The position numbers and the translations under genes were made by a program. A model generated the notes under the pieces. The model saw only the letters and a program-made list of their open reading frames with translations, had not been told where the DNA came from and ran no database searches. From positions 1 through 46,367 of the IMG/VR virus record IMGVR_UViG_3300027909_000034: a stretch of 46,367 nt of DNA. The stretch is one strand, 5' to 3'. Shown here one piece after another: positions 1-46,367 of the stretch. Source of the stretch: a virus. How positions within the stretch are numbered: position 1 is the stretch's first letter; each line of letters opens with the position of its first letter.

Positions 1-2438
1 AGTATTGCTACTACGACATCACGGCAGTGGCGGCGCTAGGCGATGGGTTCGGCGCGGTGCTCACGCTGGATGTGTCCGACGGCCCGCACGACTTCGCGGT
101 CGGCGATCAGGTGCAAACGCCCTGGATCGTGGGCGCGAGCGGCGCGTCCTATGCCACCGGCGTTTCGCGCGTCGAAGCGGTCGATGCCAACGGCATCAAC
201 ATCACCATCGCAGTTGTCGTTGGCGGAGTGCCACAGGCAGCGGTGCCCAACACCACGGTCACCTACCCGATCAACCCGCTCGATGGCAGCGGGCGCGCGG
301 TGTTCCCGCAAATCTACCGCCAGCGCAACGTCAACCAGAGCGACATTTTCGAGTTGCGCAACTGCTCGGCCAGGTTCTACGGCGTCAAGATGTATTGGGC
401 CTCGGCGGTGTGCCTGTACGCGACCGACCAGTGGCATGACGGGGGCATGTGGAACTGCGAGGTCTACGACTCCGGGGCCGACGGCATCCACATCATCAAC
501 GGCTACAACCTGTGGCTGCAGGGCAACTATATCCACAACACCGCCGACGATGGCATCGCGCTGCTGTGCCACACCAGCAGCGCCACGCGCCCGCGCACGC
601 GCAACGTCACCATCATCAGCAACCTGATCCACATCGGGCGCGCGCGCGGCATCGCGTTGAACGGCGCGGGTGCCTGCACCATCGCCTACAACGTGATCCG
701 CGACATCTTGCTCGCGGGCTTGTACTTCTCGGCGGAGAGCGGCTTTTTCGGGGCACTGGACATCAACGTCCACGAGAACACGATCTGGACCTGCGGCAAC
801 GCAGGCGCAGCCTACACCGGCTGGCCCGCGACTGTGCAGGCGGCGGTCAACTTCGTGCCTGCCAGCACGACCTTGCGCAGCAAGATGGTGGCGCGTATCA
901 AGTTCACCGGCTGCAACCGCATCTGGAACGCGCGCGGCGTGGGAATGGCCGGGGTTACCACCGCCACCATGATCGGGGGCAGCATCGAGGAGTTGGACAT
1001 CGAGGAGTCGGGCGGGGATGGCTGGGGCTCGTTCGCCTTTGCCGACTTCTACGTGAACCGGCTGCGGGTCGTCCGTGCGGGCGGGCACGGCATGTTCATC
1101 CCGACGCAGGGCACGGGTCACAACACTTGGCAGCGCATCGACCTGTGGGACATCAACCGGGGCGCGCGCCGGTGGCTGCAGTCGTGCACCGTGTCGGCAG
1201 CCCAGGTGCTGACTTGCGTGCTGGAGCCCAACGTCGTCCACACGTTCGCGCCGGGCAATGTCGTGATCGTGGCGGGGGTCAGTTCGGATTTTCAGGGCGC
1301 CTTCGGCGCCACGGCGGACACCCAGGTCAACAACGACGAGCGCATCAACTCGTTTTCCGCCGACGGTTTTACGATGGCGGGCAACTACACGGTGGACACG
1401 GTGGTGGGGCAGACCGTGACCATGCTGCCCAACGTCTTCCTCACCGCCGCCACCACCCATGCGGGTGTCATCAAGCTGGATCAGCCCTGCCCGCAAGCCT
1501 ACATCGCGCTGCAGTCGGGCGCCAGCGCCAGCAACGACGGCATCAACTTCGATACTTCGGTGGCCTCCACCGCCTATCACACGATGAAGCAGGTCATCCT
1601 GCGCTCGTCCAACTACACGCTCAACAACTTCATCGAGCCCGCCGTCAACGCCGCCCCGCGCATCTCGATTGAAGACCCGGTCGATATGACGGGGCTTCGC
1701 GGCATCACGCAGTCGCCGCTGGTGACCACGCCCAAGCATCAATCGTGGACCAGCAACGCGATCACGGAGAGCACGGTGGGGGCGGTCACGCTGTTGGCGT
1801 CCTACTTCCTCAAGCAGTGCGGCCTGACGCGCAGCGGGCTCACCGCCAACACCAACGACACGCTGCCTACCGCCGCCCTTCTGATCTCGGAGTTGGGGCT
1901 GGCGGTGGGTCAGTCGGTCACGGTGCCGCTGGTGAACAACAGCGGCTATCTGTGGGGTCTGATTCCAGGGCTCAACGTCACGATGGCGGGGTTTACGTCC
2001 ATCCCCGAGCGCATGGAGGTGGAGGCGCAGATTCGCCACACCACGGCGGGCAACATCACTTTCACGATGCTGCAAAAGCGCCGCGACCTGATGAAGCTCT
2101 CGGGGTTCAGGCGGGCCTACCAAGACTCCACCGATGCCAACGTCACCATGAACACCGAGTTCATGGCGGGCCAGATTTATTGGCGCGACAACATGACGGC
2201 GGGGCGCAATACGCAACTGCCCACGGTAGCGAACCTGTACAACTCGGCCTACGGCCAGCCGGGCTCGGCCTACGTCTTCACGATCTGGAACACGACCGGG
2301 TTCAGCACCACCGTGACCAACGCCACCGATGCGAGTTGGACGCTGGTGGGCTCGATGGTGGTGGCAACCAATACGCAGGCCGACTTCTTCTTTGAGTTCC
2401 TGACCGCTACCACGGGCCGATGCACGCGGGCGCCGTAA
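1..2438 (+). CDS. Tail spike, C-terminal part (gene continues from right edge)
   Basis: This is the 3' part of a gene that starts at 45710 and runs across the artificial cut; the frame is open from base 3 and the joined protein is 986 residues. It shows many short strand-turn repeats rich in Asn, Gly, Ile and Val (for example IHIINGYNLWLQGNYIHN and NVTIISNLIHIGRARG), typical of right-handed beta-helix, pectin-lyase-like phage spikes that bind or cut surface polysaccharide. A less repetitive C-terminal third (after about 1750) may be the trimerisation or receptor part. No catalytic residues can be assigned by eye. The apparent GTG start at 27 is an artefact of the cut. It is followed by a shared promoter-like element and more virion genes, so a late structural role fits. 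Fold assignment is by pattern, not by search. Confidence 0.85.
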   Translation, partial: YCYYDITAVAALGDGFGAVLTLDVSDGPHDFAVGDQVQTPWIVGASGASYATGVSRVEAVDANGINITIAVVVGGVPQAAVPNTTVTYPINPLDGSGRAVFPQIYRQRNVNQSDIFELRNCSARFYGVKMYWASAVCLYATDQWHDGGMWNCEVYDSGADGIHIINGYNLWLQGNYIHNTADDGIALLCHTSSATRPRTRNVTIISNLIHIGRARGIALNGAGACTIAYNVIRDILLAGLYFSAESGFFGALDINVHENTIWTCGNAGAAYTGWPATVQAAVNFVPASTTLRSKMVARIKFTGCNRIWNARGVGMAGVTTATMIGGSIEELDIEESGGDGWGSFAFADFYVNRLRVVRAGGHGMFIPTQGTGHNTWQRIDLWDINRGARRWLQSCTVSAAQVLTCVLEPNVVHTFAPGNVVIVAGVSSDFQGAFGATADTQVNNDERINSFSADGFTMAGNYTVDTVVGQTVTMLPNVFLTAATTHAGVIKLDQPCPQAYIALQSGASASNDGINFDTSVASTAYHTMKQVILRSSNYTLNNFIEPAVNAAPRISIEDPVDMTGLRGITQSPLVTTPKHQSWTSNAITESTVGAVTLLASYFLKQCGLTRSGLTANTNDTLPTAALLISELGLAVGQSVTVPLVNNSGYLWGLIPGLNVTMAGFTSIPERMEVEAQIRHTTAGNITFTMLQKRRDLMKLSGFRRAYQDSTDANVTMNTEFMAGQIYWRDNMTAGRNTQLPTVANLYNSAYGQPGSAYVFTIWNTTGFSTTVTNATDASWTLVGSMVVATNTQADFFFEFLTATTGRCTRAP
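10..135. repeat. Terminal direct repeat, left copy
   Basis: Bases 10-135 are identical to 46242-46367. Both copies lie inside the same tail-spike reading frame and in the same phase. A repeat of this size at contig ends is what a circular or circularly permuted genome gives when a k-mer assembler closes on itself. A true biological terminal repeat would rarely sit inside a virion gene. Just left of the repeat the two copies differ at bases 5, 6 and 9 (T here, C in the right copy). Confidence 0.9.
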
Positions 2439-2439
2439 G

Positions 2440-2457
2440 GTGTCGGAAACTTGACAC
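2440..2457 (+). promoter_or_regulatory. Promoter-like element, copy 1 (GTGTC-n8-GACAC)
   Basis: An 18-base element GTGTCGGAAACTTGACAC has 5-bp inverted arms and contains a perfect -35-like TTGACA at 2451-2456. It lies in the gap between the tail spike stop and the next virion gene. The same element with one base changed occurs at 42541-42558, ahead of the portal region. The -10 side is weak here (CAATTT around 2474). It is likely a late promoter or activator site; inferred from recurrence and position only. Confidence 0.5.
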
Positions 2458-2505
2458 TCAGGGTATTTGAGAGCAATTTTCGCGCAGCATAACCGGGGAG
2501 CGACT

Positions 2506-3234
2506 ATGCCAATTCTTCAGCCTTTTGGTCCGGGCAACCAGCAAATGGCCGCTGGTGCCGTGCCCGACTTTTCCGCCATCAGCCAGCAGTTGAATGCGTG
2601 GTCGCAGTACGTCGGCGGGCCGTATGGCAACGCAGGCTACACGACCCAAGCCGGTGCGGCCTACACCAAGACGCCCGCGATGGAACTCGGCGGCATTCAC
2701 GTCCACACCGGCGCCTCGGGTGCGGTGAACGTCACCATGTCCACCGCCGCCGATCTCTATGCCGCCTATCCGGGCGCGCAGCTGGGCTCGACGTGGACGC
2801 ACCTGCACGTCAACCTGAACAGCGGCACGGATACGCTGGTCACCGCCAGCGGCATCACCCTGGCCGGGACCACCACGATCCTCACCACGGCAGCGCGCAT
2901 GTATGTCGGGCGCTTCACCGCATGCCCGGTGCCGATCATCGGCATGTCATACAGCAGCGCCGTGGTCACCCTCACCACCTCGGCGCCGCACGGGCTGGCG
3001 GCAGCAGGCAGCGCGATCGTGGCGAACATGAGCAACAGCGCATTCAACGGCACGTTTACGGTAGCGAGCGTGCCCAACGCCTATCAGCTGACGTATGCCT
3101 TGCCGGTGGCAACCGCATTTGCCACCGACAGCACGGTCCCCAACATCACGGCGGCAAGGCCCGCGCTGCTCAACACCGCGCCGACCATCTCCTATCAGGG
3201 CGCGTTCTCGTGGCCCGCGATCATGGTGGCCTGA
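2506..3234 (+). CDS. Virion-associated protein, unknown (242 aa)
   Basis: The protein is rich in Thr, Ala, Val and Asn with predicted beta structure, like decoration or fibre-base proteins, but I recognise no family. It includes a stretch around residues 135-200 (repeated TTSAPHGL / FNGTFTVASV-type strands) that resembles Ig-like or ubiquitin-activating-like beta modules seen in phage virion proteins. I chose ATG 2506 because GGGGAG lies just upstream; a longer frame begins at TTG 2467 but lacks a ribosome site. The N-terminus ILQPFGPG resembles that of the capsid protein (LLAPFLPGG). It sits between the spike and the scaffold gene, so a structural role is inferred. Confidence 0.75.
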   Translation: MPILQPFGPGNQQMAAGAVPDFSAISQQLNAWSQYVGGPYGNAGYTTQAGAAYTKTPAMELGGIHVHTGASGAVNVTMSTAADLYAAYPGAQLGSTWTHLHVNLNSGTDTLVTASGITLAGTTTILTTAARMYVGRFTACPVPIIGMSYSSAVVTLTTSAPHGLAAAGSAIVANMSNSAFNGTFTVASVPNAYQLTYALPVATAFATDSTVPNITAARPALLNTAPTISYQGAFSWPAIMVA

Positions 3235-3238
3235 CGCC

Positions 3239-3733
3239 ATGCTCAGATTATCCAGCGTGTTGCAGCAGTGGCTGCGTCCGGGCGTGCTGTTCCCCAACCT
3301 GACCGGGGTCGCGCCCTCGGCTGCGGTGCCGCTCTCGGCGCTGTGGCACAACGCCAATCTGGTCGCGCCCACGCCGGTCACCAAGACCGGCGCGCTGTCG
3401 GGCAACAATCAGGCGCTCACCGCCGCCGAGGTCTTGCAGGGCGTGATCTTTCTGGACGTGACCAACGGCGCCGGGTTCACCTTGACCCTGCCCTCCACCA
3501 ACTCCTTGCTCAGTGCATTTTCAAATGTGCTGGTGAAGGACGGCACGTTCGCCAAGGAGGTCACGGTGGTTAACAACAACATCGGCCAGACCGGGACGCT
3601 GACGGCGGGCGATGGCAGCACGACGATTACCGGGACGGCGACGATTGCGACCAATACCACGCGCCGTTTCTTGATGACAGTGACCAGCGGCACGACCATC
3701 AACTTCCGCAACATGGGATCGTTGTCGCTGTAG
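3239..3733 (+). CDS. Virion-associated protein, unknown (164 aa)
   Basis: This is a Thr/Val/Asn-rich protein with predicted beta strands and no recognised family. It starts only 4 bases after the previous stop and has no strong Shine-Dalgarno, suggesting coupled translation. The N-terminus (LQQWLRPGVLFP) matches the pattern of the scaffold and major capsid N-termini (Leu-rich, then PG, then a hydrophobic pair and Pro). The middle (about 65-150) repeats T-V-T-N-N-type strands as in capsid decoration or fibre proteins. Function is not known; capsid or tail location is inferred from its neighbours. Confidence 0.75.
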   Translation: MLRLSSVLQQWLRPGVLFPNLTGVAPSAAVPLSALWHNANLVAPTPVTKTGALSGNNQALTAAEVLQGVIFLDVTNGAGFTLTLPSTNSLLSAFSNVLVKDGTFAKEVTVVNNNIGQTGTLTAGDGSTTITGTATIATNTTRRFLMTVTSGTTINFRNMGSLSL

Positions 3734-3759
3734 GCAGGCGCGGTACCCGAGTGGTGGGA

Positions 3760-3794
3760 CGTTACTCACCGTTCGACTTGTGGGCGTAACTCAC
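3760..3794. promoter_or_regulatory. Paired 10-bp direct repeats before scaffold gene
   Basis: CGTTACTCAC (3760-3769) and CGTAACTCAC (3785-3794) are near-identical and 25 bp apart, so they would sit on the same face of the helix roughly two and a half turns apart. They occupy the short gap upstream of the scaffold gene. A regulator-binding or promoter role is inferred; no clear -35/-10 pair is visible. Confidence 0.3.
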
Positions 3795-3807
3795 AGAGGA
3801 GCAGTGC

Positions 3808-4623
3808 ATGAGCAAGCTATGGCAGTGGCTGCTGGCAGCGTATTTGCCGGGCGGCTGGTTGTGTCCGTGTGTGGGGGAAGATGACGGCGGGGGCGAAGGT
3901 GCAGGCGAAGATCAGGCGGGCGAGACGGACGAGTCTGCCGACGAACCCGCCGAGCCAGCCGACGAAGAAGGCGAGGCGGGCGAGGGCGACGAGGGTGAGG
4001 CTGAATCGGAGCCTGACGACGGCGCCGCGCCCAAGGCCGGGCGGCGGCAGGGGCGAATCGAGCGGCTGAACGCGCGGCTGGCGCAGGAGCGCGAAGCGCG
4101 CGAGCGCGCCGAGGCCGAGGCCAGAGCGGCGCGCACACCGGCAGCGCCCACGCGCAACGAGGCCGAGGAAGAGGCCGAGATGCAGCGCCGCGAGGAAGCG
4201 GCGGGGCTCAAGTACGAGCAGCGTTTGTACAACGCGGCGCAGCGCCTGCAGCAGCGTTCGCAGCAGCGCCAGCAACAGGTGGAAAGCGTGCTGGCCGACA
4301 AGCTCGACGCCATCGAGTTTGCGACCGAGTGCCAAGGCAACGAACTGGCGCAGAAGCACCGCGATGAAGTGGAGAAGCGATTGACCACCATGCGCAACGC
4401 GGGCCGCAATGCCCCGCGCATGGGACTGCTGGCGCTCATTCTCGGCGAGCAAGTGATCAAGCAGTCGAAGGGCAAGCCGAGCAAGCGCAAGGAAGAAGCA
4501 GAAGCACGCATCACGCAGCGCCGTGGCGAGCCTCCGGGCAACCGCAGCGATGCCAGCAACCGGGGAGCGCGCCGCGACGACGCTAAGGCGCGTGAGAAGC
4601 GGCTACTCGGTCAACGCATTTGA
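3808..4623 (+). CDS. Probable capsid scaffolding protein (271 aa)
   Basis: The protein lies directly upstream of the major capsid gene, the usual place for a scaffold. After a hydrophobic N-terminus (LLAAYLPGGWLCP), residues about 24-75 are almost entirely Asp, Glu, Gly and Ala. Residues about 80-175 are a long Arg/Glu/Ala/Gln coiled coil, and the C-terminus is strongly basic (RRDDAKAREKRLL), as in scaffolds that bind capsid through a basic helix. GAGGAG precedes ATG 3808. The N-terminal 20 residues share about half their positions with the capsid protein N-terminus, including LPGG. Known: scaffolds guide procapsid assembly and leave or are cleaved. Assignment rests on composition and position. 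Confidence 0.8.
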   Translation: MSKLWQWLLAAYLPGGWLCPCVGEDDGGGEGAGEDQAGETDESADEPAEPADEEGEAGEGDEGEAESEPDDGAAPKAGRRQGRIERLNARLAQEREARERAEAEARAARTPAAPTRNEAEEEAEMQRREEAAGLKYEQRLYNAAQRLQQRSQQRQQQVESVLADKLDAIEFATECQGNELAQKHRDEVEKRLTTMRNAGRNAPRMGLLALILGEQVIKQSKGKPSKRKEEAEARITQRRGEPPGNRSDASNRGARRDDAKAREKRLLGQRI

Positions 4624-4667
4624 CGGGTCGATTGTCGGCTCGTCTTTTATAGGGGAGTCGAGAGCGT

Positions 4668-6092
4668 ATGAGCCGCATCCTTCTGCAACTGCTTGCACCG
4701 TTCCTGCCCGGCGGGTTCTTCGCGCCGGGTCTGGTCAATCAGCAAGCCTCCTTCGCAGCCGATGTCAGCAACTACATTGCCGACAAGACGCTGCCACTGG
4801 CGCGGCGGCAGCTGATTGCCTATCAGTTCGGCGATCCGCTCGACTTGCCCGCGCATTCGGGCCTGACCTACACCGCCTCGCGCTACGAGCGTCTGCCGCT
4901 GCCGTTCCAGCCGCTGACCGAAGGTGTAGCCCCGCCCGGATCGGCGATGACGTTGCAGCAGGTGCAGGCGACCGCGCAGCAGTGGGGCGACCGCGTGATC
5001 ATCACCGACGTGGCCGATCTGACCATCAAGCACCCGCTGTTCAAAAAAGCGGTGGAACTGGTGGGCATGCAGCTGCCCGAAACCCTGGAGCGCAACACCT
5101 TCACGACCCTGCAGTCGGGCGTGCAGGTCAATTTCGCCAACGGGCGTGCCACACGCGGCGCACTCACCGCGACCGACGTGCTCACGCCTTTGGAAGTCTC
5201 GCGCGTGGTGGGCTCGCTCACGACCTACGGCGCCCCGCGCTTCATGGGCGACGAGCGCGAGGACATGAAGATCGACGCCGACCGCTCGCCCAACCGGGGC
5301 AGCAATTCGCCTGCGGTCATGGAGCACTACGTCGCGCTGGTGCATCCGCTGGTGTCGCAGGACTTGCGCCAGAACGCATCGGTGGTGCAGGCGTGGGCCT
5401 TCAGCGATGTCAACCGGCTCTACAACAACGAGCTTGGCGCGTGGGGCGGGGTGCGCTTCTGCTCGTCCAACATGATCCCCTATTGGGTGGGCGTGGCGGC
5501 AGTGAGCGGCACGGCCTCGGCCACCGGCGGCTCGCTCGCCACCTCGGCCACCTACAACATTCAGGTCACCGGCGCACCGGCGCAGACCTCGGTCGAGCAG
5601 CGCATCTATGCCGCCTCGGGCAGCATCTCGGTCACCGGCCCGACCGGCTCGATTGCGGTCACTACGCCCAACGTGCCGGGCTACGTGTTCAACATCTACG
5701 TGAGCAGCACGGCCACCATCTCCAACCTCGGCTTGACCGCGCTGGGCCCGACCTCCGGCCCGCTCGCAGGCAACGCCGTGCAGCTGCCGCCCAACACCAG
5801 CGTGGTCATCACCGGCATCGGCGCGGCGCAGACCCCGCCGCAGGCACCAACGGCAGGGGTCACCGTGTTCCCGACCTACTTCATCGGGCGCGGGGCCTAC
5901 GGTCAGGTCACCTTGGCCGACGCCGAGTTCCACTACCTGACCGGCGCGGACAAATCCGATCCGAACAACCAGACGCGGGTGGTGAGTTGGAAGGTGTTTT
6001 ACGGCTCGATCTTCTTGAACCAAGGATTCATGGCGCGCGTGGAATCGGCTAGCGCCTTCGCGGCTGGCTACACGAGCGGCACCGTTTCCTAA
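4668..6092 (+). CDS. Major capsid protein, N4-gp56 family (474 aa)
   Basis: The first 270 residues follow the N4-gp56-type capsid pattern. They include a segment ending in LPLPFQPLTEGVAPPGS, a block with QWGDRVIITDVADL, the stretch around LERNTFTTLQSG, and VMEHYVALVHPLVSQDL. The C-terminal part with AYGQVTLADAEFHYL, VVSWKVFYGSIFLNQGFMARVES is also typical. Residues about 275-395 are a Thr/Ser/Gly-rich beta insertion (SVTGPTGSIAVTTPNVPGYVFNIYVSS), probably an Ig-like surface domain. GGGGAG precedes ATG 4668. The first 20 residues (LLAPFLPGGFFAPG) match the scaffold N-terminus. A strong terminator follows, as expected for a highly expressed virion gene. Confidence 0.9.
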   Translation: MSRILLQLLAPFLPGGFFAPGLVNQQASFAADVSNYIADKTLPLARRQLIAYQFGDPLDLPAHSGLTYTASRYERLPLPFQPLTEGVAPPGSAMTLQQVQATAQQWGDRVIITDVADLTIKHPLFKKAVELVGMQLPETLERNTFTTLQSGVQVNFANGRATRGALTATDVLTPLEVSRVVGSLTTYGAPRFMGDEREDMKIDADRSPNRGSNSPAVMEHYVALVHPLVSQDLRQNASVVQAWAFSDVNRLYNNELGAWGGVRFCSSNMIPYWVGVAAVSGTASATGGSLATSATYNIQVTGAPAQTSVEQRIYAASGSISVTGPTGSIAVTTPNVPGYVFNIYVSSTATISNLGLTALGPTSGPLAGNAVQLPPNTSVVITGIGAAQTPPQAPTAGVTVFPTYFIGRGAYGQVTLADAEFHYLTGADKSDPNNQTRVVSWKVFYGSIFLNQGFMARVESASAFAAGYTSGTVS

Positions 6093-6137
6093 CTAGACCT
6101 CCCTCTCTTGCTCGGGGTCAACGCGCAAGAGTGTTAC

Positions 6138-6165
6138 CGGGGGCTTAATGGCCCCCGTTTTTTTT
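6138..6165 (+). terminator. Rho-independent terminator after capsid gene
   Basis: A perfect 7-bp stem CGGGGGC/GCCCCCG (6138-6144 with 6151-6157) closes a 6-base loop and is followed by eight T (6158-6165). It is 45 bp after the capsid stop and just before the next gene, so it probably trims transcription between the capsid gene and the tail genes. Confidence 0.9.
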
Positions 6166-6179
6166 GAAAGGTGCTTGTG

Positions 6180-6635
6180 ATGACAGACAAGAAACTCACG
6201 TTGAATGCCGATCTGGACCTGCCTGCCGAGATACGCGAGAAGCTGGCGAACTACGAGAAGATGGAGGCACGCGCGCAGCGTGCGGACGCCATCGAGGCCG
6301 AGCGTAACAAGCTGAAGCAGCTGCTCTCGGAGAAGGTGAGCCCGCACCTGGACATGGTGAGCCTCGATGACAATGGCAAGCCAAGCTACAAGCACATGAT
6401 CGACCTGCCGCCGGTGGGCGGCTTCTCGATCCGCATCAACGGCGTGGACTTCTTTCACGGTCAGGTGTACGACCTGGACGAGGACATGATGAGGTGCATC
6501 ATGGACATCGAGTACCGCTGCTGGCAGCACGAACGCTCGATTCGCGGCAGCAACGAGAACGCCTACCGGCGTCAGTTCAACAACACGCTGGGCCCCAACG
6601 GCGTGATCAACACGCGCCGCAGTCTGATGGGCTAA
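6180..6635 (+). CDS. Conserved-looking phage protein, unknown (151 aa)
   Basis: Residues about 15-55 form a charged coiled coil (EIREKLANYEKMEARAQRADAIEAERNKL). The second half is a compact domain rich in aromatic and acidic residues (INGVDFFHGQVYDLDEDMMRCIMDIEYRCWQHE). ATG 6180 is chosen because GAAAGG lies 8 bases upstream; GTG 6171 is less likely. The position between capsid and head-tail adaptor genes suggests a virion or assembly role, but I do not recognise the family. Confidence 0.75.
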   Translation: MTDKKLTLNADLDLPAEIREKLANYEKMEARAQRADAIEAERNKLKQLLSEKVSPHLDMVSLDDNGKPSYKHMIDLPPVGGFSIRINGVDFFHGQVYDLDEDMMRCIMDIEYRCWQHERSIRGSNENAYRRQFNNTLGPNGVINTRRSLMG

Positions 6636-6650
6636 AGGAGAATATGACAC

Positions 6651-7079
6651 ATGGATGAAGCCGCGCGTGACCCGCTCGTCGCCAACGGATTCCAGATTCA
6701 AAGCGGCGCGGGGCAGGGCCGCAACATCAGCATCACGGGCGTGTTCCTCACCAGCGATTCGCTGGCCGAGAAAAACCGCAAGTTCGATGAGGCGATGACG
6801 ATCATCAACCGCCAGCGCGTGCGTCAGGAAGTGCCGCTGCTGGAGGAGCAGCTGGACAATCAGGTGCGCCAACTCGATCACGCGCTGAACGAGGAGCAGC
6901 GCCTGCGCGATGTGGTCGCGGCCACCAAGCAGTCCGATGCCAAGAGCAAGCGGCAGGCGGAACTGAACGCGGCGAGCAACGCGGTGGAGTCGTTGAAGAA
7001 GAGCATCAAGGAGGGCCAGGAGCGCCTTGCCGAGATGCGTGAGGAAGGCGGTTTTGACAGCGGAGACAACGGCACATGA
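6651..7079 (+). CDS. Coiled-coil protein, unknown (142 aa)
   Basis: This small protein has a short N-terminal globular part (residues 1-45) and a long predicted coiled coil from about 50 to 130, rich in Gln, Glu, Lys and Leu. AAAGGAG precedes ATG 6651. It ends in an ATGA overlap with the adaptor gene, implying coupled translation in the head-tail operon. No family recognised; a virion assembly role is inferred from context. Confidence 0.7.
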   Translation: MDEAARDPLVANGFQIQSGAGQGRNISITGVFLTSDSLAEKNRKFDEAMTIINRQRVRQEVPLLEEQLDNQVRQLDHALNEEQRLRDVVAATKQSDAKSKRQAELNAASNAVESLKKSIKEGQERLAEMREEGGFDSGDNGT

Positions 7080-7759
7080 TGACGGCCAACCAGATTTGCG
7101 CGCTCGCGCGGCAGGTGTCCAAGGCACCGGCGGCTTACTCGCAGCAGAGCCAGCAGATGATGCAACTGGTGCTCGATGACCTGTCGATCAACCGCAACCT
7201 GCGGGTGAATCTGGTGACCAGCACGCTCAATGTGCCCGCCAACGTCAACGGGCCCATTGCGCTGCCGGTCAACTGCCAGCGCGTGTACGACCTGTTCTAC
7301 ACCGTGAACGGCATTCCGCACGAGATCACGCCGATTGATTGGGACTTGTACGACTCGCTAATCGTTTCGCCGCAAGTGACCAATTATCCGTACAACTTCG
7401 CGGTGGACGTGAGCCCGACGCAGGCCGATGGCGTGGCGCCCAACATCTGGATTTATCCGCTGTCCACCACACCGCTGCCCTGCCAGCTGCGCTACTTCAA
7501 GAAGCAGGCGACACTCGTGGACTTCAACGTGGTGCCGTGGTTTCTGGATCAGGACTACCTGCTGCACGCGGTATCCACGCAGCTGATGAAGATCACCAAC
7601 GATGATCGCTGGCCCGCCTTTGTCTCCAGCGGCGAGGAGATGCTGCGAAAGCATCTGATCATGGAGGGCAACCGGCTCAACGTGCCGATCCGCGTCAAGC
7701 TCGATCCGACCTTGTACCGCCCGCACTCCAGCCTGCGCCCGACCAAGCTGACGGACTGA
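7076..7759 (+). CDS. Probable head-tail adaptor / tail accessory protein (227 aa)
   Basis: The protein has a helical N-terminus (residues 1-45), a beta-rich middle around VLPVNCQRVYDLFYTVNGIPHEITPIDWDLY (about 60-90) and a helical C-terminus around YLLHAVSTQLMKITNDDRWP. This layout and its position directly before the nozzle-like gene resemble the P22 gp4-type adaptor of podoviruses. It overlaps the previous gene by ATGA and is followed 1 bp later by the next start. The assignment is by gene order and general pattern and needs a profile search. Confidence 0.55.
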   Translation: MMTANQICALARQVSKAPAAYSQQSQQMMQLVLDDLSINRNLRVNLVTSTLNVPANVNGPIALPVNCQRVYDLFYTVNGIPHEITPIDWDLYDSLIVSPQVTNYPYNFAVDVSPTQADGVAPNIWIYPLSTTPLPCQLRYFKKQATLVDFNVVPWFLDQDYLLHAVSTQLMKITNDDRWPAFVSSGEEMLRKHLIMEGNRLNVPIRVKLDPTLYRPHSSLRPTKLTD

Positions 7760-7760
7760 C

Positions 7761-9449
7761 ATGCTGCGCAACGCCCATCCCGTCCCGTTCATCGCCCGAG
7801 GGGTGGCGGACGGTTTCGAGCAGACCAACACGTTCCCCGGCGCGTGCCGCCTGATGCGTAATTTCATCTTCGATCAGGCCAATCCGAACGTGGCGGTGGC
7901 GCGTCCCGGCTGCACGCTGCTGATCGACTTCGGCACCGAGCCGAGCTTCATCGATCCGACATGGTTGCCGGTCCACATCACGGTGGGCACGCGCATCTAC
8001 GGCATGGTGTCCACTTCGACCTTCGGCGCGTTCGATGAGCCGTTTTGCTACGACACGCTGGACAACGTATTCATTCCGGTGACGGGCGCTGGCGCGCTCA
8101 ACCTGCCCCTCACGCAGGCCACGGTGGGCCAGTGGAATCCGCCGACGATGGCGCAAGTCGGGCCCTACATCCTGATCACGCATCCGGGCTACGACGGCAC
8201 ACCGGGCAAGTTCATCGGCTACATCGACGTCAACATTCCGCTCGCGCCCATCTACGACTGCGCGGACACGGCGCTGACTGGCTTCGCGGACGTGCCAACG
8301 GCGGTGGTCAACTACAACAATCGCGCCTACTACGCGGTCAACAACGCCATCGAGTTCAGCGACGTTCTGCTCCCGCTCCAGCGCACCGCCGGTCCCCCGA
8401 TCCAAGTGCTCACCTTCGGCGACGACACGCCGATCAGCGCCTTGGCCCCCTTGGCGATGGGCACCAGCGTGCAGGGCGTGCTGGGCGCGCTGATCGTGTT
8501 CAAGGCATCGGTTGAGTCCACTGCCGGTTCCAAGATGTCGATGTGGCAAGTGACCGGCGATATCGACACGCTCCCGCAAAGCAACCTGCTCGTGCAGCAG
8601 CTGGCCGAGAACGTGGGCACGTTCGCGCCGCGCTCGTGCTGGAACACGCCAGAGGGCTTGAAGTTCATGGGCGCGGACGGGGTCTACGTCGTCAACGTGG
8701 CGGGCATGGTCATCCCGCTCAACAATCGGCGCGGCGATCCCGACGGCCTGCCCGACTTGCGCCTGCCCTTCGCGGAGGCCACACCCGCGCAGCAGTCGCG
8801 CGCAGCCGGGTGCTACAACGCGGGCGTGTACCGCATCAGCCTGGACACGGTCATCAACGGCATCGCGCAGGATGGCTTGGACTTCTGGTTCGATGAACGC
8901 TACCGGCGCTGGAACGGGCCGCACACCTTCCGCTACGACTGCGCCTCGCCGCTGGGCAAGCAGTTCGTGCTGTCCTCTTCCACGCATGGCGCGGTCTTGT
9001 TCCTGTCCTCGCCCACGCAGCAATCGGCGCAATCGGTCTACACCGACAACGGCGTGGTCTATGAATGCTTCATGCAAGGCTCGCTCATGAGCGATCAGGG
9101 CGACATGAACATGAACACCATCGTGGAAACCACGATGGAGTTGGGGCGCTCCTCGCAGTCCTCGCAGTACATCATCCAGGCGCAGGACGAGTTCGGCGCG
9201 TCGCTGAACGAGGCCACCATCACGATCCTGAACGTGGGCGCGCTGTGGGGCTCGGTGACGTGGGGCGAGTTCGAATGGGCGGCATCGAGCTACATCAGCC
9301 AGATTCTCAACGTGCCGTGGACCGAGCCGATCATCTTCAAGCGCATCCAGTTTCAAGTGCGCTGCACGGCCCAAGGCGGGGTCGCGCTCGGGCGCACATG
9401 GGTGCGCTACCAGCAACTCGGGTACATGAACACTCAACAGGTGGCCTAA
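7761..9449 (+). CDS. Probable tail nozzle / DNA stabilisation protein (562 aa)
   Basis: The N-terminus carries the run VADGFEQTNTFPGACRLMRNFIFDQANPNVAVARPG, a pattern I associate with P22 gp10-like tail nozzle proteins. The rest is a long beta-rich protein with repeated Trp/Gly blades (WQVTGDIDTLP, WFDERYRRWNGPH, WGSVTWGEFEWA), consistent with a beta-propeller. It starts 1 bp after the adaptor stop. Known in the family: the nozzle extends the portal-adaptor channel and anchors spikes. Both family call and role are inferences from pattern and synteny. Confidence 0.55.
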   Translation: MLRNAHPVPFIARGVADGFEQTNTFPGACRLMRNFIFDQANPNVAVARPGCTLLIDFGTEPSFIDPTWLPVHITVGTRIYGMVSTSTFGAFDEPFCYDTLDNVFIPVTGAGALNLPLTQATVGQWNPPTMAQVGPYILITHPGYDGTPGKFIGYIDVNIPLAPIYDCADTALTGFADVPTAVVNYNNRAYYAVNNAIEFSDVLLPLQRTAGPPIQVLTFGDDTPISALAPLAMGTSVQGVLGALIVFKASVESTAGSKMSMWQVTGDIDTLPQSNLLVQQLAENVGTFAPRSCWNTPEGLKFMGADGVYVVNVAGMVIPLNNRRGDPDGLPDLRLPFAEATPAQQSRAAGCYNAGVYRISLDTVINGIAQDGLDFWFDERYRRWNGPHTFRYDCASPLGKQFVLSSSTHGAVLFLSSPTQQSAQSVYTDNGVVYECFMQGSLMSDQGDMNMNTIVETTMELGRSSQSSQYIIQAQDEFGASLNEATITILNVGALWGSVTWGEFEWAASSYISQILNVPWTEPIIFKRIQFQVRCTAQGGVALGRTWVRYQQLGYMNTQQVA

Positions 9450-9452
9450 GAC

Positions 9453-10505
9453 ATGGCAATCATCGGCGCGCTGCCCATCACGCTGACCAACGGCACGGTG
9501 GCCGACGCAACGCAGGTCATGCAGGACTTCTCGTTCATCGTCAGTCAGGTGAACAACAACGGGGCGGAACTGTCGCTGACCCCGCAGCTGAATGTCGCCA
9601 ACGTGTTCACGCAGCCGCAGACGGCATTGCCTGCGACCACGCGGGCGCATCTGCCGCGCGCGAGCCAAGTGCAGGACGGGGCGTTCAACTATCTGACCGG
9701 GGTGGCGGGCACCAACGCCGTCACCGGCAATGCCGCGATCTCGCCGGGCGCCTACATCATCGGGGCCGCGTTCTGGTTCATCCCGGCAGCGACCAACACG
9801 GGCGCGACCACCTTGAGCATCAACGGGCTGGGCGCGCAGGCCGTGCAGGTCAGCGGCAACGGCTGCACCGGCGGGGAGCTTCGCGCGGGCAAGCCGGTGG
9901 GCGTGTTCTGGAGCGGGGCGGCGTTTCAGATCGTGCATGGCTGCTGGGGCGGGGGCAGGCCGCTCGCGAGCTACGTGCAGATCGCCGGGGCCACCACACC
10001 GGCGGATGTGCTGCTGTGTTTCGGTCAGTCGATTGCGACAGCGGGTGCGGGTGCCGATCTGTTCGCGCGCATCGGCTACACCTACGGCGGGGCCGGGGCT
10101 AGCTTCACGCTGCCCGATTGCCGTGGCCGCACGGTCGTGGGCAAGGACGACATGGGCGGGGGTGCGGCGGGCCGCGTCACCGCCGGGGTGAGCGGGGTCA
10201 ACGGCGCGGCGCTCGGTGGGGCGGGCGGGGACCAGCAGGCGCAGACGCATACGCACACGTTCACCGCTTCAGCTTCCCCTAGCGGCTCGCACAGTCACAC
10301 GACAAACATTCAGTCGTTCAGCAGCGGGTTTAATGCCCAATCTGTCACGCTGCAGCCGGCTCAATTCGGAGCCCCAGCCAGCTTCACATCAAGCACCCAA
10401 CCCGATCACACCCACACCATCAGCGCGAGCGGCGGGACCGCGTTGTCGGGCGTGGCGCAGAACATGCAGCCCTCGATCATCGCCAACACCGGGATCGTGT
10501 GGTGA
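9453..10505 (+). CDS. Tail fibre with phage collar domain (350 aa)
   Basis: Residues about 187-235 match the phage tail collar domain pattern (CFGQSI, LFARIGYTYG, FTLPDCRGRTVVGKDDMGG). This is followed by a Gly/Ala segment and by His-x-His pairs near residues 264-270, 281 and 319. In T4 gp12-like fibres such HxH pairs bind metal in the trimer core. The N-terminal 90 residues would attach to the tail. The C-terminus (MQPSIIANTGIVW) is the common ending of collar-domain fibres. It is a receptor-binding or adhesion protein of the virion. It overlaps the next gene by GTGA. Confidence 0.85.
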   Translation: MAIIGALPITLTNGTVADATQVMQDFSFIVSQVNNNGAELSLTPQLNVANVFTQPQTALPATTRAHLPRASQVQDGAFNYLTGVAGTNAVTGNAAISPGAYIIGAAFWFIPAATNTGATTLSINGLGAQAVQVSGNGCTGGELRAGKPVGVFWSGAAFQIVHGCWGGGRPLASYVQIAGATTPADVLLCFGQSIATAGAGADLFARIGYTYGGAGASFTLPDCRGRTVVGKDDMGGGAAGRVTAGVSGVNGAALGGAGGDQQAQTHTHTFTASASPSGSHSHTTNIQSFSSGFNAQSVTLQPAQFGAPASFTSSTQPDHTHTISASGGTALSGVAQNMQPSIIANTGIVW

Positions 10506-10840
10506 GCGTGTTCGCCAAGAAAAACGTCTGTCCGTTCGTCTCGCGCGAGTGCGTGGGCGAGAAGTGCCACGCCTGGATGAAGTTCGTCACGACCAACCAG
10601 ATCACCGGACAAAGCGAGGAGCACGAAGCCTGCGGCATGACGCAGCAGACGCACCTGCTGGTGGAGATGATCCAGTTGTTGCGCCAGCAGCAGGGCCAGA
10701 CGCAGCAGTTGTCGGGCGCGCTGCACCAGCAGGCCACGGCAATGCAAAGCTACCTGCAGCACGAGCGCGAGCGTTCGATAGACAACATGAGGCAGATCGA
10801 TGCAGTCGTTGTTCCACCGAACGGGCACACTGGCCGTTGA
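10502..10840 (+). CDS. Small Cys-rich, Gln-rich protein, unknown (112-113 aa)
   Basis: The N-terminus carries spaced cysteines (CPFVSREC, GEKCHAW, ACG) that could bind zinc or an iron-sulphur centre. Residues about 50-100 are a Gln-rich helix with coiled-coil character. The start overlaps the fibre stop (GTGA, GTG 10502; GTG 10499 is an alternative). It overlaps the next gene by 41 bp. Position in the tail operon suggests a chaperone or minor virion role; not recognised. Confidence 0.65.
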   Translation: MSVFAKKNVCPFVSRECVGEKCHAWMKFVTTNQITGQSEEHEACGMTQQTHLLVEMIQLLRQQQGQTQQLSGALHQQATAMQSYLQHERERSIDNMRQIDAVVVPPNGHTGR

Positions 10841-11195
10841 GCCGGAGCGCCCCGGCGAGCGCGAGCCCGACATCGAGTTTCGCGAGGCCGACAACGTGTT
10901 CGTCAAGGTCAACACGTTCCTGACGCAGCGCCCCTCGGTGCGCGAGATGCACAAGCACGCGTACTCGCATGTGAGCGTGTTCCTGGGACGTTTCCGGGTT
11001 TTCCTGGGCGATGCTGACGGCATACCGTTCGCCGCGCCCTACGTCGATGTCGGCGGGCCCGGCCAGCCGCAGAGCCTGACCATCGAGGCCGGGCGCTATC
11101 ACCGCATCATGTGCCTGTCGCCGGGCGGCAAGCTGATGTGTATCTGGAACGGCGATCATTGGGACGAGGAGGTCAAGACGCATGGACTCGATTAA
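10800..11195 (+). CDS. Small cupin-like protein (131 aa)
   Basis: The core has HKHAYSHVSVFLGRFRVFLGDADG (about 51-75), a beta-barrel pattern with His-x-His-x4-His like the metal-binding first motif of cupins. A second strand block follows with YHRIMCLSPGGKLMCIWNGDHWDEE. Cupin-like domains are used in enzymes and in sugar binding; no substrate can be inferred. It overlaps the previous gene by 41 bp and the next by 14 bp, so it belongs to the virion operon. A catalytic or structural role is open. Confidence 0.6.
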   Translation: MQSLFHRTGTLAVEPERPGEREPDIEFREADNVFVKVNTFLTQRPSVREMHKHAYSHVSVFLGRFRVFLGDADGIPFAAPYVDVGGPGQPQSLTIEAGRYHRIMCLSPGGKLMCIWNGDHWDEEVKTHGLD

Positions 11196-12279
11196 TCCGC
11201 TGGTGCGGCTGGTGTGCTGGCTGCACGGTTTCCTGCAGCCGCATTGGGTGGGCCTCGCGCTGGGCGCGGTGAGCGCGGTCGGCGGGATCATGGATGCGTT
11301 CGGCAGCGATGATGAGGGCGGGGGCAGCGACACCGGCGCATTGAACAAGTGGCACCTGCTGGAGCAAGACAATGCTTGGCGGCAGGCCAATGCCAAGAAC
11401 AGGGACTACACCAACGCGCTGGCCGCCTTCTCCGGGGGGCAGGCGCGCAGCCTCTACGATCAAGGCATGGGCCTCAACTGGCAACCGTACATGCACGCGA
11501 ACCAGCAGGCGGGCGACATGTATAGCGGGCTCGCGCCGCTGTACACGCAGTACGGCGACCGCTTCGCAGGCTTGGGCGATACCATCTGGCAGTACGGGCA
11601 GCGCATGATGGACGCGGGGTTCGATCCGCAAGACCTCTTGCGCAAGCGGCTCGCGCAGCAGACGCAGCAGCAATCGCGTGCAGCCAGCACGGCGCGGGGG
11701 CTTGGCACCTCGCCCTATGCCGCCGGGCTTGAGTCGCAGGCGCTGTCGAACTTCGACATCGATTGGGAGAACAACCTGCTGCAGCGGATGGGGATGGGCC
11801 TGCAGGGCGGGATCGCGGCGAACCAGATGGGCGGGCAGGATTTTACGACCGCAATGATGCTCTACCAAATGGCCCCGCAGATGCTGCAGCAGGGGGCGAT
11901 GGCTCCGCTGCAGGCACGCCAGAACCAGCTGGCCTACCAGCAGGGGCAGCTGGGCCAATACGGCCAGAACATCCAGAACTACCAGCTTGCCCCGCTCTCG
12001 GCCTTCCAACAGCTGCAGATTCCTTACCTGTACCAAGGCCAAGGCGCGCTGAACAGCGCCAACCAGCAGTTCAACACCGACCGCGCCTTCAACGCGCAGC
12101 AGCAATCCTCTGGCATGAATGCGGCGTTCCAGGGCATCGGCGCGATCAACGACGCCTGGAACAACGGCAGTTTCGGGCAGGCATTCGGGGGCGGTGGCGG
12201 CAGCAGCAGCGGGTCGAACCTTGCCAACGCCTTCAACACGGCCACGCCCTCGCAGTGGTCGGCGGCCTTCGGCTACTAA
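11182..12279 (+). CDS. Internal virion (ejection-type) protein, Gln/Ala-rich (365 aa)
   Basis: After a hydrophobic N-terminus (residues 7-36, including LHGFLQP and a Gly/Ala segment that could enter a membrane) the protein is rich in Gln, Ala, Met and Tyr, mostly helical. It ends with a Gly/Ser run at about 330-345. Such composition and the position between fibre and giant genes resemble P22/T7-type ejection proteins that leave the capsid with the DNA. ATG 11182 overlaps the previous gene. The N-terminal LxGFLQP echoes the capsid and scaffold LPGGxxxP motif. Function inferred. Confidence 0.65.
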   Translation: MDSINPLVRLVCWLHGFLQPHWVGLALGAVSAVGGIMDAFGSDDEGGGSDTGALNKWHLLEQDNAWRQANAKNRDYTNALAAFSGGQARSLYDQGMGLNWQPYMHANQQAGDMYSGLAPLYTQYGDRFAGLGDTIWQYGQRMMDAGFDPQDLLRKRLAQQTQQQSRAASTARGLGTSPYAAGLESQALSNFDIDWENNLLQRMGMGLQGGIAANQMGGQDFTTAMMLYQMAPQMLQQGAMAPLQARQNQLAYQQGQLGQYGQNIQNYQLAPLSAFQQLQIPYLYQGQGALNSANQQFNTDRAFNAQQQSSGMNAAFQGIGAINDAWNNGSFGQAFGGGGGSSSGSNLANAFNTATPSQWSAAFGY

Positions 12280-12289
12280 GGAGACAACG

Positions 12290-13786
12290 ATGCCGTTCTA
12301 TGGCGCGCAGGGGTTTGTCGATGCCTTCCAGCAGATGCCGATCAACCGGCTGCACGCGCAACAGGCGCTGGGCGCGCAGATGGCGGTGGAGGCCGAGCGC
12401 CGCAGGCTCGCCGCCGAGCCGCTGCTAGGGCAGACGTGGTACGAACTAGCGCACCAAGCCCCGCAACAGGTGCCGCTGCCGCAGCCGCCCATGCCCGGCC
12501 AGCAGTCGCTGCCGATGTCGCAGCCGGGACCGGCGGGGATGTATCCGCCGCCGCAGGTAAGTCAGTTGCCGCGCCCGCCGACCTTGATGGCTGGCGTGCC
12601 GCCGGGCGTGCCGCTGCCTCCGCCACAGGCGATGCAGGGGATGCCGCTGCCGGGGCCGCAGGGGATGCAGGAGCCGCTTTACCGTCCGCTGCGCGCCGAC
12701 GCGCTGGGCGAGGGCATGGCCTCGCGCCTGCCCCCGCTCCTGTCGCTTCGCTCCGGCGCGCTGGACACCGGCCAGACGCAGGTGCCGATGCGGCCCGACG
12801 CGCAGCGCCCGGTGGGGCTCGATCCAGCGGGCAACCCGACCGTGCGCGCCGTGGGCGAGCCGGGGGTGCAGGTGATCCTGAACCGCAACGATCCGCAGGC
12901 TTCACGTGGAACGCCCAGCCTGCCCGTGCCCGACGGCGCCTCGGTGGTGCCCGGTGGTGCCGCCGCGCCCGGCGATCCGCTGGCGGGCGGCATGTCGCAG
13001 GCGCCCGGTGGCCTGCCCGCCCCGCCGATGGAGCAGCCCGCCGCTGGCGCAGGAGCGCCCGGCGCACAGATGGGCATGCCGAGTTTCCTGCAGAGCCCCG
13101 ACATGATGGAGTTCATCCGCGCCGCCAAGCGCGTAGGCGTCGATCCTCGCGATCTGCCTGAGATGGTGAGGAGCGCCAATCCGATCATGGCGAAGGAGAT
13201 GGCGGCAGCGCAGGCCGCGCAGAACGCATGGTTGCGCACCTACGAGGCCGAGATGCGGATGGGAATGGCCGACCGCCGTATCGAGTCCGCCGAGCGCATC
13301 GCCGCTGGGGTGCAGGAGGGCCGTGACCGCGACCGCGAACTGCGCGCCCAGCATTACGCCGACTTGAAAGAGAAGTGGGAACGCAAGGACGAGATCGACC
13401 GAGGCAAGCTCAAGGCATACGAAACCAAGGCCAGGACCGGCACGCTGATGAACAACGCCGTGTACCGCTCCACGCTGGAGAAGTACAAGCAGGAGATGCA
13501 GAACTGGCGTGCCACGATGAACATCATCAACAACCCGATGATCGATCCGAAGGCGCTGCCTGCGGCATTCGAAACGGCGCGCGATCAGCGCGCGCGCATC
13601 GACTCGCTGGAAGAAATGCTCAACGGCATCTCGGGTATCGGCGAGACGAAGGAAGGCAAGGAGGTCGATCAACCAGCCGCTGGTACGACGCAGCTTGCGG
13701 CACCGCCGATTGGCACCGTCCAGAAAGGCTACCGCTTCAAGGGCGGCGATCCCGGCAGTCCGGGCAGCTGGGAAAAGGCGGACTGA
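12290..13786 (+). CDS. Internal virion protein, Pro-rich and coiled-coil (498 aa)
   Basis: Residues about 60-150 and 215-270 are Pro/Gly/Gln-rich linkers; residues about 275-460 are charged helices and coiled coil. The C-terminus GYRFKGGDPGSPGSWEKAD is a motif I recall from the ends of large internal phage virion proteins. AAGGAG precedes ATG 12290; the longer open frame from 12119 runs through the previous gene and is rejected. It is likely ejected with the DNA together with its two neighbours. No enzymatic motif seen. Confidence 0.7.
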   Translation: MPFYGAQGFVDAFQQMPINRLHAQQALGAQMAVEAERRRLAAEPLLGQTWYELAHQAPQQVPLPQPPMPGQQSLPMSQPGPAGMYPPPQVSQLPRPPTLMAGVPPGVPLPPPQAMQGMPLPGPQGMQEPLYRPLRADALGEGMASRLPPLLSLRSGALDTGQTQVPMRPDAQRPVGLDPAGNPTVRAVGEPGVQVILNRNDPQASRGTPSLPVPDGASVVPGGAAAPGDPLAGGMSQAPGGLPAPPMEQPAAGAGAPGAQMGMPSFLQSPDMMEFIRAAKRVGVDPRDLPEMVRSANPIMAKEMAAAQAAQNAWLRTYEAEMRMGMADRRIESAERIAAGVQEGRDRDRELRAQHYADLKEKWERKDEIDRGKLKAYETKARTGTLMNNAVYRSTLEKYKQEMQNWRATMNIINNPMIDPKALPAAFETARDQRARIDSLEEMLNGISGIGETKEGKEVDQPAAGTTQLAAPPIGTVQKGYRFKGGDPGSPGSWEKAD

Positions 13787-13789
13787 TCC

Positions 13790-16700
13790 GTGGCGGGACC
13801 GTGGCAAGACTACGAGAGTGCGGCACCCGCCGAGCCAGCAGCGGGGCCGAGGGGACCGTGGCAGGACTACGGTCCCATCAAGGAGGGCGGGCAGACCGCC
13901 GCACCGGCTGGACCGTGGCAGGACTACGCCGCGCCCTCCCCTCCTCCAGGGCCAGCGGGCAAGATCGTGGTCGAGCTTCCGCCGCTGCGCAAGCTGGGCC
14001 CCGCCGAGCACGAGGCCGAGCAGCGCAAGTTCGATACTCAGGTGGGGCAGGAGGAACAGGCGGCAAGGTCTTCAAACCTGCAGGCAATCGACCGCGAACT
14101 GCGCGTCAACAAGAATCCAGCGGCGCGTGAGATTCTGCTTAAAGAACGCGCGCGAATTGCCTTGGGCGAAGCTAAAAAGACGCACGGCCCGGCGGTGCCC
14201 GCCCCGTACCGCAATCCCAAGCCGGTCAATCTGCCTGGACCTTCGGCGGGGCTAGACTTCTACGAACGCTACGTCACCCCGTTCGCCGAGAACGCGCTGG
14301 CGCTGGGCAGCGGCATGGTGGCCGCGCCGGTGGCCGGACTCTCGGGCATGGCGGCGCTGCCGGTGCCCGGCGTGTCCGCAGCCGACGTGGTGAACCGCGT
14401 GCAAAGCGGGCTCACCTACGCCCCGCGCACGCGCGGCGGAGAGCAGCAGAGCCAACGCTTCGGGCACCTCATGGAGTATCCCTCGCGCCCGGCGATGGCG
14501 GCAGGCGAGGCGCTGGCCGATGCAGGCTATCCCAACGCCGCGGTGGTGGCGCGCACCGCACTCGATCCGTGGGCGTGGCTGGCGATCTATGGTGGCTTGC
14601 CCAGGGGCGGCCCGCCGCTGCGTCCGAGCGCAGCCCCGCAGGTGCCGTGGCAAGGGCAAGGACTGTCCCGCCCGCCCGCCCCGCGCCCGCCCTCGCCGCC
14701 CGGTCCCATGCCGCCCGCCCCGACGCCACCGGGCGGTGTGCCGCGCACTGAGCCCAGCTTGGGCCAGTACCCCGAAGTCACGGGCCCGGAATTTAGCCCG
14801 CTGGGCCGCGACATCGCGCCCCTGGAGCGCCGTCCCGAACCGGCGCTGGGCGGTCTTCCGGAGCCCAGCAAGCCGGAGTTCCCCAACGCCGACATCACGC
14901 AGAACGTGGGCGGTTTCGAGTTCGACCGCATTGCCCCGTCCAAGAAGCCGCGCCTCAAGGGTCCGCCCGCCACCGAGCGCGAGGTGCCGGGCAGCGTGCA
15001 GGTCGGCGATCAGCCGCCCATAGCAGTCGGCGAGCCCGCCTTGCCAACGCCTCCTGTGCAACAGGTTGGTGCTCTGGCACCAGAGCAAACGCCAATCGCA
15101 CCTGCGCCCGATTTGGGCGGTTTGCCGCCCCCGCCGCAGGGCGAACTGCCGCCCGTCCCGCCCTCGCCCGGCCACAGCGCCCGCCTGGACTTCACCGGGC
15201 AGACCGTGGCGAAGGGGCCGGAGTTGCCGCGCCCGCCCTACGAGCCGCCGATTCCCGAGGGCGAACTAGACTTCTCCGGCAGGAGCACCGCGCGCTACGA
15301 CCTGACCAGCCCGGACGATGTGGCCGCTGGCGTGCATGTGGTCGAGGACACCAGCCGCCGCACCGGCGGCACGGAGGAGGGCCGGGGCTACCAGCACAAG
15401 CAGACCATCGCCTTCCGCACCAAGATCGAGGAGTACCTGTTCAAGAGCGCGACCGAGGGCCAGAAGCAGGACATGTGGTTCAACCGGCTGCAGGACCGGG
15501 TGCGCAACCTGGAGCCGGAAGAGTCTGGCTACGCTGATCTGGCGGACATGACGATCCCCGAGTTGCAGCGCGCGGCCAAACGCTACCGCGATCAGGTGCG
15601 CACCCAAGTCGAAGCGGCGGCGCGCGACTACGAGGGCGAGCAAATCAACGTGCGGGCCCGGCCCTACGACCGCAGCGTGTACGAGGAGCCGGGCGCACCG
15701 CCTGCGCCGCCCGCACCGGAGCCCGGTGGTTTGCCGCTGCCGCCCGGCGGGGCCGCTGCCGCACCGGAAGAAGCGCCTGCGCCCGCCGAGGCGCCCGCGC
15801 TGCCCCTGCCCCCGCGCCCGCCCGCCAAGCTCAAGGCCGAGACGCGCGGCGGGCTGGACCTGACCACCGACTCGCTCACCACCGCGATCTCCAAGCTGGG
15901 CGGGCTGTCGCGCGATCAGATGCTCGACATCGTGGGCGACACCAAGGGCAGCTACAAAACCAAGTCGGGCCTGTCGGTGTTCCGCAAGGGCGGCGCGGAC
16001 ATCGACACCATGTTGCAGCGGCTCTACGAGAATCACTACATCTCGGAGGAGAACTGGCTCAAGGACAACGGCAAGAGTTGGTTGGAGGAGGCGCTGCACG
16101 AGGAGATTGGCGGCACCAAGAAGCACTACTCGCTGGGCGGAGACGAGGAGGCGCGCTTCGCACGCATGCGTGACGACTATTACGGCGGCGGGCCGGGGAG
16201 CTTGAGCGCCAATCCGTGGTTCAACCCCAAGCGCATGCTCAAGGCCGTGCGCGAAGCGGTGCAGTCGCTGACCGGCATGACCGATGCCGGGCAGATCGGG
16301 GCCGGAGCCGGGGGGCGCGGCCACGGCATCGCGTGGCAGTACGACAATCTGGTCGAGTCGGCGCGCATGACGGGCATGGAGGACATGGCGGCGGTCAAGC
16401 GCAACAAAGCCAACGCGGGCAGCGCCAAGCAGAAGCGCAAGGACATTGGCACCCTCTCCGCAATCGAGGACGAGAACATCCACCTGCGCGAGATCGCGAG
16501 CCAGCGATTGAGTCAACGCTGGTCGCAGGAGGAACTGGACTTGGGCGATCCGCCCAGGACACCGGAGGCGATGGCGGTGGAGAACGAGAAGATACGCCGC
16601 CTGCTGGCGCGCGAGCAGCTGCAGCGCAAGCTGGTCAGCACCGGCGAGGCCGTCAACCTGAACCGCGCCGCGCACGGAGATACCGTGAAGCAGGAAGGGG

Positions 16701-18358
16701 CCAGCTTCCGCGAGTTGCCGATGTGGGCCACGCGCCTGCCCGGCGGCAATTACCTGCAGATCGCAGAGAAGTCGTTTCCGCAGGTCAAGCAGATGCTGCA
16801 GGCGCGCGACCCGATGGCTTTCGAGGAGCAGCTGGGCTTCTGGCGCGGGCTGGAGCAGACCATGCAGGGCTCGGTCAACGCCACCATGCTCAACCCGGCG
16901 TTCCACATGTTCACGGTGGCAAGCCGCATGGCGCCGTTCGAATTTAAATCCAACCCGTGGTGGACGCCCGACTCGCACCAGCGCGCGGTGCAGATGCTGG
17001 GCAACCGCGAACAGATGCAGCGCATGCGTGCCGATGGCTACCGTCAGTTCCCGGTGCGGCAGACCGACCTGCCCACCGGCGCGCAGATGGGCGCGGTCGA
17101 AAAGCTGATGCGAAAGCACCCCATGAGCGAGAAGACCTACGCGGCTTGGATCGGCTCGCACAACTGGATGGCGAAGTCGGTGAACTTCTGGCAGGCGATG
17201 TTCTACGACATGACCAAGGCCGACCTGATGAAGAAAGGTGCGCCGGAGCAGGCCGCGCACCTGATGGCGATCCGCAAGTCGAACACGATGGCGGGCAATC
17301 TCGCCAAGGCCGAGATGCGTCCCGGCTGGTGGAAGGGCATGGGGTCCACCTTCTTCTCGCGCGGCTATACCTCCACCGTGCTGCGGCAGCTGACGCGCTC
17401 CATTGCGCACGACAAGACCTTGCAGGCGGCGCTGCGCCAGCGCGGTTTCACCCCGGAGCAGGCGATGAAGCTGGTGCACCAGAACCGCGACGACTTCGCC
17501 GCCGCGCTGATGCGCGACTACATCATGTTCCAGACCTCGATGCAGGCGTGGAACTACACGGCCACCGCGCTGTACGACGAGGAGGACAAGCACGGCAACA
17601 CGGGCGGGCACTTCACTTGGCAGAATAAGGGCTCGGAGGGGATCGGCGATGTGATTGCGCCCACGCGCGTGTTCTCGGGCCGCGACGAGGAAGGCAATGG
17701 CATCTACCTGCGCGCGCCGTTCCGTACCACGCTGGACATGCTGCTGTTCCTCAAGCAGCCCGCGCAGATTCTGAGCGGCGAGCGCCCGGAGTGGATCACG
17801 CATAAGGTGCATCCGATGGTGCGTGGTCTGCAGCAGCAGTTCTCGGGCGAGCACTTCGGCGGTCAGCCGATGGGCGACAGGCCCGCCACGCTCGCCAATA
17901 TTGTTGAGAGCACCGTGCCGCCGCTGGGCGATACCGCGCACGCCGCCGCCGAAGCCTACCGCCAGCAAAACGCCGACTATCTGGCCGACTACCTCACGGG
18001 CGTGGTCAAGAATATCGGCGAGCATCCCTTCGTCACCGCCGGGAATCTGATCGGCGCGCAGGTGCGGGTGGTCGATCCGCACTACGAGGCCAAGCGCGGG
18101 TCTACTGAAGTGTTCCAGAAGCGCGACGTGCTGCAGAAGCGCGCTGGTAAGATTCGCCAGCAGTGGAAGCACATGGACGAGGAGGACCGCGATGCGGCCA
18201 CCGCCTCGATCCGCGAGGAGGCGCGCAAGCTGGGCATCCGCCCGCCGATGCTGGGCCCGCCGCGCGCGCCGGGACCGACCACCAAGCGCGCCATCGAGAA
18301 CCTGCGCAAGGGCGAGGACAAGGAGCCTGAGCGCGATCCGATCCCCATCACGCAATGA
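13790..18358 (+). CDS. Giant internal virion protein (1522 aa)
   Basis: This is the largest protein of the genome. GPWQDY occurs three times at residues 3-8, 22-27 and 41-46, an exact 19-residue period. Residues about 150-260 and 300-560 are Pro-rich linkers. The helical C-terminal half (about 980-1450) is dominated by segments such as MLNPAFHMFTVASRMAPF, AWIGSHNWMAKSVNFWQAMFYD and FFSRGYTSTVLRQLTRSI. I associate these with the large polyvalent-protein C-terminal domains (LPD38-like) of phage ejection proteins. No lysozyme or polymerase motif is obvious. The start is GTG 13790, 3 bp after the previous stop. It ends in an ATGA overlap with the next gene. Confidence 0.75.
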   Translation: MAGPWQDYESAAPAEPAAGPRGPWQDYGPIKEGGQTAAPAGPWQDYAAPSPPPGPAGKIVVELPPLRKLGPAEHEAEQRKFDTQVGQEEQAARSSNLQAIDRELRVNKNPAAREILLKERARIALGEAKKTHGPAVPAPYRNPKPVNLPGPSAGLDFYERYVTPFAENALALGSGMVAAPVAGLSGMAALPVPGVSAADVVNRVQSGLTYAPRTRGGEQQSQRFGHLMEYPSRPAMAAGEALADAGYPNAAVVARTALDPWAWLAIYGGLPRGGPPLRPSAAPQVPWQGQGLSRPPAPRPPSPPGPMPPAPTPPGGVPRTEPSLGQYPEVTGPEFSPLGRDIAPLERRPEPALGGLPEPSKPEFPNADITQNVGGFEFDRIAPSKKPRLKGPPATEREVPGSVQVGDQPPIAVGEPALPTPPVQQVGALAPEQTPIAPAPDLGGLPPPPQGELPPVPPSPGHSARLDFTGQTVAKGPELPRPPYEPPIPEGELDFSGRSTARYDLTSPDDVAAGVHVVEDTSRRTGGTEEGRGYQHKQTIAFRTKIEEYLFKSATEGQKQDMWFNRLQDRVRNLEPEESGYADLADMTIPELQRAAKRYRDQVRTQVEAAARDYEGEQINVRARPYDRSVYEEPGAPPAPPAPEPGGLPLPPGGAAAAPEEAPAPAEAPALPLPPRPPAKLKAETRGGLDLTTDSLTTAISKLGGLSRDQMLDIVGDTKGSYKTKSGLSVFRKGGADIDTMLQRLYENHYISEENWLKDNGKSWLEEALHEEIGGTKKHYSLGGDEEARFARMRDDYYGGGPGSLSANPWFNPKRMLKAVREAVQSLTGMTDAGQIGAGAGGRGHGIAWQYDNLVESARMTGMEDMAAVKRNKANAGSAKQKRKDIGTLSAIEDENIHLREIASQRLSQRWSQEELDLGDPPRTPEAMAVENEKIRRLLAREQLQRKLVSTGEAVNLNRAAHGDTVKQEGASFRELPMWATRLPGGNYLQIAEKSFPQVKQMLQARDPMAFEEQLGFWRGLEQTMQGSVNATMLNPAFHMFTVASRMAPFEFKSNPWWTPDSHQRAVQMLGNREQMQRMRADGYRQFPVRQTDLPTGAQMGAVEKLMRKHPMSEKTYAAWIGSHNWMAKSVNFWQAMFYDMTKADLMKKGAPEQAAHLMAIRKSNTMAGNLAKAEMRPGWWKGMGSTFFSRGYTSTVLRQLTRSIAHDKTLQAALRQRGFTPEQAMKLVHQNRDDFAAALMRDYIMFQTSMQAWNYTATALYDEEDKHGNTGGHFTWQNKGSEGIGDVIAPTRVFSGRDEEGNGIYLRAPFRTTLDMLLFLKQPAQILSGERPEWITHKVHPMVRGLQQQFSGEHFGGQPMGDRPATLANIVESTVPPLGDTAHAAAEAYRQQNADYLADYLTGVVKNIGEHPFVTAGNLIGAQVRVVDPHYEAKRGSTEVFQKRDVLQKRAGKIRQQWKHMDEEDRDAATASIREEARKLGIRPPMLGPPRAPGPTTKRAIENLRKGEDKEPERDPIPITQ

Positions 18359-19068
18359 ACCTGCCGATGGAAAGCGAACTGCTCAACTACAACGTGCCCG
18401 AAGTGTGCCGCGCGCTGACCGACGCGCGCGGCGACATGATCGTGGCCGCGCGCCTGCTGCGCGTGAAGGTGCGCGACGTGCGCGATGCGATCCAGATGAT
18501 CCCCGAAGTACAGGGGCATTTCATGGCCGTGCAAAAGGCGGTCGCCGAGCACCCCGACGTGGAGCGCGCCACCTCACAGCAGCTGGACCGGCGCATCCGC
18601 CACCTGACCACGGTGTATGCTGCCGACGGGTTGGAGGCGCTGCACGAACTGGCAACGCAGCCGTTCATTCAGGACAGCTACATGATGGACATCAAGTTCA
18701 AGGCGGCATCCAAGCTGGTGCAGGCCAAGCCGGTTGACGGGCGCAACGACGACATCGGCCAGCTGATGGTGGCGCTGAACGAGCAGTACCAGAAGTCCAG
18801 CGGTCGCATCACGCATCTGAGCATGCAGCTGGAGCGCATGCAGGGAGGGGGTGAGTCGCTTCATATAGAGGCCACGAGCGAATCTCCTCCCGCCACGCAT
18901 GAAATAACGCTAGTTCCCTTAGATGCTGTGCCTGAATCCGGTTGTACGCCGGAGCCACTGCCGGAACCGGACGACAGTGCAGTAGCTCGTAGCAATACAC
19001 CGATCCCATACGCTGCAGATCACGCAGCTGACCGCGCGACACCGGATAGTCTCGATCCAGAACCTTGA
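18355..19068 (+). CDS. Helix-turn-helix protein, possible small terminase (237 aa)
   Basis: Residues about 12-45 (VCRALTDARGDMIVAARLL then VRDVRDAIQ) look like a helix-turn-helix of the kind found in small terminase subunits. Residues 60-150 are helical. From about residue 150 the protein is low-complexity (Pro, Glu, Ser, Ala) and this part overlaps the opposite-strand gene 18809-19771 for 260 bp. The start overlaps the giant gene stop (ATGA). It is far from terL, which is unusual but not unknown. Other DNA-binding roles are possible. Confidence 0.55.
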   Translation: MNLPMESELLNYNVPEVCRALTDARGDMIVAARLLRVKVRDVRDAIQMIPEVQGHFMAVQKAVAEHPDVERATSQQLDRRIRHLTTVYAADGLEALHELATQPFIQDSYMMDIKFKAASKLVQAKPVDGRNDDIGQLMVALNEQYQKSSGRITHLSMQLERMQGGGESLHIEATSESPPATHEITLVPLDAVPESGCTPEPLPEPDDSAVARSNTPIPYAADHAADRATPDSLDPEP

Positions 19069-19771
19069 GCGGCCCGGCGCTGGGCGCATAGCCCACCATG
19101 TCGTAGGCTTCCTGCAGCAGCCCGTTGCTCGGGCGGCGCAGCAGGCGCACCAGCCGGAACGGGCGCGACACCATGCCGCGCGTGAAGTTGTTGTGATTGT
19201 TGTACAGGCGGCTTTGCACCGCCTCGGGCAGTCGCGTGCGCCCCATGACCTCGCGCTGGTTGACGATGATGTAGGCGTTGGGGTCCAGCCCCAGCGCGCG
19301 CACTACCAGCTTGTGCTGATCGGTCAGTCCCTCCTTGAGGCAGGCTTGCATGTCGGCGTAGAGCAGCTGCGCCTGCTCGGCGGACGGATAGCGAAAGTCC
19401 ATCTCGCGCTCGATCAGGGCCCACGTCACGGCCGGGCGCGACACCACGATCAGATCGCTGGTGCGCGTGGCCGCGCGCTTGAAGTCGTGCGGGCTGATCG
19501 GGAAGGTGAGCAGCACCACCGCATCACAGCGCAGCGCCGGGTCGCACTCGATCCGCTGCAGCAGCACCCCGCCCTGTTGATACCACTGCGCCAGCTGCGT
19601 CTTGGCGCTGGCCGGGAACTGCGCGATGAACTGCGGCAGTCCCTTCAGCGTCTGGTAGTCGAACAGCGCGTAGCTCGCCGTGTCGTTGTGGCAGTTGACC
19701 CACACCCGCCCGAAGTCGCGGTACAAACCGGCAATGGTGCCCAGCGTGTCCTGGGTGGCAAACTTGCGCAC
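18809..19771 (-). CDS. Unknown 320-aa protein, last gene of leftward strand
   Basis: A soluble-looking protein with no signal peptide and a Trp/Tyr/Arg-rich composition. Its conserved-looking centre is LGLDPNAYIIVNQREVMGRTRLPEA followed by LYNNHNNFTRGMVSRPFRLVRLL. I do not recognise it. GTG 19771 is supported by GGAGG nine bases upstream. Its 3' 260 bp run antiparallel through the tail of the gene 18355-19068. It lies beyond the plus-strand lipoprotein gene, so it probably has its own transcription start or is read through from the leftward operon. Confidence 0.75.
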   Translation of the reverse strand: MRKFATQDTLGTIAGLYRDFGRVWVNCHNDTASYALFDYQTLKGLPQFIAQFPASAKTQLAQWYQQGGVLLQRIECDPALRCDAVVLLTFPISPHDFKRAATRTSDLIVVSRPAVTWALIEREMDFRYPSAEQAQLLYADMQACLKEGLTDQHKLVVRALGLDPNAYIIVNQREVMGRTRLPEAVQSRLYNNHNNFTRGMVSRPFRLVRLLRRPSNGLLQEAYDMVGYAPSAGPLKVLDRDYPVSRGQLRDLQRMGSVYCYELLHCRPVPAVAPAYNRIQAQHLRELALFHAWREEIRSWPLYEATHPLPACAPAACSDA

Positions 19772-19796
19772 GCTCTAACGCCTCCGGGGGGACGTG

Positions 19797-19973
19797 ATGA
19801 AAGCCGTAATCCTAGCTGCGCTGCTCGCCTGCGGCTGCAGCAACACGCCGCTCGCCAAGCGCGCGTGGCATGAGTTGACCGACGATGCGGCCCCTTCGTG
19901 TACCTGCGCGATTGTGATCTTGGACGGGGAGGGCAAGGTGCTCAAGGAAAAACCGCCGCGCGCGGGGGAATGA
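19797..19973 (+). CDS. Small lipoprotein (58 aa), possible Rz1-like
   Basis: The N-terminus MKAVILAALLACGCSNTP is a short lipoprotein signal with lipobox LLAC, lipidation expected at Cys12. The mature part is only about 47 residues and has two further Cys (CTC). GGGGGGA precedes ATG 19797. It is a lone plus-strand gene between two minus-strand genes and is below 60 residues. Outer-membrane spanin subunits (Rz1) are similarly short lipoproteins, but no partner was found, so a superinfection or surface role is equally possible. Confidence 0.6.
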   Translation: MKAVILAALLACGCSNTPLAKRAWHELTDDAAPSCTCAIVILDGEGKVLKEKPPRAGE

Positions 19974-19992
19974 CGGCGCGCGGCGGGTGCGG

Positions 19993-20427
19993 CTAGTGCG
20001 TGCGGCGCTTGACGACGAACCCTGCCACCATCAGGCCAGCGGCCAGCGTCATCCACGTCTGCGGCTCAGGTACGGGCGTCAGGAAGGCGCGTGTGCTACC
20101 GACGGCGCTGACTCGCTGAGTGAATTGAAAGAACCACATCTCCTCGCTCACGCTGATCCGCGCACGCCCAGCTGGCGGCGTGACAAATTCCAGTACGAAC
20201 AGGTCGTCCGGCCACGATCCCTCTCGGATATTGACCTGCTGCGTCGTCACCCCGCTGCCGCTCATGACAAGGTATTGCGATCTGGGCGGTGGCGACGGGC
20301 GGGAGTAGGGCAGGATGTAGACCTCGAAAGACGTGTTGGTGAGGTTGTTCACGGTCAAAACAGCGGCATGGGCAGCGTGGCCCAGCAACAGCGCCGGGAT
20401 CAGCAAAAGCCCTAACTTGGTTTTCAT
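19993..20427 (-). CDS. Secreted PEP-CTERM protein 1 (144 aa)
   Basis: The protein has a classic Sec signal peptide (MKTKLGLLLIPALLLG, cleavage after AHA, about residue 21) and a C-terminal PEP-CTERM sorting signal. The signal comprises VPEPQTW at residues 119-125, a hydrophobic helix (MTLAAGLMVAGFVV) and a basic end (KRRTH). Known: exosortase recognises this tripartite signal, cuts at PEP and sends the protein to the cell surface or exopolysaccharide. The mature domain is a beta-rich stretch of about 95 residues with no recognised family. AAGGGA precedes ATG 20427. The gene is the downstream neighbour of a second PEP-CTERM gene with an almost identical tail. Finding such a host-surface sorting signal in a phage operon is unusual. 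Confidence 0.9.
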   Translation of the reverse strand: MKTKLGLLLIPALLLGHAAHAAVLTVNNLTNTSFEVYILPYSRPSPPPRSQYLVMSGSGVTTQQVNIREGSWPDDLFVLEFVTPPAGRARISVSEEMWFFQFTQRVSAVGSTRAFLTPVPEPQTWMTLAAGLMVAGFVVKRRTH

Positions 20428-20455
20428 TGTTATGTTCCCTTTTGGTTGGTACTTC

Positions 20456-20971
20456 TCACTTCGGACTACGGACCCTTCTTACAACAACTCCGGTCAACAC
20501 GAGGCCCAGCGCCAGCATGGCCCACGTCTGCGGCTCGGGGATGGCGTAGATAGAGGCCGTGTAGGAAAAGCGCCTCGGCGACTCGCCCCGGAACTCTCTG
20601 GTCGCGGCCGGGCCCCAAATCAATCCGGCGTTGGTGTCCCAGCGCAATTTAGGGTTGTCTGGCAGGGTGAGTTGCGCGATCAGTACCGGAAGGGCGAGCG
20701 GGATCACCGAGTTGTCGGCAGCCACATCGAAGCGGATGACCTGACCCTGGAAGGCTTCGAAGTCGAACTCCTCGGCGGGCTCGGCGATGCCAACGTGCCC
20801 GGCGCGAATGAATCCGGTGAGCGGGTGGCTGCGTGTGAGCAGATCGAAGCGATCACTGCCCACATGCAGGGCATAGACATCCACCGCGCGGTCGATGCGT
20901 GCGTGGACGATGATCGCGCTGGCTTGTCCGGCGAACAGCGCCAGCGCGAGGGCGACAAGTATCTTCTTCAT
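20456..20971 (-). CDS. Secreted PEP-CTERM protein 2 (171 aa)
   Basis: It has a signal peptide (MKKILVALALALFAGQASA, cleavage after ASA) and a C-terminal PEP-CTERM signal: IPEPQTW at residues 144-150, the hydrophobic AMLALGLVLTGVVV and the basic RRVR end. The mature part (about 120 residues) is beta-rich, with FDFEAFQGQVIRFDVAAD and FSYTASIYA strands; no family recognised. ATG 20971 has GGAGG seven bases upstream and overlaps the RuvC-like gene stop (ATGA), so it is translationally coupled to a core phage gene rather than a loose insertion. The longer open frame to 21160 is rejected. Predicted destination is the host surface or EPS via host exosortase. Confidence 0.9.
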   Translation of the reverse strand: MKKILVALALALFAGQASAIIVHARIDRAVDVYALHVGSDRFDLLTRSHPLTGFIRAGHVGIAEPAEEFDFEAFQGQVIRFDVAADNSVIPLALPVLIAQLTLPDNPKLRWDTNAGLIWGPAATREFRGESPRRFSYTASIYAIPEPQTWAMLALGLVLTGVVVRRVRSPK

Positions 20972-21435
20972 GGTAGTACCTCCATTGGTTGCGGTATCGG
21001 ATTGACTAGCTCTGCATAGGTCACTGCAAGCGCGAGCGCCTGCCACTCTCCTCCTTTCAGTCCGTGAGTCAGGCCGGGATTTTTCTTGGTGCCCGGTGCA
21101 CCGAAGCGGTCGATCAGGGCTTGACGGATGTTGCTGTCCTTGGCGCGCGTGTCGTGGCAAACGTGCTGCTTGACCGTGATGCGCTTGACGCGCGTAGCCT
21201 TGCCGTGCGCCTCGGCAAAGCGCCCGCTCCAGAACACCGTTTCGAACACGTCTTCACCCACTGCCATGCCGTAGCTGGCAACCTGCTCGATCACCAGCCT
21301 CGTGCGGGGGTTCGTGCGCAGGTAGCGCAACAGCTGCTCGTTGTTTTCGGTGTTGGCGTCGATGCTGCCGCTGTCCGTGTCGTAGACCACCGAACTGCTG
21401 ACCACCGGCCCCGGATCGATCGCGATGATTTTCAT
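20968..21435 (-). CDS. RuvC-like Holliday junction resolvase (155 aa)
   Basis: The N-terminus MKIIAIDPGP carries the first RuvC acidic residue (Asp7). A second acid lies in the strand RLVIEQVASYGM, and the C-terminal helix NPGLTHGLKGGEWQALALAVTYAE takes the place of the family's last acidic helix. This RNase H-like nuclease resolves branched DNA and is common in phages, where it helps make packageable DNA. It overlaps both the ATPase gene upstream and the PEP-CTERM gene downstream by ATGA. At 155 residues it is of usual length. Confidence 0.8.
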   Translation of the reverse strand: MKIIAIDPGPVVSSSVVYDTDSGSIDANTENNEQLLRYLRTNPRTRLVIEQVASYGMAVGEDVFETVFWSGRFAEAHGKATRVKRITVKQHVCHDTRAKDSNIRQALIDRFGAPGTKKNPGLTHGLKGGEWQALALAVTYAELVNPIPQPMEVLP

Positions 21436-22598
21436 CCATCCTCTCCCATCTGTCGGCTGTTGCGCGCTGCTGCCTCCTGCACCATCGAGATCGGGTCGCG
21501 CGACTTGAGGCGCGGCTTGCCGTTGGGCAGCAGGCGCTCGGGCTCAGGCTCAGGCTCGGGCTCGGGCTTGGGCTTGGGCTCGGGCTCCGGTGGGTGCGGT
21601 GGCTGCGGTTCGGGCTCCGGCTCCGGCGGCGGCTCGGTCGGGGGGTCTGCCTGTTCCGCAACGATCCGCATGAAGTGCTCCTTCATGCCGTTCTTGATTG
21701 GATCGAGCGGCATGTGCAGGTGCTTGGGCATTGCCATCCAGACCTCGGCCAGTTCGGTCAGATCGCGGCTTGCTTCCAGCGCCGTCTTCCACTTGCGCTG
21801 CTCGGGCGTGAATGGCACGGGCATAACCTCCTGTCTTTGCGCGATCACGTCGCGCAGGTGCTCTTTCTCCTCCGCGTTGCCCTCGGCCCACTGCGCCAGC
21901 CGATGCCCAAGCTGCTCATCCAGTTGCACGCCATCCTTGATGAACTGCTCGAAAGGCGTGCGCAGTCCGTGCGACTGCGCGCTGAAGTCCGGGCGGCCCT
22001 GCGATCCCTCGGGCAGCACCAGCAGGAAGCTCATCTCGTACTCGAAACGATCCGTGATGATCGGCGTCCAGCCAAGTTGCGTAGGTTCCTCGCCCTTGAC
22101 GATCTTGATCTTGTCCTTCGCCCTGAAGCAAAAAATAAAGTGCACCGGCAGTTGCAGCATGGTGTTGACGAACAGGTTGACCTGATGCTTGGGCTCGATC
22201 CACGCCGAAAACGTCAAGCGTTCCCGCTTCTTGTAATCATCTCCTGCGCGCTTGTCTAGCTCGCGGTCGTGCATCTCCAGCACGCCGCCCGGCCCCTCGT
22301 GCATGTGGGAGGCGCTGTCCACGATGATGACAGCGGGCTCAAGCAGCATCGCCTGCTGCACGGCCTCGGTGTAGCGGGCAGGGGAGAAGGGCGCGGTCAG
22401 ATCGCCGTGCAGATACTTGAAGCGGTCGGCGTACTGCAGGCCACGGCGGGCCTCGGTGTCGATCAGGACAATGGGCTTGCCCTGCGCGAGTCCAGCCGCA
22501 ATGCGCAGCGCCGAGTAGGTCTTGCCGGAGCGCGACGGCCCGGCGATGCCCACCATGAGCGGGGTCTGGTTTCTGATTGCGGGTCTGAACGAGATCAT
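21432..22598 (-). CDS. AAA/RecA-type ATPase (388 aa)
   Basis: A Walker A motif GPSRSGKT lies at residues 20-27 and a Walker B-like strand PAVIIVDSASH near residue 90. It resembles phage nucleotide-binding proteins (AAA_24-type) found beside RecE-like nucleases, acting in recombination or replication. Residues about 320-370 are a long Pro-Glu/Pro-Lys repeat, likely an extended linker to a short basic end. ATG 22598 has GGAGGAG seven bases upstream and overlaps the nuclease stop (ATGA). The longer open frame to 23036 is rejected because it lies over the nuclease gene. Confidence 0.8.
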   Translation of the reverse strand: MISFRPAIRNQTPLMVGIAGPSRSGKTYSALRIAAGLAQGKPIVLIDTEARRGLQYADRFKYLHGDLTAPFSPARYTEAVQQAMLLEPAVIIVDSASHMHEGPGGVLEMHDRELDKRAGDDYKKRERLTFSAWIEPKHQVNLFVNTMLQLPVHFIFCFRAKDKIKIVKGEEPTQLGWTPIITDRFEYEMSFLLVLPEGSQGRPDFSAQSHGLRTPFEQFIKDGVQLDEQLGHRLAQWAEGNAEEKEHLRDVIAQRQEVMPVPFTPEQRKWKTALEASRDLTELAEVWMAMPKHLHMPLDPIKNGMKEHFMRIVAEQADPPTEPPPEPEPEPQPPHPPEPEPKPKPEPEPEPEPERLLPNGKPRLKSRDPISMVQEAAARNSRQMGEDG

Positions 22599-23518
22599 GC
22601 TTGCACTCCTCCGCCGTACTGGCTCCAGTCGATCATGGCCGTTTGCGCCTCTTCGAACCGCGTGTGTTCGTAGCTGGGCGCGTCTACCCATGCGATGCGC
22701 TGCGGGTAGGCGGGCCAGTGGTCGTTGTAAATGCCATCGCGCCACATGGCGAGCGCCATGTCCACCTTGTCGCTGCCCAGCCGCATGAAGTCGGGCTTGA
22801 GCGCGATGATCGACAGCAGGTAGGGCGGGGCGCTCTCCTGCACCACGAACAGGTAGCGCGGCTCCTCGCCCGTGAGGGTCTGGTAGCCCCGGCAGTAGAA
22901 TGCGGCGTCCACGTCCCAGCCCATGCTCGCCACTTGCCGCTGCAGGTACAGCGGATTGGCGCTGCCGCTGGTGGTCTTGTAGTTCACCAGGATGTGCTGG
23001 TCGGTGTCGGCCAAGTCCGCACGCGCCCGGCAGCATACCGGCCCCTCAGCCTCCTGCCACAGCATGGTCAACTCGGCATGCTCGTGGCCGTTGGGTCGCC
23101 ACTCGGCGCGCGCCAGCTGCGCACGCGCTGCCTCCACCATCGCCTGCGCGGTCACGTACTTGTCGGCGAGGATCGCCACCTGTCCGTTGTTGGCTGCGTC
23201 CGCGCGTATCTGCTGCGCCTCTTTCGAGCGCCAGTCGTTGGCCTCGACCACGACGATGCGCCCCACACGCAGAGGCTCCAGCAGCATCGAATGCACCGCC
23301 GTACCGAAGTCGGTGCGGTTCTGCTCGGCGCTGTCCAGCTTGGGCGCGGTGTAGTTGGGGTTCAGGCGCGGATGCTGGTGCCATGCGTGATAGGGCGACT
23401 GCGTGAGCATCGTGCAGGCGAGCCCGTGCGAGAGCGTCGGCCCTTGCATCAGATCGTCGGCGTGGTAGCGGTCCTCGCGCACGCTCGGGTGCATCCCTAT
23501 TCCAAGATCATCCCTCAT
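22595..23518 (-). CDS. PD-(D/E)XK exonuclease, RecE/DUF3799-like (307 aa)
   Basis: The pattern LACTMLTQSPYHAWHQHPRLNP followed by FGTAVHSMLL is typical of RecE-like/DUF3799 exonucleases. The nuclease core shows CRARADLAD then HILVNYKTT. In the family the residue two before the Lys is acidic, whereas here it is Asn, so activity may be altered. Known role: 5'-3' resection of DNA ends for recombination. ATG 23518 is chosen because it overlaps the upstream gene's stop (ATGA). Together with the ATPase and RuvC-like genes it forms a recombination module. Confidence 0.8.
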   Translation of the reverse strand: MRDDLGIGMHPSVREDRYHADDLMQGPTLSHGLACTMLTQSPYHAWHQHPRLNPNYTAPKLDSAEQNRTDFGTAVHSMLLEPLRVGRIVVVEANDWRSKEAQQIRADAANNGQVAILADKYVTAQAMVEAARAQLARAEWRPNGHEHAELTMLWQEAEGPVCCRARADLADTDQHILVNYKTTSGSANPLYLQRQVASMGWDVDAAFYCRGYQTLTGEEPRYLFVVQESAPPYLLSIIALKPDFMRLGSDKVDMALAMWRDGIYNDHWPAYPQRIAWVDAPSYEHTRFEEAQTAMIDWSQYGGGVQA

Positions 23519-23910
23519 TGTTTGGTTCCTCCCATGACATCGTTGATCCACTGCGCAATCAGACGCGCGGCGTCTTCTGCGCTCAGGTCGAACTTCAAGC
23601 GGAAGTTCTGCACATAGTCGTACAGCAGGCGCACGTCTTCGCCGCCGAGATAGCGGCGCATGGCGGGCGTCAGATCGCGCTCGGGGTAGGCGTGCATGCT
23701 CATCATGATTGGGTGGCCCTCCTTCGGATGCCAGAAAAATGCTGCGCAGTTCTCGCGGTTGCTCTCCACGAGAGAGGTAATGGTGCCGCGCGGATAGCGG
23801 TCCACCAGCGTGCCCAAGTCCTGCAGCACGCGGGCGGTCGGGCCGCGCACGAGATAGGTCACACCGCCCGATGCGGTGCGCCGCTCGATCTTTGCCGTGC
23901 TCACGATCAT
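23515..23910 (-). CDS. Unknown protein (131 aa) in recombination operon
   Basis: A soluble protein with a beta-rich N-terminus (IERRTASGGVTYLVRGPTARVL) and a helical C-terminus. ATG 23910 has GGAGGAGG upstream and overlaps the next gene's stop (ATGA); its own stop overlaps the nuclease start. Position suggests an accessory recombination or replication role, but no family is recognised. Longer frame to 24303 rejected. Confidence 0.7.
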   Translation of the reverse strand: MIVSTAKIERRTASGGVTYLVRGPTARVLQDLGTLVDRYPRGTITSLVESNRENCAAFFWHPKEGHPIMMSMHAYPERDLTPAMRRYLGGEDVRLLYDYVQNFRLKFDLSAEDAARLIAQWINDVMGGTKQ

Positions 23911-24176
23911 TCTGTTTCCTCCTCCGCGCTGTACGCGGGCCAGTAGATGATGCGGTTGCGGCCCATCGCGTCTTCTTGCGCTAGCTCCAGCACTTCGCAC
24001 ACTTCCAGCATGTCGATGCCTCTGGTGAAGGCTTCCAGCACCAGCTTGCCCGCGAAGTTCATCGCGCTGGGCACGGTCACTGCCACACAGAATTTGCCAA
24101 ACATGCCGCGCCCGCTGTAGCTGCGCGCGTTGTAGCCAGTGCCATCGATCAGTTCGATCAGTTGCTCGGATGTCAT
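23907..24176 (-). CDS. Unknown small protein (89 aa)
   Basis: A short acidic protein starting MTSEQLIELIDG. ATG 24176 is preferred over 24182 because GGGAG lies seven bases from it but almost touches the other. The middle (FGKFCVAVTVPSAMNFAGKLVLEAF) suggests a small alpha/beta fold. It is joined to its downstream neighbour by ATGA. Not recognised. Confidence 0.65.
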   Translation of the reverse strand: MTSEQLIELIDGTGYNARSYSGRGMFGKFCVAVTVPSAMNFAGKLVLEAFTRGIDMLEVCEVLELAQEDAMGRNRIIYWPAYSAEEETE

Positions 24177-24194
24177 GGTCATGCTCCCTTTTGG

Positions 24195-24296
24195 TTAAAC
24201 TACAATGAACACTGCCAGCAAGATCAATACCAGCAGCATGCCGACGTAGAATCCCGGCGTGTCGTGCTTGGCACGCGGAATGCGTGGTGCCCTCAT
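24195..24296 (-). CDS. Tiny membrane protein (33 aa)
   Basis: A basic N-terminus (MRAPRIPRAKHD) is followed by one hydrophobic helix (FYVGMLLVLILLAVFIVV) that runs to the stop. Its ATG at 24296 overlaps the stop of the previous membrane-protein gene (ATGA), which supports it being real despite its size. With its two upstream neighbours it makes a cluster of three small membrane proteins, a possible lysis or membrane-modifying set. Confidence 0.6.
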   Translation of the reverse strand: MRAPRIPRAKHDTPGFYVGMLLVLILLAVFIVV

Positions 24297-24541
24297 GCGT
24301 CACCCCCGCTGACGCTGGGCGTCACCTCGATGCGCTTGCAGTCGTAAAGATATTCGTCTAGCGTCTGCCGACAGACTCGGATTCGGTCGCCGGTTGTCAC
24401 GCGACAGTAGGTTTCGCCGTGCCAGCGCGAGCACCTTACGTTTGGCGTCTCGCGCGTGTGCTGTCCGATGATGAACAGCACGATCACGATCAGCACAAGG
24501 CCCAGCGGCAGATAGATGGTGGAGACAGCCTCCTCGCTCAT
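24293..24541 (-). CDS. Small membrane protein with Cys-rich tail (82 aa)
   Basis: One transmembrane helix (residues about 9-27, IYLPLGLVLIVIVLFIIG) is followed by a domain with four Cys (RCSRWHGETYCRV, RVCRQ, YDCKR). If the tail is periplasmic the cysteines could form two disulfides. AGGAG precedes ATG 24541, and ATGA overlaps link it to both neighbours. Unknown; a holin or inner-membrane spanin role is possible but not shown. Confidence 0.65.
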   Translation of the reverse strand: MSEEAVSTIYLPLGLVLIVIVLFIIGQHTRETPNVRCSRWHGETYCRVTTGDRIRVCRQTLDEYLYDCKRIEVTPSVSGGDA

Positions 24542-24843
24542 GATTGCGGCTCCTGTTTGTTGATGACCGAATGCTTGCTCGCGTCGTCGCACGTTGCGAA
24601 CTTGCGACCGCGCGTGTCCAGGCGAAACGACTGCGCAACGCAGTGCTGTTCTGCCGGGGGCTTGCGCGCCGCGACGTGCGCAACTTGTGCTAGTACTGCA
24701 ACACACAGGGTCACCGCCAGCACTTGCGCGCAGCGGCGGATCAGGTGCTCGTTCAAGTCCAGCGCAATCCAGTCGGCGCTCTTGTCGCGATAGCCGCGCG
24801 TGAAGATGCGCCTTGTGATGCGCGTGTCGTAGGGTGTGCTCAT
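24538..24843 (-). CDS. Small membrane protein (101 aa)
   Basis: The basic N-terminal 38 residues (ITRRIFTRGYRDKS) precede one hydrophobic helix (CAQVLAVTLCVAVLAQVAHVAA, about 38-60), then a polar C-terminal 40 residues. GAGGAG lies six bases before ATG 24843. It is linked by ATGA to the next small membrane gene. No family recognised. Confidence 0.65.
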   Translation of the reverse strand: MSTPYDTRITRRIFTRGYRDKSADWIALDLNEHLIRRCAQVLAVTLCVAVLAQVAHVAARKPPAEQHCVAQSFRLDTRGRKFATCDDASKHSVINKQEPQS

Positions 24844-24858
24844 GCTTTCTCCTCGGGT

Positions 24859-25218
24859 TTACCTGCGCAATAAACGGGCCGCTACTTCCAGCAGCAGCGC
24901 GGCAATCTGCTTGTCGTCGTTTGCGTGGCGCGCTAGATTGATGACGCGCGCTCTCTTTGCGGGCCGCTCTGGAATTGCGGCCAGCGGGAACTCGGTCGGC
25001 TCGGGCTCTGCCTCCTCGCCTTTCAAGGTTTCCAGTTCTAGAACTTTGCGCCAAGGCCAGTAGTTCTTCTCGCTCATGTTCAGGCCGAGGGTGGTAATCG
25101 CCGCTTTCACGGATGCCTTGGGGTGCGCCGCGCGGTACTGGTTTACCTTGCGCGCCATTTCCATGCGCTCGTGCAGCGGTTTGCGCACTCTTGCTGCGGT
25201 GCCTTTATTCCTTGCCAT
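24859..25218 (-). CDS. Small basic, possibly DNA-binding protein (119 aa)
   Basis: The N-terminal 55 residues are basic and helical (ARKVNQYRAAHPKASVKAAITTLGLN) with a helix-turn-helix look. A Pro/Glu linker follows (EEAEPEPTEF), then a second basic helix. A regulator or nucleoid-type role is inferred from charge. It overlaps the upstream gene by 14 bp. Confidence 0.6.
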   Translation of the reverse strand: MARNKGTAARVRKPLHERMEMARKVNQYRAAHPKASVKAAITTLGLNMSEKNYWPWRKVLELETLKGEEAEPEPTEFPLAAIPERPAKRARVINLARHANDDKQIAALLLEVAARLLRR

Positions 25219-25474
25219 CGTTCTCTCTCTTGATTTGGTGGAATTGGACCGAGGTCGGCGTGCGCGTGTACTGACCGATCAGGCGCGCCGTGCGAATGTC
25301 GATGACTTCGATGGTGGTTCCAGGCTTCGCCCAGCGCGCCTCAAGCAATGCGCCCAAATGCGCGTTGCGTGGATACTTGTACCAACGCCAGCGCAACAGT
25401 TCCTCCGCCTTGGCATCCCACAATCGGAACGGCCGCGCGCTGTCTTCGCCATCGTCAATCTGCGGATATTTCAT
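25205..25474 (-). CDS. Unknown small protein (89 aa)
   Basis: A Trp/Arg-rich N-terminus (FRLWDAKAEELLRWRWYKYP) precedes a small beta domain (TTIEVIDIRTARLIGQYTRT). GGGAGGG precedes ATG 25474. Part of the leftward early operon. Not recognised. Confidence 0.65.
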   Translation of the reverse strand: MKYPQIDDGEDSARPFRLWDAKAEELLRWRWYKYPRNAHLGALLEARWAKPGTTIEVIDIRTARLIGQYTRTPTSVQFHQIKRENDGKE

Positions 25475-25490
25475 GTGCCCTCCCTAGTTG

Positions 25491-25688
25491 TCATTCGGTC
25501 ACTTCGTACATCTGCTTCACGCGGCCAACATCGCGCTTGCCGCGCTGGTGCTCTTTGCGGTGCCACTTCTGTCCGCCGCACAGCAGGCAGCGGTAATGGC
25601 GATGGTCGATCTCGCTCCACTGATGCGCGCAGTCCTGGGTGCGCGCGGCAGCGTCGTGTAGGTCTACTGAATTTGTCTGTGCGTCCAA
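25491..25688 (-). CDS. Small zinc-ribbon-like protein (65 aa)
   Basis: The segment CAHQWSEIDHRHYRCLLCGGQKWHRK has His and Cys spacing like a single zinc ribbon (CxxC plus upstream Cys/His). The start is a TTG at 25688 that overlaps the upstream gene by 25 bp; no better start is in frame before the motif. Likely nucleic-acid binding; unknown role. Confidence 0.55.
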   Translation of the reverse strand: MDAQTNSVDLHDAAARTQDCAHQWSEIDHRHYRCLLCGGQKWHRKEHQRGKRDVGRVKQMYEVTE

Positions 25689-26248
25689 ACGGACACCCCC
25701 GTTATCTCATCGGTATAGTCAAGCTCTGGTTCGCACCAGCAATCCGGTTTAGCTTCATGTTCTTTTGTCAGTTCCGCGCGAGCGGCTTTAATGTTGATGC
25801 CGTGTCCCGGCGAAGTTTGCCCTCCTGGGGTGCAGAAGCGGGCGTGACATTGAGCACAGCATCCATTGGTGCAGCGGCTCCAATCTCGCGAAATGTCGCG
25901 GGCACAAACTACACACCGACATGCGTTCATCTGGATTCTCCGGTTAGTCTGTGGTGCGCAAGCAAGCTCGTCGCGGTTGCCGCCGTCTGCGGTGTAGCTC
26001 GCGTCTGCGTCGGGCTTGGTCATGTTCTGTCCGCTATAAGTCTGATGGTGTGTTAGCAATTCTTTCCTGATTCTCTTCGCCGTCCTGAGCACCGCATTTG
26101 CATGGTCGCGCATGCGAGCGCCTATCCAATTTCGATATTCGGCGCATGCTGCTTTTTCGATGTAGACCTCTGCTGTTACTTCAAGTACGTGCGCGAAGTT
26201 GTAGCGGTATACCAGCTTGCGCAGTTCGTCTCGTGCTTCGGGGCTCAT
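25664..26248 (-). CDS. Unknown protein (194 aa), probable two-gene fusion
   Basis: The N-terminal part (residues 1-70) is helical. After a linker with MTKPDADASYTADGGN, a Cys-rich part begins at an internal ATG (25930): CRCVVCARDISRDWSRCTNGCCAQCHARFC, then CWCEPE, a zinc-binding pattern. The internal ATG has its own ribosome site in the same GGAGAATCC cassette that starts neighbouring genes, but here the frame runs through instead of ending in the usual TGES-stop. So it may be a natural fusion, or give two products (194 and 88 residues). ATG 26248 overlaps the previous stop (ATGA). Confidence 0.55.
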   Translation of the reverse strand: MSPEARDELRKLVYRYNFAHVLEVTAEVYIEKAACAEYRNWIGARMRDHANAVLRTAKRIRKELLTHHQTYSGQNMTKPDADASYTADGGNRDELACAPQTNRRIQMNACRCVVCARDISRDWSRCTNGCCAQCHARFCTPGGQTSPGHGINIKAARAELTKEHEAKPDCWCEPELDYTDEITGVSVWTHRQIQ

Positions 26249-26547
26249 TTGGATTCTCCTGTCTGTTCTCCGGTTGGTCCAGCATCAAATACCGCGCGCA
26301 TTTCGTCTCGCGCCAGCACAAGCGCAGCAATCCTTGGACCGGCATCAAACACCGCTTGCATTTCGTCTCGCGCACGCACAAGCGCCGCGATCCTCGCCTC
26401 CGCGTCGCGTATGCGCTCGGCTAGCACATGCCCCGTAACGTAGATGTGCCCGCTGTAACTGGTTGAGCCTGCGGATACCTCACCCCGGTCGTTTATCTGT
26501 GCCTTGCCTTGCAAGTCGTAAACTGCGTTCAGGTCTGCGTAGTTCAT
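26245..26547 (-). CDS. Unknown protein with internal repeat (100 aa)
   Basis: ATG 26547 follows the cassette GGAGAATCCAA and overlaps the upstream stop. The N-terminus (MNYADLNAVYDLQGKAQ) is unremarkable. Residues about 50-92 contain two near-identical 20-residue units (RIAALVRARDEMQAVFDAGP and the same with two changes), from a 60-bp tandem repeat. The end is TGEQTGESK. Helical; unknown. Confidence 0.65.
   Translation of the reverse strand: MNYADLNAVYDLQGKAQINDRGEVSAGSTSYSGHIYVTGHVLAERIRDAEARIAALVRARDEMQAVFDAGPRIAALVLARDEMRAVFDAGPTGEQTGESK
26276..26395 (-). repeat. 60-bp imperfect tandem repeat inside a gene
   Basis: Two adjacent 60-bp units (26276-26335 and 26336-26395) differ at only a few positions. 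They keep frame and encode a duplicated 20-residue helix in the gene at 26245-26547. A recent in-frame duplication is the simplest reading. Confidence 0.85.
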
Positions 26548-26804
26548 TTGGATTCTCCCGTCTGCTGCGTGTGCTCCCACAGGTTCTGGATGTACCAGCG
26601 CGCATTCACCAGCGAATCCACGCGCGCATTGAACTCGGTGCGCGCTTGCTCGTATGCGCTCAGTCCCTGCGGATAGTCCCGTGCATTCGGCTGCGCTCCA
26701 AGCATTGCGCGGATCGCTTGTTCAAGCGCAAGGTTGGCTTCCTCGTACTGCTCGTAGAAGTGCTGGCGTGGCGTGCCGTTCAGGTGGACGGTTGGCATCA
26801 TCAT
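26544..26804 (-). CDS. Unknown small helical protein (86 aa)
   Basis: Helical throughout (FYEQYEEANLALEQAIRAML, AYEQARTEFNARVDSLVNARWYIQNL). Three consecutive ATG codons start it; the first (26804) has GGAGAAC upstream. The C-terminus HTQQTGESK is formed by the shared ribosome-site cassette of the next gene. Unknown. Confidence 0.65.
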   Translation of the reverse strand: MMMPTVHLNGTPRQHFYEQYEEANLALEQAIRAMLGAQPNARDYPQGLSAYEQARTEFNARVDSLVNARWYIQNLWEHTQQTGESK

Positions 26805-27265
26805 TTGGTGTTCTCCTTTTGGGAAATCATGTCATCGACTATATTTATCGCGGCGATCTGGCGCGCGTACTCTTCTGGCATTTCGGTTGCGTCAACTAGG
26901 TTCTGCCGGGCTAGGTCCAGCACGATTTGAAGTGCGGCGGCTTCGTCTGGCTCTTCTTCGTTGTCTCCCAAGTTGTGCAGCGATACATCGCACCCGTGGT
27001 CTTCGTATATCTGCAGGTCAGAGCCGATTGGCGCGTAGAATCCACCCGTATCGTAGAAGTCGATCTTGGCGTCAGCACGCAACGTCAGGATGTAGTACCG
27101 GGCAGGTTTGCGGCGCGGGTAGCTGGTGCGCTTTTGAGCGGCACGCAATGCGCTCTCCGGTGTGTCTGCGCGTGCCCAATGTCCGCCGATGCCCTCGGGA
27201 ATGACGGCTACAAAGTCGAACGTGTTGTGCGCCAATTCTGCGGCGGCTTCGTCTGGTGTCATCAT
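26801..27265 (-). CDS. Unknown protein (154 aa)
   Basis: The N-terminal half looks like a small alpha/beta domain (NTFDFVAVIPEGIGGHWARADTPESALRAAQKR). An acidic middle and a C-terminal helix follow. TAGGAGAGAG precedes ATG 27265 (27262 is an alternative). Linked to the next gene by overlap. Not recognised. Confidence 0.65.
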   Translation of the reverse strand: MMTPDEAAAELAHNTFDFVAVIPEGIGGHWARADTPESALRAAQKRTSYPRRKPARYYILTLRADAKIDFYDTGGFYAPIGSDLQIYEDHGCDVSLHNLGDNEEEPDEAAALQIVLDLARQNLVDATEMPEEYARQIAAINIVDDMISQKENTK

Positions 27266-27276
27266 TGCGCTCTCTC

Positions 27277-27471
27277 CTATAGGTCCAATGCGCTCTGTTG
27301 CTCGGTGCGCGCGGGCCGGTTAATGGCGGTCAGTGCGCCTATCAGTTCTGCGATGCGCGAGGCCGACACTTGCGCGTAACACTTGCCGCTGTCGTCCATG
27401 TCGTACTCGCACGCCTCAAGCAGTTCTGTCGCGGCTTGGATGAGCCGCTGTGTCGTGGTCGGTGTAATCAT
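27277..27471 (-). CDS. Unknown small helical protein (64 aa)
   Basis: A short helical protein (TTQRLIQAATELLEACEYDMDD). ATG 27471 overlaps the upstream stop (ATGA). The long open frame to 27948 is a shadow over neighbouring genes and rejected. Confidence 0.6.
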   Translation of the reverse strand: MITPTTTQRLIQAATELLEACEYDMDDSGKCYAQVSASRIAELIGALTAINRPARTEQQSALDL

Positions 27472-27662
27472 CTGACTGTGTCCCTGTGGTTGCGCGAAGC
27501 ATCTGCGGCGGTGACGTAGGCGATAGTCTTGCGGTAGTGATGCGTGCGTTTGCATGCGTAGCAGTACGCATACACCAGCGCGTGAGCGCCTAGGGTGTAG
27601 CTGTACACTGTCCCTTGGCAGTAGGGGCACGGTGCGCCGTTGTCTGTGTGGTATTGGCTCAT
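27468..27662 (-). CDS. Small zinc-ribbon-like protein (64 aa)
   Basis: Two Cys pairs, CPYC (residues 12-15) and CYAC (about 34-37), form a typical zinc ribbon, with a basic His/Arg-rich tail. GGAGAAC precedes ATG 27662. Probably nucleic-acid binding; unknown role. Confidence 0.65.
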   Translation of the reverse strand: MSQYHTDNGAPCPYCQGTVYSYTLGAHALVYAYCYACKRTHHYRKTIAYVTAADASRNHRDTVR

Positions 27663-27674
27663 TGTCGTTCTCCT

Positions 27675-28064
27675 TTAGCAGACCGCGATTCCGTCGCCGC
27701 TGTAGTTCGTATCCGTCAGCGGCTCGCGTGCGACGTACAGCGAGCAGCCGCGCGGGTCGGTCTGGTGGAAGTAGTGCAATCCGTTGCGCTCGCAGGTTGC
27801 GGCTATGCGCTTTAGTGCGCCCGTCTCTTTGTCTGGAACCGGGCGGCGGTATGACTTGCCAATGCGCGGATGTGTCACTAAGAACGGGCGCTTGGTCTTC
27901 TCGTCGCGTTCTATGCCCCATGAGGCGCGGTCGTTGCCGTCGCCACATTCAAGCTCACCCCATCTGGTTAGAGTCTTCTCGGCGCGGGCGAGCGTTATGG
28001 CCTCGTCGTAGGGAATGTTCAGGCGTCTCACCAGCTTTGACGCTACTTCTCGGGCGGTGCTCAT
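27675..28064 (-). CDS. Unknown protein (129 aa)
   Basis: The N-terminus (MSTAREVASKLVRRLNIPYDEAITLARAEKTLTRW) is helical. The rest has a distinctive core with SWGIERDEKTKRPFLVTHP and KRIAATCERNGLHYFHQTDPRG, probably a small alpha/beta domain. GAGGAG precedes ATG 28064. It looks like a conserved phage protein, but I cannot name it. Confidence 0.65.
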   Translation of the reverse strand: MSTAREVASKLVRRLNIPYDEAITLARAEKTLTRWGELECGDGNDRASWGIERDEKTKRPFLVTHPRIGKSYRRPVPDKETGALKRIAATCERNGLHYFHQTDPRGCSLYVAREPLTDTNYSGDGIAVC

Positions 28065-28381
28065 GGTCTGTTCTCCTCTTGTTCCGGCCAAACATAGGCG
28101 GCTTCGTTTTCGTTCCATTCCATCCCGAACGGGATAAGCCAGCAGTCTCCATCTTGATGTACGTGGTATGACACATGGGTAACCGGGTCTGTGACCACTG
28201 CGCTATTGAGCACGGTATCCCAAGCATCCCAATACCATTCCTCATCGGGTCCATCCAGCAAGCACGTCCAAGTCTCGTCGTCTATTCCGGCGACGCATTC
28301 GCGCTTTGTCTGCTCGGCGAAACTTTGCGGAAGGTAAATTCCGCGTGAGTCATTCAGATACAAAACGGGTTCTGGTTTCAT
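28061..28381 (-). CDS. Unknown acidic protein (106 aa)
   Basis: The sequence VLYLNDSRGIYLPQSFAEQ followed by the Trp-rich WTCLLDGPDEEWYWDAWDTVL and VHQDGDCWLIPFGMEW resembles a small acidic protein family I recall from other phages, without a known function. GGAGAG precedes ATG 28381. Acidity and Trp richness would suit a DNA-mimic or protein-inhibitor role, but this is speculation. Confidence 0.65.
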   Translation of the reverse strand: MKPEPVLYLNDSRGIYLPQSFAEQTKRECVAGIDDETWTCLLDGPDEEWYWDAWDTVLNSAVVTDPVTHVSYHVHQDGDCWLIPFGMEWNENEAAYVWPEQEENRP

Positions 28382-28647
28382 GGTTTGCTCTCCTGTTCTC
28401 TGCGGCGTTGCAGGTAGGCTCGCGCGGCCTCTTCGCCGCACGTTGCCTGTATCCAATCGCAAACGAAAGCAATCCCGGTGACGCCGTGCTCGCGCACGTA
28501 CCGGACACGAGTCATTGGCAAGTTAAATTCCTGCGCGATGTCTCGGATAGTCTTGTGGTTTATCCGCATCAATCTGCGGATGCTTGCGCCGCTGAGTGAG
28601 TCTCCTAAGTGCTCGGCTAGTGCTCGGCTTCGGTCCACTGCTTTCAT
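28378..28647 (-). CDS. Small helix-turn-helix-like protein (89 aa)
   Basis: The middle (IRRLMRINHKTIRDIAQEFNLPMTRVRYVREHG) reads as a helix-turn-helix with a clear recognition helix. A transcription regulator role is likely. CGAGGAG precedes ATG 28647. The same frame stays open upstream through a 14-bp minisatellite to an ATG at 28761, which would add a repetitive N-terminus. Confidence 0.65.
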   Translation of the reverse strand: MKAVDRSRALAEHLGDSLSGASIRRLMRINHKTIRDIAQEFNLPMTRVRYVREHGVTGIAFVCDWIQATCGEEAARAYLQRRREQESKP

Positions 28648-28663
28648 TTGCTTCTCCTCGTAT

Positions 28664-28761
28664 GCGCTCGGTTGCGTGCGCTCGGTTGTCTGCGCTCGGT
28701 GCTCTGCGCTCGGTGCTCTGCGCTCGGTGCTCTGCGCTCGGTGCTCTGCGCTCGGTTGCAT
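28664..28761. repeat. 14-bp minisatellite, seven units
   Basis: Seven head-to-tail units of GCGCTCGGTGCTCT occupy exactly 98 bp. The four central copies are identical, and units 1, 2 and 7 share variants in the last bases. It lies just upstream (in minus-strand sense) of the helix-turn-helix gene, so copy number could tune spacing or extend its N-terminus. Confidence 0.95.
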
Positions 28762-28876
28762 GTCCTGGTGCTGCTGCTTCTTGCTGTTCGTGCGCGTTTC
28801 CGCTGAGGGCGGGCCAGATAGCAGCGCGGTAGTTCGCGCTGGTAGCTGGAGCCGTCCGGCTCTGATGCAGCCGACG

Positions 28877-28903
28877 GAGCCGCCGCGACTGGTGCGGCGG
28901 CTC
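28877..28903 (-). terminator. Perfect 10-bp hairpin after gene 28914-29099
   Basis: GAGCCGCCGC (28877-28886) and GCGGCGGCTC (28894-28903) form a perfect 10-bp stem with a 7-base loop, 10 bp past a minus-strand stop. There is no T-run, so it is either a factor-aided attenuator or an RNA-stabilising hairpin rather than a standard terminator. Confidence 0.5.
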
Positions 28904-28913
28904 GATCTGCGGC

Positions 28914-29099
28914 TCAGAGCAGCACGATTTCCCGATAGGCCGAGTGAACTTGTCGATCGTCGGCGTGGCGGTGCACGCTGAACTCCACGCCAGCACATGC
29001 GACGGCGCGAGCGTCGGCGTACTCGATTGCGTTCTGGTAGGTCATCTGGTCTTCCCAGACAATCCCGCGTTCGTCTATCACGTAATAGAAGGGGATCAC
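28914..29099 (-). CDS. Unknown small protein (61 aa)
   Basis: A short protein with YYVIDERGIVWEDQMTYQNAIEYADARAVACAG. The GTG start at 29099 has CGGAG eight bases upstream. It follows its upstream neighbour by one base, so it is co-translated in the leftward operon. Not recognised. Confidence 0.6.
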   Translation of the reverse strand: MIPFYYVIDERGIVWEDQMTYQNAIEYADARAVACAGVEFSVHRHADDRQVHSAYREIVLL

Positions 29100-29100
29100 G

Positions 29101-29334
29101 TTAGTTGCTCCGGTAGGCGTTGGCGGAGAAGGCCGGCAGCCCGGCGAGCGCGAGCGGCCCGCTCGTGGTGCTCACCAGCATGGTTTTGCCGGTCTTGCTC
29201 GGGCGCAACTTGATGGCCGGGTTAAACAGATAGCCGATCCGGCCGTCACTCATGCGGACAAGTGCATAGTTGTCGTCCGTGCTCGTGTGCAGCGTTTCGG
29301 CGACGGAAACGGCGCCGTTGTCTTTCGCGTTCAT
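29101..29334 (-). CDS. Unknown protein, first gene of leftward operon (77 aa)
   Basis: The protein has a beta-rich core (NYALVRMSDGRIGYLFNPAIKLRPSKTGKTMLVSTT) suggestive of a small SH3-like or barrel domain. AAGGGGA precedes ATG 29334. As the first gene after the divergent control region it should be the earliest expressed of the leftward operon, where takeover or anti-defence proteins are often found. No family recognised. Confidence 0.65.
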   Translation of the reverse strand: MNAKDNGAVSVAETLHTSTDDNYALVRMSDGRIGYLFNPAIKLRPSKTGKTMLVSTTSGPLALAGLPAFSANAYRSN

Positions 29335-29719
29335 GTGTCGATCCCCTTTGCGGTGGTGGTGGATGAAGTGTTGCGAGTTCGATGATGCAAGGGGCATGCC
29401 ATGCCAAAAGCATTACGTTTCAGGCACCCATCAAAAAGCATGCCAGCAAATGTGACGTTTTACGGCGGCAGATTGTGACGTACAGCGTCACATTCCGTTG
29501 GCATAGTCCGTGCGGGGTGGCGGTTTTTGGGTGGCATGGCGTTTGCATGTATTCGGGTAGGGCGCCCAGCGGTTAGGCCCCCGAGATTCAGGCAGGGTGC
29601 AAGGCGGATCAGGTTCACGGAACCGCCCCCGGATAGCGCAGTGATCGCGAGGTCTTCCGGGCAGATAGTTGCACTCGGGATATAACCTGACTCGATTGCT
29701 CTTTTCCAGAAGGACTCCA
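29335..29719. promoter_or_regulatory. Divergent control region
   Basis: This stretch separates the leftward and rightward early operons and holds no credible gene. It contains a palindromic operator-like site (29451-29492) and a hairpin near 29603-29627 (GGTTC-ACG-GAACC core). It also has a -10-like TATAAC at 29681-29686 for the rightward side, without a good -35. A leftward TTGATG/TAATGC pair near 29420-29440 has poor spacing. Promoters for both operons must be here, but their exact position is not certain. Confidence 0.55.
29451..29492. promoter_or_regulatory. TGTGACG operator-like sites
   Basis: A perfect 7-bp palindrome TGTGACG-TACAG-CGTCACA lies at 29474-29492. A further half-site TGTGACGT lies at 29451-29458, 23 bp away (about two helical turns). 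Such an arrangement between divergent operons is typical of a dimeric repressor or CRP-like factor site. No cognate regulator can be named; the helix-turn-helix gene at 28378-28647 is one candidate. Confidence 0.5.
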
Positions 29720-29758
29720 ATGGCAAGCCGCTGGCTTGCCGTGGGTGTCTTTCACTAA
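29720..29758 (+). CDS. Putative 12-aa leader peptide
   Basis: AAGGA precedes an ATG that opens a 12-codon frame (MASRWLAVGVFH). The first codons form a perfect 7-bp inverted repeat (GGCAAGC-CGCTG-GCTTGCC). The stop lies 11 bases before the next gene's start, whose ribosome site GGGAGG follows directly. A leader controlling or coupling translation of the first rightward gene is plausible; very short, so uncertain. Confidence 0.35.
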   Translation: MASRWLAVGVFH

Positions 29759-29769
29759 GGGAGGTTCAG

Positions 29770-29955
29770 ATGGTCGTGTATCGCATGAATGAGACGGCGG
29801 AGTTTCGGGCACATGTGCATGAGTACGTTTTACTGGATGACCGGCTGATTGGTCTGAGTTACTTCGTGTGTCGGGTGTGTGAGCAGGCAGTCCCGATTGC
29901 CTTGGTGCGGGCGTTCGCACCGGAATGCATCGTTGCGGAGGGGAAAGATGTTTAA
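29770..29955 (+). CDS. Small Cys-pair protein (61 aa), first rightward gene
   Basis: A small protein with VHEYVLLDDRLIGLSYFVCRVCEQAVPIALV; CRVC may be half a metal site. GGGAGG precedes ATG 29770. It overlaps the next gene by 8 bp. Not recognised. Confidence 0.65.
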   Translation: MVVYRMNETAEFRAHVHEYVLLDDRLIGLSYFVCRVCEQAVPIALVRAFAPECIVAEGKDV

Positions 29956-30121
29956 GGTTCAGGTCAGGTCGGCGGGTGTGTGGGTGACGTTGGCGGTTCG
30001 CAATTGCATGGATTGTTGCCGCACGATGGTTCGGGATTGGGAAGCGGACGGCTATGAGATGAGGATTGTTGGCGAGGCCGTGTGTGCTGACGGTTGCCGC
30101 AATCAGATGGTTTTTACGTAG
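29948..30121 (+). CDS. Small Cys-rich protein (57 aa)
   Basis: The 57-residue product contains NCMDCCRTMVRDWEADGYEMRIVG and VCADGCRNQ. The CxxC-x(n)-CxxxC arrangement could bind zinc. ATG 29948 has GGGGAAAG close by and overlaps the previous gene. Unknown. Confidence 0.55.
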   Translation: MFKVQVRSAGVWVTLAVRNCMDCCRTMVRDWEADGYEMRIVGEAVCADGCRNQMVFT

Positions 30122-30132
30122 GACTTCGGCGG

Positions 30133-30191
30133 GAGGGTTCACCCTCTCGCAGGCGTCTTGCCTGGAAGGCTTACCGGCGCCGAGTCCGGTA
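30133..30191 (+). promoter_or_regulatory. Three-hairpin leader before DUF932 gene
   Basis: Three perfect hairpins follow each other in 59 bases: GAGGG-TTCA-CCCTC (30133-30146), CAGGC-GTCTT-GCCTG (30150-30164) and TACCGG-n8-CCGGTA (30172-30191). They end a few bases before the GGAGG ribosome site of the DUF932 gene. This packing suggests a structured 5' leader that protects or regulates the message; there is no T-run for termination. Confidence 0.5.
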
Positions 30192-30208
30192 CTGGATTGG
30201 AGGTTGTT

Positions 30209-31297
30209 ATGGAACTTATGCAAGCGTCGCGTCAGTGGGCGTCACGTCCGCAGGATGAACGGTTCGTCTCTTTGTTGGAGTTGCACGCATTCACTAAGCA
30301 GGTTCGCGAGAACAGCCGGGCGAAAGTGCTTTCCTCGCGTGATGTGGTGATGCAGCCAGTTGAAGGCGACGCACGCGGGCTCGTGTGCGTCGGGCCGAAT
30401 GGCGGACCCGTTGCGTTGACGCACTGGTCGTTCGGACAGTTCGCGGGGCTTGCGGGTTCGCCCGCTGGTTATCTGCGGGAGCTCCCGGCGCCGCTGGCGG
30501 CTGATTGCCTCAACTACGGGATGCACGTTAAGCGTGACATTCAGGACGTTGGGGTGTTGCTCTATAAGAACGGCGGCACGCCGGAGGTTCGCGCGGCGAC
30601 GGGGCCCGGCTACGGTCGCGTATGGAATGAGTCGATCGTCGGCTCGCTGGTCGATCGCTTCGGCGATGGCGTGACAGGTGATTGGCGCGTCCCGGGTGAG
30701 TTTGGGAAGTCGATCACGGTCACGAAGGACAATACAACGCTGTACGCATCTGATCGGGACATGTTCGTGTTTCTGGCTGATGAGCAGAACAGAATCACTG
30801 TCCCGGGTCGGCGCTATGGTGCACCGGGCGAAATGGCGCGCGGCTTCTTTGTTTGGAACAGTGAGACGGGCTCGCGCACATTGGGCGTGGCTACCTTCCT
30901 TTTCGATTACGTGTGCTGCAATAGGATTGTGTGGGGCGCCGAGCAATACAAGCATGTGACGATCCGGCATACCGCAGGCGCACCGGATAGATTCCTTGAG
31001 GAAGTGGGGCCAGCACTGCGGGAGATGAGTCAGTCATCGTCCCATGATGTGGTTGCACTGATCGGGGAGGCGAAGAAAAAGCGGGTCGATAACGTCGATG
31101 AGTTTCTGGCGAAGCGGTTCACGAAGTCGCAAGCGAAGGCTATTGCAGCGGCGCATCTGTCTGACGAAGGGCGCCCGATTGAGTCGCTGTGGGACGTGAC
31201 TACGGGCGTGACCGCCTATGCTCGTGGCATTCAGTACCAGGATGAACGGGTGGCGTTGGAGCGGGAAGCGGGAAAAATCCTCGACATGGCTGCGTAG
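30209..31297 (+). CDS. DUF932 family protein (362 aa)
   Basis: The protein matches the DUF932 pattern found in many phages and plasmids: VALTHWSFGQFAGLAGSPAGYLREL near the N-terminus, VGVLLYKNGG, ALYASDRDMFVFL-like strands, RGFFVWNSETGSRTLGVATFLFDYVCCNRIVWG and the C-terminal RFTKSQAKAIAAAH. Its biochemical role is unknown. ATG 30209 has GGAGG six bases upstream; the frame from 30158 is longer but lacks a ribosome site. It is the largest gene of the rightward early operon and has a hairpin-rich leader. Confidence 0.85.
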   Translation: MELMQASRQWASRPQDERFVSLLELHAFTKQVRENSRAKVLSSRDVVMQPVEGDARGLVCVGPNGGPVALTHWSFGQFAGLAGSPAGYLRELPAPLAADCLNYGMHVKRDIQDVGVLLYKNGGTPEVRAATGPGYGRVWNESIVGSLVDRFGDGVTGDWRVPGEFGKSITVTKDNTTLYASDRDMFVFLADEQNRITVPGRRYGAPGEMARGFFVWNSETGSRTLGVATFLFDYVCCNRIVWGAEQYKHVTIRHTAGAPDRFLEEVGPALREMSQSSSHDVVALIGEAKKKRVDNVDEFLAKRFTKSQAKAIAAAHLSDEGRPIESLWDVTTGVTAYARGIQYQDERVALEREAGKILDMAA

Positions 31298-31347
31298 TCA
31301 AACTCGGGGCGGGCGCGGTGCTCGCCCCATTTCTTGGGGGTGACGAA

Positions 31348-31557
31348 ATGGAGAAGCTGTTAAGCGCGGCGTGCGATCTCATCATTGCTGCGAAGGTGGT
31401 AACGCCGGAAAAGTTGGAAATTCCCTTGCCGGTGTTTAACGCGCTCTGGAAGGCGGCGATGGATGCTTACGCGGCGGAGCATACGGCGCGGGGGTTGGAG
31501 CGCAGCGGGTTGACTCGCTGCGTGGATGACGAAAGCGCGGAGAGGGGGCAGGCATGA
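31348..31557 (+). CDS. Unknown small helical protein (69 aa)
   Basis: Helical protein (LLSAACDLIIAAKVVTPEKLEIPLPVFNALWKAAMDAYAAEH). ATG 31348 is preferred, with GGGGGTGA upstream; the longer frame from 31318 lacks a site. Ends in an ATGA overlap with a similar small gene. Unknown. Confidence 0.6.
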   Translation: MEKLLSAACDLIIAAKVVTPEKLEIPLPVFNALWKAAMDAYAAEHTARGLERSGLTRCVDDESAERGQA

Positions 31558-31751
31558 AAGCAAAGAAACTGTATGAGGCGGCGCGTGATGTGGTCGCCAG
31601 TTGGCGAGACGGCGGCTGCGTTTATGATGCCGTCGTAGACCATGAGGCGCTGTGTGTGCTGCGGGCTGCGGTGGATGCGGAAACGATCCGGCGCCACGAG
31701 ATCGAGCGCGCGCTGGTTCAGGTGCTCGGCAAGCTGAAGGGGGTCGCATGA
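31554..31751 (+). CDS. Unknown small helical protein (65 aa)
   Basis: A small helical protein (KKLYEAARDVVASWRDGGCVYDAVVDHEALCVLRAAVDAE) that resembles its upstream neighbour in size and style; the two could be distant paralogues. ATGA overlaps on both sides show tight coupling. Not recognised. Confidence 0.6.
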   Translation: MKAKKLYEAARDVVASWRDGGCVYDAVVDHEALCVLRAAVDAETIRRHEIERALVQVLGKLKGVA

Positions 31752-32047
31752 CAGCCGATTTTGATGGATGGGTGACAGGACCGCAGGCCAAGTGGGGTTA
31801 CAAATACCACTTGGCGCACCGGGCGATGATGGACCCGGAACCACAATGGCCGTCTGGCTGGTGCACGGTCTGGGGCGTCGATCGGCCGCGCGGGGTGTGG
31901 ATGGGCGTTATTGAGAATCCGATGGATGCGGAGGCGTTGTGGCGCGGCATGGGGCGCGGTTACTTGGGCGGCGGCTCTTGGGCTGCGTTCGATTGGCTCG
32001 GCTCCCTGTTCGTTGAAGGCTGGCGCAAGGGAATCTCTGTGGGGTAG
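31748..32047 (+). CDS. Unknown Trp-rich protein (99 aa)
   Basis: Very Trp/Gly-rich (WVTGPQAKWGYKYHLAHRA, WPSGWCTVWGVDRPRGVWMG, WGSLF-like end), suggesting a compact beta fold. ATG 31748 overlaps the previous stop (ATGA). The longer frame from 31652 overlaps the previous gene and is rejected. Unknown. Confidence 0.6.
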   Translation: MTADFDGWVTGPQAKWGYKYHLAHRAMMDPEPQWPSGWCTVWGVDRPRGVWMGVIENPMDAEALWRGMGRGYLGGGSWAAFDWLGSLFVEGWRKGISVG

Positions 32048-32129
32048 TGTTGCCAAACAAGCGAGGGCGGCGCCATAATGCGGGCGCTGCTCTCGTTTCC
32101 GCGAAGCAGTCCGCCGGGGAGGGTGGAGG

Positions 32130-32510
32130 GTGCAGGTGAGATTGAACGATCAGGCGCAGATCGACCGCGCCATTGCTTTCTGTGAGTCGCTGCGCATGCG
32201 TGGCGAGTTGTCCGCTTTTGACTGCGCTCGTGCTGTGGCGCAGTGCCGTAGGCGCGTCTGGCTGCTCGCTGCTCGTCGTTCGCCTTCGCGAGGGTCGAGC
32301 CGCTGGCATGGCATCGAGCGCCGAGCGGAGGCTATACCATCCCCTGCAAGCCAGCAGGATGCGGCTTGCGTTCCAGACAACGTGTCTGCGCGAATGCAAA
32401 CCGGAGCCTGTGAGGTACTTCCAAGTCACCCCCCGGTCCAAGGAAATGCAGGCTCCTCTTCGATTTCAAATGAGGCCGCGCAGCGGTCCATAGAAAAGAG
32501 CGCCGCATGA
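32130..32510 (+). CDS. Unknown protein (126 aa), doubtful C-terminus
   Basis: The first 50 residues (QVRLNDQAQIDRAIAFCESLRMRGELSAFDCARAVAQCRRRVW) look like a real helical domain. The rest is low in structure and has codon use unlike its neighbours. The GTG start at 32130 has GGTGGAGG upstream. It ends in an ATGA overlap with the next gene. It may be a decayed or recently extended gene. Confidence 0.5.
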   Translation: MQVRLNDQAQIDRAIAFCESLRMRGELSAFDCARAVAQCRRRVWLLAARRSPSRGSSRWHGIERRAEAIPSPASQQDAACVPDNVSARMQTGACEVLPSHPPVQGNAGSSSISNEAAQRSIEKSAA

Positions 32511-32722
32511 GCAATCATCCTGGGAAGTTGAGGCCATTGGCGAAGCCAAGCGAGCGGATGAAGAAAAACCGGCTTGCGAAGGCAAGATCGCAACAAGGCA
32601 TAGGCCAAATGAGCATGTGGCCTATCGTTCACAAGCGCGAGCTTAGGCACAGAGCGGAGCAAGAGGCCCAGGAGAAGGCGCGGCAGAAGGCCATGCGGAT
32701 TGATAGTGTGAGGCGACTATGA
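32507..32722 (+). CDS. Small very basic protein (71 aa)
   Basis: Rich in Lys and Arg with a helical C-terminal half (RELRHRAEQEAQEKARQKAMR). It is the first of three consecutive tiny basic helical genes joined by ATGA overlaps, possibly nucleic-acid binding. Not recognised. Confidence 0.55.
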   Translation: MSNHPGKLRPLAKPSERMKKNRLAKARSQQGIGQMSMWPIVHKRELRHRAEQEAQEKARQKAMRIDSVRRL

Positions 32723-32913
32723 GCAAGCGGTCTAAGCGGAAGAAGCTGGCCCGGCGTGCGGCTTATGCTCGTATTCTTGAAGGGCAGGCGAGTGTGCTGG
32801 AGGAGCGTGCTTCGCAGCTTGGTGAAGTTGAGCAGGCCAAGCGTCAGGCTGCGGAGTTGTACAGGCGAATTGCTGCAGCTAGGCGCAAGGATATTGCTGA
32901 GAGGGAATCATGA
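32719..32913 (+). CDS. Small basic coiled-coil protein (64 aa)
   Basis: A basic start (SKRSKRKKLARRAAYARIL) followed by a short coiled coil (ASVLEERASQLGEVEQAKRQ). ATGA-type overlaps on both sides. Likely RNA or DNA binding by charge; unknown. Confidence 0.55.
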   Translation: MSKRSKRKKLARRAAYARILEGQASVLEERASQLGEVEQAKRQAAELYRRIAAARRKDIAERES

Positions 32914-33080
32914 CGCGGGCTGAGTGGATGGTGAACCGCATGAACCAGCGCACAGAAGAGCGTTGGGATGAGCAGGCGAGGCTTAAGCGCAGCGCGCAGG
33001 CGAGGGCAGGATGGCGCAAGGCGAAGAGGCGACTGGCGGCAAGTAAGGCTCCTGTTGGCAAGGCGCAGAGAAAAGCCTAA
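32910..33080 (+). CDS. Small basic protein (56 aa)
   Basis: Overlaps the previous stop by ATGA and reads MTRAEWMVNRMNQRTEERWD then a long Arg/Lys/Ala helix. It is the last credible gene before the non-coding region. Short, but the overlap and basic style shared with its two neighbours support it. Confidence 0.5.
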   Translation: MTRAEWMVNRMNQRTEERWDEQARLKRSAQARAGWRKAKRRLAASKAPVGKAQRKA

Positions 33081-33140
33081 GCTGGCGATCCAACGGACGG
33101 AGGGACGGGCAACGGACGAAGCTCATAGGTTCACCCAAAG

Positions 33141-33175
33141 CGAGTATGCGTTGGTACTCGACAGCATGACCAACG
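33141..33175 (+). ncRNA. Perfect H-type pseudoknot
   Basis: Stem 1 pairs CGAGTA (33141-33146) with TACTCG (33155-33160). Stem 2 pairs CGTTGG (33149-33154), which sits in the stem-1 loop, with CCAACG (33170-33175). Linkers are 2, 0 and 9 bases, the canonical compact H-type geometry, and both 6-bp stems are perfect. Chance agreement of two interlocked 6-bp stems in 35 bases is low. It opens the structured region. Confidence 0.6.
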
Positions 33176-33412
33176 AAACCCAACCGTGGGAGTAGCACGG
33201 TCCCCTGTGATGGCCCGCAGGCGGGAAGGTGAAGCGGAGCCGACCCGATGAAGCACTCTTGTACGCAGCGTATCGCGTGCGTCAGCCCCGGAAGGGGGAG
33301 CCCCGACAACGGACAGGCAAAGGCCGTTGGGAGTGCAAAAGGATTCGCGAAAAGTTCGCCAGCAAGGAAGGCGGGCTAGGTTCTGCCCGCCTCAAACATC
33401 GCCAGCGGCGAT
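33141..33412 (+). ncRNA. Putative structured RNA, about 270 nt
   Basis: After the pseudoknot come hairpins ACCGTG/CACGGT (33183-33201), CCCG/CGGG (33214-33225) and ACGCA/TGCGT (near 33274-33293). Next are CCCC-GGAA-GGGG (near 33286-33297), CAACGG/CCGTTG (33307-33329) and GCGAA/TTCGC (33347-33359). It ends with an 8-bp AGGCGGGC/GCCCGCCT (33369-33392) and a 6-bp ATCGCC/GGCGAT (33398-33412). All stems are perfect and lie on the same strand as the neighbouring genes. A weak open frame (33229-33495) crosses it but lacks a ribosome site. I cannot match it to a known RNA class. The last two hairpins may end the transcript. Confidence 0.5.
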
Positions 33413-33784
33413 CTGTCTCTAAAGTCTGCGGCTGTCGTTCTCAATACCTAGTTCCTGGTTTCAATGTCTGCGGTTGGGTCGTTCGCCTTATTTAAGCGAT
33501 TGCCTTTGCAGTCTGTCAGCGCATCGGTGAGCTACGACATAGACGCTTGACCACTTGCCTCGCGCGCGGAAGAGTGTTTGACTGATTGGTGCGGGGCACG
33601 ATAGCTATCCTAGCATCTACCCGAGCATCTGCTTCGTTGGCTGTCCAGTCCTAACCCACTGATCCTAAACTCGGGGGCCCATTTCGACACCCCCCGACTC
33701 CCCCTTTAGCGAAAGCGGACCCCCGCTCCCTCCCGTTGCACTGCGCGCATTCAGCTGCACAGCAACACGGCCTTTACACTTGCC
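33413..33784. other. Non-coding stretch with C-tracts and a 7-bp hairpin
   Basis: No credible gene. A perfect hairpin TCGGGGG/CCCCCGA lies at 33671-33697. It is followed by a run of C-tracts (to about 33740) whose complement has four or more G-runs and could form a G-quadruplex. A short palindromic CTTTAGCGAAAG (about 33705-33716) sits between them. The part 33413-33670 is lower in GC than the genes around it. A replication-origin or transcript-end role is possible. Confidence 0.35.
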
Positions 33785-33831
33785 AAACCACGGAATTGTT
33801 GTTGTTTTGCGACTGTGGTTTCTTTTTTTTT
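33785..33831 (+). terminator. Probable rho-independent terminator
   Basis: AAACCAC (33785-33791) pairs perfectly with GTGGTTT (33815-33821), followed by C and nine T (33823-33831). The loop is long (23 bases) but T-rich. It would end rightward transcription from the early operon and the structured RNA. Confidence 0.6.
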
Positions 33832-33855
33832 GGGTTGAGTGGTAGGGTGTTGCGC

Positions 33856-33890
33856 GTTCTGCAACAGGGTATTAGGATGCAGTGCAGAAC
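33856..33890. promoter_or_regulatory. 8-bp inverted repeat around a -10-like box
   Basis: GTTCTGCA (33856-33863) and TGCAGAAC (33883-33890) are perfect inverted arms that flank a -10-like TATTAG. It lies between the terminator and the tRNA-like element, so it may be a repressible promoter for what follows. No matching -35 at good spacing is seen. Confidence 0.35.
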
Positions 33891-33906
33891 AAGTGTGAAG
33901 AAAGGG

Positions 33907-34013
33907 GCTCCGGTGGTTGCAAGGGTGGTAGCACGCTGCCGAGGTGGATGGCCTGCTGAGGTGGTGGGATTAGGGAGGCGGCGGAGGTGCCGGTTCGAAT
34001 CCGGCCTGGGGCT
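33907..34013 (+). tRNA. tRNA-like element, anticodon arm unresolved
   Basis: The 3' half is a textbook T-arm: GCCGG-TTCGAAT-CCGGC (33989-34005). The next 7 bases, CTGGGGC (34006-34012), pair with GCTCCGG at 33907-33913 (five Watson-Crick and two G-U pairs). A D-loop-like AAGGGTGGTA closed by TGC/GCA lies at 33918-33933. Between D-arm and T-arm are about 55 bases, too many for a normal anticodon arm, and no 5-bp stem with a 7-base loop fits. No CCA is encoded. It may be a degenerate or long-variable-arm tRNA, a tRNA mimic, or a captured tRNA 3' end. Confidence 0.35.
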
Positions 34014-34226
34014 TCGGTGTTGGGGTTGTTTGTCGGGGTGGAATTATCTCCAAGGGGGTTGTTCTTGACGTTGACTTCGTTAGCTGAAGACTACAGTCAC
34101 TGGCGGGTCGTTAAACAGCAGTCCTGTGGTAATGAGACAGGGGAGGTTGGCTGAAGGCGTTGCGGGAAGGCTTTTTTGCAAAATGAATGTGAAGTAAGCT
34201 GATGCGCATGTCGGCTGGGGGGTGGG
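34014..34226. other. Non-coding gap before the late region
   Basis: No gene seen. A -35-like TTGACG at about 34067 lies before the first late genes but has no convincing -10. A small hairpin CCTGT/ACAGG is near 34123-34142. A promoter for the plus-strand late genes may be here. Confidence 0.3.
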
Positions 34227-34508
34227 ATGGCGGCTGAGGGCGTATCGGTTGGGCGCTTGTTGTGGCACTGGCTGGAGCACAAGGCTGGTTGGTATCGTGA
34301 GCGCACGGAGTATCGGTGGTCCAACGGGGATTTGCTGCTGCGGGAGGTGTGCGAGCAGTGTGGGTCGAAGAAGCAGGCGGTGCTCGTGTACTTTGGTCGA
34401 AGGATTAGGGAGAGCACATGGATGCCGATAGAGGGCGCGTCTCCCGAGGTGGCCTATTACGTGTGGGAGGGTTTGCAGCAGAAGAGGCGGCTGTTGTCGG
34501 ATAATTGA
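34227..34508 (+). CDS. Unknown protein with CxxC (93 aa)
   Basis: The protein has an aromatic, basic N-terminus (LLWHWLEHKAGWYRERTEYRW) and REVCEQCGSKKQAVLVYFG, a zinc-knuckle-like pair. G-rich sequence precedes ATG 34227. It is the first gene after the non-coding region. Unknown. Confidence 0.6.
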   Translation: MAAEGVSVGRLLWHWLEHKAGWYRERTEYRWSNGDLLLREVCEQCGSKKQAVLVYFGRRIRESTWMPIEGASPEVAYYVWEGLQQKRRLLSDN

Positions 34509-34555
34509 GGTGGATTGTTACCGTAGTGAACCGTTTGGTTAGCCGGGGGGCTGAT

Positions 34556-34705
34556 ATGGGAATCTTCGCGTTGATCTTGCTGGTGGCCTCTGTTGTGGTG
34601 TTCTTGCTGGCGACGGCGTGGATACCGGGGCCGCCGCGTCCGAATCTGATTGCGTTGGGTCTGGCGCTGTACACATTGCATGTGCTTGTGCAGAAAGCCA
34701 TGTGA
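34556..34705 (+). CDS. Small two-helix membrane protein (49 aa)
   Basis: Two hydrophobic helices (IFALILLVASVVVFLLATAW and LIALGLALYTLHVLVQ) are joined by a short IPGPPRPN turn. I associate this with a small membrane protein family seen in many phages. CGGGGGG precedes ATG 34556; a TTG at 34505 would extend it by 17 residues. The stop overlaps the next start (TGATG). Holin function is possible but not demonstrated. Confidence 0.6.
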   Translation: MGIFALILLVASVVVFLLATAWIPGPPRPNLIALGLALYTLHVLVQKAM

Positions 34706-35862
34706 TGGAACTCACATACACCGATTCTGCCGGTTTGCAGACAGCGGTTTCCGATATTGCCAACTTCAGTGCGGTAGAGAGCGAGTCTGCGGTTCCCCCG
34801 CCGATCTCGATCAAGGTATTGGACGTGACGGACGCGCCGTACAACGTGCGCGAGAATGGGGAGGCGGGCGAGAACGGGGCGGGGCTTGCGGCCTGTTACC
34901 GGGATGCGAGGGCGCAAGGGGCGCAGGTGGAGATACCGCCGGGGCGCTATGTCTATTCGGGCACCTTGATTCACGATTCGATTACGGTGTTCAACGACGG
35001 CGAGTTGGTGGGGGTAGATGCCGACAGCGGCTATTGCATGAAGGGGGCCGATCCGAGGCTGGTCGGGGGTGTGCTCGCGCACGAGGGTTTGACGGTTCGC
35101 GGCTCGCAGATGAACCATCACGGCATTGGTTTGTACGACCAGACCGGCACCTTTGAGATCATCGATGTGACGGTGCGCAATCCGGCGGCGGCTGGGATAT
35201 GCATTTGGGATGGGCGCAACGGGCGCATCCTGGGCTGCACGGTCGAGGACTGTCTGGCCGACGGCATGCATCACGTTTCCAGCGGCGACGGGGTGAGCGG
35301 TCATATCTACGAGCGCGGCAACACGGTGCGCCGCTGCGGGGACGACTGTTTGAGTTTCGTGACCTACATGATCAACGCCAACGTCGTGCACGATGTCGAT
35401 GTGTACAACTTCCGGGGCGAGGACAACACTTGGGGGCGCGGCATTACGATTCAGGGTGCGGAGCGCATCAACATTTGGACTGCGCAGCTGAACCGGATCA
35501 AGTGTTTCGGGATTTATTGCGGGATCGAGCAGAATTACGGCACGGTCAGCAAGGCGGTGCTGCACGATGTCAAATTGGACGTGTGCGGGCAGTGGTCCTC
35601 GGGTGCGGACACGCAGGACGGGGTGTTGATCAGCGGCTGGACCAGCACGACGGTATGCGAGTTGCACGATGTGGTGATCTCGCGCCCGATGCGTCACGGT
35701 GTTTTGCGCTATCACGAGAGCGGCAACACGTTTGTCGCGGACAACGTGATCTACCACGAGATTGCGGGGCAGGAAGTGTACAACGTGCCCTCTGGCAAGG
35801 AGCACGAGCCCTACGTTTATCCGGCGCGATTTGCGCGGTTTGTCGGGCCGCGCGGGGAGTAG
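34705..35862 (+). CDS. Pectin-lyase-like beta-helix protein, second spike (385 aa)
   Basis: The N-terminal part has NGAGLAACYRDARAQGAQVEIPPGRYVYSGTL, the start pattern of pectate-lyase-3-type spikes. It is followed by beta-helix rungs such as FEIIDVTVRNPAAAGICIWDGRNGRILGCTVEDCLADG and HDVDVYNFRGEDNTWGRG. It should act on or bind a surface polysaccharide. It is separate from the main spike and lacks its Gly linker, so it could be a soluble depolymerase or an alternative spike. ATG 34705 is coupled to the upstream membrane gene (TGATG). Confidence 0.8.
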   Translation: MELTYTDSAGLQTAVSDIANFSAVESESAVPPPISIKVLDVTDAPYNVRENGEAGENGAGLAACYRDARAQGAQVEIPPGRYVYSGTLIHDSITVFNDGELVGVDADSGYCMKGADPRLVGGVLAHEGLTVRGSQMNHHGIGLYDQTGTFEIIDVTVRNPAAAGICIWDGRNGRILGCTVEDCLADGMHHVSSGDGVSGHIYERGNTVRRCGDDCLSFVTYMINANVVHDVDVYNFRGEDNTWGRGITIQGAERINIWTAQLNRIKCFGIYCGIEQNYGTVSKAVLHDVKLDVCGQWSSGADTQDGVLISGWTSTTVCELHDVVISRPMRHGVLRYHESGNTFVADNVIYHEIAGQEVYNVPSGKEHEPYVYPARFARFVGPRGE

Positions 35863-35864
35863 CC

Positions 35865-36008
35865 ATGCCGCTCAAGTCAGGCAAGAGCAAAAAGGTGGTT
35901 TCCGAGAACATCAGGACCGAAATGCGTGCCGGTCGCCCGCAGAAGCAGGCCATTGCCATCGCGTTGTCGAAGGCGGGCCGCTCCAGGCGCAAGGCGAAGG
36001 GGCGCTAG
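35865..36008 (+). CDS. Small basic phage protein (47 aa)
   Basis: The sequence MPLKSGKSKKVVSENIRTEM followed by AGRPQKQAIAIALSKAGRSRRK is a small conserved phage protein I recognise from many virion regions, without a known function. It is short and has a Lys/Arg-rich end. It begins 2 bp after the spike stop. Confidence 0.75.
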   Translation: MPLKSGKSKKVVSENIRTEMRAGRPQKQAIAIALSKAGRSRRKAKGR

Positions 36009-36012
36009 GGTC

Positions 36013-36174
36013 GTGGGCCGGGCCTCGGGCAAGAAGAAGCAGCGCCGGATCAAGAAAACGGCGTTGGAGCGCAAGCTTGAGGAGTTGGGGCTGCAGGACA
36101 AGCTGCGCCCGCTGCGCGATGCCGAGAAGCTGGAGGCCATTTCCGGCCTGAGTCGGGCCAAGGGGCAAAAATGA
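36013..36174 (+). CDS. Small basic helical protein (53 aa)
   Basis: Starts with GTG 36013 and reads ASGKKKQRRIKKTALERKLEEL and so on, a basic then amphipathic helix. Overlaps the next start by ATGA, supporting it. Unknown. Confidence 0.5.
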   Translation: MGRASGKKKQRRIKKTALERKLEELGLQDKLRPLRDAEKLEAISGLSRAKGQK

Positions 36175-36365
36175 TCGTGCTGGCCCTGGAGATATCGGAT
36201 CGCGGGGCGCCCAGCATCATTTTCTACGAGCGCGACTCGGGCGATGTGCTGCTGCGCAGCTGGTACTACCCGGACGTGAAGACGGCGCAGGCGATCATCG
36301 ATCAGATTTACACGGACATACTGGACGGGTCGGTGCTGTTGTCGGGCCCGGCGACGGACAGCTAG
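36171..36365 (+). CDS. Unknown small protein (64 aa)
   Basis: The protein reads VLALEISDRGAPSIIFYERDSGDVLLRSWYY, a small alpha/beta or RNase H-like first strand pattern, but too short for an enzyme. ATGA overlap with the previous gene. Unknown. Confidence 0.55.
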   Translation: MIVLALEISDRGAPSIIFYERDSGDVLLRSWYYPDVKTAQAIIDQIYTDILDGSVLLSGPATDS

Positions 36366-36416
36366 GTTTTGGCATTGCAGGTGTGCTATGTTGAGAGTAT
36401 CGCAGCGCACAAGCGG

Positions 36417-36436
36417 GCTTTCTCCGGGGGGAAAGC
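36417..36436 (+). promoter_or_regulatory. Hairpin holding the ribosome site of the LuxR-type gene
   Basis: GCTTTC (36417-36422) and GAAAGC (36431-36436) form a 6-bp stem whose loop contains the G-rich ribosome site (GGGGG) for the gene starting at 36440. It could make translation of that regulator conditional. A weak TTGCAG / TATCGC promoter pair with 17-bp spacing lies just upstream (about 36375-36404). Confidence 0.4.
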
Positions 36437-36439
36437 AGG

Positions 36440-36877
36440 ATGGGCGAGGTTTACTACCCGCCGCGACACCAGATCAAGACGCGACTAACGCCATCCGAGT
36501 GGCGCTGTATTCAGCTGGCGATAGCTGGGCTTTGCAACAAGCGCATTGGCAGTGCTCTCGGCGTTCAGACCGGGACCGTCAAGGCGCATCTGTACAACGC
36601 GATGACGAAGATTGGATGTCACACGCGCCTGCAGCTGTACAACGCCTTGCGCGAGGGGGTGCCGGAGCATTTGCGGCCGCGCAACTTAAGCGAGATGCAG
36701 CTGAAGGCGGTCAAGATGCTGCGAACCGGCTTGAGCGACGAGCAGGTGGCGCATTTGCTGGGGGTTTGCGTGACGACCTACAAGGGACGCCTGCAGGCCG
36801 CGCGCAACAAGCTGGGCATTTCCTCTCGTGTGGAGTTGCTGCGTCACGTTGACGAGGAGGAGACGTGTATTACGTGA
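36440..36877 (+). CDS. Tandem LuxR-type (GerE) helix-turn-helix protein (145 aa)
   Basis: Two LuxR/GerE-type DNA-binding domains follow each other with no sensor domain. Domain 1 (about 14-70) has LTPSEWRCIQLAIAGLCNKRIGSALGVQTGTVKAHL. Domain 2 (about 83-138) has LSEMQLKAVKMLRTGLSDEQVAHLLGVCVTTYKGRL. In each, the first conserved residues and the recognition helix match the family. A tandem head-to-tail pair could bind two adjacent sites as a monomer. It likely controls the late virion genes that follow. It overlaps the next gene. Confidence 0.85.
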   Translation: MGEVYYPPRHQIKTRLTPSEWRCIQLAIAGLCNKRIGSALGVQTGTVKAHLYNAMTKIGCHTRLQLYNALREGVPEHLRPRNLSEMQLKAVKMLRTGLSDEQVAHLLGVCVTTYKGRLQAARNKLGISSRVELLRHVDEEETCIT

Positions 36878-37107
36878 GTGTGGGTTGGCGCGAGGACACC
36901 GGACGCCAGATTGAAGAGCGCCGCGACGCGGGCGAGAGCCCGGTTGTCGCCGATATCGAGCAGCTGGCCGCCGATTTGTATCTGATCGTGTCGGCTGGCG
37001 TGGATGCGCTGCTCAATCCGCAGACTGACCCGTTGTACGACCCGCTTACCGGCGAGTTGATCCCGCCGCAACAACAGCAACAACAACAGGAGGCATCATT
37101 ACCATGA
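36865..37107 (+). CDS. Unknown small protein with poly-Gln end (80 aa)
   Basis: Starts with GTG 36865 after GAGGAGG, overlapping the regulator. The N-terminus is VGWREDTGRQIEERRDAG; the C-terminus has a PPQ-type stretch of seven Gln from a CAA/CAG repeat. Unknown. Confidence 0.6.
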   Translation: MYYVSVGWREDTGRQIEERRDAGESPVVADIEQLAADLYLIVSAGVDALLNPQTDPLYDPLTGELIPPQQQQQQQEASLP

Positions 37108-37292
37108 CGAAAGACAAGGAAGTGAAGGGAAAAGAGCCACGCGAACCGGCAGACAAGGAGCACGTCACGATGGAGGACTCGGCCTACTGGTGCGAGTTGT
37201 TCGGCGTTGAACCTGACGGTCTGGAGCACGCGTTGAAGGTAACGGGCAGCGACAACCCGGACGTGTTGCGTCAGTTCATTCTAGGGACGTGA
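37104..37292 (+). CDS. DUF3606-like small protein (62 aa)
   Basis: The C-terminal 40 residues (SAYWCELFGVEPDGLEHALKVTGSDNPDVLRQFI) match the DUF3606 pattern: W-x4-FGV-x4-L-x3-hydrophobic, then VLRQF-like end. The N-terminus is charged. Known family proteins are small and of unknown function. ATGA overlap with the previous gene. Confidence 0.65.
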   Translation: MTKDKEVKGKEPREPADKEHVTMEDSAYWCELFGVEPDGLEHALKVTGSDNPDVLRQFILGT

Positions 37293-37313
37293 CTTGATGC
37301 CGGGGAGGTGCAG

Positions 37314-37625
37314 ATGGAGGGCTCAGATTTTACGAGTCGGATGGAAGAGACGCAGATGGCGCGCAACCTGAACGAGGCGGCGGCGCGTCAGATGCGCAGC
37401 GCGGAGGCACTGCGCGGGTTGGGCCGCGAAGCGGCGCGGCAGCTGGAACGCGAAACGGCGGGGCAGGGCTGCAACTACATGCGGGTGGGGGAGATGCTGG
37501 ACATCCGCGCGCAGCGTTTGTGCGACAAGCTCGCGCAAGTGCGGCGCTGGCAGGCCGAGTTGCCGGTCGCGGTGCTGGACCTGCAGGTAGGCGAGTTGCA
37601 TCGCCTGCTGGGCGGGTACGATTGA
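37314..37625 (+). CDS. Unknown helical protein (103 aa)
   Basis: A long amphipathic helix (RMEETQMARNLNEAAARQMRSAEALRGLGREAARQ) dominates. GGGGAGG precedes ATG 37314; GTG 37308 is an alternative. Its stop overlaps a TTG start of the next gene. Unknown. Confidence 0.6.
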   Translation: MEGSDFTSRMEETQMARNLNEAAARQMRSAEALRGLGREAARQLERETAGQGCNYMRVGEMLDIRAQRLCDKLAQVRRWQAELPVAVLDLQVGELHRLLGGYD

Positions 37626-37888
37626 GTGTTGAGCGATGCGGACACGCCGACGAGGATGGGACCAGATGCCGTGAGGAGGTCTACCGCGATGGCCTTTGCA
37701 ACAAGCACTGGTTTCGCCGCTACCGTGGCCGCGACATGGACCGCTCGCGCGTGCTCACCGAGGCGCAGATCAAGTACATCCAGACCAGTCAGCGCCCGGC
37801 GCGGCAGCTGGCGATGCAATTTGGCTGCTCGGCCTCGCGCGTGCGTGCGATCCGGCTGAAGTACCAGAAAGAAAAGCTGTCGAATTGA
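37622..37888 (+). CDS. Zinc-finger plus helix-turn-helix protein (88 aa)
   Basis: The N-terminus has CGHADEDGTRCREEVYRDGLCNKHW, a C-x8-C-x8-C-x2-H zinc module. The C-terminus RQLAMQFGCSASRVRAIRLKYQKE reads as a helix-turn-helix. Both point to DNA binding. The start is TTG 37622 overlapping the previous stop (no ATG or GTG before the motif in frame). Confidence 0.65.
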   Translation: MSVERCGHADEDGTRCREEVYRDGLCNKHWFRRYRGRDMDRSRVLTEAQIKYIQTSQRPARQLAMQFGCSASRVRAIRLKYQKEKLSN

Positions 37889-38118
37889 AACTTAAGACGT
37901 ATCCAACGTTGAGCAGCGCGATGGTACGCTGTGCGTTGCATGCGTTTTGCATAATCGAGCAGCGAGACGGCGGTCGTTACGCGATTTTGGGCGAGCAGTA
38001 TGCAACGCGCGCCGCCGCCGATGCGATGCTCTCGCTCATGCAGCGCGCGCATCCGCTGCGCCGCTATTTTGTGAAGGACGCAGGGTATAAAATTGCTGCT
38101 CCGCCGGGTCTAGGCTAG
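37885..38118 (+). CDS. Unknown small protein (77 aa)
   Basis: The product reads VRCALHAFCIIEQRDGGRYAILGEQYATRAAADAMLSLMQRAHPLRRYFV, a small alpha/beta domain. The likely start is TTG 37885 overlapping the previous stop; ATG 37921 is the alternative (65 residues). Unknown. Confidence 0.5.
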   Translation: MKLKTYPTLSSAMVRCALHAFCIIEQRDGGRYAILGEQYATRAAADAMLSLMQRAHPLRRYFVKDAGYKIAAPPGLG

Positions 38119-38201
38119 CTACCGAACGCGACGTTCTCCCTAATCGTCGCACGGCTCGGCGGTCCGTTTGTTCAAAAGGGAGGCGCTAAAAGGGAGAAGT
38201 C

Positions 38202-39248
38202 ATGCGCTATCTCATCGTGCTGTTGTTCGTTCTCGCATCAAACCTCACAAATTCGCAGGTTTTCGCGCAATCGGCCTGCACGCCGGAGCAGCTGCGGGAT
38301 CGCTACAAGCCCATTGTGCCCGCCAAGCAGTTGACCGAGCACACATGGTCGTGCCCGCCGCAGTATGAGTTGGTCAATCAGTCGTGCGTGTCGCCGGTCA
38401 TCCGCGTTGTGGACCAGATCGACAATCTGCGCGGCACCTATCATGCGCGCAACGCCTCTGGGCAGACCCTGATCTATCAGGACGAGTACGGCTCGCAGTG
38501 GCACGTCGAACAACACGACGAGCAGGGCAGGCCAAGTGCGATTCGCCAGCCCGACGCCAGCGTGGTCACGCTGACGTGGAGCGGGGAAAACATCGCTTCG
38601 CGCACCGCCGAGGGCGACAAGGTGCTCTATTCGCTCTACGACAAATCGGGACTGCCGCGCGGGCTGGAAGTTCAGGGCATCGGCTGGATGTTCGCCTCGC
38701 CGCTCAAGCAGGGCGGGCTTGATTGGAGTCATATCGAGAGCAGCGGCGGGGCCGGGACGTTCGTCATGGACTTCGGTGGCCTGACGGCGGGCTTGCCCAC
38801 GCCCCCGCCCTCGGTCAGCACGATGGGCGCGGCTGCCACGCCGGTGCCGTTGCGCCTGTTCGTGTTTTCGTTTCCGGTCGTCAATCTGCCGCCGGTGGTG
38901 GCTATCGGCATGGCCGGGGCGGGCGGCTTGTACGTGGGCAGCGCGATCTATCCGTTGATCGAACCGGCGCTCTCGCCGATCATCGATGCGTGCGCGGCGG
39001 CGGTGGACAGCGGGCGCGAGTGCCGCAAGGCGGCTAACGCGCTGCTCAATACCGAGTTGGCGGCGTGCAAAGAGGCGCGCTCCAGGGAGTTCAAGCAATG
39101 GCTGGAGTCGGACAAGCAGCGCCCGGCGGGCCAGCCGCGCGATCAGGCGTGGCTGGATCGGATCAACAAGGCATTCGGCGACTGTAATGCGGCGGCGTTC
39201 AAGAAATTCAGCGCGGCCATTGCCGAATGCTTCAAAGCCCAGGAGTGA
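38202..39248 (+). CDS. Secreted YD-repeat-like protein (348 aa)
   Basis: A signal peptide (MRYLIVLLFVLASNLTNSQVFA, cleavage near residue 22) starts the protein. Residues about 70-165 are strands such as LRGTYHARNASGQTLIYQDEYG, QHDEQGRPSAIRQPDASVVTL and VLYSLYDKSGLPRGLEVQG, reminiscent of RHS/YD repeats. A Pro-rich link, one hydrophobic segment (VVAIGMAGAGGLYVGSAIYPL, about 230-252) and a Cys/Lys-rich helical end follow. GGGAGAAG precedes ATG 38202. An exported or envelope protein is unusual so close to terL. It could be surface-active or a toxin-like factor; the role is unknown. Confidence 0.7.
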   Translation: MRYLIVLLFVLASNLTNSQVFAQSACTPEQLRDRYKPIVPAKQLTEHTWSCPPQYELVNQSCVSPVIRVVDQIDNLRGTYHARNASGQTLIYQDEYGSQWHVEQHDEQGRPSAIRQPDASVVTLTWSGENIASRTAEGDKVLYSLYDKSGLPRGLEVQGIGWMFASPLKQGGLDWSHIESSGGAGTFVMDFGGLTAGLPTPPPSVSTMGAAATPVPLRLFVFSFPVVNLPPVVAIGMAGAGGLYVGSAIYPLIEPALSPIIDACAAAVDSGRECRKAANALLNTELAACKEARSREFKQWLESDKQRPAGQPRDQAWLDRINKAFGDCNAAAFKKFSAAIAECFKAQE

Positions 39249-39262
39249 GCCAGGAGTGAGCC
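39241..39262 (+). repeat. 11-bp tandem duplication at a gene junction
   Basis: AGGAGTGAGCC occurs twice in a row. The first copy contains the stop codon of the secreted-protein gene; the second supplies the ribosome site and directly abuts the next ATG. A duplication that rebuilt the junction is likely. Confidence 0.85.
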
Positions 39263-39502
39263 ATGATCACAGTCGAACAGAGTGAGCAGCTGAAGGCGCA
39301 GTACATGGAGAACTTCGCGTTCAACGCGATGCAGGGGTGGGCCAGTGCCAGCGGGTTGTGCAAGGACTTGCAGGAAATCCTCGACCGCTATTTTGCCGAT
39401 CCGGCGATGACGCGCGAGCAGTTGAGCAAGGAAGTCGCCGATGCGTGCTTGGGGTGGGGCGAGTCGTGGAAGAAGCTCGACTTCGAAGACAAGGAGGGCT
39501 GA
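39263..39502 (+). CDS. Unknown small protein (79 aa)
   Basis: A helical acidic protein (MENFAFNAMQGWASASGLCKDLQEILDRYF). AGGAG of the duplicated junction lies close upstream. Overlaps the next gene by one base (TGATG). Unknown. Confidence 0.6.
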   Translation: MITVEQSEQLKAQYMENFAFNAMQGWASASGLCKDLQEILDRYFADPAMTREQLSKEVADACLGWGESWKKLDFEDKEG

Positions 39503-39813
39503 TGGACACGCAGGCCGTGTCAGATTCCATCAACGTGTGCCTGAGCCATCTGTCCACTATGCGCAGCGAGTTGGAACAGCTTATTCTGCGGGCGATTGCG
39601 GGCGAGTTGGACCCCGATCAGCTGCTGCGGGAAGTGGCGAGCACGCAGACCTCGCGGGTACTGATGCAGCTGGCGGCGCAGCAGATCGATACGATGGTGT
39701 CCGAGAACCTGAAGCTGGAGACGATGATCGCGCACTACGCGAGCGGCTGGAGCCGCGAAGAACTCAAGCGGCAGTACGACGCCAGCAACGGCGCGCGCAA
39801 GGAGAGCGCATGA
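39502..39813 (+). CDS. Unknown helical protein upstream of terL (103 aa)
   Basis: Helical protein (VCLSHLSTMRSELEQLILRAIAGELDPDQLLREVASTQ). GGAGGG precedes ATG 39502. It is near the large terminase and could be a small terminase subunit, but no helix-turn-helix is clear. Overlaps neighbours by TGATG and ATGA. Confidence 0.6.
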   Translation: MDTQAVSDSINVCLSHLSTMRSELEQLILRAIAGELDPDQLLREVASTQTSRVLMQLAAQQIDTMVSENLKLETMIAHYASGWSREELKRQYDASNGARKESA

Positions 39814-40019
39814 ACGAGGGCGATTCCATCGAGGCGTTGCAATCCAAGATCGGCCAGCTGCAGGCGATGCTCGATGTCATGGCGCAGCGCGCGAGCAGCG
39901 CCATGTTCTGGCAGTTGCTGGTGGAGACGTATCTGGACGGCGGATTGTCGGAGGAGGAGATGCGGGCGCGCGTGCTGCACTACCGCTACCGGCATCCGCA
40001 ATCCAGTACGCGCCAATGA
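39810..40019 (+). CDS. Unknown coiled-coil protein (69 aa)
   Basis: A short coiled coil (IEALQSKIGQLQAMLDVMAQRASS) and a helical end. ATGA overlap with the previous gene. Its stop lies in an 11-bp duplication. Unknown. Confidence 0.55.
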   Translation: MNEGDSIEALQSKIGQLQAMLDVMAQRASSAMFWQLLVETYLDGGLSEEEMRARVLHYRYRHPQSSTRQ

Positions 40020-40038
40020 GGACCGAGTGAGGACCGAG
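40017..40038 (+). repeat. Second 11-bp tandem duplication at a gene junction
   Basis: TGAGGACCGAG occurs twice in a row (40017-40027 and 40028-40038). The stop codon of the upstream gene is the first three bases, and the ribosome-site-like GAGGA is doubled. It is unrelated in sequence to the 39241 duplication but has the same length and the same place at a stop-start junction. Confidence 0.85.
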
Positions 40039-40280
40039 TGAGCGGCGGCGACGCGCTGGTGCAGATCGGGCTGGGGCTCACCCTGCTCGGCGCCTACGTG
40101 CTGTTCGTGCTGTGGGCGCGGCGCGAGTGGTTGCATGCGGAGCCCAGCAACCGCCCGGAGCAGTGGCGCTTTCCACCGCCGCAGGAGGAAGCGGCGCCGC
40201 AGGAGCCGCCGCCCAAACGGCGCTGCCGACGCCGCCGGGTGCGAAACCGCCCGCGCCGGGCCATCGTGGTCGTGACGTGA
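40038..40280 (+). CDS. Small membrane protein before terL (80 aa)
   Basis: One N-terminal hydrophobic helix (VQIGLGLTLLGAYVLFVLWA, about 8-27) is followed by a Pro-rich and then very basic tail (PPPKRRCRRRRVRNRPRR). The start GTG 40038 follows the 11-bp duplication. It overlaps terL by GTGA. A holin-like or DNA/membrane-anchoring role is conceivable. Confidence 0.5.
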   Translation: MSGGDALVQIGLGLTLLGAYVLFVLWARREWLHAEPSNRPEQWRFPPPQEEAAPQEPPPKRRCRRRRVRNRPRRAIVVVT

Positions 40281-42286
40281 ATTTAGACCGCACCGAGCTT
40301 TTGCGGCGCATGTCGGAGGACCGCGCGCTCGCGCTGGACATGCTGTTTTCGGCCAAGCACGAGGACGCGACCCCGGCGATCCACCTGAAGATCGTGCAGG
40401 CGTGGCGCTCGGCGCACGAGCGCGTGCTGATCGAGGGCTTTCGCGGCAGCGCCAAGACCACCAAGGCGCAGGAGTTCATCGCGGTCGAAGCCTGTTACGC
40501 CAACTTCCCGTTCGGCCTGCTGTTTGGCGAGACGTGGGACAAGGCGTGTGAAAAGCTGGAGAACATCAAGTTCGCGCTCAAGACCAACCGCATGCTGATC
40601 GGCATGTTCGGCACCCTGCTGGGCAAGGGCGCGACCGACAAAGTGGACTCCATCGTGCTCACCAACGGGGTTCGCATCGACGCCTACGGCAAGGGCCAGT
40701 CGCCGCGCGGTCGCTTGCACCACGACGCGCGCCCGACCTTTGCCATGCTGGACGACATCGAGAACAAGCTGAACGGGGATGTGGCCTCCAAGGAGGCGGT
40801 CGATACCACCGTGTCGTGGTTGTACGCCGAGGTGATCCCGGCGCTCGATCCCAAGCGCGGGCGCATCCGCGTGAACTGCACGCCGGAGGGTACCGACTGC
40901 CTGCCGGTACGCCTTCGCACAGACGACAGCTGGATGCGGTTGTACTTCCCGATCTGCTTGGGCGAGCCGGAGGACGAGGATGCGCAGCCGCTGTGGGAGT
41001 CGCGCTTCGGCCTGCCGTGGATTCGCAATCAAAAGGCGCTGTTCGAACGGCAGGGATTGTCGGACGACTTCGACCGTGAATATATGCTGCGGGCCCGCTC
41101 CAACGAACTCGCCGACTTCGATGAGCGCGACCTGCAGGAATGCCCGGCCCTGCCAACCGACCATCTGCCGGTGTGGGCGATGTACGATCCGGCGCGCACC
41201 AAGGATCGGAAATCCGACAACTACGGGCGGGTGGTTGCCGCCTTTCACGGCAACACGATCTACGTCGTGCTCTCGGGCGGCATGAACTGGAAGCCGTCCG
41301 ACATGATCAACGACCTGTTCGATGTGAACGAGCAGTACCGGCCTATCGGCTTGGGGGTGGAGAGCGATTCGCTGGAGGACTGGATGCGCGAGCCGATCCG
41401 CGCCGAGATGATCAAGCGCAACACCGTGCTGCCGCTGGTCGATCTGCGCGCGCCCAACGACAAGAGCAAGCACGACTTCATCCGGGGGGCGCTGCAGCCG
41501 TTTTGCCGGGCGCGGGCGATTGTGCTGGTGGGCGGGCGCGGCGCGCACCAGCAGCTGGTGGAGGAGATGCGCCGCTTTCCGTCGAAGAACGACAACGTGG
41601 TCAACGCGCTGGCTTATATTGTGAAGATGCGGCCCGGTGAGCCGGTGTACGGCGAGTTTTCCGATGCCAACGTGTCCGTCAACGCGCAGCCCCAGCGTTC
41701 CGGCGCGATCATGCTCGCCTTCAACCAGTCCAGCACCGAGGTCACTTGTGTGGCGGTGCAGCAGGTGGGGTTGGCGTTCTACCTGCTGCGCGAGTGGGTG
41801 GAGCCGGGGGCGGTGGCCGATGCGGTTCGCTCGATCTGGATGTCGGCGCAAGGCGAGCTTGGGCGTCATTCCTTGGTGGCCTACTCGCCTGCCGACGTGT
41901 TCGATGAGTGGACGCGGCTGGAATTGAACCGCCATCTGCGCGGACTGAACATACAGCCAGCACGCGGGGGCTACTATCAGGAAAGCCTCGCCTGCCTGAA
42001 CGACAGCGTGCGCACCACGATCCGGGGCCAGCGGGCGTTGCTGGTTTCGCCCGAGTGCCGCTACTTGATCGCCGGGCTGATGGGCGGCTACGCCATCCCG
42101 ATGAAAGCCGGGCGGCTGGCCGACGAGCCGGTCGAAGGGCTGCACCGCACGCTAGTCGCGGGCCTGGAATGCATGCTGTATCAGGTCATGCGCGGGCAGG
42201 GGGCTGCGGCCCAAGCCAACTACGCCAGCGTGGGCGGGCGCCAGTTCATGACGACCCGGCCCGACATTTACGCCCGTCCGCGCTAG
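40277..42286 (+). CDS. terL: Terminase large subunit (669 aa)
   Basis: Packaging motor ATPase and nuclease. Walker A is GFRGSAKTT (residues 54-62), and Walker B AMLDDIE is at 156-162, preceded by GKGQSPRG, the usual sequence of this family. The nuclease part carries MYDPARTKDRKSDN (about 360-375), a strand with an acidic centre GLGVESDSLEDW and later IVLVGG and NDNVVNALAYI. The start GTG 40277 overlaps the membrane-protein stop; the 724-residue longer frame from 40112 runs through that gene and is rejected. The length of 669 is larger than the usual 450-600, with a long C-terminal extension past about residue 470. Confidence 0.9.
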   Translation: MNLDRTELLRRMSEDRALALDMLFSAKHEDATPAIHLKIVQAWRSAHERVLIEGFRGSAKTTKAQEFIAVEACYANFPFGLLFGETWDKACEKLENIKFALKTNRMLIGMFGTLLGKGATDKVDSIVLTNGVRIDAYGKGQSPRGRLHHDARPTFAMLDDIENKLNGDVASKEAVDTTVSWLYAEVIPALDPKRGRIRVNCTPEGTDCLPVRLRTDDSWMRLYFPICLGEPEDEDAQPLWESRFGLPWIRNQKALFERQGLSDDFDREYMLRARSNELADFDERDLQECPALPTDHLPVWAMYDPARTKDRKSDNYGRVVAAFHGNTIYVVLSGGMNWKPSDMINDLFDVNEQYRPIGLGVESDSLEDWMREPIRAEMIKRNTVLPLVDLRAPNDKSKHDFIRGALQPFCRARAIVLVGGRGAHQQLVEEMRRFPSKNDNVVNALAYIVKMRPGEPVYGEFSDANVSVNAQPQRSGAIMLAFNQSSTEVTCVAVQQVGLAFYLLREWVEPGAVADAVRSIWMSAQGELGRHSLVAYSPADVFDEWTRLELNRHLRGLNIQPARGGYYQESLACLNDSVRTTIRGQRALLVSPECRYLIAGLMGGYAIPMKAGRLADEPVEGLHRTLVAGLECMLYQVMRGQGAAAQANYASVGGRQFMTTRPDIYARPR

Positions 42287-42353
42287 TCTCCAAACCCAGA
42301 CGGTCAAAGTGTCGCCTTTTTTTTCACTCTATATATATATAGGAAACGAATTT

Positions 42354-42578
42354 TTGTGCCCTCTCTGCAATCGGCCTATTGAGCCGGATCAGCGGAGCTA
42401 TCCGAGCGGGCCTTTCGAGCAGCGCGAACAGCGCACGCACGCCTACTGTTGGCACATGGCGCGCACGCAGGAATGGGGTAACAACGGCCTCAAGCGTTTG
42501 TTTGAAGCCGTCCCACGGTTGAGGAAGCGCCATAGAAGGAGTGTCGGAAAGTTGACACCCCGGCAGTCTGCGCTGTAA
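42354..42578 (+). CDS. Small zinc-finger protein (74 aa)
   Basis: The N-terminus CPLCNRPIEPDQRSYPSG followed by HAYCWHM gives a C-x2-C...H-x2-C-type zinc site. The C-terminus is basic (RLRKRHRRSVGKLTPRQ). The start TTG 42354 has AGGAAA upstream; GTG 42309 is a longer alternative crossing a T-run and a TATATATATA tract. It lies between terL and portal. DNA or protein binding is likely; unknown role. Confidence 0.6.
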   Translation: MCPLCNRPIEPDQRSYPSGPFEQREQRTHAYCWHMARTQEWGNNGLKRLFEAVPRLRKRHRRSVGKLTPRQSAL

Positions 42579-42588
42579 AACAGCGCAG
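42541..42588 (+). promoter_or_regulatory. Promoter-like element copy 2 with adjacent 9-bp hairpin
   Basis: GTGTCGGAAAGTTGACAC (42541-42558) repeats the element at 2440-2457 with one change and has TTGACA at 42552-42557. An 18-bp spacing leads to TAAAAC (42576-42581), a fair -10. A perfect 9-bp hairpin CTGCGCTGT-AAA-ACAGCGCAG (42568-42588) covers the -10 and the stop codon of the zinc-finger gene. It probably starts transcription of portal and spike genes. Confidence 0.5.
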
Positions 42589-42622
42589 CACTGCATCTCA
42601 AGCACTCAACCGGGGGAGTGTC

Positions 42623-42757
42623 ATGAAAGCCAAAGCCAAGCCGCAGACGAAGCCTGCGGGCAGCAGCGTCAAATATCCCAAGATCAAAATGGGCCCGAAG
42701 AATCCCGGCATGGTAGGGCTGGCCGGGACCATGCCGAAGAAGTCCAAGCGCCGCTAG
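42623..42757 (+). CDS. Tiny basic protein (44 aa)
   Basis: A 44-residue Lys/Pro-rich product (MKAKAKPQTKPAGSS, KIKMGPKNPGMVG, MPKKSKRR). CGGGGGAG lies just upstream. Its start is in the space between the promoter-like element and portal; small basic proteins in this position are common in phages. It resembles DNA-condensing or minor virion peptides. Confidence 0.5.
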   Translation: MKAKAKPQTKPAGSSVKYPKIKMGPKNPGMVGLAGTMPKKSKRR

Positions 42758-42758
42758 C

Positions 42759-44915
42759 GTGGCGTCGCGCAATCCGCCGCCGACCGATCCGGTCGAGGCG
42801 GACATCGAGAACTCGGTCGATCAGACCGAGCCTGCCAAGGGTTCCAAGAAGCCCAAGAACTTCGCACGCCGCAAAGACGGCACCGCATTCACCGTGGCCG
42901 AGGCGCGCTGGAAGACGATCCGCCAAGCCTACGACAACGATGAGGAGTGGCGGCTGAAGATCGAGAGCAACTGGAACATCTACAACTGCAGACTCGATGA
43001 CAACCAATCGTACAGCGGCTTCTCGCAGGGCTACGTGCCGGTCGTGCGCGATTGCGTGGATGCACGCGGTCGCAAAATCCTAAAGCAGCTGTTCCCGGTG
43101 CGGGGCCGCAATCTGGAGGGCGTGTCGTCCGACGGCATGACGCCCTACGCCACCATCTCGCTGCTGGAGTACTACATCCGCCAGTCGGGGCTGCGCACCA
43201 CCTTGGAAGCAATGCTCACGCAGGGCGATGTCACCGGCCAGTGGCAGCTGTACGTGGATTGGTACGCCGAGAAAAAGCAGGTCACGCGCGTGGTGGAAAA
43301 GCAGGCGCAACTCGATGACGGCACGCCAAGCCCCGATGACACCTACGCCGATATCGAGGACCAGGAGTACACCGAGAATTGCCCGGACATCTCGGTGGTG
43401 CCCACGCTCGATGTCGCTGTCATACCGCCGACGGTTGACGAGTTGCGCAAGGCCGAGATCGTGGTCATATGCCATCGGTATTCGGAGACTAAAGTCCAGT
43501 CGATGATCGACCGTGGCGTGTTCGTCAATGTGCGCTGCGACGAGTTGATGGAAGCCTTCGATCAGTACGGCGAGAATCCCGAGTCCATCGGCGTCAAGGT
43601 GCTGGAGCAGCTGGGCATCGATGTGGACGGCACCGACGTGCATGCGCGCGTGTACGAGGCGCACTTCAAGCTGACACTGGACGGCGAGCACCGCGAGCCT
43701 GCGGTGGTGTGGTATCGCCATGACGGCGTGCCTCTTGGCATCCTCGCCAATCCGTACTGGTGCAAGCGCCTGCCGCTGATCAGCGTGCCGGTGAAAAAGC
43801 AGCCGGGCTCGTTCTGGGGGACGCCGGTCATCGAGCCGGTTCGCTCGCTGCAGTGGGACATCAACGACGTTCACAACATCGGCAACGACGCGGCCAAGTA
43901 CGCGCTCAACCCGGTCATCATGACCGATCCGCAGAAAAATCCGCAGTACCAGAATTTGATCATGACGATGGCGGCGGTGTGGCCGACCAGTCCGCAGGAC
44001 ACGCAGCCCTTGGCGCTGCCGCCGGTGTATCAGCACGCGCAACAGATCATCGAGTTTTTGAAGATGCAGGTGCGCCAATCGATGAACGTGACCGAGTACG
44101 CGCTGGGCGCGATGCCGCAGGGGCGCAAGAACAACTCGCAGGTCGCCGCCGTGGGCCAGGAGCAGGAGATCGGCGCGACCGACGTGGCCTCCGACGTGGA
44201 GGATCGCGTGTTGAATCCACTGGTGGAGTTGATCTTCGAACTGGACCAGCAGTACCGGGTGGACGAGTTGGACGTGCTCACGCGCGGGGAGGTCGGGCTG
44301 CAGGCGCACATGGAGCGGGTGAAGCCCCAGCAGTTCACCAAGAAGTATCAATTCAACTGGCTCGGCACCGACTTCACCAATTCGATTGCGCGCATCCAGC
44401 AGAAGATCGCGGCGATGAACGTGCTGCGCGGCGTGCCGCCCGAGGCGCTGAACGGCAAGCGCGTGGACATCACCCCGATCATCGAGGACATGATCTCCAC
44501 CGTGTTCGGCCCGCAGCTGGCGCCCAAGGTCATCATCGATGAGCGCGATCAGCTGTCGATGCCCGCCTCGGTCGAGGACGAACTGCTCGCCAACGGTTTC
44601 TCGGTGGCGGTGCATCCGATGGACAACGACGTGGCGCACATGATGAGCCACATGGCGGGCGCGCAGGCCACCGGCGACCCGGCGCGCACGTTCGCCAAGC
44701 ACATCATGGATCACCAGAAACAAATGCAGCAAAAAGCGCAGATCGCGGGGCCCAGCCTCAACGGAACGCCCGGCGTGCCGGGGGGCACGGGCCCCGGCGT
44801 CGCTGGCACCCCGCGACCCGGCGCACAGGTCATGCCGTTGCGCAACGCCCAGCAGCCGCCCGGCGCCATTCATCAGGATCAGATCGCATCCCCAGACGTT
44901 ATGAGCAGAGGCTGA
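42759..44915 (+). CDS. Portal protein, P22-type (718 aa)
   Basis: This is the head vertex ring through which DNA is packaged. Sequence blocks such as QAYDNDEEWRLKIESNWNIYN, GYVPVVRDCVDARGRKILKQLFP, RYSETKVQSMIDRG and PVIEPVRSLQWDINDVHNIGND occur. QVRQSMNVTEYALGAMPQGRKNNSQVAAV is of the P22 gp1 portal style. The length of 718 fits P22-type portals. The C-terminal 70 residues are a Gly/Pro/Gln-rich tail. The start is GTG 42759, directly after the tiny basic gene. It is downstream of terL, the canonical order. Confidence 0.8.
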   Translation: MASRNPPPTDPVEADIENSVDQTEPAKGSKKPKNFARRKDGTAFTVAEARWKTIRQAYDNDEEWRLKIESNWNIYNCRLDDNQSYSGFSQGYVPVVRDCVDARGRKILKQLFPVRGRNLEGVSSDGMTPYATISLLEYYIRQSGLRTTLEAMLTQGDVTGQWQLYVDWYAEKKQVTRVVEKQAQLDDGTPSPDDTYADIEDQEYTENCPDISVVPTLDVAVIPPTVDELRKAEIVVICHRYSETKVQSMIDRGVFVNVRCDELMEAFDQYGENPESIGVKVLEQLGIDVDGTDVHARVYEAHFKLTLDGEHREPAVVWYRHDGVPLGILANPYWCKRLPLISVPVKKQPGSFWGTPVIEPVRSLQWDINDVHNIGNDAAKYALNPVIMTDPQKNPQYQNLIMTMAAVWPTSPQDTQPLALPPVYQHAQQIIEFLKMQVRQSMNVTEYALGAMPQGRKNNSQVAAVGQEQEIGATDVASDVEDRVLNPLVELIFELDQQYRVDELDVLTRGEVGLQAHMERVKPQQFTKKYQFNWLGTDFTNSIARIQQKIAAMNVLRGVPPEALNGKRVDITPIIEDMISTVFGPQLAPKVIIDERDQLSMPASVEDELLANGFSVAVHPMDNDVAHMMSHMAGAQATGDPARTFAKHIMDHQKQMQQKAQIAGPSLNGTPGVPGGTGPGVAGTPRPGAQVMPLRNAQQPPGAIHQDQIASPDVMSRG

Positions 44916-44916
44916 G

Positions 44917-45309
44917 ATGGATTCACCCGATGTAATCAAGGGACAGGTGCTCTACGGCACGGTCAAGCAGACCACCACCGACTCGTCCAGCAGCACCAAC
45001 GCGCTCACGGTTTGGGCCCCGGCCAGCGGCATGCAGATTCGCCTGTCGCACCTGTGGGTGGAGGTGCCCGGCCCTGCCGTGCTGGGAGCGGCGGGCACGC
45101 AGACCATCACCATCGCGACAACCAACTTCGTCGTCGCGGTGTTCTCCCCGCGCCTGTCGAATGCGGCGATTGCCGGACTGTACGGTTTCTACGAGCGGCG
45201 CTGGGCGGGCGGGCTGCTGCTGCCGCGCGGGGAGACGCTGACGGTGAAGATGGGCACCGCGCTGACGGCGGGGCTGATCAGCACGATGGTGTTCGGGCGC
45301 GAGGAATAG
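44917..45309 (+). CDS. Virion protein of a tandem pair, copy 1 (130 aa)
   Basis: Begins MDSPDVIKGQVLYGT and ends VFGREE, like the next gene. The body is beta-rich (TVWAPASGMQIRLSHLWVEVPGP, TVKMGTALTAG), like a small jelly-roll or tail-fibre trimer domain. It follows portal by one base and precedes the spike gene, so a portal-vertex or tail role is likely. Confidence 0.7.
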   Translation: MDSPDVIKGQVLYGTVKQTTTDSSSSTNALTVWAPASGMQIRLSHLWVEVPGPAVLGAAGTQTITIATTNFVVAVFSPRLSNAAIAGLYGFYERRWAGGLLLPRGETLTVKMGTALTAGLISTMVFGREE

Positions 45310-45312
45310 CCG

Positions 45313-45705
45313 ATGGACTCGCTCGATGTCATCAAGGGCCAGCTGCTCTACGACACTTGGCGCAGCGCGAGCGTGGTTGCCGCCTCGGGCACGACCCAAG
45401 TCGCGGTGTGGACACCGGCGGCGGGCAAGGCAATCCGCATGGCGAGCTATTCGATGGAGGCGGGCGGCTCGACCATCACCGGGGCCAACGCCACCGAGAT
45501 CATCACCTTGCTGTGCGGGGGCATCACCATTGGCATTCATTGCCTGCGCCTGACGCCCAGCGCGGTCACCGGCATCTTGTCGAATTTCGTGCGCGAGTTC
45601 GAAGGCGGCATGCTGCTGCCCGCAGGCAGCGCGATCACCGTGCAGGTGGGCGTGGCCCTGACTGGCGGGGCGCTCACCGTGCAGGTCTTGGGGCGGGAGG
45701 AGTAA
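45313..45705 (+). CDS. Virion protein of a tandem pair, copy 2 (130 aa)
   Basis: Begins MDSLDVIKGQLLYDT and ends VLGREE, with the same length and layout as the previous gene but a divergent middle, so the two are duplicated genes. Beta-rich (VAVWTPAAGKAIRMASYSMEAG, ITVQVGVALTGGALTVQV). Probable head-tail or fibre attachment protein. Confidence 0.7.
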   Translation: MDSLDVIKGQLLYDTWRSASVVAASGTTQVAVWTPAAGKAIRMASYSMEAGGSTITGANATEIITLLCGGITIGIHCLRLTPSAVTGILSNFVREFEGGMLLPAGSAITVQVGVALTGGALTVQVLGREE

Positions 45706-45709
45706 GCAG

Positions 45710-46367
45710 ATGACGCGCCTGTTCGACAATGTACCCATCGAGGCCGCAACCGATCTGGAGTGGGACGGCCAAGGCCCCAACGTCGTTTCGCTCAACGGCA
45801 TCCTGAACAACCTGCAGCGCCAGATTCTCGGCGGCGGCGGGGGCGGCGGCGGCGGGGGCGGGGGTGGCGGTGGCCTGCCCGACATGACCGGATTCGGCGA
45901 GGGCTGGGTTGCCACCATCAATCCAGGCACGCCCAACGTCGCGCAGTGGTCGCGCGGCTGGGTCACGCCCACCGACCTGACGGGCGACGGCGGGGTCACC
46001 AACAACCTCACGGGTTGCTTGGCGATCTGCACCGCGCTCAATGCGGGCCTGAACGTCGCGGTGCTCACGCCGGGGGTGTATCAGTACACCGGGCGCTGGA
46101 ACAGCATCACCGGCAACGGCATGCTCTACTGCGCGCCGGGGGTCGTTTTCGAGGCCAACCAAGTCGGCGCCACCAGCATCCCGATCTTCGGCGGGGCCAG
46201 CGTGTGGCAGGGCGGGGAATTTCGCAACCGCAAGTACCGCCACTACGACATCACGGCAGTGGCGGCGCTAGGCGATGGGTTCGGCGCGGTGCTCACGCTG
46301 GATGTGTCCGACGGCCCGCACGACTTCGCGGTCGGCGATCAGGTGCAAACGCCCTGGATCGTGGGCG
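45710..46367 (+). CDS. Tail spike, N-terminal part (continues at base 1)
   Basis: ATG 45710 has GGAGGAG upstream. Residues 1-40 (TRLFDNVPIEAATDLEWDGQGPN) look like a short capsid or tail anchor, followed by a run of 15 Gly (residues 41-55), a flexible linker. Then comes a pectate-lyase-3-type start (VTNNLTGCLAICTALNAGLNVAVLTPGVYQYTG) leading into the beta-helix. The gene runs off the window edge and continues at bases 1-2438 for a total of 986 residues. Confidence 0.85.
   Translation, partial: MTRLFDNVPIEAATDLEWDGQGPNVVSLNGILNNLQRQILGGGGGGGGGGGGGGGLPDMTGFGEGWVATINPGTPNVAQWSRGWVTPTDLTGDGGVTNNLTGCLAICTALNAGLNVAVLTPGVYQYTGRWNSITGNGMLYCAPGVVFEANQVGATSIPIFGGASVWQGGEFRNRKYRHYDITAVAALGDGFGAVLTLDVSDGPHDFAVGDQVQTPWIVG
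46242..46367. repeat. Terminal direct repeat, right copy
   Basis: Identical to bases 10-135, in the same reading frame of the spike gene. Just left of it, bases 46237, 46238 and 46241 are C where the left copy has T, which would change two amino acids (Arg to Cys and His to Tyr) and one silent position. Confidence 0.9.

Follow-up and report, generated by a model that had tools for sequence, protein, structure and literature searches.

Exosortase (EpsH) and its PEP-CTERM substrates form a protein sorting system of Gram-negative biofilm bacteria, in which the PEP-CTERM genes of proteobacteria are single-gene units behind sigma-54 promoters and EpsH-family genes number one or two per genome (Haft et al. 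2006, PMC1569441). PepA of Aquincola, from activated-sludge bacteria, supports floc formation, with a surface or EPS role shown by genetics (PMC9850573). Cyanoexosortase B is needed for polysaccharide adhesion and for normal extracellular levels of several PEP-CTERM proteins (PMC12188702). Most PEP-CTERM proteins have no known function, and the remodelling of the surface of floc and biofilm bacteria by phages has been little studied; phage-borne substrates would link both subjects. Phages are not mentioned in PMC1569441, and in the literature that we searched, which covered few subscription journals, no report of PEP-CTERM proteins in phage genomes was found, the matches concerning host genes. 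From the phage side, the superinfection-exclusion lipoprotein Ltp (PMC3952083) is comparable to the two proteins analysed here (ORFs A and B) in being a phage gene product that is exported and held at the cell surface, while it differs from them in using a lipoprotein anchor in a Gram-positive host rather than exosortase.

ORFs A and B lie next to each other on the minus strand of an IMG/VR virus record (IMGVR_UViG_3300027909_000034), the whole 46,367-nucleotide stretch of which we refer to as the window. ORF A (19993..20427, minus strand) encodes 144 aa with a Sec signal peptide, a short mature domain and a C-terminal tail composed of VPEPQTW, a hydrophobic helix and KRR, and ORF B (20456..20971, minus strand) encodes 171 aa with a Sec signal peptide, a mature domain and a tail composed of IPEPQTW, a helix and RRVRSPK. 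The N-terminus of ORF A reads MKTKLGLLLIPALLLGHAAHA up to the signal peptide cut, followed by AV, and its C-terminus VPEPQTWMTLAAGLMVAGFVVKRRTH; the corresponding sequences of ORF B are MKKILVALALALFAGQASA, followed by II, and IPEPQTWAMLALGLVLTGVVVRRVRSPK. The signal peptides were read directly from the sequence rather than by a dedicated predictor, and both have the basic n-region, hydrophobic core and cleavage site (AHA and ASA, respectively) expected of Sec substrates. The initial annotation had described this pair of adjacent genes with Sec and PEP-CTERM signals and had suggested searching it with the PEP-CTERM profile. Its positions were exact, and ORFs A and B scored 21.7 and 23.6 bits against PF07589, both over the curated cut-off of 20.7. 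In a six-frame scan of the genome with the same profile, the two tails were recovered with E-values of 4.7e-6 (A) and 2.5e-7 (B), and since the scan was silent in 14 control genomes, these tails are well beyond chance.

Like the substrates of the host PEP-CTERM/EpsH system, ORFs A and B thus combine a signal peptide, PEP motif, hydrophobic helix and basic end with diverse mature domains, whereas they differ from that system in being phage-encoded, in lying in a ruvC operon and in having no exosortase in their own genome. NCBIfam matches to the two proteins were confined to the tail and mostly under the curated cut-offs. The PEP_CTERM domain model TIGR02595 was passed by ORF B, and no whole-protein cut-off of the named PEP-CTERM families (FxDxF, PepA, cistern, NF038129 and others) was reached by either protein, the best named-family scores being 34.3 against 65 bits for ORF B and 28.3 against 65 bits for ORF A, in the tail only. 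The sorting signal is shared with the floc protein PepA (NF033554) and other PEP-CTERM proteins of activated-sludge bacteria, while the matches to these families are limited to the tail and lie far under the cut-offs (for PepA, 19.3 and 16.5 bits against 80). AlphaFold models built from the single sequences of A and B had pLDDT values of 35–37 and gave no usable fold. Taken together, the predicted targeting of both proteins to exosortase sorting is well supported by their sequences. If the host had no exosortase, the tail could instead serve as a mere anchor of inner-membrane proteins, perhaps acting in lysis or membrane exclusion; signal peptide, C-terminal helix and basic end do make up a type I membrane topology, and the window proteins that were scanned included no recognisable holin, endolysin or spanin. 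An exact PEPQTW in both A and B would be needless for an anchor, and the motif is conserved in phage proteins that are otherwise unrelated, which makes this alternative unlikely.

The window is a closed or terminally redundant phage genome of ∼46.2 kb. Its two ends (1–135 and 46233–46367) are 97.8% identical over 135 bases, with three mismatches, and contigs of other assemblies cross the junction of the left and right ends at 99.9–100% identity, from which we concluded that the genome is essentially closed. It encodes a large terminase subunit, a hallmark of tailed phages (40112..42286, plus strand; phrog_38, E = 1.8e-44), a major head protein (4668..6092, plus strand; phrog_1357, E = 2.5e-40) and, according to the PHROGs and Pfam protein scans, a head-tail adaptor or portal-type protein. 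Of the window proteins compared with PHROGs and Pfam, none was assigned to an integrase family, which makes it likely that the phage is lytic. As the genome closes on itself, ORFs A and B are not host flank. Chance tail matches or a contig of host DNA would be in keeping with the modest single profile scores of the two tails, but two independent matches, each with a signal peptide, occur here in one small genome, and a closed phage genome recovered from several assemblies with terminase, portal-type and head genes refutes such an artefact, to which we assign next to no probability.

The pair forms the end of a minus-strand phage recombination operon. Upstream of ORF B lie a gene for a RuvC-like Holliday junction resolvase (20968..21435, minus strand; phrog_1770, E = 1.4e-13), an operon gene of unknown function (21432..22394, minus strand; phrog_1366, E = 4.6e-29) and, in the same operon, a gene for a RecE/exonuclease VIII-like nuclease (22595..23551, minus strand; phrog_412, E = 2.1e-52; PF12684, PF12705). 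The stop codon of the resolvase gene overlaps the start of ORF B in the sequence ATGA, and the proposed joining of ORF B to a RuvC-like gene within the recombination operon was thereby borne out. Directly behind ORF A, an intrinsic terminator with a G+C stem followed by UUUUU was found (19942..19986, minus strand; -25.8 kcal/mol, z = -3.17), as good as which none of 200 shuffled sequences was; it was missed by the consensus scan, presumably because its loop exceeds the 8-base limit of that scan. This strong hairpin shows that the pair closes the operon, and together with the ATGA coupling it places ORFs A and B under phage control. Their membership among the phage genes thus rests on the closed genome, the overlap with ruvC and the terminator. 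In the gap behind the pair, on the opposite strand, a possible lipoprotein of 58–59 aa (MKAVILAALLACGCSN..., 19794–19973, plus strand) was also seen, the end of which overlaps the terminator hairpin. The phrog_1366 protein contains low-complexity Pro-Glu and Pro-Lys repeats at 21536–21650.

Within 300 bp upstream of ORF A or B, no strong sigma-54 (-24/-12) site was detected, in contrast to the promoters of proteobacterial PEP-CTERM genes (PMC1569441); this is a weak result given that the scan performed poorly on host genes. The scan was noisy overall, at least 9 of the 12 positions being matched by 12 of 73 viral and 4 of 31 host PEP-CTERM genes. With the same noisy scan, sigma-54-like sites (10 of 12 matches, 67–101 bp before the assigned start) were seen in four other viral records (L074, L080, L088 and L096), and weaker ones upstream of PEP-CTERM genes in three more (L077, L079 and L081), the scan being noisy in host controls as well.

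The initial annotation had considered the two tails likely to have arisen by duplication, on the grounds that they share the DNA for PEPQTW while the mature domains differ. A 15-nt stretch, GAGCCGCAGACGTGG, is indeed identical in both tails, and a comparison of the mature domains of A and B revealed no similarity. However, 11 of 16 host PEPQTW genes are just one base off this stretch, although the ACG common to A and B occurs in none of them, and the two tails share 59% of their amino acids, a value that 4 of 50 host tails reach against A and 19 of 50 against B. Because host tails reach 59%, the 15 nt are near the standard host spelling and the mature domains are dissimilar, a tail duplication is not established from these sequences: neither tail identity nor motif spelling supports it over the host background.

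We then searched for relatives of the two proteins and of the phage. No homologue of A or B was found in 50 697 GenBank phages, where a generic PEP-CTERM tail query gave merely two irrelevant matches (E = 8); the same query recovered annotated PEP-CTERM proteins in plasmids. In IMG/VR, A and B had no homologue beyond copies of the same phage, and the only close relatives of the window phage were such copies at 99.9–100% identity. Nine relatives of the ruvC gene (44–51% identity) had no PEP-CTERM gene and no match to other window genes, and were too distant to test the pair. The nearest phages had head proteins 23–28% and nucleases 29–32% identical to those of the window; their hosts were mixed and gave no indication of the host of this phage. 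A DNA search of 369 genomes against positions 18001–38000 of the window gave mainly low-complexity matches, most of them near 21536–21650, and no usable spacer or prophage linking the phage to a host, leaving no clear host link.

Among bacteria, a pattern scan of 84 980 bacterial and archaeal genomes with ORF B gave essentially tail-level matches, and its mature domain had at most marginal matches in 399 Burkholderiales genomes (best E = 8e-4). These searches bear on whether A and B are passive cargo, that is, host PEP-CTERM genes recently acquired and still to be lost. With ∼70 PEP-CTERM genes per host genome, such genes are easily captured, but no close host homologue of A or B was found (the bacterial-genome searches being made with B) and the two genes are embedded in the operon through ATGA and the terminator. 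Since comparable phage genes described below are also under purifying selection, we regard passive carriage as quite improbable, even though one recurrent phage protein belongs to a host family.

A profile search with PF09721 found no exosortase in the window genome, in line with the earlier observation that such a gene was missing and that the host enzyme would be needed. Exosortase was likewise found in none of 48 viral records, all of which carry PEP-CTERM substrates. This number carries little weight, because with 70–75 PEP-CTERM genes in each host genome, or ∼70 substrates per one or two enzymes, only about one exosortase would be expected among the 48; the count is close to chance and non-significant, and we rejected it as evidence of host reliance. 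The same figures, substrates in 48 of 48 records and the enzyme in none, would also agree with a decoy function, in which the host exosortase is kept busy by abundant phage tails and host PEP-CTERM proteins no longer arrive at the surface, so that EPS is loosened or receptors become exposed; the mature domains would then matter little. The conservation of the tail would agree with it too, given that the mature domains have no relationship to one another, whether within a pair or between phages. On the other hand, the mature domains of the recurrent phage pair described below are under purifying selection, for which a pure decoy would have no need, and we consider this function rather improbable.

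To place the pair in a wider context, IMG/VR was scanned with the tail alignment, and at least 184 confirmed tail-encoding stretches were obtained, of which 80 were kept; all of the 47 records then tested were over the PF07589 cut-off. Given the number of PEP-CTERM genes in host genomes, host DNA beside proviruses was to be expected, and some of the 184 stretches are probably of this kind; a number of contexts were therefore read one by one, and two kinds proved clearly viral. A PEP-CTERM gene was found among phage genes in seven examined contigs (L094, L098, L090, L082, L087, L089 and L100). In L094, L098 and also L138, PEP-CTERM genes stand behind phage replication genes, and structural genes on the other strand run towards them; the replication genes tested in L094 encode a DNA polymerase, a primase-helicase and a phrog_62 helicase, and one of the structural proteins encoded by L098 has a match to phrog_6121. 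In L090, PEP-CTERM genes lie just ahead of a phage DNA polymerase gene. Although the layout of these loci resembles that of the window, no match to the window genes was found in them. In the other four contigs, a PEP-CTERM gene at ∼9.4–10.1 kb adjoins, on the opposite strand, a head-tail adaptor gene of phrog_477 (L082 and L089) or phrog_442 (L087 and L100), and in L082 the gene for the major head protein lies on its other side. The position beside the adaptor would be a slot for accessory (‘moron’) genes with their own promoter.

Two adjacent PEP-CTERM genes were found in eight records (L076, L077, L079, L080, L081, L086, L090 and L094). The recurrent pair, located at 9443–10721 in L094 and at 8759–10096 in L090, consists of a ∼215-aa protein with EFSGG...DGDG and a ∼200-aa protein with CDGC...FDNSTF, the two genes standing in reversed order in L090 and L076. 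It resembles A and B in that two neighbouring genes for exported PEP-CTERM proteins sit amid phage replication genes, but the mature domains are unrelated to those of A and B, and no window gene is shared within the compared loci. The L090 and L094 copies are 60–65% identical in two phage backgrounds, and dN/dS between non-identical copies was mostly ∼0.15–0.74 for both proteins; as these values are below 1, the sequence comparison indicates that the pair proteins are under purifying selection and kept functional. The second protein of L094 belongs to FxDxF, a host family (NF038126, 76 against 50 bits). A search of 399 sampled Burkholderiales genomes did not find the first protein, whereas the same query recovered all of the five viral records used as a positive control, down to 62% identity; the first protein may therefore represent a phage-associated family, the hosts sampled being Burkholderiales.

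The recurrence in several unrelated phages strengthens the initial idea that phages encode their own PEP-CTERM proteins, and A and B are one case of a wider pattern that is unreported in the literature searched, PEP-CTERM sorting and phage-encoded surface proteins both being already known. The reading that we favour, with somewhat better than even confidence, is that A and B serve as substrates, supplied by the phage, for a presumed host exosortase and are made before lysis to alter the surface or EPS of the infected cell. Because their genes sit in the replication and recombination operon, the two proteins should be made before lysis, co-transcribed with the phage recombination genes. They would be exported by Sec and held in the membrane by the tail, and cleavage by the host exosortase would release them to the surface or EPS, steps proposed here because PEP-CTERM proteins are known to behave so. 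Display on the infected cell would be the natural reading of these signals. At the surface, the proteins could alter the encounter of the infected cell with other phages or with the matrix, the most likely benefit being that competing phages are excluded or that EPS or floc adhesion is changed. Export, cleavage, location and effect are what we infer for A and B, and their function may accordingly be superinfection exclusion or a change of EPS or flocs.

More generally, phages probably use the sorting enzyme of the host to change the surface of the infected cell. Whether phages of exosortase-bearing bacteria share a recurrent, previously undescribed class of accessory genes is, in our judgement, evenly balanced. 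The class would comprise host-exosortase substrates that rewrite the surface or EPS against rivals or retain progeny in flocs and biofilms, with some families unseen in the sampled hosts, and its genes would repeatedly occupy one of two slots: the replication operon, inside it or at its end, where they may be paired or single, and the strand opposite to head-tail connector genes, next to these. Being small, such substrates would lend themselves to tests against rival phages and against EPS, and exosortase sorting would join lipoproteins and membrane proteins among the routes that phages use to alter the surface of their hosts.

Elsewhere in the window, a protein of 348 aa (38202–39248, plus strand) begins with a signal peptide-like sequence; it had no PHROG, Pfam or PEP-CTERM match and is possibly a third exported phage protein. 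A helix-turn-helix (HTH) protein with similarity to sigma-factor region 4 (36440–36877, plus strand) is likely a phage transcription regulator and is the probable source of the LuxR-type (GerE) match in the window.
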